Shown one piece after another: positions 1-64,000 of a stretch of DNA of 64,000 bases. The position numbers and the translations under genes were made by a program. This stretch comes from Chloranthus sessilifolius. Taxonomy: Eukaryota > Streptophyta > Magnoliopsida > Chloranthales > Chloranthaceae. The notes beneath the pieces were generated by a model that was given only the letters and a program-made list of their open reading frames with translations, did not search any database and was not told where the DNA came from. How positions within the stretch are numbered: position 1 is the first letter of the stretch; every line of letters starts with the position of its first letter. Where the stretch lies: contig CM037598.1 of assembly GCA_021018995.1 (NCBI GenBank), forward strand, positions 74,046,671 to 74,110,670. Reading direction: 5' to 3'.

Positions 1-19
1 TTCTATGTCGCATGCATCT

Positions 20-265
20 CAAAAAGTGATCCTAGGATGATAGTCTGATCAAACATGGTTCTCGAATCACTTTTTGAAATGTGTGCCACGTGAAATCAAA
101 GTCTGTCAATCTAATCGTACGCCCAAGGTCTCAAACTCATTATGTTAAAAAATGGGACGAAAAACTATCTCTTTCATCTGATTCTAAGCGATCAATGGTT
201 TTCAGTGTTGGCGCCCTTAGAAATTCGGTAGGTGCAAATAGAGCTACGCATTGCAAAAGGGAGAC
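20..265 (+). repeat. Dispersed palindromic MITE-like repeat, copy A (one arm)
   Basis: The stretch shares a recognisable series of blocks with copies near 3835-4085, 41875-42125, 42330-42770 and 46310-46605: a 'gatctcaag'-like block, then 'gaagattgg', then 'aaaacaatctc', 'catctgattc', 'agcagtcaatg' and 'ggtgcaaatag'. Copies C, D and F carry these blocks in both orientations around a centre, so the intact unit is a foldback element. Only the right arm is visible here. No coding capacity is seen, and the target duplication is not resolved. Confidence 0.5.
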
Positions 266-520
266 CTCAACTTTTGCTGAAAATTTTATCAAACTTTATC
301 TTTGCTTGGATGGTTTTGTTAGCGGACCATTCATTCTACACAGTAAGCCCACAGCCCACAATGTGAGTCTTGACCTGCAACCAGACTTAGAGATCTGTGC
401 GTCTTAATGTCATCACCATATGCGGCTCAGGAGCAACGTGCACTGCATGTTTCCTCTTCTAGAGAAATTATTGTTTTAATTACAAATTAAGTAATGAAAG
501 CATTTTGAACAATAAAAAGC

Positions 521-560
<40 letters not shown>
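521..560. repeat. (AAT)n microsatellite
   Basis: An uninterrupted run of about 13 AAT/ATA triplets. Confidence 0.9.
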
Positions 561-1457
561 GGCTACATTGTTACAAGCATACTTACCAAGTTGGTGTGCG
601 GCAATAAGTCGAGAAGGTTTAAATTTGGAAATATCCGGGCCAAAATTTGGCAAGTTCTAGAAATATTTGGAGAAAAAAGCGAATAATAATTAAATAAATA
701 AATAAAAGAAGAGTAAAAGTTATAAAAAATTTAAAATCATGAATTATTCATAAACTATACGTCAACTTCACTAATTTTGAAAAAGGCCCAAATAGTTCGT
801 GATTAATTCGCACAACCTCAAATTTCCAAATTATTCAAAAATTTGAAGAATTTGATGACAACGGTTGCCATCTGGCATAAAAAAATTGAGATCATATTCA
901 CTTAATAATTTCTAACAATACAAGGATTAAATGGTAATTAAAACTTAAAAATAAAAATTAAAAGGTGATTAATTAATTCAAAATTTCATCTAAGAGCATG
1001 CTAATAATCCTAAAACAGCCAAGTTTCGGATCATGAACTTAGCATATATAAATTTGGTAAAGGTAGCTGGTATTAAGGACCAGATAACCTACTTGGCCCC
1101 ACAGTACAGCAGTTCACCATTATCACAATCGGCTGCCGCATAAAAGATTGGTTGATAAATAAAAAATTGTGCAGTTAATAAAATCAATTGTAGGAAAAAA
1201 TGAAGTGTAAAATTTTTTTTGAGGAGAAAAATGAAGTGTAAAATTACATTTGATTTTATCGTTCATTTTTTTGCAAAGTTGACATCATTAATCATCCAAT
1301 TTTATATATTTATTGTTATTATTATTTCACAATAAATATGATCATCAAGCCCCTCCTTATGTGGCACTAGATCATATAATTGAGTGTCGCATTCGAGCAA
1401 CATATTAATGTGGGACTAAATAAGTTACTTAATCTTTGTATCATAGTTACGTGCAAT
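561..1457. other. AT-rich non-coding sequence upstream of peroxidase exon 2
   Basis: No coding exon is recognisable here. I searched for the expected peroxidase exon 1 (signal peptide and the distal-histidine FHDCF motif) and did not find it. The stretch is therefore probably part of intron 1, or flanking DNA if exon 1 has been lost. Confidence 0.4.
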
Positions 1458-1728
1458 TAATAATATTAGAATCTATCAGAGAGGCATTAGTCCAGTTGGT
1501 ACCTTCCCTCCATTGATACTCGTCCTCCACGCTGTTTCCCACCCTTGTCTTTATAAGGTGTGGGCTGGGCTCTATTAGTTAACCCTCCCTGTAGTTGGTG
1601 CTCTCTCACGCTGCTCTCCAACTGTCATATATGTATGCGTGCCTGCTCTTCGATTCTCGAGGCTGTCTCTGCCTAACATGGCCGTATTAAAAATAAAAAT
1701 AAATAAATAAATAATAATATTAGAATCT
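1458..1728 (+). mobile_element. SINE-like retroposon with 17-bp target site duplication
   Basis: A body of about 237 bp (1475-1711) lies between two perfect 17-bp copies of TAATAATATTAGAATCT (1458-1474 and 1712-1728). The 3' end is an A-rich tail of AAATA-type repeats. A perfect polymerase III A-box match (TAGTCCAGTTGG) begins at 1488, and a B-box-like TTCGATTC lies at 1649. The 160-bp A-to-B distance is longer than in an ordinary tRNA-derived SINE, so the B box is uncertain. The tail and duplication show LINE-type retroposition. It lies just upstream of peroxidase exon 2, presumably in intron 1. Confidence 0.75.
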
Positions 1729-1775
1729 GATATATTCTTGTTGTGGGTATTACCGTATTACTACTGTATTTGTAG

Positions 1776-3390
1776 GGTTGTGATGCTTCAGTTATAATTG
1801 CATCTACGGCTACTATCACTGCCGAGAAGGATCACCCTGAAAATCTCTCGCTGGCCGGAGATGGATTCGACACAGTTATCAAGGCAAAGGCTGCCGTTGA
1901 TGCCAACCGGAGTTGCCGGAACAAAGTATCGTGCGCAGATATCCTTGCCATGGCGACACGAGATGTTATCAATCTGGTTCGTCCTTCTCTTCTGGTCAAA
2001 TGCCTACTTTCACAGATTTCAGAGGCTTCATGTCTCTGTGCATCTCCCTAATGGCTGATTGGTTTGATGGTGTTGGTGCCCCATTGACTAATGCAGAGCG
2101 ACTAGGTGCACCTATTAACAACTCTATAGTTATGTAGCATTGGGGTGTAAATGGCCCGAGCTCAGGCCCAAGCCATTGGCTTACGGGCTAGGATCCAGTA
2201 TGCCTCGTCCCAACCCAATCTAGCTCATATGCAATACTATCTTATATAGTGATCCACTAGTATTATCACTTAATAACAGGCAGGTGGGCCATCTTACACT
2301 GTTGAACTGGGGAGATTGGATGGTCTGAGATCGACTTCATCAAGCGTAAATGGAAAGCTGCCTCAGCCGACCTTCAATCTCAACCAACTCACTTCCATGT
2401 TCGGTGCGAACGGCCTCTCTCAAATCGACATGATCGCTCTTTCAGGTAATCTACCTTCAAAATCACCCCATTGGGTAGGACATGGGCCCATACTTTTAGA
2501 CCCACCTAATCTAGGTCAAGGCCATATTTTGACCTAATTTAAAATTGGGCCATCCCAGGAACAGCCCGGCCTATTGCTAGTCCCGGATGATAATTAGGGC
2601 TATAAATGGGTCAGGTCGGCTAGGTGGTTTGAACGACAAGACCCAGCGCGGGTTAGGCTTCGATCCAAAATCCCAATCAGTCAAGTTGAAAATTTTGACC
2701 TGATAATGAAATGGATCGGCTTGGTCCTAGTTTCGTGACCTGGACAAAGTTTTTGCTAATTGGGCCAGGTCAGTAATAGGTTGAGAGTTTAAATAAACGG
2801 GCCAGGTTGGGTTTGGTTGACCCCGACATAATCCATTTACAGCCTTGATGGTGATTGAAAATTAGACCGGGGTTCAGTACACATTGAAAGTGACCCAGCC
2901 CATACGAACAGGGTGGGTCCAGTCCTTTGGATTTTGTACCAAAAGATAAGGGTTCACGCGGCCCTTAAAATTTTGTAATGCAGGGGCACATACGTTAGGG
3001 TTTTCTCATTGTAACAAGTTCTCCAACCGTATATACAACTTCGCGCGTGGTACTCCAGTGGACCCCGCGCTCAACAAGAGCTATGCAACTCAGCTACAAG
3101 CCATGTGCCCGAGAAAGGTGGACCCTACGATAGCCATCAACATTGACCCGAACACCCCAAGGACCTTTGACAACGTTTACTACAAGAATCTACAACAGGG
3201 CATGGGCCTCTTCACTTCAGACCAGTCCCTTTTTACGGACCAGAGGTCCAGACCCACTGTTGTCTCATGGGCCCAAAACTCGACTGCCTTCCAGCAGGCC
3301 TTCATCACTGCCATTACTAAACTCGGCCGCGTTGGCATCAAGACCGGATCCCAAGGCAACATTCGACGTGATTGCTCAATTTTTAATTGA
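1776..3390 (+). CDS. Class III peroxidase, exons 2-4 (5' partial; PER16/45-like)
   Basis: Secreted haem peroxidases of this family (EC 1.11.1.7) oxidise phenolics with H2O2 in the cell wall or vacuole. Three exons are visible: 1776-1976, 2280-2445 and 2984-3390. Exon 2 starts at GCDAS, right after the classic intron 1 position, and contains [10 protein letters not shown]. Exon 3 reads [15 protein letters not shown] and ends in DMIALSG. Exon 4 carries the proximal haem histidine in [10 protein letters not shown], then [26 protein letters not shown] and a C-terminal RRDCSIFN followed by TGA. All junctions have AG acceptors and GT donors, and the reading frame joins across phase 0 and phase 1 introns. 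No frameshift or stop occurs in these exons. Exon 1, with the signal peptide and distal histidine, is absent from 1-1775, so intron 1 is over 1.7 kb or exon 1 is lost. The sequence resembles the PER16/PER45 group from memory of the family. Confidence 0.87.
2135..2275. repeat. Fragment of a GC-rich 'ggtgtaaatggcccgag' TIR repeat in peroxidase intron 2
   Basis: The sequence opens with 'ggggtgtaaatggcccgagc', which resembles one end of the hAT-like MITE in intron 3 and of the repeats at 45.8 and 47.8 kb. No partner end is visible in intron 2. Confidence 0.3.
2597..2848. mobile_element. MITE in peroxidase intron 3
   Basis: The left end 'agggctataaatgggtcagg' and the reverse complement of the right end 'aaggctgtaaatggattatg' form imperfect terminal inverted repeats. 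The interior is rich in 'gggtcaggt / acccgac' words. The flanks gatgataatt and gatggtgatt may be a decayed duplication, but they are not clean. It has no coding capacity and inserted without disturbing the splice sites. Confidence 0.5.
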
Positions 3391-3834
3391 TGATCTCAAG
3401 GCACACGGAGATCCGTCATAAAACATTGATTTGTAATCTTGTTATAAATGAATTTGAAATTGTTTGGCTGGAAGTTGGAACAGGGCCAGATGACAATGTT
3501 GGTCCATGCCGGTCAGATATTCTAAATAATGTTTAATAAATTTTATACATAAAAATCGTTCTTGAATGGGGAATGGACGGTAAGGGATTCATTTGGATCC
3601 ATCTTAGATATTGATTCCTTATAACAAATCCTTCCAAATCTTCATTGCCGAGGAATTATACTATGGTGCTTCTCAGCCACTGTGGTCCATGCATGAGTCA
3701 TCAAATATTCAAATTGCCTGAATATACCACACATTTGCATTGTTGCACAAACTAAAGATGCCTTAGTGCCAACACAAACATTAGGATCATTAGAGGATTT
3801 AACCACCATATAAGAGCTACAACTTTGATGGTCA

Positions 3835-4085
3835 TATTTTGATTCCCCCCAAAACTGGTCTTAGAACTACATTTGATCAGACAGTCATGATCAATTTACT
3901 TTTGGGGATGTGTGCCATACTGAATCAAAATCTGACCGTCTGATGGTAAGTTCACAGTCTCAAGATCCATTGTGTAGAAGATTGGAATAAAAAACAATCT
4001 CTATCATCTAGTTCAAAACAGTTAATTATTTTCAAAGTTGGTGCCCATACAAATCCAGTAGGTGCAAATAGGGCTACTCTTTATG
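3835..4085 (+). repeat. Dispersed palindromic MITE-like repeat, copy B (one arm)
   Basis: It shares the same ordered blocks as copy A ('tctcaagatccattg', 'agaagattgg', 'aaaaacaatctc', 'ggtgcaaatagggctac'). It lies just 3' of the peroxidase stop codon and abuts the truncated 5' end of the LINE. Confidence 0.5.
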
Positions 4086-4090
4086 GAATC

Positions 4091-5089
4091 ATGTTAGGTA
4101 CAAATGCAATTAAGAATGCATGGTTAAAGGAAAACTCACAAACAAAAGGTGTTAGAGAATTGGCAAAATTATCCCTCAGATCGCATACGTTAGGGTGGTG
4201 TATAGCTGGGGATTTTAACATCACCCGTTTTGCTTGGGAAAGATCATCTACTTCAAGAAGAGGCTTAGCTGGAGCTAAGGCGTTCTCAGATTTCATTGAC
4301 CTTAATTGCTTAATTGATGTCCCAATTATTGAGGGTTCCTTTACCCTTCCCTTTCAAAGCTAGATCACTTCTTGGCGTCGGAAAGATTGAGAGGAGCTAT
4401 GCCTAGATTTCCTGGTGAAGTCGTTGGTGAGACCTACTTCAGATCACTGCCAACTTATCCTACATCCCCACTCTAATCCCGGTAAGCCGAAAAGATTTCA
4501 TTTCCAAAATATGTGGTTTCAAAATCACGTTTTGTTGCAAGTAATTAAGGAAGCGTAGATTTCTTCTAACGAACCTCGTTGGGCGGGTAGGAGATTTATG
4601 GTGAAATTAAGAGTCATTCGGGCTGCTCTGATTCTGTGGAACAAAAATTGTTTTGGGAATATCTTTGTTTCTAAAAGACACATGCTCGCTGAAATTAAAT
4701 ATCTAGATGACAAGGAGGAAACTAGGTCTTTATCAGTTGCGAATCCGAATCGGAAGAAAATAAGACTCTTGAAAGATGATATTCTTAGAAAGGAGTTGTA
4801 TTGGCAGCAAAATTCTAGGGACAAATGGGTTGCCAAAGGTGTTCGAAGCACCAAGTACTTCCAAAGACTTGCATCTAATAAAAGAGGAAGGAATTTTATA
4901 TCTTGTATCCGATCCGACATTGGTTTTGTCTCTTCTCAAGATAATATCGCTGAAGTATTTGTGCGTAATTTCACTTCTCAATTCTCAAGGGAGGAAGGGA
5001 GTAGGCCAAAATTGGATGGTCTATCCTTCAATTCTATCTCTCATGAAGAAATTGTTTCGCTTGAGTCTAATTGTAGTGATCCTAATTTT
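4091..5089 (+). pseudogene. LINE ORF2 fragment: endonuclease end and linker (5' part)
   Basis: This encodes the end of an apurinic-type endonuclease domain (WCIAGDFNITRFAWERS, then FSDFIDLNCLID) followed by the linker ahead of the reverse transcriptase (WNKNCFGNIF, RDKWVAKGVRSTKYFQRLASNKR, ISHEEIVSLES). In plant L1-like LINEs this block precedes the RT domain. The endonuclease N-terminus is missing, and the frame is broken around 4360 and 4555, so it is a 5'-truncated dead copy. The reading frame stops artificially at 5089 because another element inserted there. The RT start resumes in frame at 6611. Confidence 0.8.
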
Positions 5090-6610
5090 ATCGCGTTGAT
5101 ATAATTAATTAATTTGTATATGCCTAATAACATATACACCGTATGTCTTGACTTTTCAAAACGTTTAAACTAAAAATACATGTTTTTGGTTTTCGAACTC
5201 TTATCTTTATTTCTGTCATTAATTAATACAAGTTATTAGATAGCCTATTGGTTAAAGGCTTGAGTTAGAGATAAGAGGTCAGAGGATTGAACCTTAGTAT
5301 GTGGGTTTTAAACCTTTATTTTGAACCTTGAAGTAGAAGTCTATACATCATTCTTTAGTGTGTTAGTTTAATATCGGATGATTCCTAATAAGTTATAAAA
5401 AGGTGTGTTACGAGAGAACTCTAAATCATAATCTCATTTAGAGCTCTCTTAAGAATAGAGCCATAAGAAAACCTTAGAGACCATTGAGAAGAGATTCTAG
5501 ATCTTTTTTTTCTAGAACTATTCTTTTTGAAAGATCGGCGAGACGTTTGCATCTATTCTCAAGTGGCATTCGCCTCCTTCAAGAGTAATCGACGTTATGA
5601 GGATCTCAATCAAATCACGAATATACGATCGATATAGGTATGGAGAAATCATGCTTTCCCTTAAAACTTAAATGTCTTGAACGAGACGTAGTTTAACTAA
5701 ACAATGAGTAAGAAAGCATTAGACCAAACGTCTTGAGCGAGACAAAGTCTAACTAAACAACGAATAAGAAAGCATTAGACCCAACGTCTTGAGTGAGACG
5801 ACGTCTAACCAAATAAATAGCAAGCATGATTAGACTCAACGTCTTGAGAAGGATGGAGTCTAACATGCAATAAATGATAAGAATGATTAGACCCAATGCC
5901 TTGAGCGAAATGGAGTCTAACAAAATAGCGAATAAGGCTTATTGGACCCAACGTATTGAGAGGGACAAAATTTAAAAGTCAACGTCTTGAAAGGGATGGA
6001 GAAAAGATAAACTTAAAAGACAAGATAAACACATGCAACACTGCTATCTATGTCATGTTCAGTTTCTTTCAGCTTATTGAAATTATGTATGCCACAAGTA
6101 GACACTAATGAATTATAGAAATGTTTACACTACAACGATTGATATCTTATAATTTAATGGATTGCATACATAATTTATACAAGTGTAAACTTACACCCCT
6201 TGTTGATGTAGGTGGACAAATGAGACAGATGCAGCTAACGATAACATATGGGCTTATGGTGATGAGACTGTACGTGGTGTTCAGGAACCTAAGATGGAAG
6301 GCGATAAAGGCTTTGTTACCTAGTTATTTATTTCTGTTTAATATTATTAGTTTCAAATGGACAAAACAATGATTGGCTAGTAATTTTATTAAGAATGTTA
6401 TAAGTTTTTAATCATGTTGGACTTTATATTTGAAATAAGAAAATTGTTATGAGTTTTATTACGATTCATTAATGCTCTTGAAAATTTTCCTTTCGCTCTT
6501 TAAGGCACCCTTAGTGTCTTATTATGTTTTTATGGTTCATGATATATGAAGGTATAACATAAAATCTTACAATCAGTCTTTGTGAGATTTCAGGTCGCTA
6601 CACTAATTTT
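5082..6610. mobile_element. 1.5 kb insertion in the LINE with 8-bp target duplication CTAATTTT
   Basis: CTAATTTT occurs at 5082-5089 and again at 6603-6610. Removing 5090-6602 and one copy joins the LINE codons exactly in frame (GAT CCT AAT TTT, then GTG GAA GAG GAA). An 8-bp duplication is typical of hAT transposons, but the ends (ATCGCG at the left, CGCTACA at the right) give only weak terminal inverted repeats, so the class is unresolved. Inside are a tRNA-like stretch (about 5235-5300, with GGATTGAACC resembling a B box) and a 56-bp minisatellite. No transposase is seen, so it is non-autonomous. Confidence 0.7.
5671..6000. repeat. Minisatellite, about 56-bp unit, 5-6 copies
   Basis: Units start near 5671, 5727, 5783, 5838, 5894 and 5949, each with a variant of 'acgtcttgagcgagac', 'gtctaac' and 'agcattagaccc'. 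A shortened last copy starts at 5980. The copies have diverged, so this is not a recent expansion. Confidence 0.85.
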
Positions 6611-6930
6611 GTGGAAGAGGAAATAAAAAGGGCAGTTTGAGAGTTTAACGACGACAAGGCTCCGAGGCCGGATGATTTTCCAATTATATTCTATCAAAGA
6701 TGTTGGAACATCATCAAAGCTAACCTCTTAGATGTGTTCCAAAAGTTTCCCGAGCGAGAAATCATCAATCGGGAAATGAATGCTACTTTCATCGCATTGA
6801 TTCCTAAATCGGAGGGAGAAGAGGAAGTGGGTGCTTTCAGACCGATAAGTTTGAATAATGGCTTATATAAAGGGCACTTTAGAAAAAGATGCTCCATTTC
6901 TAACCGTTTTAGGCTATTATGCTAGAAAAA
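6611..6930 (+). pseudogene. LINE reverse transcriptase, N-terminal part (continuation)
   Basis: This is the continuation of the LINE ORF2 begun at 4091. It contains the conserved RT start (a DKAPRPDDFP block, then FYQRCWNIIKANLL), followed by MNATFIALIPK and FRPISLNNGLYK, all hallmarks of the plant L1-type RT N-terminus. One stop lies at the position of a conserved codon near 6637. The remaining palm domain with the YADD box is missing, and no poly(A) tail follows, so the element is truncated at both ends. Confidence 0.8.
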
Positions 6931-7020
6931 AAAGTTTTAGGTAAAAGGGTTTCATGGAAATTAGGAGTTTGGAGATATGTGAGATCCCAATATTGGCACA
7001 TGTGGGCTTTGAAGAAGTTC

Positions 7021-7136
7021 TTAGTAAATTACATCATTACCCCTCTTTCTTAGCAAATTACATAACTACCCTCTTTCTCAGCAAATTACATCGCAACTCC
7101 TCCTTCATAGCAAATTACATCACTACCCTTCTCTTC
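7021..7136. repeat. Tandem repeat, about 29-bp unit, four copies
   Basis: Four imperfect copies of 'tagcaaattacatcactacc...ctttct' start near 7022, 7051, 7079 and 7108, just left of the TIR element. Confidence 0.75.
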
Positions 7137-7141
7137 TCCTA

Positions 7142-7852
7142 TCTCTCTCTCCTCTCTATTTTCTTCTCCGGCAATGGCGGTCACCAAAATATCCCGATTT
7201 GACAACCCACAAAATAATATCCCAAATAAAAAAGCTTCTTCAATTGGCAAAACAAAATAAATTATGACTCTCTCTCTCCATCTCTCGCACTCTCCGCTCT
7301 TTCTCTCTCTAAATGGAAGAACAGACCAAGAAAGCAATTTCAATCTCCCATATCTGCAGCTAAGAACATGCAAAAACTATCTCAAATCCTCAATGCCGAA
7401 TTTGAAAAATTTGAAATCACCTCCAAAACCCAATTTGAGCGAAACCCATTTAAAATCTCTATCAATATCAATCAAATTAACCCCTCGTCTCTCTTCTTCA
7501 TGGTCTTCTTCTACAAGATCTACTGGTGATTTCTAGTGAAATTTCTGAGGGCTTTTTCAAGTAGGCTTTTAGGGTATCAATTCCCTAGAAATCTCTCTTA
7601 TGAAGTAGCGGCGATGCATCTTCATTTCTCACTTAGCATGAGAAGCATCATGATATCGAGCAGCAATGGGTTTCTTGATTTGATAAAGATCAGGGTCCCA
7701 GCTCTCCACATCTCATAGTGGACCACTTCCACACGATTCTCGTACTCGCCTTCTTGTTATCGTTCATTTTCATTCTCACTGTTGTGGGTTGCTGTATCGG
7801 GATATTTCGGTGGCCGCCATTGCCAGAGAAGAAATAGAGAGGAGAGAGAGAA
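7142..7852. mobile_element. TIR element, about 0.7 kb, with 67-bp terminal inverted repeats
   Basis: The left arm (7142-7209, containing ctccggcaatggcgg and aaatatcccgat) is repeated inverted at 7785-7852 (atcgggatattt, ccgccattgccag). Agreement is about 90% by eye. The interior has no transposase. It holds short coding-looking patches, such as a stretch near 7720-7780 that would read as a hydrophobic helix, so capture of host sequence is possible but unproven. The right arm abuts a minus-strand copia fragment. No clean target duplication is visible. Confidence 0.6.
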
Positions 7853-8310
7853 CTCCTGGAACTGCCACTGGTGTACTCACCATAATTATCGATTCTCAAT
7901 CGCTTGACTTTCCTTCCAGTTTGGTTCTCAAACAATATTTTTCACTTCTTGAAGATTTCCAATACCTCGTCCTTACTCTTCATCATATAGATCTATACAT
8001 ATCGAGAGTAGTCATTCATAAAGGAGAAGAAGTACCTGACTCCACCTTTAGACGGAACCTTTGAAGGCCCCCATACATCTGAATATATATAGTCCAGTGT
8101 GTCTTTTGTAGTATGAACCGCTATGTTGAACTTAACCCGGCACAGTTTTCTGAAGACACAACACTCACACAAAACAACTTTGTCGGCCTTTACACCTTTC
8201 AACATACCCTATTCGCTCAACTCTGTCATCCGTCTTTCTGACATGTGCCATAGGCGCATGTGCCATATATGTGTAGAAGACATACTGCTATCATCTGACG
8301 TAGGTACCGT
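7853..8310 (-). pseudogene. Ty1/copia integrase fragment, left of the Athila-like element
   Basis: On the minus strand it reads parts of a copia GAG-pre-integrase and integrase: KLCRVKFNIAVHTTKDT, DVWGPSKVPSKGG, FFSFMNDYSRYV and NQTGRKVKRLRIDNYGEYTSG. It is cut at 8310 by the Athila-like LTR. The portion 7985-8310 is repeated at 35800-36113 on the other side of that element. It is the same family as the longer copia copy at 39-41.9 kb. Frameshifts make it non-functional. Confidence 0.85.
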
Positions 8311-9688
8311 TGATCAGTGCTGAAATGTGACTATATTTTGCACTCTATTCCCTACATTTAGCTGTCTGATGAAAGCATCTGATGGTTGTTATGGGGTTTT
8401 AATGATTACAGGTGTTGCTGACCGTTGGATCGTAAAAGAGCATAAAAGAGGGTAATTAAAGGATACACAAGGGCTATGGACAAAAATATCAAAAGAAGCA
8501 TCGAAATCCATGAAGCAGCTCAACATCCACCAAGAGAATGGAGAACCTACCCCTGGATGTCAATCGATTGAGGAATAAGTGTCAATCGATTGACAGGAGA
8601 AGACAAGTCCGCCCCCACTTACTCCAAATAAAAAATTAATCGATTGAGATTTAACTCTCAATCGATTGAGGCTATTAGGGATAGGGTTTGCTCGGCTCTA
8701 TATAAAGAAAGCTACGACTCATAGAAGAGGGCCTTTTCTTTAATCATTATTTTTGGATATTATTGAGGGAGATTGAATTTTTGAGTTTTCTTCTTGGTTC
8801 TTCTTCTTCTCAGTAGATTGTATTAGGATTTCTTTTTAATTCTCTTTTATAATTGTGAGAGCATAGATTGTACCTAGGAACAAAAGCATTGTAAGAAGAT
8901 TTTGTGATAAATAAAAGAGCATTGTTAAAATAATGTCTTCGGATCTACAACTGGTTTGTACACCGAAGATGAGCAGCTAAAGTCATTGCTCAAGGAGAAA
9001 GTGAATCGGAGATAAGTAACTATTTCATTATTGTCTCTACAATTTCATGATTTTGTCATTGAATTATTCTATTATAAGTGTGTGCTTGGTTGAATATTAT
9101 CGAGTCTTCATTTACAGTCATTAATCGTGGTTATCAACAACCGTAAAAGAAGCACTCTATCTAGATCTGTTCCTGCAGGCCGATCTAGGCTGCGGAATAA
9201 TTGATTTATCATTGTCATGACTTAGGATTTTGAGATATGCTATCTTTTTTATATGACTCATTCCGCAATAATAGGTTGAGTCATAATTTTTAGATAGGAT
9301 ATGCCAGATCCATAGTCGCGTTCTTCTCGATTCATTTGTTTTCTTAATAAATGATGGTGTTTTGTTTTAAAATGAATTTGTGAGATTGAATGGTAGAAAA
9401 GTTACGAATCGATGGTTAGCTAACTTCTTGATCAATTCATAAACTGTCATTTTTCTCCTTTATCATAATTTATTCCGTCCTAGTTTGATTAGTTTTCTTT
9501 TATTGCATTAAAAATCGTTTGGTACTTGTATGGTAAATTGAAATTCTCCCTTGGTACTTCCTTGGGTGTTTTAAAGTCTCTGAAAGAATTAGATAAATTT
9601 CACGTTTTTCTGTGGGTTCGACACCCCTGTTCTTATCGTGCTACAATAGATCTTGTGCACTTGCAAGGGTTAAACTTAAAATCGACCA
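8311..9688 (+). mobile_element. 5' LTR of the Athila-like Ty3 element
   Basis: It begins TGATCAGTGCTG and ends AATCGACCA (TG...CA) and is matched by 34371-35799. A TATA box (TATATAAA, 8699-8706) lies just downstream of two paired palindrome modules (8560-8593 and 8636-8669). The 3' LTR carries an extra tandem copy of about 54 bp ('ttcttcttggttcttcttct...'), which accounts for most of the length difference. In the first 250 bp the LTRs differ at roughly 6% of sites by eye, mostly transitions, so the element is not recent. Confidence 0.93.
8699..8706 (+). promoter_or_regulatory. TATA box of the Athila-like LTR promoter
   Basis: TATATAAA lies about 30 bp after the second palindrome module. The same box is kept at 34759-34766 in the 3' LTR. 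Transcription would begin about 30 bp further on, setting the R region. Confidence 0.7.
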
Positions 9689-9712
9689 AGTTTTTGACGC
9701 CGTTGTCGGGAA
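9689..9712 (+). other. Primer binding site (tRNA-Asp type)
   Basis: Immediately after the LTR, 'ttgacgccgttgtcggg' matches, with about three differences, the complement of the 3' end of plant tRNA-Asp (TGGCGCCGTTGCCGG). That is the usual primer site of Athila-type elements. Confidence 0.7.
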
Positions 9713-9766
9713 AAATTGGTGAATTTTTTATTAATTCGGAAAGAGATTTGTGCATTTATTTGACAG

Positions 9767-10280
9767 TTAATCGATTGAGATCTGTTCCTCAATCGATCGA
9801 CTGTGTTCTGTGAGATTTCAGTATTGAATTGTCAATACATTTAGCCGAAAGCATCAATCGATCGACTGTTTTGTGTGAAATCCGAATTGTTAATTTCGAA
9901 TATTGAATTTTAAGGTTTAAATTTTGACTTTTGAAATTTGGAATTAACATTTTTTATCTATAAATTGCAAAAACTGATTTCTTTTATTTTGTTATCATTG
10001 GGTAAGATTTTGTGGAGTTCTTTTAGGAAGTTGAGATTTTTAGGATTTCTTATTTTAGATTTTGTAGGAGACTCTTTTATTATCTTCCTCTTTTAGAAAA
10101 TATTATAGGATTTTCTAAGCTCTAGTTAGTAACTTTTGTTGGACTCTTGCTTTAGGATTTATAGGAATCTTTTATTCTTTTCCTTATTTTTCTCTTTTAG
10201 GTAAGATTTTATAGGATTGTATGAATTGCTTTAAGTTTTAAAATTTTAATTTTTGAATTTAATTTTTTAATTGTAAAATG

Positions 10281-10312
<32 letters not shown>

Positions 10313-10665
10313 AATAAATAAATAAATCTAATTTAAATTCGAATTTTAATTAAAAAAAAAAAATTCTTTTCTTCTAATACTGGCTATTGTTCATCATAGA
10401 ACTCAATCGATGAAAATTCTCTGTCAATCGATTGAGACTGGAATACTATCTGCTGTGGAAATTGTTGAAACTCTATCAATCGATTGACATTTCTCTGTTA
10501 ATCGATTGACTTGAACACGGCTACTTACCTTCTAAGCTGAAAAATCTGTGCTGACTCCGTTTGACTTTTGAATATCAATCGATTGAGACCACTGTTTCAA
10601 TCGATTGACGGATAAAGTCCTTGTTGGGAAATTTTGTTGTGTGCATTACTTCAATCGATTGAAGT
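9767..10665 (+). promoter_or_regulatory. Leader with paired TCAATCGATTGA palindromes
   Basis: The untranslated leader between the primer site and gag carries paired 12-bp palindromes beginning at 9767, 10403, 10476 and 10575, plus single copies near 9854 and 10650. In the pairs the two palindromes are separated by 10 bp (9 bp in the 10403 pair). AT-rich filler and a short (ATA)n/(AAAT)n run lie at about 10278-10326. No coding exon is recognised. Confidence 0.65.
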
Positions 10666-10718
10666 TGATACTTGTGGTTTGTTGTGGAATCATCAACCCT
10701 TTTTGTGAGTGTTGGTGT

Positions 10719-12561
10719 ATGAGCTTTACTCATTCTCATCACCCACGTTTGCAACCGTTTAATCTTGAGATCGAACGATCTTGTAGAGAGAATCGCAGAA
10801 TCCAAAGGAATCAGTATCATCATACTGAGACTGGCAGATCAAAGAAACGGGAACAATCCGAATATTAATAATAGAAATAATGAGAACAATAATCATGATG
10901 AGGGCCCAAGAATATTGGAATATTATAATGACCCTAATTTTTACGAGGATCAAGATAGTATCATGCATGCCCCCATCCCAGGGAACCATTATGAATTCAA
11001 TTCCGCAATGATTCAAATGTTACCAATTTATCATGGATTGTCAAATGAAAATCTACATGTTCATTTGAATGAGTTCATTGCAGTGTATAAAATGTTCCGT
11101 GTGCATAATGTCACTGACGAGATAGCTAAGCTACGACTTTTTCCTTTCTCTTTAAGAGATAAGGCAAAAACTTGGTTCTACTCTTTAGAACCGCAATCTA
11201 TTCAGAGTTGGGCAGAGTTACACCGTCAATTTCTTAAAAAATAATTTTCCATGACCAAAACCATTGAGTTGCGTTAGAAGATCCAGTTCTTTTCCCAACA
11301 ACCTACAGAAACATTTCATGAATATTCGGAACGCTTTAAGGAATTGATTAAGAGTTGTCAAAATCATCAATTGTCAAGGTGGCAGCAGGTCCAAAGTTTT
11401 TACAATGGACTAATTCTCGAAGAGAGACGCATGGTTGATGCATCTTGTGGAGGATCGTGTGCCACGAAAGAGGCAGATGAACTGTGGGCATTGTTTGAGA
11501 AGTTATATCAAACTTCAATCCAAAATGCGACAATGGAGCGAACTAATTTGAATGTGGCAACTAAATCTCATGTGTTAACCAGAGGTGGTCTAGTTGATGT
11601 CAATCACAATACCTCCGATCTTTCAACAAAGGTTGACATGTTGTCCAAGCAAATGAACATGCTGTTATACAACTAAGCAAGCTAAAAGTTCCAGCAACCC
11701 CATCGCCTGTTCAATTTGTGACCACCCAGGTCACATGGCTAACGATTGCCCAACTACCTTGTCATTCTTTCCTGATGAACCTACTCCTCAAGAGCAGGTG
11801 AATCTGACTCAATCATATCAGCGACAGGATAGGAACATGTACTCAAACACCTACAATCCGGAATGAAAAAATCACCCGAACTTAGGATGGGGAGGATCCA
11901 ACCAAACTGGACAGGCGAACCAGTAGTACAAATCCAACGTAATGAGTGGACAACAGAACTTTCGTCCACAACAGAATTCTAATTTCCAGCAGAATTCTAA
12001 TTTTCAACTGAACCCTCCTTATTATCATCCAAATTCTGAATACCGAAAAAATCAGAATTTTAATCAATCTCAGACCACCGCTTCGAAAGATTTTGATTTG
12101 GAGGAAAAGATTATGCGAAATATGCAAGCTTTTCAGCAGATGATGATAGATCAATTCTGCCAATTGACAAATCAGTTGAGTCAACGAGAGGAAGGTAGGC
12201 TTCCTAGCCAACCCATCAACAATCCTCGAGGCCAAGCATATCTGATGAAGGACCATCAAACAGTCAACAGTTGAAAGTTGTTACGGTGCTGAGAAGTGGG
12301 AGAGCTGTTGATAATCAAGTGGAGATGCTAGTGGAACCTCACAAGGAAGGAGAAGAAGAAGTGAGAAAAGGCAAAGGACTAGATAAAGGAAAAGAAAAAG
12401 AAGGTCCCCAAATTGTCCAACCAGTACCTGAAGAAGAATCAGAGAATGAACCTCGTCTCTATACCCCAAAGGCACCATTCCCAGAGTGCCTAACACCTCT
12501 ATCTAGAATGGGAAAGGAGCGTCAAAAATGGAAGAAATCTTCGAAACATTCAAACAAGTGA
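10719..12561 (+). pseudogene. gag of the Athila-like Ty3 element (broken)
   Basis: Gag forms the virus-like particle of the retrotransposon. The likely start is the ATG at 10719 (MSFTHSHHPRLQPFNLEIE). The frame shifts near 10855 and then gives the capsid core (AMIQMLPIYHGLSNENLHVH, KLRLFPFSLRDKAKTWF). A stop at 11242 and another near 11275 interrupt it, and it resumes with ETFHEYSERFKELIKSCQNHQ. A clean CCHC knuckle, C-SI-C-DHPG-H-MAND-C, spans 11708-11749. A Gln/Asn-rich stretch and the LRSGR motif typical of Athila-type gag-pol follow (12288-12303). Several stops and shifts make the product non-functional. Confidence 0.85.
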
Positions 12562-13170
12562 AGATAAATCTCCCATTACTTGAAACGATCAAGCAAGTCC
12601 CCGAGCACGCAAAATTTTTCAAAGATCTATGCACTCAAAAAAGAAAAATGCGTACTCATGTTTCAAAGAAAGTGTTCCTGACAAATTAAGTCAGCTCGAT
12701 ACTGGAATTTGATGCCCCACGAAAACTTAAGGACCCTGGAATCCCAACTGTTCCATGTGTCATTGGTGGGCAACCAATTGGAAAGGCATTATTGGATTTG
12801 GAAGTAAGTGTCAATCTGATCCCCTACTCAGTATACAAGAAATTAGGTCTGGGCGAACTGAAACCCACGACCGTTACACTGCAACTTGCTGATAGGTCAG
12901 AAAGAAGACCTAGGGGTATTATCGAGGACGTTTTGGTCAGAATAGACAAATTTATTTTCCCAGTGGACTTTGTTGTGTTGGACATGGAACCTCCAGTTAA
13001 ATCCAGTAATCAAGTCCCAATCATTCTTGGGCGTCCGTTTCTCGCGACCGCAAATGCCTGCATCAATTGTCGAACAGGAGTCATGGATGTTTTCTTTGGA
13101 AACATGAAAGTTAGACTCAATATCTTTCATGCAATAAATTATTTTCCCAATGAGGATGAGGTTGATTGCT
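12562..13170 (+). pseudogene. Aspartic protease region of the Athila-like pol
   Basis: The protease matures the gag-pol polyprotein. The stretch starts with INLPLLETIKQVPEHAKF and continues through DPGIPTVPCVIG to the active-site region LLDLEVSVNLIPYSVYKKLG and EDVLVRIDKFIFPVDFVVLD. Family members have D-L/S/T-G at the catalytic loop. Here the Gly is Glu (D-L-E at about 12795-12803, consistent with a G-to-A change), which should abolish activity. One stop lies near 12687 ahead of this region. The frame then stays open into the RT. Confidence 0.85.
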
Positions 13171-15029
13171 TCTATATCGATCAGGTAGACGAAGTAGTGG
13201 ATGAAGCTTTACTATCAATGCTTACCAAAGAAGAATTTGAAACTGCTTTGTTAGCCATCTATGAGGAGCCAGGATCTGCGCATAAACAATCAGAAGAGAA
13301 GAGGACGATTTCATCAACTGAAGGTGATATGTCATGTGAAATTGAGACTACGATGGAACCATTGCCTGTTGAGGTAAAGGATGAGCTGACTCCATCAATC
13401 AAGCAGCCACCAACCCTCGAGTTAAAACAGCTTCCTAAGTCACTCAAGTATGCTTTTCTGGGATCTAAGGAAACGCTTTCGGTAATTATCTCATCGACAT
13501 TATCGAAAAAACAAGAGAATGAATTGTTAAAAATGCTCAAAAATCATAAAAAGGCCATCAGATGGACCTTGGCTTATCTGAAAGGGATTGATCCATCATT
13601 TTATATACATAAGATACATCTGGAAGATGATAGTACACCATCGAGAGAACCACAGAGGCGACTTAACTTGAACATGAAAGAAGTCGTTTTAAAGGAAATC
13701 ATTAAACTACTCGATATTGGAATCATCTATCCAATCTCTGATAGTGAATGGGTAAGTCCAGTTCAAATTGTTTCGAAAAAGTCTGGGATCACTGTGATAG
13801 AGACTACCGAAGGAGAATTGGTACCCAGCCGTGAAACTACAGGGTGGCGCATGTGCATTGATTATCGGAAATTGAACACGGCTACCAGAAAAGATCACTT
13901 TCCTCTGCCGTTCATTGATCAAATTCTCGAGAAGTTAGCGGGGCAGGAGTTTTACTGTTTTCTCGATGGATATTCGGGCTACAATCAAGTGCCCGTATTT
14001 CCTGCAGATCAAGAGAAGACAACATTCATGTGCCTTTATAGTACCTTTGCATATCGCAGAATGCCATTCGGCCTATGTAATGCTCCGGCCACTTTTCAAC
14101 GATGTATGTTGGCCATATTTTCGAATATGATTGACAAGTTCATCGAAGTATTCATGGACGATTTCTCTATTTTCAGAAAGACATTTGAATCCTGTTTAAA
14201 TCATCTTGCACAAGTGTTGCAACGTTGTGTAGAATCCAAACTTGTTCTCAGCTGGGAGAAGAGCAATTTCATGGTCCGCCAAGGAATTGTGTTGGGGCAT
14301 ATCATTTCAAAAAAAGGGATTGAAGTTGACAAGGCAAAAGTTGATTTAATCGCTAATCTGCCTCCACCAAGAAATGTTCGTCAAATCCGATCATTTTTAG
14401 GTCATGCTGGATTTTATCGAAGATTCATCAAAGATTTCAGCAAGGTCGCCAAGCCATTGTGCAACTTGCTTGGAAAAGATATTCCTTTTGACTTTGATGA
14501 GGATCGCATGAAAACATTTTTGAAATTACGTGAGCTGTTATCAAATGCACTAGTAATCCAACCACCGGATTATTCTCTACCTTTTGAACTCATGTGCGAT
14601 GCATCTGACTATGCTATTGGAGCAGTCTTAGGCCAAAGGGTAAACAAAATGCCTCATGTGATTTATTACGCTAGTAAGACGCTGATCGATGCCCAGCTAA
14701 ATTACACCACCACCGAGGAGTTATTAGCTGTGGTGTATGCTTTATTCCGCTCCTATTTGCTCCGATCGAAAATAGTGGTCTTTTCATACCACTCTGCGTT
14801 GAAATACCTGCTAACGAAAAAGGACACCAAACCAAGGTTGATCCGATGGATCATACTCCTACATGAATTCAATTTTGAGATTAAAGATAAAAAGGGTGTC
14901 GAAAATATTGTGGCTGATCATCTATCAAGAATTCTGCCTGAAGAATCATCGGTCTCTGAGACTATCCGTGACACTTTCCCAGATGAACAATTGATGGCAA
15001 TTGGTGCACCCGCTACAAAAGTTTCTTAG
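13171..15029 (+). pseudogene. Reverse transcriptase and RNase H of the Athila-like pol
   Basis: The frame is open from the protease to a single TAG at 15027. RT motifs: VSPVQIVSKKSG, WRMCIDYRKLNTATRKDHFP, FLDGYSGYNQ, RRMPFGLCNAPATFQRCM and the catalytic FMDD (about 14150). RNase H: CDASDYAIGAVLG, TTTEELLAVVYAL and VADHLSR. The third acidic residue looks lost, because FSYHSAL stands where family members have a TDH block, so RNase H is probably inactive. The wording of these motifs is Athila-like rather than chromoviral. The in-frame TAG separates it from the integrase. Confidence 0.93.
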
Positions 15030-15041
15030 TTCTCTAATATA

Positions 15042-16316
15042 GTGAATTATCTGGTAACTGGCAGAATCCCTACGCAATGGGGTAAAAATGATAAAAATCT
15101 GTTTTTCTCTCAAATAAAATATTATTTTTGGGATGAGCCACAATTGTTCAAATTATGTTCAGATCAGGTTATCAGGACATGTGTGCCTGAAAATGAACAA
15201 TTGAGTGTTATTAACTTTTGCCATGCTGGGGCCTGTGGAGGCCATTTCGAAGGACAAAAGATCGCACACAAGATTCTTCAAAGTGGATTTTATTGGCCCA
15301 CCATCTTTCGGGACATTGCCAAATTCTATAAAGAATGTCAAAGATGTCAACAACTTGAAAATATTTCAAGAGGAAATATGATGCCACTGAACCCGATTCT
15401 GATTGTTGAAATTTTCGATGTATGGGGGATTGATTTCATGGGTCCTTTCCCCCCGTCGTTCGGGTATTCATATATTCTTGTAGCTGTTGACTATGTTTCC
15501 AAATGGATAGAAGTTGTGGCAACCCGCTCGAATGACCACAAGGTTGTGGTCAAATTTTTGAAAGAAAATGTCTTTAACAGATTTGGGATTCCACGGGCAA
15601 TCATTAGTGATGGCGGTTCGCACTTCTGCAACAACCATTTTGCCACTTTAATGAAGAAATACAGTGTTACCCACAAGGTGGCAACGCCGTATCACTCACA
15701 AACTAGTGGTCAGGTGGAAGTGTCCAATCGGGAAATCAAAAGAGTTTTAGAGAAGACGATGCGACCAGACAAACGAGATTGGTCGAATCGCCTATTTGAT
15801 GCTCTTTGGGCATATCTCACGGCATTCAAGACCCCGATTGGAATGTCACCATTTCGGATTGTCTATGGGAAGGCATGCCACCTCCCATTGGAATTGGAGC
15901 ATAAGGCATTCTGGGCCATAAAATGATTTAATTTCGATATGAAAGAGGCAGGGTCCCATCGACGCCTTCAGCTGAATGAATTAGAAGAGCTACGCTACGA
16001 TGCGTATGAGAATTCGAAGATGTATAAGGAAAAATACAAAAAGTTGCACGATCAGTCAATTTTGCGAAATTTTTTTTACATTGGGTAAAAAGTTTGGTTG
16101 TTCAACTCCAGACTTAAGCTTCATCCAGGGAAATTGAAATCGCAGTGGGAAGGATCATTTCAGGTCGTCTCCACTTCCGTGCATTGGGCAATTGAAATTA
16201 GAAGCCTTACGGACAATCGAATTCTCAAAGTCAATGGGCAACGACTTAAGCCGATGATCGAGCCAGTGACCCAGATGAGAATTGAGCCAATGTACCTCAG
16301 TGACCCGAGCTATTGA
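15042..16316 (+). pseudogene. Integrase of the Athila-like pol
   Basis: It lies in the same frame as the RT, after the TAG. The zinc-binding segment is HAGACGGHF...CQRCQQ. The catalytic core has D in [11 protein letters not shown] in IISDGGSHF and E in [12 protein letters not shown], so the D,D,E triad is present. It ends with LFNSRLKLHPGKLKSQW and NGQRLKPM, the usual Athila integrase C-terminus, without a chromodomain. In-frame stops at 15924 (TGA) and 16086 (TAA) break the C-terminal part. Both are explainable by C-to-T changes of CGA and CAA. Confidence 0.92.
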
Positions 16317-16423
16317 ACGACAATGTGGTCAGGCTGTCGACATTTAAACTCAGCACTTCCTGGGGAGGCAACCAAGTGTGTTTTCTTATTTGCATGTGTC
16401 TTTTTATTTGAGAAGAGTCTTTT

Positions 16424-16924
16424 TCAATCGATTGACTGTCAAACAGTCAACCGATTGACCTTCTGTACTCAATCGATTGACACTTACCCTGTCAATCGAT
16501 TGATGTTCAAACATCATCATCATTTCCCTCCTTTTGTCAATCGATTGAAAGTCCATTCTCAATCGATTGACATCACTTTGAAGTTATGACAAGTTTTCAA
16601 AAATCGGAGCGTCAATCGACACATCTTATTGTAACAGCTAACTTTTGGGGCACGTCTATGTCAATCGATTGAGACCAATCTCTTAATCGATCGACTTGAT
16701 TGTCTGTTTACTACGCCGGTTCTTGAGGCACCCAACCGGTGCGACTTTTCGCGAAAAGGTCATTATCAATCGATTGACATAACTATGTCAATCGATTGAC
16801 ATTAAGCATGGAAGAGTGGATTGTACCATGTCGCATTAGCATGCCTGGTGTCTTTTCGAATCCCCGTGACGTATGGAGGCCAACCATTTTCAATCGATTG
16901 AGGATCCATCCTCAATCGATTGAC
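16424..16924 (+). promoter_or_regulatory. Palindrome-module array upstream of the accessory ORF
   Basis: Six paired modules start at 16424, 16469, 16537, 16661, 16766 and 16890. Each is two copies of TCAATCGATTGA (some with one change), separated by 10 bp, or 11 bp in the first two. A half copy lies near 16612. The last module ends 9 bp before a TATA box. No protein-coding signal is seen in this stretch. Confidence 0.75.
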
Positions 16925-16932
16925 ATTCAAAT

Positions 16933-16940
16933 TATATAAT
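16933..16940 (+). promoter_or_regulatory. TATA-like box before the accessory ORF of the Athila-like element
   Basis: TATATAAT lies directly after the palindrome array and 85 bp upstream of the ATG at 17025, a spacing that fits an independent promoter. Confidence 0.5.
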
Positions 16941-17024
16941 GGGGACACCCATGGTCCCCTTCATCTCAATTCGCCTCCAATCCGACCCGAGCTTCCACAT
17001 TTTCATTCTCCTCGTTCGATCGAA

Positions 17025-18190
17025 ATGGCAGCGTCGGGCCCACCGATATACCGACCACCTCGTCCCGCAAACAACCCTATGCGCATTCCCAATGACGAGT
17101 ATGTTAATTGCCAATTTCAAATGGAGAATTCTTCGATCTCGCTAAATACCATCGCATCGCGGAATGCGCCCGTTCTATCGAATTCATCGAAGCTTTGCAC
17201 TTAGAAATGTTGCTCGCTCCTCCACCTATTGGTGTCTCGCTGTGTATCATTCGCCTGTTTTACCGGAAAATGGAGTGGGTACCTGCACCACTCTCGCCAA
17301 TAGGATTGCCATTCATTAGCCTCGAGATCAATAATTGGCGATATAACCTGCATGCGGCCGATCTCGCACGGGCTTTCAACTTCTTCGTGGTTAGCCCATT
17401 GAACCACCACATCAATCCGGCTATTGATCTTAGTCAGAACGACATGATCAATGATATTTGTGGAGGATGGCGCAGGACCGGTTTGGCAACTAAAGGAGCA
17501 GTCCTACCAATGGACATCTTATTTTGGGACATCGTTATGTCAACTAATTTGCTACCGCATGGCACGAAGAGTGAGCGGACGAAGAATAGGGTGTTAGCAT
17601 TGTACGCGGCGCACATGAATACTTGGTTTGATGCGTCGGGGTTAATGCTAGAGGAGATGTATCGGTGTCACCAGGACATCGCTACCACCACTACACCGAA
17701 GAAGCGAGAGGCTACCCTTCTTCACTTCCCGCACTATGTGATGCATCACTTGGACCAGCTTGGGTGCCCGATTTACGATGATGAAGAGATTGGTGATATG
17801 TAATTCTATCACTACGGTACGAATGTTTGAGATAAGAGCATCAAGGCTATTCTACGTGTGACGCCACCTCCAATTGAAGTCGATGAAATACCTCCTCCTC
17901 CCCGACCAAACCCCGCACAACGCCAACGTGGCGGTGTTAGATGACCTCGTCCCGAAGAGGTCCCTGATTTTAACGTTGAGGTAGCAGTCGCTCGCCTCGA
18001 GGCGCGGATGGATGGGTTGAGTACCACTGTGGGAGGTATTGATCGACGGTCTAGGTTTCAGACTTCTCTTCTCATGCGGATGGCCTGGGAATCGTTCCCT
18101 GGGCATGCCGATGAATTCATCGCAAGAGTGCGAGCAGCGATGATTGAGGAGGGAGACCCTGAATTTGATGATGATGATGATGATGCATAG
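17025..18190 (+). pseudogene. Post-pol accessory ORF of the Athila-like element (PF20167-like), frameshifted
   Basis: The ATG at 17025 (MAASGPPIYRPPRP) follows a TATA-like box. The frame shifts near 17120 and then runs to 17803: FFDLAKYHRIAECARSIEF, VLPMDILFWDIVMSTNLLP, RVLALYAAHMNTWFDASGLM. After stops near 17801-17830 a proline-rich part (VTPPPIEVDEIPPPPRPNP) and a short helical part (VARLEARMDGL) end in an Asp run (18166-18188). The layout (basic/proline N-terminus, globular core, proline-rich linker, short coil) and several core words match the accessory ORF of the inner chromovirus at 29038. I place it tentatively with the 'putative plant transposon protein' family. Position is env-like, but no signal peptide or membrane span is visible. 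Function unknown. Confidence 0.6.
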
Positions 18191-18425
18191 TATTTTTGTT
18201 AAGTGTTTTTGTTTGTTAGTATGGGTGTTTGTTATTTTTGTTTGGTTTGATGTGTTTTTAGATTTTTTTTTTTAGGGAGGATCAATGGTAGTTTGTTTTG
18301 TTGATCTTTTAATTGATGATGGGCTCAATGGTGTAATCAAATCATTTCAATCAATGCAATCAGAGTGTTTTTAGCATATGATATATTTCTCTCTGTATTC
18401 TCGGATTGGTGCATTTGTGCATCAG

Positions 18426-18682
18426 TCAATCGATTGAGATGTCTCTCTCAATCGATTGAGCATTAAATTATCAAATTCTCAAAAATTAAACTTCAATAGT
18501 CGATCGATTGAGGAACAACTCTCAATCAATTGACTACTCTGTGGGCGAAAACATCTCAATCTGTCAGTAACAGAAAATTTCTAATAGTTACTGCTTTGAC
18601 AAAATAGAATTTGAACCGTGCACGCAATGGCACCTTTGACATCTAGTATCAATCGATTGACACTGAAATGTCAATCGATTGA
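18426..18682 (+). promoter_or_regulatory. Palindrome-module array upstream of the second small ORF
   Basis: Modules start at 18426, 18500 and 18649, each two TCAATCGATTGA-type palindromes with a 10-bp spacer. A TATA box (18780-18787) and an ATG (18852) follow. Confidence 0.65.
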
Positions 18683-18779
18683 CAGAAGTATATTTCCGGA
18701 AGAATACCTCTTCCATTCCGGAATTCGAGAGTTGCGTCCTTCTTTGAGTCCTAAGAGTCCGTGTTTAACAGTTTTTCTC

Positions 18780-18787
18780 TATAAAAA
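18780..18787 (+). promoter_or_regulatory. TATA-like box before the 88-codon ORF
   Basis: TATAAAAA lies 72 bp upstream of the ATG at 18852 and about 100 bp after the last palindrome. Confidence 0.45.
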
Positions 18788-18851
18788 TCATTCTTAGGGT
18801 AGTCCTTTTCATCACCTCAAATTATTATTCCCTCTTCCCCACGCTTTGGTT

Positions 18852-19115
18852 ATGGCGCCTATCAAATATCGTACCCGCTCGGCAGTGAAGAAATTGATGG
18901 AACCGGCTAGGAAATGTCCATGCCTTCACGCACCTCAACCATCGTTTGATTTGGCACAGCATGAAGTGATTGATTTAGAGCTGCCATCTCCGACCCCACC
19001 ATCTTCTCCACCACAAGCGCATTTTTCATCACCTCGCGAGGGCGGCATCTCGGAGGAGATGTGGAATTACGCGTTTCTGAAGCCGAAGGAAGGGAGATCC
19101 ATCATGGACGATTGA
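18852..19115 (+). CDS. Small proline-rich ORF (about 87 aa) of unknown function in the Athila-like element
   Basis: Starts MAPIKYRTRSAVKKLMEPAR (basic), followed by FDLAQHEVIDLELPSPTPPSSPPQ and an acidic end. The basic start followed by a proline-rich stretch resembles the N-terminus of the accessory ORFs at 17025 and 29038, so it could be a leftover 5' end of another copy of that ORF. It has its own TATA-like box and an upstream palindrome array. No known domain is recognised. Whether it is translated is unknown. Confidence 0.35.
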   Translation: MAPIKYRTRSAVKKLMEPARKCPCLHAPQPSFDLAQHEVIDLELPSPTPPSSPPQAHFSSPREGGISEEMWNYAFLKPKEGRSIMDD

Positions 19116-20209
19116 AGGGATTAAGACTGTCAGCTTTAGGGTCTAGCTTTAGGAGTCCTTTTTATTGTTATTTGATTTTCATGTTTTAGTTTAGGTTATT
19201 ATTAAATTTGTTTTAGACTAGGTTATTTTTCTCTAAATTTTCCATAAGTGTAATAATTTGCTCAGTTTAAATAAAGTTTAGTTGGTTAAATATTTGTGTT
19301 TTGAACTTTTGATCATAATACCTTTCACTTTGTCTGCTTTCATGGTCATCGATTGCATTAAACAGGTTTGGGGGGGTCTCCCATACTTTCTACGCATCCA
19401 AGCCAATGAGGGCATTGGTCAGATCAGGTTTGGGGGGGGGGGGGGGGGTTATTTTCGATTCATATTAAAAGGCTATTTTTCGGATCTTTAAAGTTTAGCA
19501 GTCAATCGATTGAGATCACTATCTCAATCGATCGACTGATGCCCATTAGCCTATTGGAAATTTGTATCAGTCAATCGATTGAGACCATTGTCTCAATCGA
19601 TCGACTGATGACCATTAAACTTATGAATCTCGAATTTTATTCATAATCTTCAATTGTTGATGACCGAAAATTCCTTAAAAAATTGTTATCATGCCATGAT
19701 TGTTTTATGAATACTCATAAAATTTAAAATTGAATAATGATGTTCATGATCTATGCCTGAAAATTTTTGTACTATCACTCTGCTTTAATTCCAAATATGA
19801 GAAATAAGTATATGACTTGGAATCCTAAGATCACAAAGAAAGACCAAAACCTAGTGAGCTTTAAAATTCTTTGTCCTCATTCTTGATGAGTGCTGAAATA
19901 AATTCGGATATCTTTGAATTTCTTGTTTAATTTGTTGAAATCTCGTATACTCTACCTTTGATTTGTTGACTTCACATGTGTTATACCATTACACTAGAAA
20001 CCAGTGTGTAAAAACTCAAGGCAAATAGGCATTGTTACCATCTTAAAAGGAAATGATCTAAGGCTATTATTGGCTCGTTTGTGACCAAAAGGCCCCACCT
20101 TATATTGAATTTATCTTGTTGCACCCCCTTTGAGCCTCAAATGAAAGATTTTGCCTTAATTATTCCTTGTAAGCTATATTAGCTATACCCCACACCAAGG
20201 TGGGGAGGA
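19116..20209 (+). other. 3' non-coding part of the Athila-like element up to the chromovirus insertion
   Basis: Non-coding. It contains two polypurine-tract-like sites ('acaggtttgggggggtc' near 19365 and 'tcaggttt' plus a 17-G run at 19432-19448), two hairpins (19499-19538 and 19568-19607), and AT-rich sequence with the 'cctttgagcctcaaatg' block found in the 3' UTR of such elements. The last 15 bases before 20210 equal the polypurine tract of the inner chromovirus. Confidence 0.6.
19499..19607. repeat. Tandem pair of 40-nt hairpins built on the palindrome module
   Basis: At 19499-19538 and 19568-19607 the module TCAATCGATTGA / 10 bp / TCAATCGATCGA is extended by CAG...CTG and by complementary spacer ends (GAT-CACT-ATC and GAC-CATT-GTC). 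Each copy can fold into an 18-bp stem with a 4-nt loop and one mismatch. The two copies are 69 bp apart and are themselves a tandem duplication. Confidence 0.8.
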
Positions 20210-22747
20210 TGTAATAGCTCGAAAAATCACGCTAAACTATGACCTCGGGATCCGTGCCCGATCGGTCACAGGTTTGACCAATTAGGAGTTCGATAGTTAG
20301 TGTAGAGTGTGATGAGTGAATGTGATGTGATGGGTTGTGTAGCCATGTGGTGTGTGTTGAAAATCTAAAGTCACATACACCTACTGAGGTGCATGTGCTC
20401 AACACACAAGCTAGGGGGGGAGATAAAAGGGTTTAATAGCCCTAAAATCAAGAGTTTGGTGGTTGAGAGAGAAGTAAAGAAGAGAGAGAGAAGAGTAAAG
20501 AGAGTGATTAATACAAGGAGTAAATGCTAGTTGAAGAAGGGAGATTCGAGCAAGAAAACGTCGGATTCGACGCTTCCGACGCGAGGGATCCGCTAGAAGC
20601 AAAGCTGGAACCCTAGCCTTCCAACCGCTCGATTTGAAATCAATTTGAGATTTATTCAAGGTAAATTTTTGTGAATAAAATGCATAGATCGTAGAGGCTA
20701 AATTGTAGTTGAAAATGGTTTAAATCATAGGATAATGGTTTAGAAAAATAGAGGAAAAAGTGTGGAAAAAGATTGGGAAGAACAGCTCGAAATGGGCTGA
20801 ATCTGACAATTTCGATTAATCAAAATTGGGTTTCGATTAATCGAAATTGGCCAGGAAGTTGAAAAGTCAGAGGACCCCGACTTCGATTAATCGAATTGGA
20901 GTTCGATTAATCGACTTTGGATTTCGATTAATCGATTTGGGTATCGATTAATCGACTGGGAACCTCCAGTGGACCCAAGGGGGGCTGGAGGAAATGATTT
21001 GGGAAAATCGACCAATCGAAATGGGATTTCGATTAATCGATTTCAATTTTCGATTAATCGATTTGGGATCGATTAATCAATTTTAGGAACTCGATTTCTC
21101 GAATAGAGAATCGACTTGGCTGAACAGAGAATTTCGATTAATCGAATTAGAATTCGATTAATCGAATGAGAATCTCGATTAATCGATTTGAAAATCGATT
21201 AATCGATATTGACTTTCGATTAATCGATTTTTGGAATCGATTAATCAAATCAGATTCGATTAATCGATTTTGGAGTTCGATTAATCGACTGAGATAATTT
21301 ATGTTGACCTTTGAGTTTGACTTTAAGATTCTTGGAGGGTCTTAGACCTTCTTTGTTGCATCCTTTGTGATGTGTTTTACCTGTTATGTGGTACCATAGG
21401 TGGTACGTGTGAACTTGTGCACAAGGAGCCACGTGGGACCTTGGTGCAATGATCAAATGAAGACTTGAGGTAGGGAACACCTTGAACATATACTTTATTT
21501 TACAAGAGCATGTATGTAGTGATATAGAATTCAATTCAAATATTTTATTGCTTAAGAATTGTGAAAAGTGTGTGTGCGTGTGACATCCATAAGAGTAATT
21601 ATAATGAGCCATCCCCAGGGGATGAAGAAGTAAAGAGATGAGAGCATCAGGTGTGATGCAAGTGAATGGATACATCCCAGGGATGTATCCAAGATTGAAT
21701 CATGATTGATAGGGCCTAACGGATATAAGATAGCACACTTACACGGTGAATAACTATATGTAAGGCACTGATATTTTTATTATTTGACGTTTGATAGGGT
21801 ACCCCACCGACGTGGCGGGATATCCACGACTGACACGGCAGGATATCTGTGACCAAATCGGGTGGCGAAATCGTAGGCGGTCAGGAGGCTTATCCAGTAC
21901 AGTAAGCACAGGTGTTGAATTGAGATAAGTGAAACCCCGCCACCAATCCCCAGGGGAAAGGGGCTTGGGTACTATATTTATATTCCCAGGGAATACGTTA
22001 AAAGTGTCTATATAGATGACGATGAAGGGTATCTCATCGGGGCTCGATGCTATATTGCTCGGGGATTACTTAAGTTGAAAGTTTAAGTTTTGCTTTAGGC
22101 CTTTTCAGCATCATTCATGAGTAAATGAAAACATAAGTAATCAAATGATAATGAAATGCTTTTTAAGCTTTCATCAATAAGCATAGACACATCATGCATG
22201 GCATATCATGGAATATATGTGAGTAATAATTTATATGTTCAACTGTTTGTTCCCTATTGAGCTAGGATGTAGCTATAGACTATACATCGCAGGTCCACTA
22301 CTAGCATGCCTAGGCTTCAGAGAGGCCGACGACCCGGTGAGTCGGACCTTCGACGTGAAGAGTTGGAGCCACCTCCTGAGGACTTCTTCTAGAGGACTCC
22401 GTTGTGCCACTTTGAGGGCTTTTTGAGAGAGTTTTGTACGGCTTGGTATGTCAAGCTTTGATTTTGTTTAAACCATGTATATAAGGAGTTGGGATTATTC
22501 TTTTGGGACGAACCATCCGTGATGATTGCTATCATCGATGGTTCGGATCGGTTCTCCATTCATGCAGAGGCATGAGGGTAGAACTATCTTTTGGGGAGTT
22601 GCTTAATATAGATTTAAATTCTGAAATTTCGTTTATTATTCTATTGCATGCTTGATATACCAGTGTTCCATGCTTAGCTAAGGGGCACAGTCAAGATGAT
22701 CGTGCTGATGGCACAGGTTTCGGGGTGCCGAAATCCGGGCTGTCACA
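20210..22747 (+). mobile_element. 5' LTR of the inner Tekay/Del-like chromovirus
   Basis: Starts TGTAATAGCTCG and ends GGCTGTCACA. Terminal TGTRATAGC / GCTGTCACA inverted repeats mark the LTR. It is repeated with few differences at 30881-33347. A TATA-like GATAAAAGGG lies near 20421. An array of TCGATTAATCGA palindromes occupies 20811-21292. The 3' LTR lacks several palindromes and is 71 bp shorter, so the array is the fastest-changing part. Confidence 0.93.
20811..21292. repeat. TCGATTAATCGA palindrome array in the chromovirus 5' LTR
   Basis: More than 15 copies or one-base variants of TCGATTAATCGA are separated by spacers of mostly 7-9 bp, giving a 19-21 bp centre-to-centre spacing in the denser runs. 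The corresponding array in the 3' LTR is 31465-31905. Confidence 0.85.
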
Positions 22748-22748
22748 G

Positions 22749-22765
22749 TTGGTATCAAAGTCATT
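22749..22765 (+). other. Primer binding site (initiator tRNA-Met type)
   Basis: TTGGTATCAAAGTC follows the LTR by one base and matches, with about one change, the TGGTATCAGAGC complement of plant initiator tRNA-Met. Confidence 0.85.
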
Positions 22766-22838
22766 TCTTTTAGCAATTCTGGCAATTATTCTTTGGGTCA
22801 GAACATAGGGGCTTCTGCTAACGAAACTTTAGTTTCAA

Positions 22839-24153
22839 ATGCAGCCGCAAATGTCATCTAGAGGAAGAGGCCGACCAAGGGGAGGCCAACAGAGGAGTCT
22901 ACGTAGTGGAGATGATTACATCTCTCCTACAAATAGAGTGCCTTTAGGAATCTTGAGGCCCGAGGAGTGCAGTAGTAGTGAACGACATAATGAAGAGGAT
23001 CGAGATCATCGGATCAAGATCTAAGAGAACAAGAGAGTGAGAGAAAGACAAGAAGATAGAGAGGAGCGACAAAGGATGATGCACACTATGGAGACTATGG
23101 CAGATGCCATGGCACAACAAGCCGCATCCTTTGCGACTCATGCATCGAAGCAACGACCACCTACACCACATGCAGGACTGCGTTGCCTCATCTTTTCTGA
23201 GTTTAGGAGGATGAGACCTCCTTCATTTTACAGGCGGTGAACACAATGGCCCGAGCTGGCTGATGGAGATGGAGAAAGTCTTTAGCGTGCTAACTTGCAC
23301 GGAAGATGAGAGTGTGAGATGGGCAGCTTATATGTTGGATGGGGAGGCTGGGCCTTGGTGGAAGTCCGTGATACGGACTCGGGCTCAAGAGACCCCAGAG
23401 TTGCCTTGGACTTGGGAGGAGTTTGTTGAGGAGTTCAACAAACAATATTTTCCAGAAGTGGTGAGGAACCAATTAGAGATACAATTCCTACAATTAGTAC
23501 AAGGGAGGATGACAGTGAGAGAATATAGGGTAGAGTTTCTACGACTTGCCCGTTTTGCTCCGGATTACGTCGCTACCGAAGTGATGAAATCCAAGAGGTT
23601 TCAGCAAGGTTTGAAGCCTGAGGTTAGGGGAGGCGTAGCTCTATTTCAGCTGAGAACCTATGAAGAGGTCATGAGTAAAGCACTAGTGGTTGAAGAGGAG
23701 AATACAAATAGATATCGACAGAGAGAGCAACAGAGAGGAGGAAATGAACAAGGAAGGACGGGGACCTATGAACCGGTGAACAAAAAGCCGAGGTTCGTAT
23801 CCCAAAATCAGAGACCACAGTTCCAAGGGGGTTACGGAAGACCGGCGCAACAACAACACCAACAGAGGTTCCCATTACTTGCGTCGGGGAGACCTTTTCG
23901 ATATGAGAGCCCTGCCATGTCTACTGGCGCCACTATCACACAGGGTTCTCGTACTGTTTCTTCCGCACCTCGGGAGACTTGCGCAAAGTGTGGCAAGCCT
24001 CATAGGACAGTGGATTGTAGATTGGGAACTAGGGGCTGTTTCCGATGTGGCAAGGTGGGCCACTTGATCAAGGATTGCCCCGAGGCGGATAAAAGAAAGA
24101 CGGTTTTGATTCTTGACACCACGACCCATTCAAGCAAGGAAACCGATCGTTAG
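22839..24153 (+). pseudogene. gag of the inner chromovirus (broken)
   Basis: ATG at 22839 opens an Arg-rich start (MQPQMSSRGRGRPRGGQQR). A TAA at 23022 and a frameshift near 23215 break the frame. From 23263 the capsid core is clear: EKVFSVLTCTEDESVRWAAY, WWKSVIRTR, WEEFVEEFNKQYFPEVVR and EYRVEFLRLARFAPDYV. The C-terminus has a degenerate knuckle (CAKCGKPHRTVDC) and a perfect one (C-FR-C-GKVG-H-LIKD-C). The wording is that of the Ty3 Tekay/Del group. It ends with a TAG at 24151, ahead of the intron-like insert. Confidence 0.88.
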
Positions 24154-24209
24154 GGAGAGCCTGTCGATCCTTTGCTCGAGGAAGAGGAACATGCATGACG
24201 TCATCCAAG

Positions 24210-24377
24210 GTGAGACTCGTTAAAATTAAAGAAAATTTCTTTTCATTTAAAATTTTAGATAGAGAAGGAGCATGCATTAGAAATTGTATAGATTCTTTTC
24301 TCAAGACAAAAAGCTGTATGTGAATTAAGAGTGTAAATTGATGTGTAAATTATTGTATGTATGTATGTATACTATAG
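24210..24377 (+). other. Intron-like 168-bp insert between gag and protease
   Basis: The codons DVIQ-G are split inside the Gly codon: CAAG is followed by GTGAGA at 24210, and the coding sequence resumes at 24378 after ACTATAG, with TLNIYEKG leading to the protease. The insert is AT-rich, has GT...AG ends and contains a (TATG)n run. Related elements normally run through this point without a gap. It could be a real intron or a chance insertion. Confidence 0.5.
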
Positions 24378-24790
24378 GTACTTTAAACATATATGAAAAA
24401 GGATGCTTCGGTGGATATGACGCTCGAGTCTTGATAGACCCAGGGTCTACCCACTCATTCGTCACTCCACGTTTCGCCAAGAAGATGAAGATTGTTCCAG
24501 AGACGTTGGATTTTGTCCTATCTGTGTCTATTCCGACTGGAGAGTTAGTAGACACGGAGTTAGCTTGCAAATCCATCATTGTAGCAGTTCGAGACTTAGA
24601 GGTGCATGAATTAGAAGCAAAGTTGATACTGTTAGACATGCAGGGGTTTGATGTGATCCTTGGCATGGACTGGTTGGCGCAGCATTGTGCAACCGTCGAT
24701 TGCAAGAACAAGGTAGTCATTTTCAGACCCAACACAAGAAGATCATTTCGGTTTCAAGGAGTGAGGTCGTCATACGCCTTGATCTCGTGA
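24378..24790 (+). pseudogene. Aspartic protease of the inner chromovirus
   Basis: Reads ARVLIDPGSTHSFVTPRFAK, then LELVAVRDLE-like strands (IIVAVRDLEVHELEAKLILL) and the flap-side GFDVILGMDWLAQHCA. The catalytic loop has D-P-G-S, as in this group. The frame ends at 24788, and the connection to RT (24791-24913) is frameshifted. Its upstream join to gag depends on the insert at 24210-24377. Confidence 0.82.
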
Positions 24791-24913
24791 TGGGCCGAGA
24801 AAATGATCGAAAGGGTTGCGATGGATACTTAGCTTTCTTAAAGGAGGACAAGGAAGAAAAGAACGTCATTTCGAGATAGCGGTTATGCGAGACTTCAGCG
24901 TGTTTCGGAGGAA

Positions 24914-26267
24914 TTGCCTGGATTACCTCCAGAAAGAGAAGTAGAATTCGCCATTGACTTAGCACCAGGAACGGAGCCTATTTCGAAAGCACCTTATAGA
25001 ATGGCTCCCGCTGAGTTAAAGGAATTGAAGGAACAACTACAAGAACTTATGGACAAGGGGTTTGTTAGACCGAGCGTGTCTCCATGGGGAGCACCGGTCT
25101 TGTTTGTCAAGAAAAAGGATGGGTCAATGCGGCTATGCATTGACTATCGACAATTGAACAAACTCACTGTGAAGAACCGCTACCCTTTGCCTAGAATTGA
25201 CGATCTATTCGACCAATTCCAAGGAGCAAGGTATTTTTCCAAGATCGACCTGAGATCTGGGTATCATCAGTTGCGAGTCAAAGCTGAGGACATTCAGAAG
25301 ACAGCTTTCCGGACACGATATGGACACTATGAATTCCTTGTGATGCCGTTTGGATTGACGAATGCTCCGGCGTCGTTTATGGATCTGATGAACCGAGTGT
25401 TTAAACCACACTTGGACTCCTGCGTCGTAGTGTTTGTTGATGATATACTGATATACTCCAAATCCAAGACGGAACACGAAGAACATTTGAGGATTGCTCT
25501 ACAGACGCTACGTGAACACCAATTGTACGCCAAACTCAGCAAGTGTGAGTTTTGGTTGGAAGAGGTTAGCTTTTTGGGACACGTTGTCTCAAAGCATGGT
25601 GTCACGGTAGATCTAGCAAAGATAGAAGCAGTAGTTAAATGGGAGCAGCCAAAGACAGTGACCGATGTCCGAAGTTTTCTGGGCTTAGCAGGCTATTATT
25701 GACGTTTCGTTGAGGGGTTTTCAAAGATATCGGGACCTCTCACAAAGCTGACACGAAAAGATTCGAGGTTTGAGTGGAGTGAGGCATGCGAGAAGAGTTT
25801 TCAAGAACTCAAAATGAGACTCACTTCGGCTCCAGTGTTAGCGATTCCTTCAGGCAGTGGAGGATACGCCGTGTACAGCGACACGCCATACAATGGCCTT
25901 GGTTGTGTGCTCAACCAACACAAGAAGGTGATAGCTTACGGATCAAGACAGCTGAAGGAACACGAGAAAAATTACCCGACTCATGACTTGGAACTAGCAG
26001 CAGTCATTTTTGCGCTGAAGATTTGGAGACATTACTTGTATGGTGAGACTTTTGAAATTTTCACAGATCATAAGAGCCTCCGATATCTGTTTACACAGAA
26101 AGAGCTCAACATGAGACAACGCAGATGGATGGAATTCCTCAAGGATTATGATTGCTCCATACAATACCATCCAGGCAAGGCGAATGTTGTAGCCGATGCA
26201 TTGAGTCGAAAAGGTTTAGCTCAGTTAGCTTGTTTGATTTTGGGTATGCACCGATGGAAATTATTGG
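24914..26267 (+). pseudogene. Reverse transcriptase and RNase H of the inner chromovirus
   Basis: Open frame except for one TGA at 25700 (in [18 protein letters not shown], where an Arg CGA is expected, so a C-to-T change). RT motifs: [67 protein letters not shown] and catalytic FVDD (about 25434). RNase [46 protein letters not shown] and [10 protein letters not shown], so all four acidic sites can be traced. This is the best preserved enzyme in the window, with a single visible stop. Confidence 0.94.
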
Positions 26268-27206
26268 AAGACCTGGCAGTCTATGATGCGAACATTGAGT
26301 CAAAGGATACCAGATCCTTTTTGGCTAACATATCAGTAAAGCCAGTGATATTTGAGCATATCCACGATCTACAGATGAAAGATCCGGCATTAATAAAGAT
26401 TCATCAAGACGTGAGTGAAGGCATCAGGTCGGACTTCTTAATAAAAGAAGATGGTTCTTTGTTGTTTAAAGGCCGTCTCTGCATTCCGGACAATGCCGAT
26501 CTAAGACGAACGATTCTTGATGAGGCCCATAAGTCAAATTATGCTATCCACCCTGGTAGCACCAGAATGTACCAAGATTTGAAAAAGAACTACTGGTGGC
26601 GAGGACTGAAGCAAGACGTGGCGTCGTGTCACGGTGTTTGACTTGTCGAGTGAAGGTTGATCATGACATCCTGGACTACAACCTTTACCAATCCCAGAAT
26701 GGAAATGGGAATCAATCTCGATGGACTTCATTGTTGGATTGCCCCGTACTGCTAAGAGACACAATGCCATTTGGGTCGTCGTAGACCGATTGACCAAATC
26801 AGCGCACTTTTTGCCGTACAATACTACGTATACGGCAGGAAGACTGGCAGACTTATACATGAAGGAGATCGTAAGATTACATGGGATTCCAAGCAGCATA
26901 GTTTCAGATCGTGATCCACTATATACGTCCAAGTTTTGGAAGAAATTTCAAGAAGGAATGGGAACACGACTAGACTTTAGTTCAGCGTTCCATCCTCAAG
27001 CGATGAATGAGCAGCGAGTGAACCAAGTAATAGAAGATATGCTCAGGGCGTGCATGCTTGATATGCAAGGATACTGGGATGAGTATCTACCGATGCTCGA
27101 GTTCGCATACAACAACAGTTTCCAAACGAGCATTGGCATGGCACCATATGAAGCTCAGATGACGATGGCGATGCAAATCACCCCTCAATTGGGAGGAAAG
27201 CAGTGA
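26268..27206 (+). pseudogene. Integrase of the inner chromovirus (frameshifted)
   Basis: The histidine side of the zinc finger is present ([20 protein letters not shown]), but the frame breaks near 26630 and the cysteine pair region is garbled until 26721. The core then reads MDFIVGLPRTAKRHNAIWVV, DRLTKSAHFLP, IVSDRDPLYTSKFWKKFQ, FHPQAMNEQRVNQVIEDML and FAYNNSFQTSIGMAPYE. Both catalytic Asp residues are seen. The Glu position falls in the altered NEQRVNQ stretch. A stop at 27204 separates the chromodomain part. Confidence 0.9.
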
Positions 27207-27312
27207 GAATTTGTGTTAGGGCCAAAACTACTTGAAGACAACGCCACCGTCGTTCAATAATCGATAAAGGTTGAAATCGACGTAGTAGAAGTAGTTAGAA
27301 AAGTTACATGAC

Positions 27313-27765
27313 ATGAAGCGGACTAGTGTCGACTATAAAGTGGGCAAGCACGTGTTTGTGAAAGTGTCACCTATGAACGGTGTAATGAGATTTGGCAAGA
27401 GAGGGAAGTTAAGCCCACGTTATGTTGGGCCATTCAAAATTTTGGGACGCGTAGGTGAAGTTGCATATCGCATTGGGTTACCACCGCTATTTGATCGAGT
27501 ACATAACGTGTTCCACATATCGATGCTCAGAAAGTACGTGAATGATCCGTCTCATGTATTAGGAAAGCAACCTATAGAGATGTGTGAGGACATGAGCATG
27601 ATAGAGGAACCAGTGGAAATCTTGGATCGAAAGGAACAAGTACTGCGCACTAAAGTGATTCCCTTAGTGCTTGTTCGGTGGAACAATCATCCAAAAGAAG
27701 AGGCTACTTGGGAACGAGAGGCCGATGTGAAAGAACAATATCCAGCCTTGTTTCCAACGACGTGA
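27313..27765 (+). pseudogene. Integrase C-terminus with chromodomain
   Basis: Reads VGKHVFVKVSPMNGVMRFGK, LSPRYVGPFKILGRVGEVAY, VFHISMLRKYVNDPSHVL and then a chromodomain block, VIPLVLVRWNNHPKEEATWE. The chromodomain directs integration to particular chromatin and identifies the element as a chromovirus, most like Tekay/Del. The stretch 27207-27312 upstream is decayed linker. Confidence 0.9.
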
Positions 27766-27977
27766 GAATTCAATGTAAACCACAAACGTGTTTGTGGAAT
27801 CTCCACTATACTTGTAATTCAATGGAAATTTTGATCCAATCTGATTTAAGGAACAGATTTATATGTACATGATCAAGTGTATGCAACTCTATGGAACTAT
27901 GAACCACTTGATGTCATAAATTGTCAAAAATAATCAAAGAATCAAAGAACTTGAAAAAAATCTGCAGAAATTGGGCA

Positions 27978-28795
27978 AAATCGATTAATCGAATTTCAAA
28001 TCGATTAATCGATTTGGAATTTCGATTAATCGATTTTGTTCGATTAGTCGACTGGCATGTGCCAGTGACTGGAAATTGAAATGAGAGTTAGAATATACAT
28101 GGAATGCAATTTTGATTGATCGAGTTATAATTTCGATTAATCGATTAATCGATTTTGGGAATTCGATTAATCAAATTGGAAATTTGATTAATCGAACTGC
28201 AAGTTTGATTAATCGAACGAGCTAGGAATGTTAGAACAATTGGGAGTAAATTAATGAAATTTCGATTAATCGAAGCAGTATCGATTAATCGATTTTGGAT
28301 TTCGATTAATCGAAGCAGTATCGATTAATCGATTTTGGATTTCGATTAATCGAACTGGACCTCGATTAATCGATTTACTAAAGGGACTTGGAAGAATTTG
28401 GAGTCAGATAGATGATTTCGATTAATCGAAGTGAATTTCGATTAATCGAAATGGATTCGATTAATTGAATAACTTAAGTAATTCTGGAAATTTAGAAGTT
28501 ACTGCACGATTTTGATTAATCGAAGTGAAATTCGATTAATCGATTTTGAATTTTCGATTAATCGAAATGGATTTCGATTAATCGACTGGCTCGCGCCAGT
28601 GAGCTCAAAAACTTAAAATTTTTAAACGGATATGATTTCGATTAATCGAAATATTTTCGATTAATCAAAATGTTTTCGATTAATCGAATTTAACTTTCGA
28701 TTGATCGATTTGGGAAATCGATTAATCAATTTTGCGCGGCTTAAACTAGTTTTGAATCTCGATTAATCGATTCTGAATTTCGATTAATCGAGCCG
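27978..28795. promoter_or_regulatory. TCGATTAATCGA palindrome array upstream of the chromovirus accessory ORF
   Basis: About 25 copies and near copies of TCGATTAATCGA, many at 20-21 bp centre-to-centre spacing, fill this non-coding stretch. It includes a short exact duplication (tcgaagcagtatcgattaatc twice near 28272-28330). It ends 6 bp before the TATA-like box at 28801. The same motif fills part of the LTRs but is absent from gag, pol and the accessory ORF. Confidence 0.8.
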
Positions 28796-28800
28796 AAGCC

Positions 28801-28812
28801 TATATATTAAAA
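28801..28812 (+). promoter_or_regulatory. TATA-like box before the chromovirus accessory ORF
   Basis: TATATATTAAAA immediately follows the palindrome array. A C/T-rich, leader-like stretch with 'gctagggttttgcg' follows and leads to the ATG at 29038. Confidence 0.5.
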
Positions 28813-29037
28813 ATTAGGGATTTTTCTTCCCATTCGAATCATATGCACTTGAGTTCTTCGAGCGCCCTTTTCTTCTTCCTCTCCGGCCATTCATCCGTGC
28901 TAGGGTTTTGCGTTTTCTTCGTCGCTCTCCGACCGAGATCGCCCACTTTCGCATCGAAACCTAAGGTAAACCCTAGATTTGTGTTTTTCCCTTCAATTTG
29001 AATTAGAAAAACCCCAGAATTTGTTATTTCACCAACC

Positions 29038-30560
29038 ATGCCGCCCAAAACCCGTTTGTCTTCGAAGAAGGCAACCTCTAAGCTCCTGGTTAGGCGTAAG
29101 AACGCCGCGCCACCACCACCTACCCCATCGCCGGTGAGGACTCCATCACCGTCGGCATCGGAGACCACCTTCGGTTCGACAAGCGCATCCTTGCGCGAGT
29201 CTTCCCGCGAATCGACCCCAATGCCCCCACCACCCACTAACGTGGTGCAACCAAACGAATGGTGGGCGGCCAAGACCTTTGAGGTCGAATATATTATCGA
29301 CCCTACCCTATTCACAAATCCCGATTTGCCGGGCAAGACCCAATGGGCTCGAAATTACCTCAACAACGCCGGTCTGGGCAACCTTCTCAAACCAATCCGG
29401 GGTTCCTATTACCCTAGGTTGGTTAGATTATTTTACCAAGGGCTCGTAGACGGCCCTACCGACGACGTGATTAAGACCACCATAGAGGGTCGGGAGTACA
29501 TAATCACCCGTCGCCACATACACGAGGTACTCGAGTGTTACCTCGATTTCACCCCAGAGACCACCCTATTCTCACCCTTCGAGGAGGACCCTCGATTTGA
29601 GGAGGTCATGACCCGCATGACCAATGGCAAGAAGGGGTAGGGCTCCTCCATCAAGAGGGTTGACCTTCCCCACTACATGTGGATGCTTGATTCAATAATC
29701 AAGTGTAACTTATACCCAATGCGCCACGATACGGAGCGCGTGGACAAAGTGCAACAGGCACTTTATGCGGCCTTCTGTGGCCGATGGTTTGATGCTACCA
29801 TGGTCATCTTAGAAGGGATGAGGTACATCAAAGGAAAGTTGATGAAGGGCAACATGCGGCCCAAGGAGAAGATGCCATATGCTCGGCTCATCTCGAGCAT
29901 GTTGGAGTGTTACTCCAATGATCCCTCCTACAGCATCTCGCCTCACGAGGTGAGGGCTACGGATCGCGTGAAGACGTTTTCGAAGTCTTCATGGACCCGT
30001 AGCTACAATTTATTAAAGCGGACCCTACCAGCTCCGGGTCCCGCTCCGGTAGCCGCAGTAGCAGCAGCAGTAGCACCGCCACCACCCCCACCACCTCAGC
30101 AGGACCCACCCATGGGTGGGGCACACCCTATCCCCGCTGAGCCATCCGTGGAGAGGATTCCCTCTCACACCGTAGCCTCACCGACGCCACCTGCCCACTC
30201 CGCGCCCGCGACACCCACCTCATCCTACTGCTGCCACCATCATCTGGGCCGACCATCGAGGAGGTGTTGGCCCGTATGGAGGCCAACAACGAAAGGATGA
30301 ACCGGAGGATGGACTTCCTCCTCTTTCACACCCTCCGCCACATCTATCCTACCGACTACCGCCGCTACCTCGTCCAGGAGGAGGAGTGGACCGTCGGATG
30401 CACAGCCTTCCACAGAGGATCCGTCTTCCATCCCACCACTGCAGACGCGGCTCCTTCCACATCTACCTCCGCTCTGCCAACCGAGACGCCGCAGCCACAG
30501 CATGCCATCCACCAAAGACACCACCACCATCATACGGCTCCCAGAGACACCACCGAGTAA
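29038..30560 (+). pseudogene. Post-pol accessory ORF of the chromovirus (PF20167-like), one stop and one frameshift
   Basis: The ATG at 29038 opens MPPKTRLSSKKATSKLLVRR, a basic start followed by a Pro/Ser-rich part. The core reads WARNYLNNAGLGNLLKPIRG, YYPRLVRLFYQGLV, EGREYIITRRHIHEVLE, then a TAG at 29638, then DLPHYMWMLDSIIKCNLYP, VQQALYAAFCGRWFDATMVI and ARLISSMLECYSND. A poly-Ala/Pro linker follows. A frameshift near 30225 leads to VLARMEANNERMNRRMDFLL, a short coil, and a His-rich end. Chromoviruses usually end with the integrase, so an ORF of about 500 codons behind it is unusual. It looks homologous to the ORF at 17025 of the surrounding Athila-like element. Placement with the 'putative plant transposon protein' family is from memory. 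Function unknown. Confidence 0.65.
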
Positions 30561-30880
30561 TCTTACCCGGCTGACGAGGGACCGCCTGAAGTCGATAGTT
30601 ATTTTGTATCAGTCATGATTTTTGTACATGTATATTTTTGTGTGCCAACTTATTGGCGCTTTGTAAAATTTTCTGATATTAATAAAAAAAATCTAAATTT
30701 TTGTGTTAATTGTTTGCTTTCGTCAAAAAAAAAAAAAGAAAAATTTGAATTCCATGCTTGTGTTGTGAATACTTAAGTACGTCTGAGTCACCTGGACCAC
30801 CTCACCTGAGAGTGTGGGGAGAGAACTGACGACAAACCTTGGGTTATTTTCGAGGACAAAAATTCCCAAGGTGGGGAGGA
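30561..30880 (+). other. Chromovirus 3' UTR ending in the polypurine tract
   Basis: Non-coding, with a poly(A)-like run at 30726-30742. It ends in CCAAGGTGGGGAGGA (30866-30880), the plus-strand primer, directly before the 3' LTR. Confidence 0.8.
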
Positions 30881-33347
30881 TGTAATAGCCCGAAAAATCA
30901 CGCTAAACTATGACCTCGGGATCCGTGCCCGATCGGTCATAGGTTTGACCAATTAGGAGTTCGATAGTTAGTGTAGAGTGTGATGAGTGAATGTGATGTG
31001 ATGGGTTGTGTAGCCATGTGGTGTGTGTTGAAAATCTAAAGTCACATACACCTACTGAGGTGCATGTGCTCAACACACAAGCTAGGGGGGGGAGATAAAA
31101 GGGTTTAATAGCCCTAAAATCAAGAGTTTGGTGGTTGAGAGAGAAGTAAAGAAGAGAGAGAGAAGAGTAAAGAGAGTGATTAATACAAGGAGTAAATGCT
31201 AGTTGAAGAAGGGAGATTCGAGCAAGAAAACATTGGATTCGACGCTTCCGACGCGAGGGATCCGCTAGAAGCAAAGCTGGAACCCTAGCCTTCCAACCGC
31301 TCGATTTGAAATCAATTTGAGATTTATTCAAGGTAAATTTTTGTGAATAAAATGCATAGATTGTAGAGGCTAAATTGTAGTTGAAAATGGTTTAAATCAT
31401 GGGATAATGGTTTAGAAAAATAGAGGAAAAAGTGTGGAAAAAGATTGGGAAGAAATGAATGGTTGAATCGATTAATCAAAATTGGGTTTCGATTAATCGA
31501 AATTGGCCAGGAAGTTGAAAAGTCAGAGGACCCCGACTTCGATTAATCGAATTGGAGTTCGATTAATCGACTTTTGATTTCGATTAATCGATTTGGGTAT
31601 CGATTAATCGACTGGGAACCTCCAGTGGACCCAAGGGGGGCTGGAGGAAATGATTTGGGAAAATCAACTAATCGAAATGGGATTTCGATTAATCGATTTC
31701 AATTTTCGATTAATCGATTTTAGGAACTCGATTTCTCGAATCGACTTGGCTGAACAGAGAATTTCGATTAATCGAATGAGAATCTCGATTAATCGATTTG
31801 AAAATCGATTAATCGATATTGACTTTCGATTAATCGATTTTTGGAATCGATTAATCAAATCAGATTCGATTAATCGATTTTGGAGTTCGATTAATCGACT
31901 GAGATAATTTATGTTGACCTTTGAGTTTGACTTTAAGATTCTTGGAGGGTCTTAGACCTTCTTTGTTGCATCCTTTGTGATGTGTTTCACCTGTTATGTG
32001 GTACCATAGGTGGTACGTGTGAACTTGTGCACAAGGAGCCACGTGGGACCTTGGTGCAATGATCAAATGAAGACTTGAGATAGGGAACACCTTGAACATG
32101 TACTTTATTTTACAAGAGCATGTATGTAGTGATATAGAATTCAATTCAAATGTTTTATTGCTTAAGAATTGTGAAAAGTGTGTGTGACATCCATAAGAGT
32201 AATTATAATGAGCCATCCCTGTGGGATGAAGAAGTAAGAGATGAGAGCATCGGTGTGATGCAGTGAATGGATACATCCTGTGATGTATCCAAGATTGAAT
32301 CATGATTGATAAGGCCTAACGGGTATAAGATAGCACACTTACACGGTGAATAACTATATGTAAGGCACCGATATTTTTGTTATTTGAGGTTTGATAGGGT
32401 ACCCCACCGAGGTGGCGGGATATCCACGACTGACACGGCAGGATATCCGTGACCGATACGGCGGCGAAACCGTAGGCCAGTGCGGAGGCTTATCCGTACA
32501 CAGTAAGCACACCCCAGGGGTGTTGAATTGAGATAAGTGAAACCCCACCACCAATCCCCAAGGGAAAGGGGCTTGGGTACTATATTTATATTCTCAGGGA
32601 ATACGTTAAAAGTGTCTATATAGATGACGATGAAGGGTATCTCATCGGGGCTCGATGCTATATTGCTCGGGGATTACTTAAGTTGAAAGTTTAAGTTTTG
32701 CTTTAGGCCTTTTCAGCATCATTCATGAGTAAATGAAAACATAAGTAATTAACAGTAATGAAATGTTTTTTTAACTGTTTTCATCAATAACTGCATAGAC
32801 ACATCATGCATGGCATATCATGGAATATATGTGAGTAATAATTTATATGTTCAACTGTGTTTGTTCCCTATTGAGCTAGGATGTAGCTCACCCTATAGAC
32901 TATACGTCGCAGGTCCACTACTAGCAGCTGCCGAGGCTTCAGGAGACGCTGACCCCGGTGAGTCGGAGCCACCTCCTGAGGACTTCTTCTAGAGGACTCC
33001 GTTGTGCCACTTTGAGGGCTTTTTGAGAGAGTTTTGTACGGCTTGGTATGTCAAGCTTTGATTTTGTTTAAACCATGTATATAAGGAGTTGGGATTATTC
33101 TTTTGGGACGAACCATCCGTGATGATTGCTATCATCGATGGTTCGGATCGGTTCTCCATTCATGCAGAGGCATGAGGGTAGAACTGTCTTTTGGGGAGTT
33201 GCTTAATATAGATTTAAATTCCAAAATTTTGTTTATTATTCTATTGCATGCTTGATATACCAGTGTTCCGTGCTTAGCTAAGGGGCACGGTCAAGATGAT
33301 CGTGCTGATGGCACGGGTTTCGGGGTGCCGAAATCCGGGCTGTCACA
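30881..33347 (+). mobile_element. 3' LTR of the inner Tekay/Del-like chromovirus
   Basis: Starts TGTAATAGCCCG, ends GGCTGTCACA and matches 20210-22747. Several palindromes of the array are missing compared with the 5' copy. The segment corresponding to 21836-21900 also differs by clustered changes. The base composition and palindrome array are the same. The sequence after 33347 is Athila-like 3' UTR. Confidence 0.93.
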
Positions 33348-34356
33348 TTAGGAATGAGACCGATGAAGGAAATTGAGAGCTGTGACAGTTATATCTGTAA
33401 GGAATACAGGGCAGAAAAACGTATAAAAAGAGAGAGAAAAAGAAAATTCAGTACTAAAAAATATATGAAAGTGGTGTTAAAAAGAAAAAGAAAAGAAGGA
33501 GAAAAGTATTTATGAAAAGAAAAAGGTCCTAGAAACTGTGAAAAAGGAAGTTGAAAAATCAGAAAATCAAGTGTGTTTCTTGTCCCGATTTCTCAGAGAA
33601 ATTTGAATCCAATCTTCCCTTTCTTTCTTAACCATTTACCCGAGCCCCATTACAACCTTAGAAAAGACCTTTTTGATCCAATTATGAGCGATAAATGTCC
33701 TTGCGGAGAGTGATTATACAATGTCTATGATGCTTGGTATATACATGCTTAAGATACAAATATCTTTCTCAAATGAGATTTCTCTTAAAATTCATTGATG
33801 AACCGTCTTTCCTATAACATGTGAGATTTTTCTAATTTATGTTAAAATTCCATATCACATGTGAGAAAAAAATAAAACTATTCATCGAAGTGAGTTCATT
33901 CTGAGTGTATACCCATGGTAAGGATTGAGTTTAGACATGTGATCTAGAGGTTCCTAATTCAAACTCATTCTCAGATAAAATAATTTTAGCAGTGATAATT
34001 GCATAACACTTTTAGGCAATGACTCATGAGTATTGGAAAAACAATGAATTGAGTGAGCACTAATAAATTGAACATGATAAGAAGCAGTCTAAAGGATTTT
34101 CCATAAGCATTTAACTACTTAAGGGCATGACTAAAAAAATTATGAAATTCATAAGCTTTAAAGTTTGTAGGTACCTTCCCTGAAAACCTTCAGGAGACAC
34201 AACTCCTCCACTAGGGATCACCTAGGGGTTTAAAGGCTTGTTGCATAGGCTAAATGCAATCGTATTCCCTACGAAAGTGGCATTTAATTTTTAGGATGTT
34301 AGTCTTATTTGCTTTAATATATTTTTCATTCTCTTTGCTCGAGGACTAGCAAAGTG
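33348..34356 (+). other. 3' UTR of the Athila-like element (continued)
   Basis: Non-coding, purine-rich at 33420-33560. It contains 'tacccgagccccattacaac' and 'gctcgaggactagcaaag', blocks typical of the 3' end of Athila/Tat elements. Confidence 0.75.
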
Positions 34357-34370
34357 TAGGTTTGAGGGTG
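34357..34370 (+). other. Polypurine tract of the Athila-like element
   Basis: GTAGGTTTGAGGGTG directly precedes the 3' LTR at 34371. Its central T residues are usual for this group. Confidence 0.7.
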
Positions 34371-35799
34371 TGATCAGTGCTGAAATGTGACTATATTTTA
34401 CACTATATTCTCTACATTTAGCTGTCTGATGAAAGCATCTGATGGTTGTTGGGAGGTTTTAATAATTACAGGTGTTGCTAGCCGTTGGATTGTAAAAGAA
34501 CATAAAAGAGGGTAATTAAAGGATACACAAGGGCTATGGACAAAAAGGTCAAAAGAAGCATCGAAATCCGTGAAGCAGCTCAACATCCACCAAGAGAATG
34601 GAGAATCTACCCCTAGATGTCAATCGATTGAGGAATAAGTGTCAATCGATTGACAGGAGAAGACAAGTCCGCCCCCACTTACTCCAAATCAAAATTATAT
34701 CGATTAAGATTTAACTCTCAATTGATTGAGGCTATTAGGGATAGGATTTTCTCGGCCCTATATAAAGAAAGCTACGACTCATAGAAGGGGGCCTTTTCTT
34801 TAATCATTATTTTTGGATATTATTGTGGGAGATTGAATTTTTGAGTTTTCTTCTTGGTTCTTCTTCTCAGTAGATTGTATTAGGATTTCTTTTTAGTTTT
34901 CTTCTTGGTTCTTCTTCTTCTCAGTAGATTGTATTAGGATTTCTTTTTAATTCTCTATTATAATTGTGAGAGCATAGATTGTACCTAGGAACAAAAGCAT
35001 TATAAGGAGATTTTGTGATAAATAAAAGAGCATTGTTAAAATGATGTCTTCGGATCTACAACGGGTTTGTACACCGAAGATGAGCAGCTAAAGTCATTGC
35101 TCAAGGAGGAAGCGAACTGGAGATAAGTAACTGTTTTATTATTATCTCTACAATTTCATGGTTTTGTTATTGAATCATTCTGTTATAAGTGTGTGCTTGA
35201 TTGAATATTATCGAGTCTTCGTTTACAGTCATTGATTGTCGTTATTAACGACCGTAAAAGAAGCACTCCATCTAGATCTGTTCCTGCAGGCCAATCTAGG
35301 CTGCGAAATAATTGATTTATCATTGTCGTGACTTAGGATTTTGAGATATGCTATCCTTTTTACATGACTCAAACCGCAATGATAGCCTGAGTTATAGTTT
35401 TTAGATAGGATATGTCAGATCCATAGTCGCGTTCTTCTCGATTTATTTGTTTTCCTAATAAATGATGGTGTTTTGATTTAAAATGAATTTGTGAGATTGA
35501 ATGGTAGAAAAGTTACGAATCGATGGTTAGGTAACTCCTTGATCAATTCATAAACTGTCATTTTTCTCCTTTATCATAATTTGTTCCGTCCTAGTTTGAT
35601 TAGTTTTCTTTTATTGCATTAAAAATCGTTTGGTACTTGTGTGGTAAATTTAAATTCTCTCTTGGTACTTCCTTGGGTGTTTTAAAGTCTCTAAAAGAAT
35701 TAGATAAATTTTACGTTTCTCTGTGGGTTCGACACCCCTGTTCTTACCGTGCTACAATAGATCTTGTGCACTTGCAAGGGTTAAACTTAAAATCGACCA
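34371..35799 (+). mobile_element. 3' LTR of the Athila-like Ty3 element
   Basis: Same ends as the 5' LTR. The first palindrome pair (near 34619) is intact, and the second has decayed. A tandem copy of about 54 bp around 34845-34945 makes it 51 bp longer. The sequence directly after 35799 is the copia target, not a 5-bp duplication. Confidence 0.93.
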
Positions 35800-36351
35800 T
35801 ATAGATCCATACATACCGAGAGTAATCATTGATAAAGGAGAAGAAGTACCTAACTCCACCTTTAGACGGAACCTTTGAAGGCCCCCATACATCTAAATAT
35901 ATATAGTCCAGTGTGTCTTTTGTAGTATGAACCGCTATGTTGAACTTAACCCGACACAGTTTTCTGAAGACACAACACAACTTTGTCAGCCTTTACACCT
36001 TTCAACATACCCTATTCGCTCAACTCTGTCATCCGTCTTTCTGACATGTGCCATAGGCGCATGTGCCATATATGTGTAGAAGACATACTACTATCATCTG
36101 ACGTAGGTACCGCTGCTCCACTTGTCACTGTACTCTTTGATAGAAAGTAGAGGTTCTCAACCTTTTTCGCTTTCATCACAACCAGTGATCCCTTTGTCAC
36201 CTTCAAAACTCTACCTTGAGCAGCAAACTTAAGCTCATTGGAGTCTAGTGTACCAAGCGATAAGAGATTCTTCAATTCTGGAACATGGTGTATATCGGTC
36301 AATGTTCTCACAACCCCATCGTGCATAATTTTGGTAATTAAAATAGGCATA
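35800..36351 (-). pseudogene. Ty1/copia pre-integrase fragment, right of the Athila-like element
   Basis: On the minus strand it reads IMHDGVVRTLTDIHHVPEL, LGTLDSNELKFAAQGRVLKV, WHMRLWHMSERRMTELS and then KLCRVKFNIAVHTTKDT, DVWGPSKVPSKGG. Positions 35800-36113 repeat 7985-8310, with about 10 substitutions and one small deletion by eye. It abuts the proteasome pseudogene exon at about 36351. Confidence 0.85.
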
Positions 36352-36712
36352 CTCAACGTGGTGGCTAGCTCTCCTCAGGTAAAATTTACAGCGGCCATAG
36401 TCGACAACAGGGTCCCGTTACGAAACTAATACAAATGCACGTTCTTCTGAATATATTTTGTGACCTGAACCCTGCTCGAAAGAAAAAATAATTAAAAATT
36501 TATGAAAAAAACCTTGACAGGAGAGAGCAAGAGAGAGAGAGAGAGAGAGGATCCATGCTCCCACCCTCTCCGCTAGTGCCCAAGAGCTTGTGAGAATCAA
36601 GAACCATGATCTTGTCTTCGTTTGATTTGTGAACCAGAATGTTGTTAACAACAGACGTATCGGCCACAACCAAAGCGAAACCGTTACCAACGAGAACGAA
36701 AATGCACTCCAG
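36352..36712 (-). pseudogene. Proteasome beta-4 (PBD) pseudogene copy 1, exons 1-2
   Basis: Exon 1 (about 36565-36712) reads LECIFVLVGNGFALVVADTS, ILVHKSNEDKIMVLDSHKLL; the start codon is CTG instead of ATG. Exon 2 (about 36352-36471) reads KYIQKNVHLY, a stop, FRNG, MAAVNFT, a stop, GELATTL. Both stops are explained by C-to-T changes (CAG to TAG, CGA to TGA). Functional PBD subunits are parts of the 20S proteasome core ring. This copy cannot be functional. On its low-coordinate side it is cut by the copia fragment. Confidence 0.85.
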
Positions 36713-37337
36713 CTCTCGCTCTCTCTCTCTCTCTCTCTTTTCGTCTCCTATTTTGCTTTTTGGGTTTTTTGCAGGTGTTTTAGGTTTATTTATGTTAGCA
36801 GAAGTTGGGGTTCGTCAACTCGCGGGACATGAAGGAGAAGGGTGGTATTTCGACCAAGGGTAGGGCCAACGTTTGTAAAACGCCAACTAGGTGAAGGTAA
36901 AAATCATACAACTTCCACATATTTTCTTTTACAATATTTTAGGGTTGTGTTTGGGTTATGCATGCTCTCTATTAGAGCAGATTTTCAGATAAAATCTGCT
37001 CGTATCGAGAGCAATTTTATCACTTAAAATAACTCTCTGCCAGAGCAAATAGGGCGAGGAGCTGTGTTATCAAACATGAAATCAGTTCTCTGTCGGAGCC
37101 AAAGAGCAAAAGAGCTGCTCTTTGCCTTGAAAGAGCTAACCCAAACGCAGCCTAGAGGAGTTGCTCCTTGGCCTCATTAGAAAAGTAATCAAGGCTGGGC
37201 ACAACTATTTGTAAGCATGCAAATTTGTGAAAGTGCGTTTTTAACCTTGTATTAATTTGATATTCAAAATAGAGTTAGTTTACAATGAGTCTAACGTCAA
37301 TGTGATTGCATGACATGCAGTTTGTGCACGTCATACA
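36352..37337. repeat. Segmental duplication unit 1 (partner 38028-39029)
   Basis: About 1 kb holding PBD exons 1-2 and upstream sequence on the minus strand. It includes a CT-rich leader, 'acttccacatattttcttttacaat' and several 'agagcagatt / gagagctaaccc' words. Unit 2 repeats the same order, with perhaps 10-12% differences by eye. Both end in 'cacgtcataca'. Confidence 0.85.
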
Positions 37338-38027
37338 ATAGATACGTGAACTGCTTTAATGCATATGTTTGTGCATCTTCCTTGAATATTGATTCGGCAC
37401 TATTGACGATGCTAAGGTTGGGTGCCTAATATACAACTCTAAATAGAGTTGGTATAGGGTAACCAACTCTAAAGTGAATGGATCATTGATTGTGTACACA
37501 TGCATGATTTTTTATCAAGTGACGCCATGTTGTGCACAAAGATGATGAAGATTTCATTAAAAATAATTAATGTCATGTGATTAAGAGCTTACGTGAGAAT
37601 AAAATTGGATGGCTAAAGCAGGTTTAGATGTCCCTTGTATAATATTAATTAGGTGATATTATTGTTTTCCCAATGACATCTTCTAGCTTAACTAGATTTA
37701 GACCTTGGCTTCAAGCCAAATGACATCACTTCACGAAAAAATAATGCAAACTATATAGAACGAATGATATATTAACACTAGAGGTGAGTGGGTTGCTTAC
37801 CATATACTAACTCTAATGTATAGAGAGTTGAGTTATGGATCAGGTATAGAACCCCCCTTGGGGATGCTTGGTTGCTATTCCAACTCCTCTATGATAGGTT
37901 TGATTTAGTTTTAATTATCTTTAATGGACCTTGATTGAATCCAACATGTCAACGCATATGTAATGAGGCCAAGGCTTGATCCAAGTTGCGCCTAGTTAAC
38001 ACATTCCAAACAAACAGGCAAAATTTG
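37338..38027. other. Non-coding spacer between the two PBD pseudogene units
   Basis: No gene recognised. It contains short duplicated words such as 'ccaactctaaa...actctaaatagagtt' around 37430-37475. Confidence 0.4.
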
Positions 38028-38379
38028 CTTTCTCAACGCAGTGGCTAGCTCTCTCGGGTAAAATTTGTAACAGCCACAGTTGTCAACAAGATCTTGTTAC
38101 GAAACTGATACAAATGCACGTTCTTTTGATTATATTCCATGAACTTTTCTGCACGAAAAAAATAATAATTAAAAATTCATGAAAAAAAACTTTGATAGGA
38201 GAGAGCAAGGGAGAGAGAGGATACGCTCCACCCTCTCCGCTAGCGCCCAAGAGCTTGTGAGAATCGAGAATCATGATCTTGCCTTTGTTTGATTTGTGAA
38301 CCAGAATGCTGTTAACAACAGACGTATCGGCCACAATCAGAGCAAAACCGTTACCAATGAGAACAAAAAGACACTCCAT
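38028..38379 (-). pseudogene. Proteasome beta-4 (PBD) pseudogene copy 2, exons 1-2
   Basis: Exon 1 (38232-38379) keeps the ATG: MECLFVLIGNGFALIVADTS, ILVHKSNKGKIMILDSHKLL, GASGE. Exon 2 (about 38028-38148) reads EYNQKNVHLYQFRNKILLTT, NFTR, and then loses the frame by a one-base deletion ahead of the GELATALR block. A small deletion lies at the start of exon 2. No third exon follows on this strand before the window leaves the gene. It is a dead copy, in the same orientation as copy 1 and as the last exon at 48477. Confidence 0.85.
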
Positions 38380-39029
38380 CTCTCTCTCTCTCTCTCTTCC
38401 TCTCCTATTTTGCTTTTTTTTTTTGTTTTTTGCAGGTGTTTTGGGTTTATTTATGTTAGCAGAAGTTGGGGTCTGTCGACTTGCGAGACACGAAGGAGAA
38501 GGATGGTATTTCGACCAAGGGTAGGGCCAAAATCCGTAAAACGGCAACTAGGTGAAAGTAAAAATCATATAACTTCCACATATTTTCTTTTACAATATTT
38601 TAAGGTTGTGTTTGGGTTAGCTCTTATAAGAGCAGAAGTAGCTCTCTGCATGCTCTTTGTCAAAGCAGATTTTCAGATAAATCTACTCTGACAGAGAGCA
38701 GACAAAGAGTAATTTTATCACTTAAAATAGCTCTCCGCTAGAGCAAATAGGGCAAGGAGCTTTGTTACCAAACATGAAGGCAGTTCTCTGCTAGAGCAAA
38801 AGAGTTGTTCTGCCCTGAAAGAGCTAACCCAAGCGCAGTCTAGAGGATTTGCTCCTCAAACTCAATTTTTAGAAAAGTAATCAAGGCTTGGCATAATTAT
38901 TTGTAAGCATGCAAATTTGTGAAAGTACATTTTTAACCTTGTATTAATATGACGTTCAAAATAGAGTTAGTTTACAATGAGTCCAATGTCAATGTGATTG
39001 CATGACATGCAGTTTGTGCACGTCATACA
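38028..39029. repeat. Segmental duplication unit 2 (partner 36352-37337)
   Basis: It is in the same order and orientation as unit 1. Its high-coordinate end abuts the copia RT at about 39030. Confidence 0.85.
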
Positions 39030-41872
39030 GTACCTTCTCCAGATAACTCTTACATGTCAGAGACAACTGTCATTTCTTTTTGTCTCTCTGAATCTCCATC
39101 CTAAGAATCATTCTCGTTGCGCCAAGATCTTTCATCTCAAACTTCATGTCAAGTTGAGATTTTAACTTGTTTGTCTCCACCATGCTTTTTACAGCTATGA
39201 GCATATCATCAACATACAAAAGAAGAGAAATAAATGAGTCATTTGCTAGACTTTTAAAGTAAACATAGTTATCGTTTTCACTTCAAATATAATTTTGGCC
39301 CACCATGAACGTGTCAAACCTCATGTTCCACTGTCTTGGCAACTGTTTCAACTTGTATAAAGACTTCTTCAGTTTACACACTAACCTCTCTTCTCCAGGA
39401 GACTTGAACCCTTCAGGTTAGCTCATAGAGATCTTTACCTCTAAATCATCATGTGGAAATATCGTTTTCACATTTGAGTTGCTCCAACTCTAAGTCCAAC
39501 TGTGCTACAATTGATAACAAATTCCGGATTGAAGTGTATTTTACAATTGGTGAGAACATCTCATTGTAATAATGCCTTCCTTTTGCGCATAGCTCTTTTC
39601 AACCAACCATACTTTGTACCTTACACCACTACTTTGCGGAGAACCCACTTTCTTCTTATAAATCCACTTGCACCCAATCACTCTCTTTCCCTTAAGTAAC
39701 TCTGTCAGTTCTCAAGTTTGATTCTTGTAAAAAGAATTCATCTTTTTACCCATTATTATCTTTCATTTATGTGCACATCTTTCACTGATTGCATCCTTGA
39801 ATAAAAATGACTCATTGCCATCCAATGTCAACGCGTAGACGATCATATCATCGTAATCGTAGCGAATTGGTGCTCTAACATTTTTTTTGGGTCTTCCACC
39901 TGCTAATGATTGTTCTGGCTCTCTCTCAACTATTTCTACATCTTCCTCTGATGTAATAACCTCAAACTGATCTCCCGCTACCTCTTCTCTAATTTTTATG
40001 ATCTGTTTGTTAGAAATTCACATAACAAATTTAATAAAGGTCACATCTCTACTGATCACAACCTTATTATGCTCAGAATGTCATCACCTGTATCCTTTTA
40101 CACCATTTACATACCCAAAAAAAATCGCTTTCTTTGCCCCTTTGGTCAATTTTACTATCTCTGACATGATAGTAAATTGTGCAATCAAAAAATCTCAACG
40201 CATTGTAATTTATAAGCTTCCCTGGCCACATCTCAATCGAAGTCTTACATTCTATTATTGTAGACGTTGATCTGCTTACTAGATAGCACGCCGTACTGGA
40301 TGCCTCTGTCTAGAACTCTCTACCCAATTCTGCATTAGATAACAAGCATCTTACCTTTTCAAGTAGAGTTTTATTCATACGTTCTGCTACTCCATTCTGT
40401 TGCGGTGTATTTCTCGCTATAAAGTGTCTATCAATACTGTTCTCTTCACAGAACTCTTAGAATTGTCCACTGGTGTACTCACCACTATTATCGTTTCTCA
40501 ACTGCTTAACCTTTCTTTTTATCTAGTTCTCAAACAGTATTTTTCACCTCTTAAAAATTTTCAACACCTCATTCTTACTCTTCATCATGTAAATCCATGC
40601 ATATCAAGAGTAATCATCGATGAAGGAGACGAAGTGTCTGACATCACCTTTAGAAATAGCATTTGAATGCCCCCCCATACATCTAAATAGATATAGTCCA
40701 GTGTGTCTTTGTAGTGTGAATCGTTGGGTTGAACTTAACCCTGCACTGTTTTTCGAAGACGCAATGCTCACAAAAAAATAATTTTGTCGGTCTTTACACC
40801 TTTCAACAAGCCCTGCGTGCTCAATTCTGTCATCCCTCTTTCTAACCAGTGTCATAGGAGCATGTGTCATATCTGTGTAGAGGACATACTGTTATCATCT
40901 GACATAGATATCGTTGCTCCACCTATCACTGTACCCCCTCATAGAAAGTAGATGTTTCCAACCTTTTCTACTTTCATCACAACCAAAGATCCCTTTGTCA
41001 CCTTCAAAACTTCAATTTGAGTTACAAACTTGAGCTCATTGGAGTCTAGTGTACCAAGCGATATGAGGTTTTTCTTCAGTTTCGGAACATGGTGTACATC
41101 AGTCAATTGTCTCACAACCCCATCATGTATCTTTATTTTGATACTCCCCTTTTTAACTATTTTACAAATCATATTGTTACCCATCAAAACCGTTCCACTA
41201 TCCATCTTTTTATAAGACGTGAACTAGTACCTATTTGAACGCATGTGTTAGGAGCACCCTAAATCAAGTATCCATACATTCTGTGAGTATTTATCAGAAA
41301 CCACCGACAAGACATTTTCATTATCATCCGGAGCTTGTTCGACTATATTAGCGTTATCAACGACCCCTTTCTGCTTTTTATCCTTAGCATCGTCCCTCTT
41401 TGTTTGTAACTGTAGACAATGCATTCTTATATGACCCTTTTCGTGACACTTGTAGCATTCTGCTATCTTTATGTTTTTCAAATTTAGATCTGAACTTTGA
41501 TCTAGCACTTCCAGATTTTGGGTCCTCTGTTCTCTCCCTAACCAACAAATCATCTGCTTGTGTATCACTATCCGAACATTTCTTCTTCATCTCGTTACAA
41601 AGCAGTGCCTTTGTAACCTACAGAGCAACGTAGTAACTAGGTGCTCATAGGAATCGGGGAGAGAAGACAAAGGTAATAGTGCTTTGTCTTCATCTTTAAC
41701 TTCTTCTCCAATATTTAATAATTCAGATATTATTCTATTGAATTCATTAATATATTCGTTGAGAGAAGTACTTGCCTTCATGTACAACTTGTATAATTAT
41801 TTCTTGAGATATAGACGACTCGTCAGAGATTTCGTCATGTTGAGACTTTCCAATTATACAACTAAACTTTAA
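39030..41872 (-). pseudogene. Ty1/copia element remnant: gag to reverse transcriptase, truncated at both ends
   Basis: Read on the minus strand. Gag: SLNEYINEFNRIISELLNIG, then a CCHC knuckle, C-YK-C-HEKG-H-IRMH-C (near 41440). Protease loop WILDLGCS. Pre-integrase IKIHDGVVRQLTDVHHVPKL. Integrase blocks around 40600-40900 and 40380-40500, including the 'NGVAERMN' region near 40390. RT: PEGFKSPGEERLVCKLKKSL, YKLKQLPRQWNMRFDTFM and LLLYVDDMLIAVKSM (near 39190). RNase H and both LTRs are missing, and frameshifts are frequent. It abuts the PBD duplication on one side and a MITE on the other. Same family as the fragments at 7.9-8.3 and 35.8-36.4 kb. Confidence 0.88.
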
Positions 41873-41874
41873 TT

Positions 41875-42125
41875 GCTTGTAATCAGATGAGGGAGATACT
41901 TTTTCACCATAATATTCTACCCACTGAATCTTGAGATAAGGAGTTTATCATCAGGCGGTCAGATTTTGATATCATATGACATGTAATACAAAAAGGGATC
42001 ATGATGTGAGTAAAAATCTGACCATCTAATGGTAGACTCATGATTTCAAGATTCATTGGGTAGAATATTATAATAAAAAATAATCTCACTCATCTGATTC
42101 TAAGCAGTCAAAGCTTAGTTGTACA
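41875..42125. mobile_element. Palindromic MITE-like repeat, copy C
   Basis: 'aatattctacccactgaatcttgag' near 41910 is mirrored by 'tcaagattcattgggtagaatatt' near 42040, and the arms flank a loop of about 100 bp. It shares blocks with copies A, B, D and F. Confidence 0.6.
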
Positions 42126-42283
42126 GTAGTCAATGGTTGATTCGTCATTATTGGGGGCAAAATGCAAAGGAAACACAAAAGTTGGGACCACAGTGTAAAT
42201 AGGTGAAACACGAGAGGCAAAGTGTAAATACGACACATCTTAGGGGGGTAAATGCAAAAGTCCCTAAAATCTATATTTAAAAG

Positions 42284-43110
42284 GGAGCTATTACTTGCAC
42301 ACAGAAAGTAAGCTTTACACAATTTAAAAGAAGGGTACCTCTATTAGCGCTGACACATTCTCTTAAAGCACCCACATAGGAAAACCATTGATTGTTTTGA
42401 ATCAGATGATGGAGATCGTTTTTCACCCCGATCTTCCTCAAAAGGTTCTTGAGATCATTTCTCACCCATCAGACTGTCATTTTTTTATTCCACATCACTA
42501 ATCCCCAAAAAATGCCCCTTGAATCTTATAGCACACATCACACTCAAATGTGATATTATGGGCATTGTTTGGGGATCTGTGACATATGAAATAAAAAACT
42601 AACCATCTAATAGGTTAGAAATGATCTCAAGCTCTATTGAGTGGAAGATCTGAATATAATACGATCTCCATCATCTGATTCGAAGCAATCAATGATTTTG
42701 AAGGGGATACACACGTGGGCGCTTTCAGAGATTGCATGGGTGCTAATAAAGGAATCCTTAAAAGAACTTGATATTTTAGGCATCTCGTTCTATATGAAAG
42801 CACCATCTATTCGGTCCGATTTGAAGGCCATGATCTAAAGATCTTTGCTGCATAAGATTGACACGAAACACAATCTCAATTATATGATCTAAGATAGTCA
42901 GCTTTTGAATCAGATAATGGCCTTTGACAACGTTAAAAGTATATGATAGAGATCATGTTTCGTGTTAATTTTTTGCACCAAAGATCTTTAGATCATGGCC
43001 TTCAAGTTAGATGACTCAAATAGTGTTCCCACATAGAAAAGGTCTCCGAAGTATCAAGCATTTCTTTCAAATTGTGTGAGTTAACTTTGTGTGTGCAAGT
43101 AATGGATCAC
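42284..43110. mobile_element. Composite foldback element with CATTACTTGCA ends
   Basis: The outer ends 'gagctattacttgcacac' (42285) and 'gtgtgcaagtaatgg' (43091-43105) are inverted repeats that continue into 'ttacacaattt'. Inside are two further palindromes: copy D of the MITE-like repeat (arms about 42335-42470 and 42610-42770) and a second palindrome (arms 42790-42885 and 42950-43040, 'aaggccatgatctaaagatctt'). A smaller element with the same ends lies at 47030-47381. No transposase is present. Confidence 0.6.
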
Positions 43111-43337
43111 AATTTCAAATGGCCATCACTTACGTTGGATTGACTTCTCAAGATTGATGTTTTTGCTTCGTAGACGTCTCAATTAAAAGTTTGTATTGAG
43201 TAGACGACATGTAACTGCATAGATTTTGTTGTGTAAAAAATCTGCGTGCTTCCAAAAGTATCAACTCATGATTTGAGTGCTTCCAAAAGTGTCAACTCAA
43301 GGTTTGAGATTGGACCGTGTACTGACCACTGATAACA

Positions 43338-43592
43338 TTATATGGCTTATGAACCTGAAGTGGTTAGGTGAACTGGTCCGTTACCTGTTTCCAAAAGTAG
43401 GAGAAGTCGTTAGGTGAGCTGGTCAGTTACCTATTTCCAAAAGTAGGAGACTTGAGTTCGAATCTCCTCCCCCCCCTTGAGGCCACCCTAAGAATTTATA
43501 TCTTGTGCTAACCTGACATGTGTTAAATTTAGAGTGTGCATGTACCCCTTGGATTGAGCGAGTGCTCTAAGAGACCCGGATACTCAAGTTAT

Positions 43593-43633
<41 letters not shown>

Positions 43634-43638
43634 CTATG
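43338..43638 (+). mobile_element. tRNA-derived SINE, copy 1, with (AT)n tail and target duplication
   Basis: The A-box region 'gtggttaggtgaactggtcc' (43360) and a near perfect B box, GAGTTCGAATCTCC (near 43448), show a tRNA head. The first part of the head (about 47 bp, ending in 'ccaaaagtaggaga') is tandemly duplicated. The body ends in an (AT)n run. The flanks TATATGGCTTATG (43339-43351) and TATATGGCCTATG (43626-43638) form a target duplication with one mismatch. Confidence 0.8.
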
Positions 43639-43639
43639 T

Positions 43640-45165
43640 AACTTTTTTCTTGATTTAACAAATTGTATATGCTTGTTATTTTTTATTTATTTATTTATTT
43701 ATTTTACTTTTTAAAGATGTCATACGGCATAGACAATTAATCCAAATGTAGTACTTGTGTAACACACACAGAGAATTCATATTTGACACAACACACTGGA
43801 AAGAGACCCGCACGATATATAAAAATATACCAGTATATGTAAGTGTATAAGATTGTTATTTAGGTATATCTTTACCACTAGGATATAGAAAGATATACCT
43901 AATTGTACTGTCGTATTGCTACTTTGTTTGAATTCTTTAGGATCTAGATACAATCAATGGATCAAAATCATTAATACAAATCCATACTTGTTTTAAAGGC
44001 TTTCACTCTTTCTTTGATTTTCTTTCTTATATGAAATGATTTTTTTGGTTGACGATTTTGCAAGAACTTCAAGCCCATGTTACCTCTCTCTTTCTCTTAG
44101 TGTGTCTATTCACGAGAAAAAATAAGTTAAAGGAAAAGGGTCGGCGGTCTCTCTTACTTGGTCTACACATTATAGCTCATCTAAATAAACTGTTTTTGAA
44201 AACAACTCTATGAGTTGACAAACTGAAAAGTGGTTGATCAATCATTTTAAATTTGAAAACTCGTTGACGGCCCAACTTCAAACAAATATGTAGTTTGATA
44301 CTTTATTGACTTCCAACCTTGTGTCTCTTTATCATTAATCTATAAGAAAAAAAAGTTTATCCATATGGTGCTAAATAAACAACTGAAACCAATTAATCCT
44401 AGCGAGACAACTCCCACTGAAACTATCGTAGTCAATTCTTGTCAAGTCTATATAGGTAAATCACAGACCTAAGACTCCCCCAACAGCTATCAATAATTAT
44501 AAACTCACATTGATCTTACAATCTCTAATAATAATTAATAAATATCATAAAAGAATAATATGGTTATAAAGCATTAACCATTACCAAAATATGAACCACA
44601 CTTTGTCGATCCAAAATTAACTATAAGCTTATACAAAAGAACACGTAGCAGCCCCATCTGAAATGTCCTCTACACTTGCAGTGCCAACAATCGAGATCTT
44701 AGAACTTTAATATTATTTTTTCTGGTTCGCTACTCCAGGTAACTTTCGATAACCGTTCCAATTGTAGTTTTAGTTGTAGTTCTTCTTGAAATTCTTCAAA
44801 CTTGATAAGCTCAAAATTTAATTTTAACAGCTCTCAGAAGCTACTCCTCAATTGCACATAAAAAAATTAATTAATTAAGGTCTTAATTTATTTCTTAATC
44901 ATTATAGTTCACCATAATTATATTAAAGTGGCGTTTATTTCTTGATCATTATAGCTCACCATAATTATATTAAAGTGGCACAAAAACGAGTACACTGTAG
45001 GTGAACTATAAGGTCATCTCCAAAGATCATCCCTTGCTCCCTAAGTCTTATGCCAAACTCCCATACCTTCAAAATGTGCTCTCATACGTCGTTTCCTTTT
45101 CATTGTATTTTGTATATGGACATTGTTATATAGTGGATAATTTTTTATAGACAATTTTGATAACC
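43640..45165. other. AT-rich intergenic sequence
   Basis: No gene or known element recognised. A 49-bp tandem duplication lies at about 44884-44985 ('cattatagttcaccataattatattaaagtggc'). Confidence 0.4.
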
Positions 45166-45169
45166 TTAG

Positions 45170-45350
45170 TAATCGGGCCTCTTAAAGCACCCGCCTAATC
45201 TCAAGGGCACATGCGCATCCTAAATTCAGTACATGCTGGGTCAGCACAGGATATAAATCCCTAGAGTGGCCTCAAGGGGGGGAGGGGATTTGAACTCCGA
45301 TCTCCCACTTTTGGAAGCAAGTACCCAGCCAGCTCGTCTAACCCGTTGTG
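45170..45350 (-). mobile_element. tRNA-derived SINE, copy 2
   Basis: On the minus strand it reads 'cgggttagacgagctggctgg', 'ccaaaagtgggagatcggagttcaaatcccc' and 'cttgaggccactctaggg', the same order as the SINE at 43338, but without the duplicated head. It shows what the single-head form of the family looks like. Confidence 0.75.
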
Positions 45351-45829
45351 CAAGCAGCTTATGTAGCGCAACATGACTGGTTGCGCACATAACGGGGCCC
45401 AAGCACTACAACTAATCACGTTATGCGACATAAGTTGTTGTCTATAATATTGTCTATCACAATCTACCCATCGTTTATAATTTTTCTTTGTAAATATATT
45501 ATATCGGTAGGATTTAACCTACACCTTAGAATTTCACTTATCAATGAATCAATCATGATCATTGTCATCCTATTAAACATTTTCTATTTGGCATAAAGTG
45601 GAAAGGGTTATGTGATTTAATAGCATTTACAAAGGGTTATGGAGGCATATCTTCAATGAATACTTTGACAACTAATAGGTGGTTGGGAACCTTAGTGCAT
45701 TGAAGAGAGTCAATTTGGTTTGGAATAAATGTTTCAAGGCTATTGAGCCCCACAAAATAATTCACGGTTATCAACTCCCCAAATATTTGGGGTAAGTTAT
45801 GCTTGTCTTATTTACAAGTTATGCACCTG

Positions 45830-46215
45830 TGGAGGGATAGGGTGGGTGTCAAAGGGTTAGGTCGATCAAAAAGAGAAACTAACCAATGCACAACCCGATC
45901 CAACCCGGTAGTGCACCGGCACTATTTATGGTCCTCCTGAGCTGACCCGACTTGACACTTGATGAAACCCGACCGACTTCGTAAAATCCCTTATTTTCTA
46001 TATTTATTGCATATAAAATATAGAGTTGGGTTGTGTTGACCCAACTAAACCAATTTTTCTGGCCCGGCCCATCCCGACCTCTTAGTCGACCTGACCCAAA
46101 GTTTCAGTCAGATCTCTCATGCCCATACTAACCTGATGGGTCAACTTTATGTACTCGATGGGGCAAAAAAAATTGGGTCAGGCCAATCACGGATCAGGCC
46201 AACCCGATCGTCGAT
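45830..46215. repeat. GC-rich 'gacccgac' TIR-type repeat
   Basis: The left end 'gggtgggtgtcaaagggtta' and the right end 'gatcgtcgatgggtgc' enclose sequence rich in acccgac/gggtcgg words, as in the repeats at 2597 and 47761. The ends are imperfect, and no target duplication is confirmed. Confidence 0.35.
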
Positions 46216-46309
46216 GGGTGCAAGCGAAGCAGGGAAGACTTATTAAGAGGTATTTTTGGGTACTTTAATTTCAACCCAAGATTCCTGCTTCTTAGGATTT
46301 CATGTTTCT

Positions 46310-46605
46310 AACTTGTTGACTGCTTTGAATTGGATGATGAAGATCAATTTTCATCCCAATCTTCGACACAATCAATTTACCATCCATTTCTTTTCCATGT
46401 GACACATCCCCACAAGTGATCTTAGAACCATGTTTGATGTATGCCTATCGTTTACTATCATCATGCTCATGTCCTTTGTGATGTGTGTCATGTAAGACAA
46501 AATTTGACTATTTGATGGTGGGACCATGATCTCAAGATCTGCAATTTGTAAGATTAGGATGAAAAACAATCTCCATTATTATATTAAAAAATGTTTGACA
46601 GTCTA
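46310..46605. mobile_element. Palindromic MITE-like repeat, copy F
   Basis: The arms 46316-46372 ('ttgactgctttgaattggatgatgaagatc...cccaatctt') and 46550-46605 are inverted, with a loop centred near 46445. Confidence 0.6.
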
Positions 46606-46796
46606 AGTACTTAAAATGCAGGTGTGGAGGGGAATCTACTTTTTGGAGAAGAGAGATTCACTGAGTGAAAAAAGGTCGTACCCTACGTTTAGACTAGGCA
46701 ATAATAATGAGTATCATTATTTGCCAGTATACTTTTATTCCTTATAAAATAGTTGCATATGCTTACCCCAAAAAAAACATGGTTGCTTATATACCA

Positions 46797-46893
46797 CTGA
46801 GTGCTTTTAAAGGGTCTGCAGAAACCAAAAACCTAATATTGGGTGATTTTAAAGGGACTGCAGAAACCATAAACCTAATATTTTCGTCCCAAT
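46797..46893. repeat. 47-bp tandem duplication
   Basis: 'gtgcttttaaagggtctgcagaaaccaaaaacctaatatt' is repeated directly as 'gtgattttaaagggactgcagaaaccataaacctaatatt'. Confidence 0.8.
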
Positions 46894-47029
46894 TCCATCA
46901 TTCTATTATAATAGTGACGATAAGTTTCTCATTACTTACCCACAAAATCTTCATTCATCTTCCCTCTGTACTATTTTCTTGCAAATATTAATAATCATAA
47001 CAATAAAAATAGATAAAATTTTATAAAAA

Positions 47030-47381
47030 GAGTCATTACTTGCACATTTGGTGGCCTCCTACCATATGAAAACACCATTTAAGCCGTTTGATTTGAAAGC
47101 CAAAATTTAAAGATATTAAATACAAAAGAAAAGCAAGAAATGTAATCTTTATGATATGATTAAATGTAGTCAAAAGGCTATTATATGATTCAATAGTTAC
47201 CACAATAAATCATATGATAAATATCGTATTTTACTATAATCTTATGCACGGGAGATCTATAAATCATAAATTCCAAATTAGACGGCCTATATTGCGTTTT
47301 GACACGTCATGTGTCCCTAAAATACCGTCTTTCTTTTAAATTTGGTGCAAGGGCCAACTTTACGAATGCAAGTAATGGCTC
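47030..47381. mobile_element. Foldback element with CATTACTTGCA ends (small copy)
   Basis: Ends 'gagtcattacttgca' and 'tgcaagtaatggctc' are inverted repeats. The interior is palindromic around 47165-47215. It belongs to the same family as 42284-43110, but only the inner palindrome of the second type is present. Confidence 0.65.
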
Positions 47382-47752
47382 CCTTATTTAAATCCCTGTT
47401 TTAAATTTCACTGTAAAAAAGGGAGTCTAATCTTAATGATGAAAGATTTTGGGGAGCAGGATCCATAATATTCATGTTTCAGTGAGATTTAGTCGAATAT
47501 CAACACAATAGTCTAAAGTTAGTTGGGGGCATTTTCAATAATAAGTAATATCCACCGAGCAATGGATTGGGGCTACATGAATTTAAGCATATTCATTCTG
47601 CATAATTCATTTCAGGGCAAAAACAGCCCATGTGCAGTGCAGCTGAAAAATGTAACTTAATGTCAGTTTGCCATTCCCATATCAAGGTTAATCACTGCAA
47701 ACAAAAAGTTCAGGCTCAAACGCTATCCCACGTCCCTTGCAAGGGTAAGCAG

Positions 47753-48215
47753 CAGTAGTATGGCTGTCAACAGGTAGATTGGACTGGCTCAAGCTAGGGG
47801 TGCATTCGCTTCGATTCAGTCAGGTAGATTGGATTTTCCTATAAGTTCTACTTTACCTTTTTAGGATTTAGAATAGGCTAAAGACGAGTAGTTTTATATA
47901 AAAATATGCATTTTACTTAAAATGCCCATTAAAAATTAATCATCCACGCCTATCTATCTATATATATATTCTTGCAAACTACATTCGGTTTGGTTCAGTC
48001 TGATTCAGCTTGGGGAGTCAAATCAGGTCGGGTCAAGGTACACTCAAGGTACACTCGCTCAAGCATATACCTTGACCCATTGAGTCAAGTCGGGTCGGGT
48101 CAAGGTACACTATTGGATAGGATCAGGTTATATTGGGCATATGCCTTTTACCTGTCTGGCAGCCAAAATTTTGGCCCAGCCCGACCCGACCTATTGGCAG
48201 CCATAGCCAGTAGTA
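47753..48215. mobile_element. hAT-like MITE with 8-bp direct repeats CAGTAGTA
   Basis: TGGCTGTCAA (47761) and TTGGCAGCCA (48194) are inverted ends. CAGTAGTA occurs at 47753-47760 and 48208-48215. The interior is rich in gggtcgggtcaaggtacac words, including a short tandem duplication near 48035-48060. No coding capacity. Confidence 0.55.
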
Positions 48216-48476
48216 GGACTCAAGCAAAAAGGGAATACTGATCATTGTACTCAACACTACAATATACTTCACTAAAATTTAAAACAAAGCCAAACAAAAT
48301 AAAAATACACTACCCATGAACCACCTGAAAAAAAAATGAGATTGCAATTTAAATGCATGTATGCATAGAACATGTCAGCAGTAAACACTAGGCAGCGAAA
48401 AGAAACTTCTGTTGATCCACCAAAACCAACTGGTCCTGTATTATAAAAATTCAAACAAGAGAATACAGCTCAAAAG

Positions 48477-48812
48477 TCAAGCTGTAGGAGCTCCTCCCAC
48501 TTCCTTAATTGATTCGCGCCAGGCATACTCCCTCGCTCCATCCTTGTCAACAATTTTGATAACGAAATTTGGGGGCGCAACAACGAGCCTAGATCGGATT
48601 TCCGCGATGCATTTGTCAACCAAATCAACTGCTTCCTCCACGGACATCCCACTATGGTAGTGTCTGTCCATCATCGATAGACAGAAATAAGACCCGTAGC
48701 CAAATGCACCTTTTTCGATCTTGTGAAAAGTGGCGATGTAGTCTATGTAATATAGAGATGGGCCGGACTCCTTGTCATAACCAGCTAGAATAATATTCAC
48801 GAAGTAGGGGCT
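48477..48812 (-). CDS. PBD: 20S proteasome subunit beta type-2 (beta-4, PBD), last exon
   Basis: PBD is a non-catalytic beta subunit of the 20S proteasome core particle. The exon reads SPYFVNIILAGYDKESGPSL, YYIDYIATFHKIEKGAFGYG, SYFCLSMMDRHYHSGMSVEE, then VDLVDKCIAEIRSRLVVAPP and NFVIKIVDKDGAREYAWRES, ending GGAPTA and TGA. There are no stops or gaps, and the sequence is that of a conserved, selected gene. A pyrimidine-rich acceptor ending CCCAG lies at 48813. It joins in phase to an exon 2 ending LRK, as in the pseudogenes at 36.4 and 38.1 kb. The upstream exons should lie at higher coordinates, but none is found up to 64000. Either intron 2 exceeds 15 kb and is full of transposons, or this exon is detached. 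Confidence 0.9.
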   Translation of the reverse strand, partial: SPYFVNIILAGYDKESGPSLYYIDYIATFHKIEKGAFGYGSYFCLSMMDRHYHSGMSVEEAVDLVDKCIAEIRSRLVVAPPNFVIKIVDKDGAREYAWRESIKEVGGAPTA

Positions 48813-50474
48813 CTGGGTAACCAAGAGAGCAGAAATGTTTCAGAAAGGAGTAAAGAAGAAATTGGCATTATTTAAAAGAAGGGCAAAATGGGTACCCTCA
48901 CTAGCACATATTCAACCTTAGTGGGAGTTTTAGAATTTGATCCATTCCGAGGTGGTCAGTATTTAATCTTCTTATGCATGGATAAAAGCCGTTTGTTCAT
49001 TGAAAGAAAAAATCGAAAAAAAAACAAGAATCATGCTGATAAAAGTAATAGTAAGTAGCTAACAATTGGTAAACAAGCTGGAAATCTGTGAAGGTAGTGT
49101 AGTTGCCAATGATACGAGGAATGAAGATCTTATAATGTGTTATGTTTCAGGGAGGATCTGAAGTAGGATTGGAAGGATACAAATTCATAATTTGGTACTG
49201 AGAGCAGCAAATTGATGCTGCTCAATTCATTAACCTCATGTCTAATAATTTCATTGGTCAACCTTAATCCATAGAGAGAAACCTTCTTAGGAATGAAGGC
49301 GTTACAGTCCAAAGGCTTTTGTATAATATATATTCCTCTAGGCAATTAAATTTTAACGCTCCCCACCCCTTCTCTTAAATATGTGCATAACAACTCAACT
49401 ACACCACCAATGGGAGAACCCATAGCCAGAGGCTATGCACACTATCCATGGTAGTTAGCACACTATAAAATAATATTACAATGGAAGCAAAATAGTCAGT
49501 GCAAAATATCCAGTGGTACAACCTTACAAGCATGATAAGTGACAAGGAAGACCCCCTCCAAACCAGTGGATGGAGCCCTTGATCCATGCCAATCAAAAGG
49601 GAAGCAGATCAAACACTCCTTCGCAGATCTCCACCATCACCAAAGCTTCAGTCCTCTCCAATTCTGCAATAATGGTAGACAGATGAAGGAGGGGGGGGAG
49701 GGACTTTGGCATCTGATTCTGAGCAAAATGGAGGAAAGGAACCAGTTCGATTTTAACAATAATGAAGGGTTTACATGATGGAGAAGAATTGAGATTGCGG
49801 AGAGAGGATCCAATTCATTTTGTCAGGTAGTAGGGTTTCACCTCCGGTAGAGATATGGATTGAGAATTGAGATGGAGATGTTGACGAGTAGGTTATATTT
49901 ATGTTGTATATACAGTAGGGGCAAACTTGCCATGTGATCCACAATTACTATTGTTTCGACAAATTCCCGCAATAGCCATTTCAAAAGGCGGTATTTTTTA
50001 TCTTCTCCAATGATGGCATTTTTTAGCTTCTCACTTTCCCTGGAATCCAAAAGCTGCTCGAGCCAAACATATATGCTCATCACCAAAAAAGATTTTCATG
50101 GCCCAAAAGTGATTTGTGGTCTCCGAGTACCGTTGGCAAACAGGCCCCTTCTCGGCTGAGAAATTGAATCTCTCTCCCCAAGAAGAACCTTGTCTCAATT
50201 AAGAAATGGAACATTCAACTTGATTTCAAAGCCTTCATATTTTAGTCCGAAACCCTAGAAAGTTTGACTTGAAAATGTTCAACCGATGCCAAAAATATGG
50301 TCAAGTGATTCTTTTTGTTGATGGGGAACAAACCCAAAAATTTCAAGATGATTTGTTCGACAATAGTGACAATGAAAATACATAAATCTGAAAAAGACCA
50401 GATTTCTGAATAAACTGTGATTTCAGATCGTAAGAGAATAAGATTTCATGCAACTGTAAGGTTTTAAGAAGGCC
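48813..50474. other. Presumed PBD intron or intergenic sequence
   Basis: No further PBD exon recognised. A G run lies at 49691-49698, and short ORFs lack known motifs. On the minus strand around 49830 there is a weak gene-start-like patch ending after about 15 codons. Confidence 0.35.
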
Positions 50475-51189
50475 TGTTGGTGTATGTATAGAACCAGATG
50501 GTGTGCATTTACTAATCTATAGTTAATAATTAATAACAATGGGAGCAAGGAGGGCATTTACGACCCAAATTATTGCTCCATTTCTCTCTCTCCTCCCCGT
50601 CTATCTCTAACCCTAAAACTCTCTAACCCTAATCTCTCTACTCCTAAACCTTAAGTACCAAATCTAAGTTGGTATCAGAGCAGGACTTTCGGAGTTATCC
50701 TTGATCACTGACATCACCACCTCTCTGTTGGCGTCAGCATGGGAACATGCTGACGTCAACATGGCCAGCCTTTGACCTAAAAATGCAAAACAAAGGAAAC
50801 GATTAGAATCAGAATTCCCCAGGACCAACTTTAATAAAAGGTACAGTGGTGTTTGATGCATGATCGTATGGTTTCAAAGCAGATCACGTGGATTTGAGGA
50901 TTCATGGTTTTTTGTGGATCTGGGATGTGTGGGACCTCTAAAGTCATGAAGCATGTACCCTTTTGGACTGAAATCTAAAGGTGAGTCTGTCTATGGTATC
51001 TGTTTTCTCTTACGTAAGTGTACATCACCTTTGCTTTGAATTTTGTGGTTGCACCTATTTCACTCCAGTTTCACATATTCCATGATCTCGACTTCTGTGT
51101 TGATATTTGATGGTGCTGATCAGTTGAGGTAGGACTGGTTTAATGCCAGAAATCCAATGGGAGTGGTCTCATGTGATTCTGTTGAGTGG

Positions 51190-51459
51190 TGAGGATGTTG
51201 TCTCATTTTTGTGAGAAGGGTTGCAGGTTGCTTATGGTATTACTGATTTGTATAATTTTGAATTGATTGTGCTCAACTTCATGGTGTGCGGTGAATTAAT
51301 GGAGGAAAATTGCTGGTTGTGCATGGAGGATGTTGTCATTTTTGTGAGAAGGGTTGCAGGTTGCTTATGGTATTGCTGATTTGTATAGTTTTGAATTGAT
51401 TGTGCTCAACTTTATGGTGTGCGGTGTATTAATGGTGGAAAATTGCTGGTTGTGCATGT
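51190..51459. repeat. About 136-bp tandem duplication within the copia element
   Basis: The block 'gaggatgttgtc...atttttgtgagaagggttgcagg...aaaattgctggttgtgcatg' occurs twice in direct succession, with few differences. Confidence 0.85.
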
Positions 51460-51912
51460 TTCGGAGGATTCAATACAGCTTTGTGTTTGGGGTTTTACCT
51501 TGAGTAGTAATTGCTGCAGTTGGGCAGCATTACATTTGGTACTTTGATTAGCCTGTGTAGGCATTTATAACTGTAGTATTGCAGTAACTCAAGAGTTCCT
51601 ATACTGTGGACTGTATTCAATTACCATCTGTATTGATTCCGTTTTGCTTCTGCAGTATCGTAGTGGGTTTCATGTGGCTCGCTTGAGTGGCTTATCTACC
51701 TTGATAATGTGGTGTCTGTGATAAAAGGTCTGTGACTCTTAAATTAGCTGAATGTTAAAGTAGCTCAACCTTGTTCCTGGTTACCATAGTGTGGTATTTG
51801 AAGGGAGAAAATTGCTTTCTTGAGAATTGGCGTGTTCAAGAAGGGTGTGCTCTATATCACTATCGAAGATTAAGGGTTCAATGTAGTCTCTTCGTCGTCT
51901 TCACATTCATAT

Positions 51913-52490
51913 TTGGCCGAGAGAGTTATTGTTAGAACCACCCATGGTTCCATGTCATCTCAAGCTCCATGGATCATTGATTCTGAAGCTACTAATCATA
52001 TGTCAAACATGTCTTATCACTTTCAGTCTATATCTCCTTTACCAACACAGTGTAATGTTTGTGTTGTCAATGCAGCTCTTATTCCAGTTGCTGGAAAGGA
52101 GACCGTTCAAGTTAATGAGATACCCTTAGACTCTACTCTTCTTATACTAGGCATGCCCATTAATCTCTTGTTAGTCAATTGCTTCACTAAAAAACTTAAT
52201 TGTAGCGTTACTCTTTTCCATTCATATGTGGCAATTACGCTTCGGTCACTTTCCCATATCTCGGCTACAAGCATTGTTCCCTAACCAGTTGAATTTATTT
52301 GATGACTCCCAATTCAATTGTGAGGTCTGTCAATTATCTAAACATCATCGTTCATCTTATACCATGAGTCATAGTAGGAGTGCTACTCCTTTTCATCTTG
52401 TGCATTCCAATGCATGGGGACCATCCCCGGACACTTCTGTGTTTGGGTTTCGCTACTTCGTATCCTTTATCGATGATTGAAGTCGTCTCA
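51913..52490 (+). pseudogene. Copia protease and GAG-pre-integrase remnant
   Basis: Reads SSQAPWIIDSEATNHMSNMS; the family has a Gly where Glu stands after D-S, so the protease is dead. A frameshifted pre-integrase and integrase start follows: FNCEVCQLSKHHRSSYTMSH, HLVHSNAWGPSPDTSVFGFR, YFVSFIDD, and then a stop at 52477. Confidence 0.8.
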
Positions 52491-52599
52491 CTACCTTATA
52501 TATGAGGAAAACTAAAGATTAGGTTGCTTCTACTTTTCCACTATATAACAAATTTGTTCAAACCTAGTACATGCATTTATAAAGGCATTTTGATCAGAT

Positions 52600-52738
52600 T
52601 ATTATTTTTTAATTTATTTACTTAAACTTATTTATTTTTTAAATTTAATTTAATTAATTTTTTTATTTTTTTACTTTTTTACTTTTTTTTTTTGGGGCGG
52701 GGGCGGGGGCGGGGGTAGGGGCAGGGGGGAGGAGGGTA
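52600..52738. repeat. T-rich low-complexity run followed by a G-rich tract
   Basis: A stretch of T/A-rich words ends in a G-rich block at 52693-52735 with several GGGG and GGGGG runs separated by single bases. It interrupts the integrase frame. Confidence 0.8.
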
Positions 52739-52739
52739 T

Positions 52740-53230
52740 TCATCTCATCATCTTCAGCCATATCTTCGTGATCATGGTATTGAGTGGCAGACTACTTGCC
52801 TATACACCCAGCAAAATGGAGAAGCCGAGAGGAAAAACCGTCACCTTCTCGAGGTTGCTAGGGCCTTGCTAATTAAGATAAATATGCCAAAAAAGTTATG
52901 GAATGAAGTTGTTCTCATGGAATGCTTTCTAATAAATAGAATTCCAACTCTCGTCCTTCAAGGAAAAATATCATTTTCCCATGTCATCTCCTTCATCACC
53001 ACTCTTCCTCTCCCTCCTAAGGTGTTTGGATGTTACTGCTTGGCCCAGGTGCCTGACACTCGTCGTGATAAATTGGATGCCAAAGCTATATTTGTCTATG
53101 GATGTGATGTTCTTTGAGTCCACTCCTTACTATGCTGCTACCAGTACCCAGTGCCCTCTTCAAGGGAAGAGTAACAAGGAAGAGTGCACCTTTCCGTTAT
53201 TGTATCCCACACATGGGACATCGTCTGAAA
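52740..53230 (+). pseudogene. Copia integrase C-terminal remnant
   Basis: Around 52770-52860 the frame reads HGIEWQTTCLYTQQNGEAER and NRHLLEVARALL, the integrase segment that contains the catalytic Glu. MPKKLWNEVVLMECFLINRI follows. Multiple frame breaks follow. Confidence 0.8.
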
Positions 53231-53639
53231 TTGAAGATTAGTGTTTGCAAGGTGAAGGTGAAGATCTGCAAGTAAATGAAGATGTATAAGTAAATATGCC
53301 CAACGGCAGGCAAAGAAATGGAGAAGAAAATGTTGAAGTAAATATCCCAAGGGAGCAAGGAAAAGAAAAATTAGGAAAAGTCCTTGCACAAGGGACTTGG
53401 AGGAAGAATAAGCCCAGATTATGGACCAAACTTCAATCCCTGAGGCTAGTTCACAAGTGAAGACTTGTGTCCATCTTGGATCTACCTATTGCATTACGGA
53501 AGGGCTCGAGGCCTTATGCTTCCTATCCTATTAGTACATATGTGTCTTATCATACTCTGCCTGCTTTACATTCTTCGTGTATATCTTTAGATTCTACTTC
53601 TATTCCTTATAGTGTCTTTGTTGTTGTCTTTGCCTCAAT

Positions 53640-55045
53640 GGAAGAATGCCATGGTTCAGGAGATGAAAGCACTTAAGCAGAATAACACTTGTGAAGTAAC
53701 TATGCTACCAGAAGGAAAGAAAGTTGTGGGCAGCAAACCTGCAAGTGGGTCTATACAGTAAAGTATAGACCAAACAGATCCGTTGAAAGGTACAAAGCTC
53801 GATTAGTAGCCAAGGGTTTTATTCAGACCTATGTGTGGATTATCAAGACACCTTTGCGCCTGTGGCCAAGCTGAATTCAATACATCTCTCTTATCTCTGT
53901 GGCCCATAAGAGATTGCCGCTCCACCAGTTTGATGTGAAGAACGTCTTTCACCATGGAAACCTTAAAGAAGAGGTTTATATGGCCTTCAATCCCGACTTT
54001 ACTCGTGAGGGGAAGAAGGGGTTGAAGCAATCGCCTAGGGGCATGGTTCAAGAAGTTTAGTGATGCTATTTTCCGGTTTGGGTATAAAGAAAACATTATG
54101 ATCACACCTTATTTGTAAAAAGGGGTGTTTGGACCACTGCATTGATTGTTTATGTAGATGAAATTGTGGTCACCTGTGATGGTAAAGAAGAGATCAGAAG
54201 ACTCAAACAATAAATGAGTAGGATGTTTAAACTTTAATATCAAAGATTTGGGTCCCCAAAAGTGTTTTCTTGATATTGAGGTAGCAAGGTCAAAGAAGAG
54301 TATCTGTATTTCACAAAGGAAATATACATTAGATTTGCTCCACCAGACTGGTATGCTAGTTGTAAGCCTGCAAATATTTCTACGGATCCAAATCACCGAA
54401 CAAATTCTCAAAGTGGAGAGCAATTACAGGATATTTGGATGTACCAAAGGTTAGTTGAGAAGTCGATATATATCACAATTACATGTCATGATATCGCCCA
54501 TGTTGTGAGTTTAATAAGTTGGCATATGCATGCACCTCGGACTATCCACTTGGATGTTGTATACATGATTCTGAGATACCTGATGTCTAGCCCAGGGAAG
54601 GAGCTATTGATAGCAATGTGGAAGTCTATACTGATGCTAACAGGATTGGATCTCTTACTAATTGAAGGTCTACCACAAGATATTGTACCTTTGTTGGGGG
54701 CACTTTTGTTACTTAGAGGAGTAAAAACCAGCATGTTCAGTTCAAATCAAGTGGAGAGGCCAGGTATAGTACCATGTCCCAAGGAGCCCGTTAAGGAATG
54801 TGGATCAAGTTGATTCTCGCTGATTTAGAGATTGATTTAAATGTTCCTATGAATCGCTTTGGAGACAATGAAGAGGCTAAATGCATGGTGGAATACCCTG
54901 TATTTCATGAAAGAACTAAGCACATCGAAGTGGACTTGCATTTTATTCGGGAAAAGGTTGAAGACAATGAGTTTTGTAATCCTCGAGTCAGTTCTCACTT
55001 CTCAGGAACAAATTGCAGATGTCCTCACTAAGGCCCTTGGAAGAT
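53640..55045 (+). pseudogene. Copia reverse transcriptase and RNase H remnant
   Basis: Scattered RT words in different frames: EMKALKQNNTCEV (53660), KYRPNRSVERYKARLVAKGF (53765), RLPLHQFDVKNVFHHGNLKE (53913), VYVDEIV in place of YVDD (54147), GPQKCFLDIEVARSKKSI (54250). RNase H: AKCMVEYPVFHERTKHIEVD (54880) and EQIADVLTKALGR (55007). Each block is separated by stops or shifts. The VDE at the catalytic site marks loss of activity. Confidence 0.8.
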
Positions 55046-55437
55046 TCTTTTTTTTTTTTTGATCGGTAAAAAAAACCATTCCATAAAAGAGAAACCAGCG
55101 AGGGGATGGAGAACTACAGAGAAGGCCAAAAACCGCCAAAAAAGCAACAAAAAAATGAACGCAACAGAAAAGGAAAAAGAAAAAACCAATCCAAACAGGC
55201 AACCCTCAGACAACGAGGCAAGCCAGACAAACCTAGCAAAGATCAGCCCCCGCTCCCCAAAACCGGGCGGACAAAGCGAAGGGTCACAAACGCAGATCCT
55301 CGATACTCTGCCCACCATATTTATCCAACAAAGTCCAATGGCACATCAGGTCTTTAATAAGACAGAGGATGGTGCCAATGGGGCGATGTTTGCGGTTTAA
55401 AACTCTGATATTTCGTTCAAGCCAAATGGACCATATT
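55046..55437 (-). mobile_element. 5'-truncated LINE 3' end inserted in the copia element
   Basis: On the minus strand it contains a last coding piece (a WSIWLERN-like stretch near 55430, LIKDLMCHWTLLDKYGG) and a U/T-rich 3' UTR, and it ends in a poly(A) that appears as a T run at 55048-55061 next to 'gatcggtaa'. The same tail type ends the LINE at 63183. It separates the copia RNase H (LTKALGR) from its final LGMINIYAPT words. Confidence 0.75.
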
Positions 55438-55657
55438 CAAGTTGGGCATGATAAATATCTATGCACCAACTTGAGCGAGCGTGTTGGTGTGTATAGAACC
55501 AGATGTGTGCATGTAACAACCTCTAGTTAAGTGTAAATAACAATATTGGGAGCAAGGAGAGAACTTATGACCCAAATTATTGCTCCATTTCTCTCTCTTC
55601 TCCTTCTATCTCTAACCCTAATATCTCTACTCCTAAACCCTAAGTACCAAATCTAAG

Positions 55658-57010
55658 TGACTGGACATGAAATAGTGCTGATGTTACAACAGAACATGCA
55701 AGAGAATCTCTGATAACATGCAACAGTATAAGAGGGAACAAGAGTTTTGAAGAGGAGAGAAAATTACGTCTTGCACATGGGACAAGAATCTGCATTTTTT
55801 TCATAGCTTGTATTCAATCTTAAATAAAAGATATAAAATGACTGCTCCACCTGTACTTTACATCTTATAAATGAACCTTTAAGACATGACATAACCCATA
55901 CACAAGATATAACCTTCAAGACAAGATATAAGGACCTTTCTGAAGATATTTATGCACTATTTAGTAAATTACTAGAACCGAAATAAATAACTACATAAAT
56001 ATTTTTATACAGGTGTTCTCTATATCACTCTCTCTCTACCTAAACCTGATTAAACCTGACTACTTGGCCAATTCGCATATGTTCCCATTCCTGCAACAGC
56101 TCTGGGCTTCTGAGGTTCTACTGTACTTATCGATCCAGACCTTGAATACTGATCATGTGCAAGGGGATAGAGGATCCATATTCCTTCTAGTGTTGCAACA
56201 CATTCCATTGGACAGCTGTGATCATAACCCATACGAGTGACCACCTTTAACATATAAGGACTCAATTTTCTAAAATTTGTTTCATGTGCAGGAATGTGAG
56301 AAAACGTCGAACTTTTAGTCGTTGTATGATGGCAAGTGGCAAGACTAATTATGTATTCTTGTTTTTTTTTTCCACTTGATACTTCTTTAAGCGTAGACAA
56401 TCTAGTTACTAGTTGATGTTGGGACCTCTTTTGTTGTGACGGGTTCTGTATTTGGCTCAACCCTCCTTTTTCTTTAGAATCGAATTTGGAATAAAAAAAA
56501 TGGTGTGATTTTTAGAATTCCATTCTCTTCAGTTAAACCATACACACTGTAGGGAATTCTATGACACTAAATGGCAATATATCTCATTATTGGAGGATGA
56601 TGGTTTAAAGAAATGTTTTAAAATAACCCATTGAGGGTGGAAAGCTCCCCCAGTGGGTAAAGCTTGCTCTCTTGACAGACCAGGTTATTTGTCCAGCATA
56701 AGCATCCTGATTAAGGATATTATAGATGAAGTGGCTCTAGCAATTTTACTATATTGCCAGGTTTTGGTTATTTTGGAGTGTTTAGGTGATGCTCTCATCA
56801 TGAAAGCATTTAATGCTATTTGATACGCATCCAGGAGTGCTGAGCCATGGAGATTATAGTTTCTTCTTCATGAGATTATCTACACAGTTATCGTATCATG
56901 CTTAGTTTTAAAACTGGGGGCTTGACTTGGAATTTTTTTTGCGTAATTACTAGACAGCAATGCATTATATAAGACTGTAAATTTCTAATATAGGCAATAG
57001 ATGTTTGTAT
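55658..57010. other. Intergenic or intronic sequence with one exon-like patch
   Basis: No known element. The patch at 56048-56250 is described separately. Confidence 0.35.
56050..56250 (-). CDS. Possible terminal exon of an unrecognised gene
   Basis: On the minus strand about 65 codons read LKVVTRMGYDHSCPMECVAT, LEGIWILYPLAHDQYSRSG and EPQKPRAVAGMGTYANWP, ending SSQV and TAA. The composition looks protein-like rather than random. A possible acceptor AG lies near 56250, after 'tatgttaaag', but the pyrimidine tract is poor. I do not recognise the family. It could be an old exon or a chance frame. Confidence 0.25.
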   Translation of the reverse strand, partial: LKVVTRMGYDHSCPMECVATLEGIWILYPLAHDQYSRSGSISTVEPQKPRAVAGMGTYANWPSSQV

Positions 57011-57997
57011 AACAAAAGTTAGAAATATGTAAAGACGTCAATTTTGATGAATGACATCAATTAAATAACAAAAATAAAAAAGGCAATCATGTAAAGATGT
57101 AACAATATCCCATTGTAAGAAGAACAGAAGAAAATAGAATCAACATAAGCAATGGCATCCAGTCCCCAATGGTTCCCCTGGTGCTATACTAAAAAGACAT
57201 ATTGATAAGATATCTTCATAATGCCGAAATGCAGAAAAATTTTAACCTGCCGAGTAAGACAAATAAACATTCATCACAAAATGACATATTGATAAGATAT
57301 AGGGGCACCTTCACAAGGCCAAATGAAAGCACATTTAGAATAATAAAGGTAAAATATTTTCTCTTTAGACTTATTGAAAAATATGATTCACAAAATTACA
57401 AATTTTAAAAGAAGTAAAAAATTCAAGGGAGCTCTTTCTTTGAATTTTTATTTTTTTTATTGGTCTTCTGAATTACAATTTTAATGGAAGAAGCCATAGC
57501 AGTACTATACAAAAGTTAGAAATATGTAAAGATGTCAATTTTGATGAATGACATCAATTAAATAACAAAAAATAAAAAAGGCAATCATGTAAAGATGTAA
57601 CAATATCCCATTGTAAGAAGAACAGAAGAAAATAGAATCAACATAAGCAATGGCATCCAGTCCCAAATGGTTCCCCTGGTTCTATACTAAAAAGACATTG
57701 ATAAGATGTCTTCATTATGCCGAAATGCAGAAAAATTTTAACCTGCCGAGTAAGACAAATAAACATTCATCATAAAATGACATATTGGTAAGATATAGGG
57801 GCACCTTCACACGGCCAAATGAAAGCACATTTAGAATAATAAAGGTAAAATATTTTCTCTTTAGACTTATTGAAAAATATGATTCACAAAATTACAAAAT
57901 AATTTTAAAAGTAAAAAATTCAAGGGAGCTCTTTCTCTGAATTTTTATTTTTTTTATTGGTCTTTTGAATTAAAATGTTAATGGAAGAAGCATAGCA
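57011..57997. repeat. 497-bp tandem duplication
   Basis: 57011-57507 and 57508-57997 have the same order of words ('acaaaagttagaaatatgtaaaga', 'gcaatcatgtaaagatgtaac', 'gccgaaatgcagaaaaattttaacc', 'tcaagggagctctttct', 'atggaagaag...catagcag'). They differ at a few percent of sites by eye. The second copy is shorter by several small deletions. Confidence 0.92.
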
Positions 57998-58195
57998 GCA
58001 TGGGATAAAATATCGGAAAAACAATACGTATCGTCTAGCCCCAAAACCGATACGTATCGGACCATACATTCCAATGTATCGTTCGAAATTTTGGATTTTT
58101 ATATGAGAGCCACCGATATGGTACCTTAAATGTACCGTATCGGTGAGGTCCAAAACCGTTACGTATCAGACGATATTTTGACCCATGCATAGCAG
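57991..58195. mobile_element. hAT-like MITE (189 bp) with perfect 8-bp target duplication
   Basis: CATAGCAG at 57991-57998 and 58188-58195 flanks an element with inverted ends CATGGGATAAAATATCG and CGATATTTTGACCCATG. The interior has several 'gatacgtatcg' palindromes. It has no coding capacity. It sits exactly at the end of the second unit of the 497-bp tandem duplication, and the target word continues as 'tactac' after it. Confidence 0.85.
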
Positions 58196-58433
58196 TACTA
58201 CAATCAGTGTTGCCATATGCAATCGCATATGCAATTTCTATGTTGTCTATATGACATAATTTGATACTTGAAAATAGCCCAAACTTAAAAATGACAGGAT
58301 GGAAGTTGAAGACTCTGTTATCATCTGATCGGCGACTATTCAACAATAAGTTTTGGATTTCCCTTTTCCTTTGTCTTTTCTTCCAGTTCTTTTTCCCATT
58401 TTCTCAAGTCTTCTTTTTTCGATTTTGTTGTAG

Positions 58434-58556
58434 ATTTGATGAACCAGCAGGAGACCAGCAGCATAAGGCTTATGAACGTTATCGATCAGTAGAGTCTCGG
58501 TATCGGCTACCATGAATGCTTTCCGCTCAGTGGAACGTGCTTTGAGAGGAGAGTTT
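58434..58556 (+). other. Probably organelle-derived patch next to the 23S fragment
   Basis: Contains 'cttatgaacgttatcgatcag' and 'gaatgctttccgctcagtgg', which look like plant mitochondrial intergenic sequence from memory. This could not be confirmed. Confidence 0.3.
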
Positions 58557-58693
58557 GATCTCTGACCGCATGCCTGTTGAAGAATGAGCCGGCAACTCAT
58601 AGGCAGTGACTTGGTTAAGGGAACCCACCGGAGCCGTAGCGAAAGCGAGTTTTCATAGGGCAATTGTCACTGCTTATGGACCCGAACCTGGGT
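58557..58693 (+). rRNA. Plastid 23S rRNA gene fragment in nuclear DNA (NUPT)
   Basis: 'tctctgaccgcatgcctgttg', 'aatgagccggcaactcatagg', 'gttaagggaacccaccggag', 'ccgtagcgaaagcgag' and 'ttatggacccgaacctgggt' match the interior of plant plastid 23S rRNA, with only a few differences. Only about 137 bp are present, so it is a non-functional transfer. The patch may have come through the mitochondrion, because the flanking sequence is not plastid rDNA. Confidence 0.85.
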
Positions 58694-58699
58694 AACGCC

Positions 58700-61500
58700 T
58701 TTACCCATAAAAGTGTTTTCTTGCTGTAGCCGTTTTCTTGCTGGCTTTCACGTATTACTACTGCATGAGTCTCCCCTGCTTGGGAAAAATTCAATCTCGA
58801 ACTTTCTGAAGATCTGATGCCTTCTTCAAGTAAGTCAATAGGCTCATATCTTCTCTACCACGTTGGAACACCTAATACTACCCGCAACTAGTAGGGCTTT
58901 CAAAAGCTCCAAATAAATATTTCATTCAACTCTAAATAAAATTAGAGCACTATTGGCCTTCAAATAAACTTTTACAATGCATAAAATTTGAAATCCTAGT
59001 ATGACTCTAATACCTAATTTAAATAAAGAACCCTAATTCTAACAAGTTTTCTAAAACAATAAAATAATGTCCTAAATAATAAGTAAACAAAATTTATCTC
59101 TAATAAAAGAAACAAATTCAATTGGCTAAAATAAATAGCAAAAAAAGCTAATCTTAGTTCAACTAGAAGTCTTGACCTCGCCACACCGCCTTAACTACAT
59201 TGATCTTCCAGTTTTACTGAATCAAATACTTAAGCATAAGGATAAGAAATTTAAATAATTCTGTAAAATTTCAAATGTGTATGTGCACTATTGGGCTCAT
59301 AAGCACAAGAAAAATTATGTCTATTTAATATGAATTCAGACAATCCACACGAGACTCAACCACGTTCAATTATGCGTTGGCTAAGCCAAAGCGTGTCAAA
59401 TAGAGTCAGAACAAGTCCAACTGTAAAGTCACATTGAATTGACCAAGCCAAGTCGCACCAAAAATGGTATGAACTGGTCCAATACAAGAAAGTCAAACAT
59501 GAAGGAGTCATAGGCAGCCCAAGTCTTTGAACGTTTTATTCATTACAAGTACATAGGTAGGCAGTAGCCTCTTCTTTAAAATGTAGCTTCTTTGAGACAT
59601 GTATATGAAATACTCAAGCAAAAATCATTGTGGCATAGCTAATCTAAAACCTAGGAGCTTAGAGATCCATGGGCCCTTGAATTCTTATAACATAGTGGAG
59701 TTTCAAGCCTAACCTTATTATGCAATCAAAACTTATATACTAATTGAGTATTTATTCAGTTTGTGGCGCCGATTCTCCATTGGACGGCACTAAATATTAG
59801 AATCTGGATGATTTAATGGAGCATCTCCTTAGAAGTGGGCAGTTCAATTTTTTTGAGTTTTTGTATTAAGTAACGAAGTTGATATATCTCATACCACAAA
59901 CTCAAGCTACTTCAAGGAAAATCAATTCAAGGAAATATATATATGAACGTTTCAGATATTTAAGGTATAATTGGAATTTGGGATCCTCCTAGAATCATGC
60001 ACATTTCATTGTAGATAGTTTTGACTAAGAGAATATGCACATAAGGTCAAAATGATCATCTCATATTCAATACAAGAAACCTAGTATCATGGCCTAGTTA
60101 AGCACATCTGTCTCGCATACATTGCACGAGCAAGTGTCGTTGCAAAGTGCAAGCGTGTTATGGACGAAATCACCACAAAGGAGCTCAGCTTATACCAAGC
60201 CAAAGCAAATGAAATTATATTATGGAAATCCAAATCAGTTCCATTATGGATCCTCTAGCTCCTCCCAACCAAAAACCTTTTACCTGAAATGAAATGTATG
60301 TGCATATTAATTGCACTTTGCATAAACTCATATATTGGCCAGCAAACTTCAAAGTGATTTGAATGGTAGCTTGCTATCTTTGTATTAATCATCATCAAAT
60401 TTACAACATCAAAACCATGGCTCCTAAGCAAATGGAGAAGTAATTTGCTTTCCCCAGTTCTCTTTTGCCTGAGGGTAAAATATTTACTTAAAGAGGCACA
60501 AAACCATCATTACATACTACTAGAAGACTGCAACAAACTAAACAAGAAATGGAACTCAACCTGAACATACACCAGAGGGAAGGGGTGGCTCACTAGAAGA
60601 GACACCACCAAGGCCTCTCCCCAGTGCACTTCTACTTTTGGGATTTTTGTCATGCCGACACTTGGTGGCACTTGGACACTCTTCAACAAAGCACAATACT
60701 TCTAAACATGTATAAAAAACATAATACCATCAAAATGTTCATTTTGACACGATAAATGAACCGTCATTTATAAAAATTGTGTAAAGTTTAGTACTTATAA
60801 AATAGAAAGATTTTGCCCTTGAAAATGATTTGCAAAATATAGAATACTTTTAGTTATGTTCATGACATACATTACATATCTTTTCATTGCACATCACAAT
60901 TGGCTCTCTAAGATTTTCCTTCAACTATGTTCATTTCTTTTTCTTAAGGTCGTGCCGCCGCATTGGAATCTTTAGAAATTAGCACGCCAAGCATCTATGA
61001 CACCTTGGCACTTGGCACCCATGCCACGTGTCCAGGTAACACTGCCTCTCTCCACTACGCAGGAATGCTGACTTTGAGCAAGTATACCCGGCTATGAATT
61101 TAATGCACCCAAGCTGCTCAAAGGGAATCTTTTGCCCAAGTTGCTCAAAGGGCATCCCTTGAGAATTTTCAACTTTTGAAAGCCAAAAAGGGATAAAAAT
61201 AATTTCTTCAACACTGAGGGAGCACTGGACCGCATAATATCAGTAAACCAGCAATTTACGACTTCAGGCATCCCAACAGGGCTAACCATGTTAGAAGGTG
61301 GTATAAGATGTCAACCAACTAGATCTGACTAATATAATTTCCTCCCTAATACTGGCAAATTCGGCACTTTTACCTACATAAAAAATCATTTATGGAAAAA
61401 CTACATTCTTGAGCCTCTTATACTCATCCGATCAAAGCACTATATCTTAACTATAATCATCCATCTATAAAATGAGCAGGGGGAGCACTCTGACATCCCA
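58700..61500. other. Intergenic sequence, nothing recognised
   Basis: AT-rich, without coding exons, clear repeats or known element ends. Short ORFs on both strands have no family words. Confidence 0.4.
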
Positions 61501-61507
61501 ACCAAGC

Positions 61508-61640
61508 ACTTTTTTTTTGTCAAACTTAGGAGGGGCTTGTGCCCCTACTCGACCCCACATGGGTCCCACCCCAGCTCCCTGGTGGAGTGGAAAAAATCCA
61601 GTTGGTTAGAGCACAAGCCACTCTAAGTGGATGCATAACT
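61508..61640 (-). mobile_element. Possible SINE
   Basis: On the minus strand a tRNA-like start ('gagtggcttgtgctctaacc') is followed by a GC-rich body, including a B-box-like 'ggggtcgagtagg', and a 3' A run (T run at 61509-61518 on the plus strand). No target duplication was found. Confidence 0.35.
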
Positions 61641-61644
61641 GACC

Positions 61645-62097
61645 TCCCTCTTCCACATGTAGGTTTCACTCAAACAGCTTTCCTTCAAAGTCACAGAGTA
61701 TGGTGAGCGCAACACCTAGTCACATGCATGCAACCAAAGGACTTCTACTAGAGGAATGGTCAAGTCATTGTGATATCATTTTTACAGGAAGGGTAGATTT
61801 CAAATAATACTTACTTGAATACCAAAATGTAGTGTCTACAAAATAATGTCTCTAACCTTCATTCCCTCTGGATTCCTCGAATGATGGCTTGTTTCCCATT
61901 CTGTGGATGTGAACATCTTTCTCAAACCCAAACATTGTTCACTAATACTCCTCAAAGTCGAGTAACACTCGGCAAACTGTGTCACAGTAGGCCTCATCAA
62001 GTCTCTGATTTGTATACTACCTCATCAAATCTAAGACACATGAGTGCTTGTAAATGTAAACTGTGATTTCCCTAGCTTTCCTCATTGTCTCTTTATG
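61645..62097. other. Intergenic sequence, nothing recognised
   Basis: Non-coding. No known motif. Confidence 0.35.
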
Positions 62098-62818
62098 TGC
62101 GAACCATGGTTTTAAAACTCGACAAGTCAACTCGGAACTCGGGAGAGTCGACTCGGCTCGACCAAGTTTCGAGCCGACTCGTCCATTGCCTCGATTAAGG
62201 CCTCAACTCAGTCGACTTGCCGATCCGACTAGGAAACTTGACCGAGTTTGTCGGCTCAGCGAGTCGACTTAAGTAACTAAAATTGAAGGACCGGCGGGGG
62301 TTTTAAATGAACTTAAAGGGCATACTTGTCTTTTCTCCCCCTTTATATTTAAAGACTTGGATCCCTTGACAGAAACTCGGAGAAGAAGAGGAAGAAGAAG
62401 AAGAAGAAAGAAAGAAAGAAGAAAGAAGAAAGAAGAAAGAAGAAAGAAGCTCGTGCCCTAAAACTCATCGCAGCCCTCAGCCGCCCCTCTCGTGCCCTAA
62501 AAGTCGAGTTTTTTTTTACTTTATAAGCCACAGATTTGAATCGTGCTCTAAATTATTTTTTTTCACTTTATAAGCCACAAATTTTAAGCGTGCCCTAAAA
62601 CTTGTTTTTTTTTCACTTTATAAGGGACTTATTTGAATTATGCCCTAAATTTAGTATGTGGTTGATCTTTAGAAAGTGGTAGATTTGATAATGTAAAGTT
62701 GACCTCTTGTTTAAATGTAATGAATTTTTAGATGGATGGTGTTTTATGAATTTCTAATTATTAAATGGATGGGATATGGACAATAATGAATTTTCATCTA
62801 TTAAATATTTAAATTATA

Positions 62819-62867
<49 letters not shown>

Positions 62868-62973
62868 TAACCCGAGTTGGAGGGAGTTGAGTCGGACAGA
62901 TTTTCCGCATTGACTCTACTCAGATGATTTCCGAGTCGAGTCGAGTTTCCGTGTTTTAAAACCATGGTGCGAA
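62098..62973. mobile_element. TIR element, 864 bp, with CCATGGTTTTAAAAC ends
   Basis: CCATGGTTTTAAAAC (62104) and GTTTTAAAACCATGG (62953-62967) are perfect inverted ends. The inverted similarity continues into 'tcgac..gtcaactcgg' against 'cgagtcgagtcgag'. TGCGAA flanks it on both sides (62098-62103 and 62968-62973). The interior holds a GAA-rich microsatellite (62378-62450), a direct repeat of 'cactttataag(cc/gg)' with 'gtgccctaaa' (about 62500-62650) and an (AT)n run (62815-62862). No transposase. The superfamily is not assigned. Confidence 0.8.
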
Positions 62974-63182
62974 CAAATCTCCTATATCAATCAGGTCTAA
63001 AGAATGAGCTGCAAATTGAGACCAAAGTAGTTTTTTCCATCAATAGCTGCCATTAGTTACCACCTCAACAACATTTTTCACCAACTTCTTCGACTACTTC
63101 ATCAAGCAGCTCAAACAAGTTATCGGCATTCTTGAAAATATGTGAGTATCAACCAATTTAATAAACAATGTGCCTCTTGGAC
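62974..63182. other. Short intergenic stretch
   Basis: Nothing recognised. Confidence 0.35.
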
Positions 63183-64000
63183 TGTTTTTTTTATCGGTAA
63201 ATAAAATATATTGAAAAGCCAGCAAGGTGCTGGAAGAAACAATACAACGAAAGGTCCACCAAAACAGGACCCCAAAACTACCAACCAAGGGAAACAACAT
63301 AGCAGAATAAAAACAACAGACACTCTTCTCCACATGACAGCTATCGCATTATAGAGGCTTTTCCCCGGGTCCCAAGGATCAGAAGTCAAGTCTGCATCAG
63401 CAGCAAACCAGTGTGTAGCTAGATCTTTGGCAGCCTTGACAATGAATCCCACATTAGACTTCTTTCGTTCAAAAATCCGTAAATTCCTTTCGTTCCAGAT
63501 ACTCCATATGACAGCAAAGGACACTCTCCAATAGCTCGTTAACCGATTCTCCATATCAACCGCATTCCAAGAGAGATAAATATCATATGACCTAGCAGCC
63601 ATTACCCACCTCATATCGAATAACTTTAAGACGATACCCCAAATCTCACAGGCTACGTCGCAATAGATGAATAAATGTGCAGCTGATTCCTCCTCAATAG
63701 TGCACATGACACAACAGTTCGAGATATTTTCCCCCCTACGAATGAGAGCATCCATCGTAAGCAGTCTTTCTTTGAATAGGGACCAGGCAAAAAATTTGAT
63801 CTTAAGCGGGATATTAGCCTTCCACAGTGTAGCCCCTTCGAACTTGATAAGCGGACGACGCGTCAGCATCCGATAATAAGATTTGACATTGAACATGCCA
63901 TTTTTGTTGGGAGCCCAAGTCCAACGATCCTAAGTGTGAGAATTCATTTTCATTTCATAAAGTTTCTGCAGGAGACTAGCAAACTCATCCTCTTCATCAG
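63183..64000 (-). pseudogene. LINE ORF2 3' end (zf-RVT domain), continues past the window
   Basis: On the minus strand it starts beyond 64000 and reads RWTWAPNKNGMFNVKSYYRM, ATLWKANIPLKIKFFAWSLF, NISNCCVMCTIEEESAAHLF, WSIWNERNLRIFERKKS. This is the zinc-binding RVT C-terminal domain of plant L1-like LINEs. A stop lies near 63931, just upstream of this run. The 3' UTR ends in an A run (T run at 63185-63192) preceded by 'accgataaa', like the LINE tail at 55046. Confidence 0.88.

Follow-up and report, generated by a model that had tools for sequence, protein, structure and literature searches.

Two unrelated plant retrotransposons, one nested within the other, carry arrays of palindromes that suggest docking of a DNA-binding protein as pairs, and this protein may be encoded by the element itself. 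The modules of these arrays are probably operators for a dimeric DNA-binding protein, a reading that draws on analogy and on what was observed here: the motif, its spacing, its noncoding distribution, the TATA-like boxes beside some arrays and the homologous pieces of accessory ORFs. The window analyzed comprises 64,000 nt of Chloranthus sessilifolius (GCA_021018995.1, contig CM037598.1, 74,046,671-74,110,670, forward strand), and coordinates are given within it.

The outer element (8311-35799) is interrupted by the insertion of a chromovirus (20195-33347, plus strand). Self-BLAST delimits its plus-strand LTRs at 8311-9688 (5′) and 34371-35799 (3′), which are about 94% identical. Between them lie the gag and pol pieces (10723-15926, plus strand; Retrotrans_gag, RVT_1, RNase H, H2C2 and rve), an accessory region at about 17025-18190 (ATG at 17025, frame broken) that includes a PF20167-like ORF piece (17108-17803, plus strand), and a small ORF2 (18852-19115, ATG at 18852). 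Gene order, size and the 3′ PF20167-like ORF are consistent with an Athila assignment. The chromovirus has LTRs at 20195-22747 and 30866-33347 and encodes gag, protease, RT, RNase H, integrase and a chromodomain; its Ty3/gypsy pol followed by a chromodomain after integrase (PF00385, E = 4.3e-6) places it in the chromovirus class. Its accessory region (29002-30300, plus strand, ATG at 29038) is split by a stop into 29002-29640 and 29641-30300. In both elements the Pfam matches put integrase downstream of RT/RNase H, which is the Ty3/gypsy order, and hence neither is a Ty1/copia Sirevirus.

The palindrome of the Athila-like element, TCAATCGATTGA (motif 1), had been described in an earlier note on this DNA as forming 17 pairs. 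We recovered all 17, with spacers of 10 bp in 14 pairs, 9 bp in one and 11 bp in two. Two pairs lie in the 5′ LTR (8560 and 8636) and are repeated in the 3′ LTR, where the module at 34620 is intact and the counterpart of module 8636 has decayed. Four occupy the leader between the 5′ LTR and gag (9767-10662; pairs at 9767, 10403, 10476 and 10575), six the stretch from pol to the accessory ORF (16424-16923) and three that from the accessory ORF to ORF2 (18426-18682; pairs at 18426, 18500 and 18649), and the last two start at 19502 and 19571 (19502-19604). The statement that the palindromes nearly always come in pairs holds for these 17 and needs qualification for two solo copies in the leader (9854 and 10651) and for the first four sites of the six-pair array, which form a single run (16424, 16447, 16469 and 16492; consecutive spacings of 23, 22 and 23 bp).

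All 26 exact copies of motif 1 are inside the Athila-like element, its 3′ LTR included. The segment 8311-20194 holds 24 exact copies, 34 at ≤1 mismatch and 38 at ≤2, against means of 0, 0.12 and 1.31 (maxima 0, 1 and 5) in 100 dinucleotide shuffles of the same segment. Neighboring sites are 21-23 bp apart in 18 of 35 cases (36 of the 38 sites, leaving out the overlapping 2-mismatch matches at 19528 and 19597), and random placement in the noncoding parts yielded a mean of 0.72 and a maximum of 5 such distances over 20,000 trials. The coding stretches examined are indeed free of modules, as had been claimed: there are zero motif 1 sites at ≤2 mismatches in gag-pol (10723-15926) or the accessory region (17035-18190), and ORF2 (18852-19115) is likewise without one.

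The chromovirus has a palindrome of its own, TCGATTAATCGA (motif 2), with 47 exact copies, all of them in the chromovirus. At ≤2 mismatches, 19 sites lie in the 5′ LTR (20812-21288), 30, two of them overlapping, between the chromodomain and the accessory ORF (27981-28791), and 17 in the 3′ LTR (31468-31898). Intervals between neighbors are 18-22 bp in 50 of 65 cases, both LTRs included, and the chromovirus coding stretches tested contain zero sites at ≤2 mismatches. The half-sites GATT/AATC are common to both motifs, in reversed order, a likeness that was spotted post hoc. The earlier note was silent on the nested chromovirus and its separate array. In a ranking of palindromic 8-mers with at least five copies, AATCGATT and GATTAATC were the most enriched, at 58 copies each versus 1.95 expected from base composition. 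Because half of the AATCGATT copies (29 of 58) are a by-product of the chromovirus, arising from its own palindrome plus adjoining bases, our conclusions use the 10- and 12-mer counts.

At ≤1 mismatch, motif 1 never occurs in the chromovirus and motif 2 never in the Athila-like element; at ≤2 mismatches, seven motif 1 sites are found in the chromovirus and three motif 2 sites in the Athila part. The rest of the window contains motif 1 once, with one mismatch (7896), and motif 2 not at all. Neither motif occurs at ≤2 mismatches in 35800-64000, a weak control, since the copia remnant and the LINE-like ORF located there are only fragments. This privacy counts against a host transcription factor whose dimers would bind the palindromes as operators to drive the LTR and internal promoters, since each element has only its own exact motif despite the shared genome and the window outside both elements is almost devoid of sites. 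The copies are also many, and some lie in the leader and 3′ of the accessory ORF. Half-sites common to three unrelated elements would nevertheless suit one factor family, such as the homeodomain-leucine-zipper or GARP type, and we regard a host factor as possible, nearly as likely as the element's own protein.

The placement of some arrays near TATA-like boxes bears on the same question. In both elements the last palindrome upstream of the accessory ORF ends 9 bp before such a box (TATATAA at 16933 in the Athila-like element, TATATAT at 28801 in the chromovirus). The LTR pairs at 8560-8669 are upstream of a TATATAA at 8699 (gap 29 bp), the array at 18426-18682 precedes a TATAAAA at 18780 (gap 97 bp) that stands before ORF2, and the chromovirus LTR array is 1189 bp from a TATA-like box. 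These gaps (9, 9, 29, 97 and 1189 bp) were measured for 5 of the 10 plus-strand TATA-like strings in 8311-35799, where such strings are no rarity (12 more on the minus strand). Sites upstream of the boxes at 8699, 16933 and 28801 speak for a host factor, as does the similar placement of the repeated motifs (RMs) of Sireviruses (PMC2829016). Tnd-1, a Sirevirus with a nearly identical palindrome and no env-like gene, also favors a host factor (PMC2829016).

Sites are conserved and spacers are not. Mean pairwise identity is 0.95 among 33 of the 36 Athila sites and 0.39 among 15 ten-bp spacers; in the chromovirus it is 0.94 among 48 sites, taken from the linker and the 5′ LTR with the omission of one overlapping site, and 0.40-0.53 among spacers. 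Given the geometry, this contrast, the exclusion from coding sequence and the second element, it is credible that selection acts on spaced palindromic sites. Under neutral repeat dynamics, functionless units would have spread via local duplication or template switching. Such spread would fit the tandem layout of the chromovirus arrays and of 16424-16513, and the recent 68-bp tandem duplication (88% over 60 bp) behind the pairs at 19502 and 19571, and the spacer subtypes GA...TC and CA...TG hint at common ancestors. The decayed 3′ copy of module 8636 also fits neutrality, and so does the Athila LTR pair, which differs at 4 of 48 positions within sites versus 73 of 1310 in the remainder, so that sites are no less changed. 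We nevertheless consider neutrality quite improbable: sites are retained while spacers diverge, spacing is strict, the tested coding stretches are avoided, and the design is repeated in a second element with a different sequence. Recent tandem duplicates with conserved spacers, which the earlier note had raised as a way to explain the geometry by descent, account only for 19502/19571 (self-BLAST, ≥60 bp, E ≤ 1e-8).

Two further candidates were rejected. In the chromovirus LTR pair, motif CpGs differ in 1 of 31 cases versus 25 of 70 elsewhere (p = 0.0004), as if protected. We rejected this comparison as evidence because non-CpG divergence is lower in the array too (2/365 vs 42/1887, p = 0.036), because TCGA sites elsewhere are equally stable (1/9) and because LTR divergence is patchy, with some alignment patches doubtful. 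The corresponding values in the Athila LTRs are 1/4 in the motif and 11/33 elsewhere. A 14-bp palindrome was rejected on flanking-base complementarity, found in 0/17 for the first arm and 7/17 for the second (expected 6.95).

The earlier observation that spacer ends are complementary in most pairs was confirmed by permutation: the first base pair is complementary in 13 of 17 spacers (p = 0.004), and the first two together in 27 of 34 cases (p = 0.0008). When only the 14 spacers of ten bp are counted, the values are 11/14 (p = 0.027) and 22/28 (p = 0.022). Pairing of the outer flanks is not above chance (8, 9 and 5 of 17; p = 0.28, 0.08 and 0.52), and spacer pairing in the chromovirus is weak (p = 0.21, 0.046 and 0.069). 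Own spacers fold better than half-swapped controls (14 modules, p = 0.01), and z against shuffled spacers is negative in 15 of 17 modules. Since the modules probably have a common ancestry, these p-values are inflated.

The pairing of spacer halves above half-swapped controls makes a DNA fold or a shared inverted-duplication origin possible, and together with the complementary ends it speaks for selection of the 34-bp module for its folding, either into a DNA cruciform or into an RNA hairpin (for packaging, reverse transcription or small RNA). In maize, Sirevirus palindromes coincide with a small-RNA excess (Bousios 2016, cited in PMC10760457). Selection on a fold is, in our judgment, improbable. 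A hairpin needs no palindromy in its arms, but a single palindrome, exact or with one mismatch, makes up most of the arms here. Whole spacers are interchangeable among modules (mean -16.2 swapped vs -16.3 own), two palindromes are solo, the chromovirus pairing is weak, and Rfam at gathering scores has zero matches in 8300-35900. Because the plus-strand arm mismatches mix 5 G-T and 7 A-C (with 1 G-A), wobble is not biased to one strand, and because folding is equally good on the minus and plus strands, we see no sign of selection on genomic RNA. The earlier conclusion that fixed geometry with free spacers points to selection on spacing or on a fold is thus supported for spaced sites and less so for an RNA hairpin.

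The link between array and accessory ORF comes from two elements. Their accessory pieces at 17108-17803 and 29641-30297 are homologous (blastp E = 2e-8 in a single comparison, 37% over 60 residues), and no alignment was obtained between the Athila-like piece and the chromovirus piece 29002-29637 (E = 0.60). PF20167 (Transposase_32) alone matched the broken accessory pieces, weakly and below its curated cut-off of 45 bits in both elements: E = 3e-4 and 21.2 bits for 29002-29640, E = 0.0031 and 17.9 bits for 17108-17803, each piece falling on its own section of the profile (4-76 and 80-168). The chromovirus piece 29641-30297 has zero Pfam matches, and ORF2 has only a chance-level match to Suv3_C_1 (E = 0.099). 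A protein-collection search with either accessory piece found zero relatives, which left nothing to align; a single-sequence model of the accessory protein reached a useless pLDDT of 36, and a PDB search with one piece gave a best E of 0.6. The literature found, mostly without subscription papers, reports no DNA-binding activity of PF20167, joins no PF20167 ORFs with palindromes and does not describe paired palindromes in Athila.

If the modules are operators, each 12-bp palindrome would bind one protein dimer, and a spacing of about two helical turns would put neighboring dimers on nearly the same face of the DNA, favoring cooperative binding. They would serve the LTR promoter and also the accessory ORFs' putative internal promoters. 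The binder that we favor would be the PF20167-like accessory protein, recognizing only the noncoding DNA of its own element, and by analogy it may activate the element or keep silencing off, as VANC does for VANDAL. We propose binding by the element's own protein tentatively. A broader generalization, that PF20167 accessory ('env-like') proteins of plant Ty3/gypsy elements are dimeric sequence-specific DNA binders, each coevolved with a private phased palindrome array for self-recognition in anti-silencing or activation, in parallel to VANC/VANDAL, is rather unlikely. The function of the env-like or accessory ORFs of plant LTR retrotransposons is described as unknown (PMC2829016, PMC11728184). 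With a private array per element and homologous accessory ORFs, it reduces to a simple binding test, and if the PF20167 reading is true, LTR retrotransposons would have a self-recognition system like that of VANC/VANDAL.

Bacterial sequence adds a point in favor of the operator reading, as TetR-family proteins are dimeric regulators. A scan of prokaryote contigs for motif 1 as TCAATCGATTGA-N8..12-TCAATCGATTGA found two loci in a single homologous context, both N10, in Geothrix rubra (L002) and an Acidobacteria MAG (L001), adjoining TetR-family regulator genes (two in L002, one tested in L001). These loci are bacterial and have one pair only, and their likeness to the retrotransposons is one of motif and spacing. 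Viral contigs contained zero copies of either motif.

Among plant retrotransposons, the sunflower Athila 3′ aORF has a partial PF20167 match, a predicted nuclear localization signal and an unknown function, whereas the sunflower Tekay aORF is 5′ and matches no known domain, unlike the 3′ PF20167-like ORF of the chromovirus here (PMC11728184); the word stem 'palindrom' is absent from that paper. VANC21 binding to a short motif within noncoding repeats was seen both in vivo and in vitro (PMC5735166). As in our elements, a short element-private motif is repeated in the noncoding DNA of an element with an accessory protein, and related proteins go with differing motifs (PMC5735166, PMC10398659). 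The VANC21 motif, YAGTATTAY, is however not palindromic, and VANDALs are Mu-like DNA transposons (PMC5735166, PMC10398659), whereas here the elements are retrotransposons with palindromic motifs, and the parallel between VANC and PF20167 is one of analogy.

The nearest published phenomenon is the palindromic RM of Sireviruses, a family-specific short palindrome that numbers 8 to 32 per element and stays conserved though its flanks diverge; it is located close to the TATA box of the LTR and, where there is an env-like gene, upstream of that gene (PMC2829016). Our elements likewise have at least eight copies each (24 exact in 8311-20194, 47 exact in the chromovirus), in the LTR before TATA and before the env-like gene. 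The RM of tobacco Tnd-1, ACAATCGATTGT, has the 10-mer CAATCGATTG in common with TCAATCGATTGA, 10 of 12 bases (PMC2829016). RMs were called Sirevirus-specific, being found in 13 of 21 Sireviruses and 0 of 30 classic Ty1/copia elements, and 12 of 13 have a CGG-CCG core, Tnd-1 being without it (Bousios et al. 2010, PMC2829016). In contrast to these Ty1/copia carriers, ours are Ty3/gypsy elements (Athila-like and chromovirus), both motifs lack the CGG-CCG core, and the Athila-like element has copies also in the leader and 3′ of the accessory ORF. The copies here are paired or phased, a fixed spacing that the available account of RMs does not describe, and the repeated-motif phenomenon of Sireviruses is thus extended to Ty3/gypsy elements, now with fixed geometry.

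The palindromes described in the Athila-like element are real, and the observation is wider than the earlier note's single-element account: the array in that element stands, and a second palindrome array, in the nested chromovirus, had been left out. The outer element has LTRs at 8311-9688 and 34371-35799 (~94% identical in self-comparison) and contains pieces of gag, RT, RNase H and integrase; it is called Athila-like for its gene order, its size and its accessory ORF. The element nested within it has LTRs at 20195-22747 and 30866-33347 (93% identical in self-comparison) and was identified as a chromovirus because it carries a chromodomain alongside gag, protease, RT, RNase H and integrase. 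At the flanks of the Athila-like element, where a 5-bp target-site duplication is expected, stands a direct duplication (7986-8309 and 35800-36112; 93.8% identity over 324 aligned columns, a divergence close to that of the LTRs), and a paralogue at ~40450-41130 spans both flanks undivided at 80-81% identity. Upstream of the nested insertion, G tracts at 19370-19376 and 19432-19448, each after TTT, are possible polypurine-tract-like sequences. The window also holds a peroxidase gene fragment (2950-3387; PF00141, E = 1.7e-26) and two ~495-bp tandem copies, 95% identical (57008-57998).

All 17 claimed pairs of the 12-bp palindrome of the Athila-like element (motif 1) were recovered position by position; fourteen of their spacers measure 10 bp, one 9 bp and two 11 bp. 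In 8311-20194 there are 24 exact copies of the 12-mer, against none in 100 dinucleotide shuffles. Neighbour distances, counted on 36 of 38 sites with two overlapping matches left out, were 21-23 bp in 18 of 35 cases (random placement: mean 0.72, maximum 5 in 20,000 placements). None of the sites with two or fewer mismatches lies in gag-pol (10723-15926) or the accessory ORF (17035-18190), as had been stated, or in ORF2 (18852-19115). Two sites, at 9854 and 10651, are solo, and the four sites in 16424-16503 form one run. In the 3' LTR, the module (two motif 1 copies and their spacer) of 8560 recurs intact at 34620, and that of 8636 has a decayed copy. A single one-mismatch copy of motif 1 (TCAATCGCTTGA) lies just beyond the element, at 7896.

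Besides simple AT repeats, a scan for palindromic 10-mers returned two families: CAATCGATTG, with 26 copies in the Athila-like element only, and CGATTAATCG, with 47 copies in the chromovirus only. The latter is part of the 12-bp palindrome TCGATTAATCGA (motif 2; 47 exact copies, 61 at ≤1 mismatch, 66 at ≤2), which occupies both chromovirus LTRs and the stretch between chromodomain and accessory ORF; a scan of 22748-27765 found no site. Fifty of the 65 neighbour intervals, which include both LTR copies and are not all independent, measure 18-22 bp, 25 of them exactly 21 bp. At ≤1 mismatch, motif 1 was not found in the chromovirus nor motif 2 in the Athila-like element; at ≤2 mismatches, seven motif 1 sites lie in the chromovirus and three motif 2 sites in the Athila-like part. 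The motifs share half-sites in reversed order (TC-AATC-GATT-GA vs TC-GATT-AATC-GA), a likeness spotted post hoc. Between the chromovirus LTRs, the array (20812-21288 vs 31468-31898) is less diverged than the remaining LTR, with CpG sites least changed (1/31 vs 25/70 elsewhere); this low divergence is regional and not clearly motif-specific.

Mean site identity was 0.95 in the Athila-like element (33 of 36 sites) and 0.94 in the chromovirus (48 sites), and mean spacer identity was 0.39 (15 ten-bp spacers) and 0.40-0.53, respectively. Recent tandem duplication, assessed by self-comparison (60 bp, E <= 1e-8), accounts for 19502/19571 and for none of the other modules; Tandem Repeats Finder reported a 16424-16513 repeat with 62% matches. 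Spacer subtypes and common right-arm variants suggest that some modules have older common ancestors. Between the Athila-like LTRs, differences fall on 4 of 48 site positions and 73 of 1310 others, so the sites are no less changed, as expected of an inert copy. We regard neutral spread of the palindromes as quite improbable.

Spacer ends are complementary in 13 of 17 modules (p = 0.004) and at 27 of 34 positions (p = 0.0008), or p = 0.027 and p = 0.022 for the 14 ten-bp spacers, values that are too small where modules are taken as independent, because some seem to have common older ancestors. In a set of 14 modules, native spacers folded better than versions with swapped halves (p = 0.01), and z against shuffled spacers was negative in 15 of 17 modules; whole spacers were interchangeable between modules. 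Chromovirus spacer pairing is weak (p = 0.21, 0.046, 0.069). A plus-strand RNA hairpin is not favoured, because arm mismatches lack strand preference (5 G-T, 7 A-C, 1 G-A) and folding is no poorer on the minus strand than on the plus (mean -16.9 vs -16.3 kcal/mol). Single arms as longer palindromes were rejected, their flanks being complementary in only 0/17 and 7/17. These data leave DNA dyad symmetry, a cruciform or an inverted-duplication origin, and a fold of the module is an unlikely explanation of the arrays.

We consider it likely that the palindromes are operators, each binding one protein dimer at about two turns from its neighbour; they would act at the LTR promoter and at an internal promoter of the accessory ORF. 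In both elements the palindrome nearest upstream of the accessory ORF ends 9 bp before a TATA-like box (16933, 28801), with ATGs following at 17025 (Athila-like) and 29038 (chromovirus). Other palindrome-to-TATA gaps were 29 bp (Athila-like LTR), 97 bp (before ORF2) and 1189 bp (chromovirus LTR). TATAWAW has 10 plus-strand and 12 minus-strand matches in 8311-35799, and gaps were measured for five of the former, the remainder being 9959, 11086, 33422 and the 3' LTR copies 33078 and 34759.

The accessory ORFs of both present copies are broken, and their pieces were searched separately. A single pairwise comparison showed Athila-like piece 17108-17800 to be homologous to chromovirus piece 29641-30297 (E = 2e-8, 37% over 60 residues); chromovirus piece 29002-29637 gave no alignment with the Athila-like piece (E = 0.60). 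Matches to PF20167 (Transposase_32) fell below the 45-bit cut-off, at 17.9 bits (Athila-like piece) and 21.2 bits (29002-29637), and cover different parts of the profile; a Pfam search with 29641-30297 found no match. The chromovirus ORF (29002-30300) is 3'-located and related to that of the Athila-like element, whereas the sunflower Tekay ORF is described as 5' (PMC11728184); recombination or capture is a possible origin. Because private motifs go together with homologous proteins, we tentatively favour the element's own accessory protein as binder. A host factor might bind the palindromes instead, a reading almost as probable, to which the tobacco Sirevirus Tnd-1 lends support, being reported to carry a palindromic repeated motif (ACAATCGATTGT, 8 copies) without an env-like gene (PMC2829016). 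The arrays give a testable link to the accessory proteins.

In viral contigs, neither motif 1 pairs with N8 to N12 nor motif 2 pairs with N6 to N10 were found. Prokaryote contigs (N8 to N12 searched) contained the motif 1 pair at two places, both N10 and both in one homologous context, in an Acidobacteria MAG (L001:3649-3682) and Geothrix rubra (L002:5233-5266). TetR-family regulator genes adjoin both pairs (three proteins tested); the 34-bp geometry is that of the Athila-like modules, and the parallel is an analogy only. Among transposons, VANC21, an anti-silencing protein, binds YAGTATTAY in VANDAL21 noncoding repeats, and the VANC6 motif differs from it (PMC5735166, PMC10398659). The sunflower Athila aORF is described as a partial PF20167 match, predicted nuclear and of unknown function (PMC11728184); Retand elements have a different accessory domain with predicted DNA binding (PMC11963269), and a 2026 paper treats the occurrence of such ORFs in Tork/Athila and their modulation of the epigenetic landscape as still open (PMC12844716). 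In Sireviruses, palindromic repeated motifs, described as of unknown function, sit close to the TATA box of the LTR and ahead of the env-like gene (PMC2829016). Those arrays belong to Ty1/copia elements, whereas the present ones are a Ty3/gypsy, paired-and-phased variant of the known retrotransposon palindrome array.
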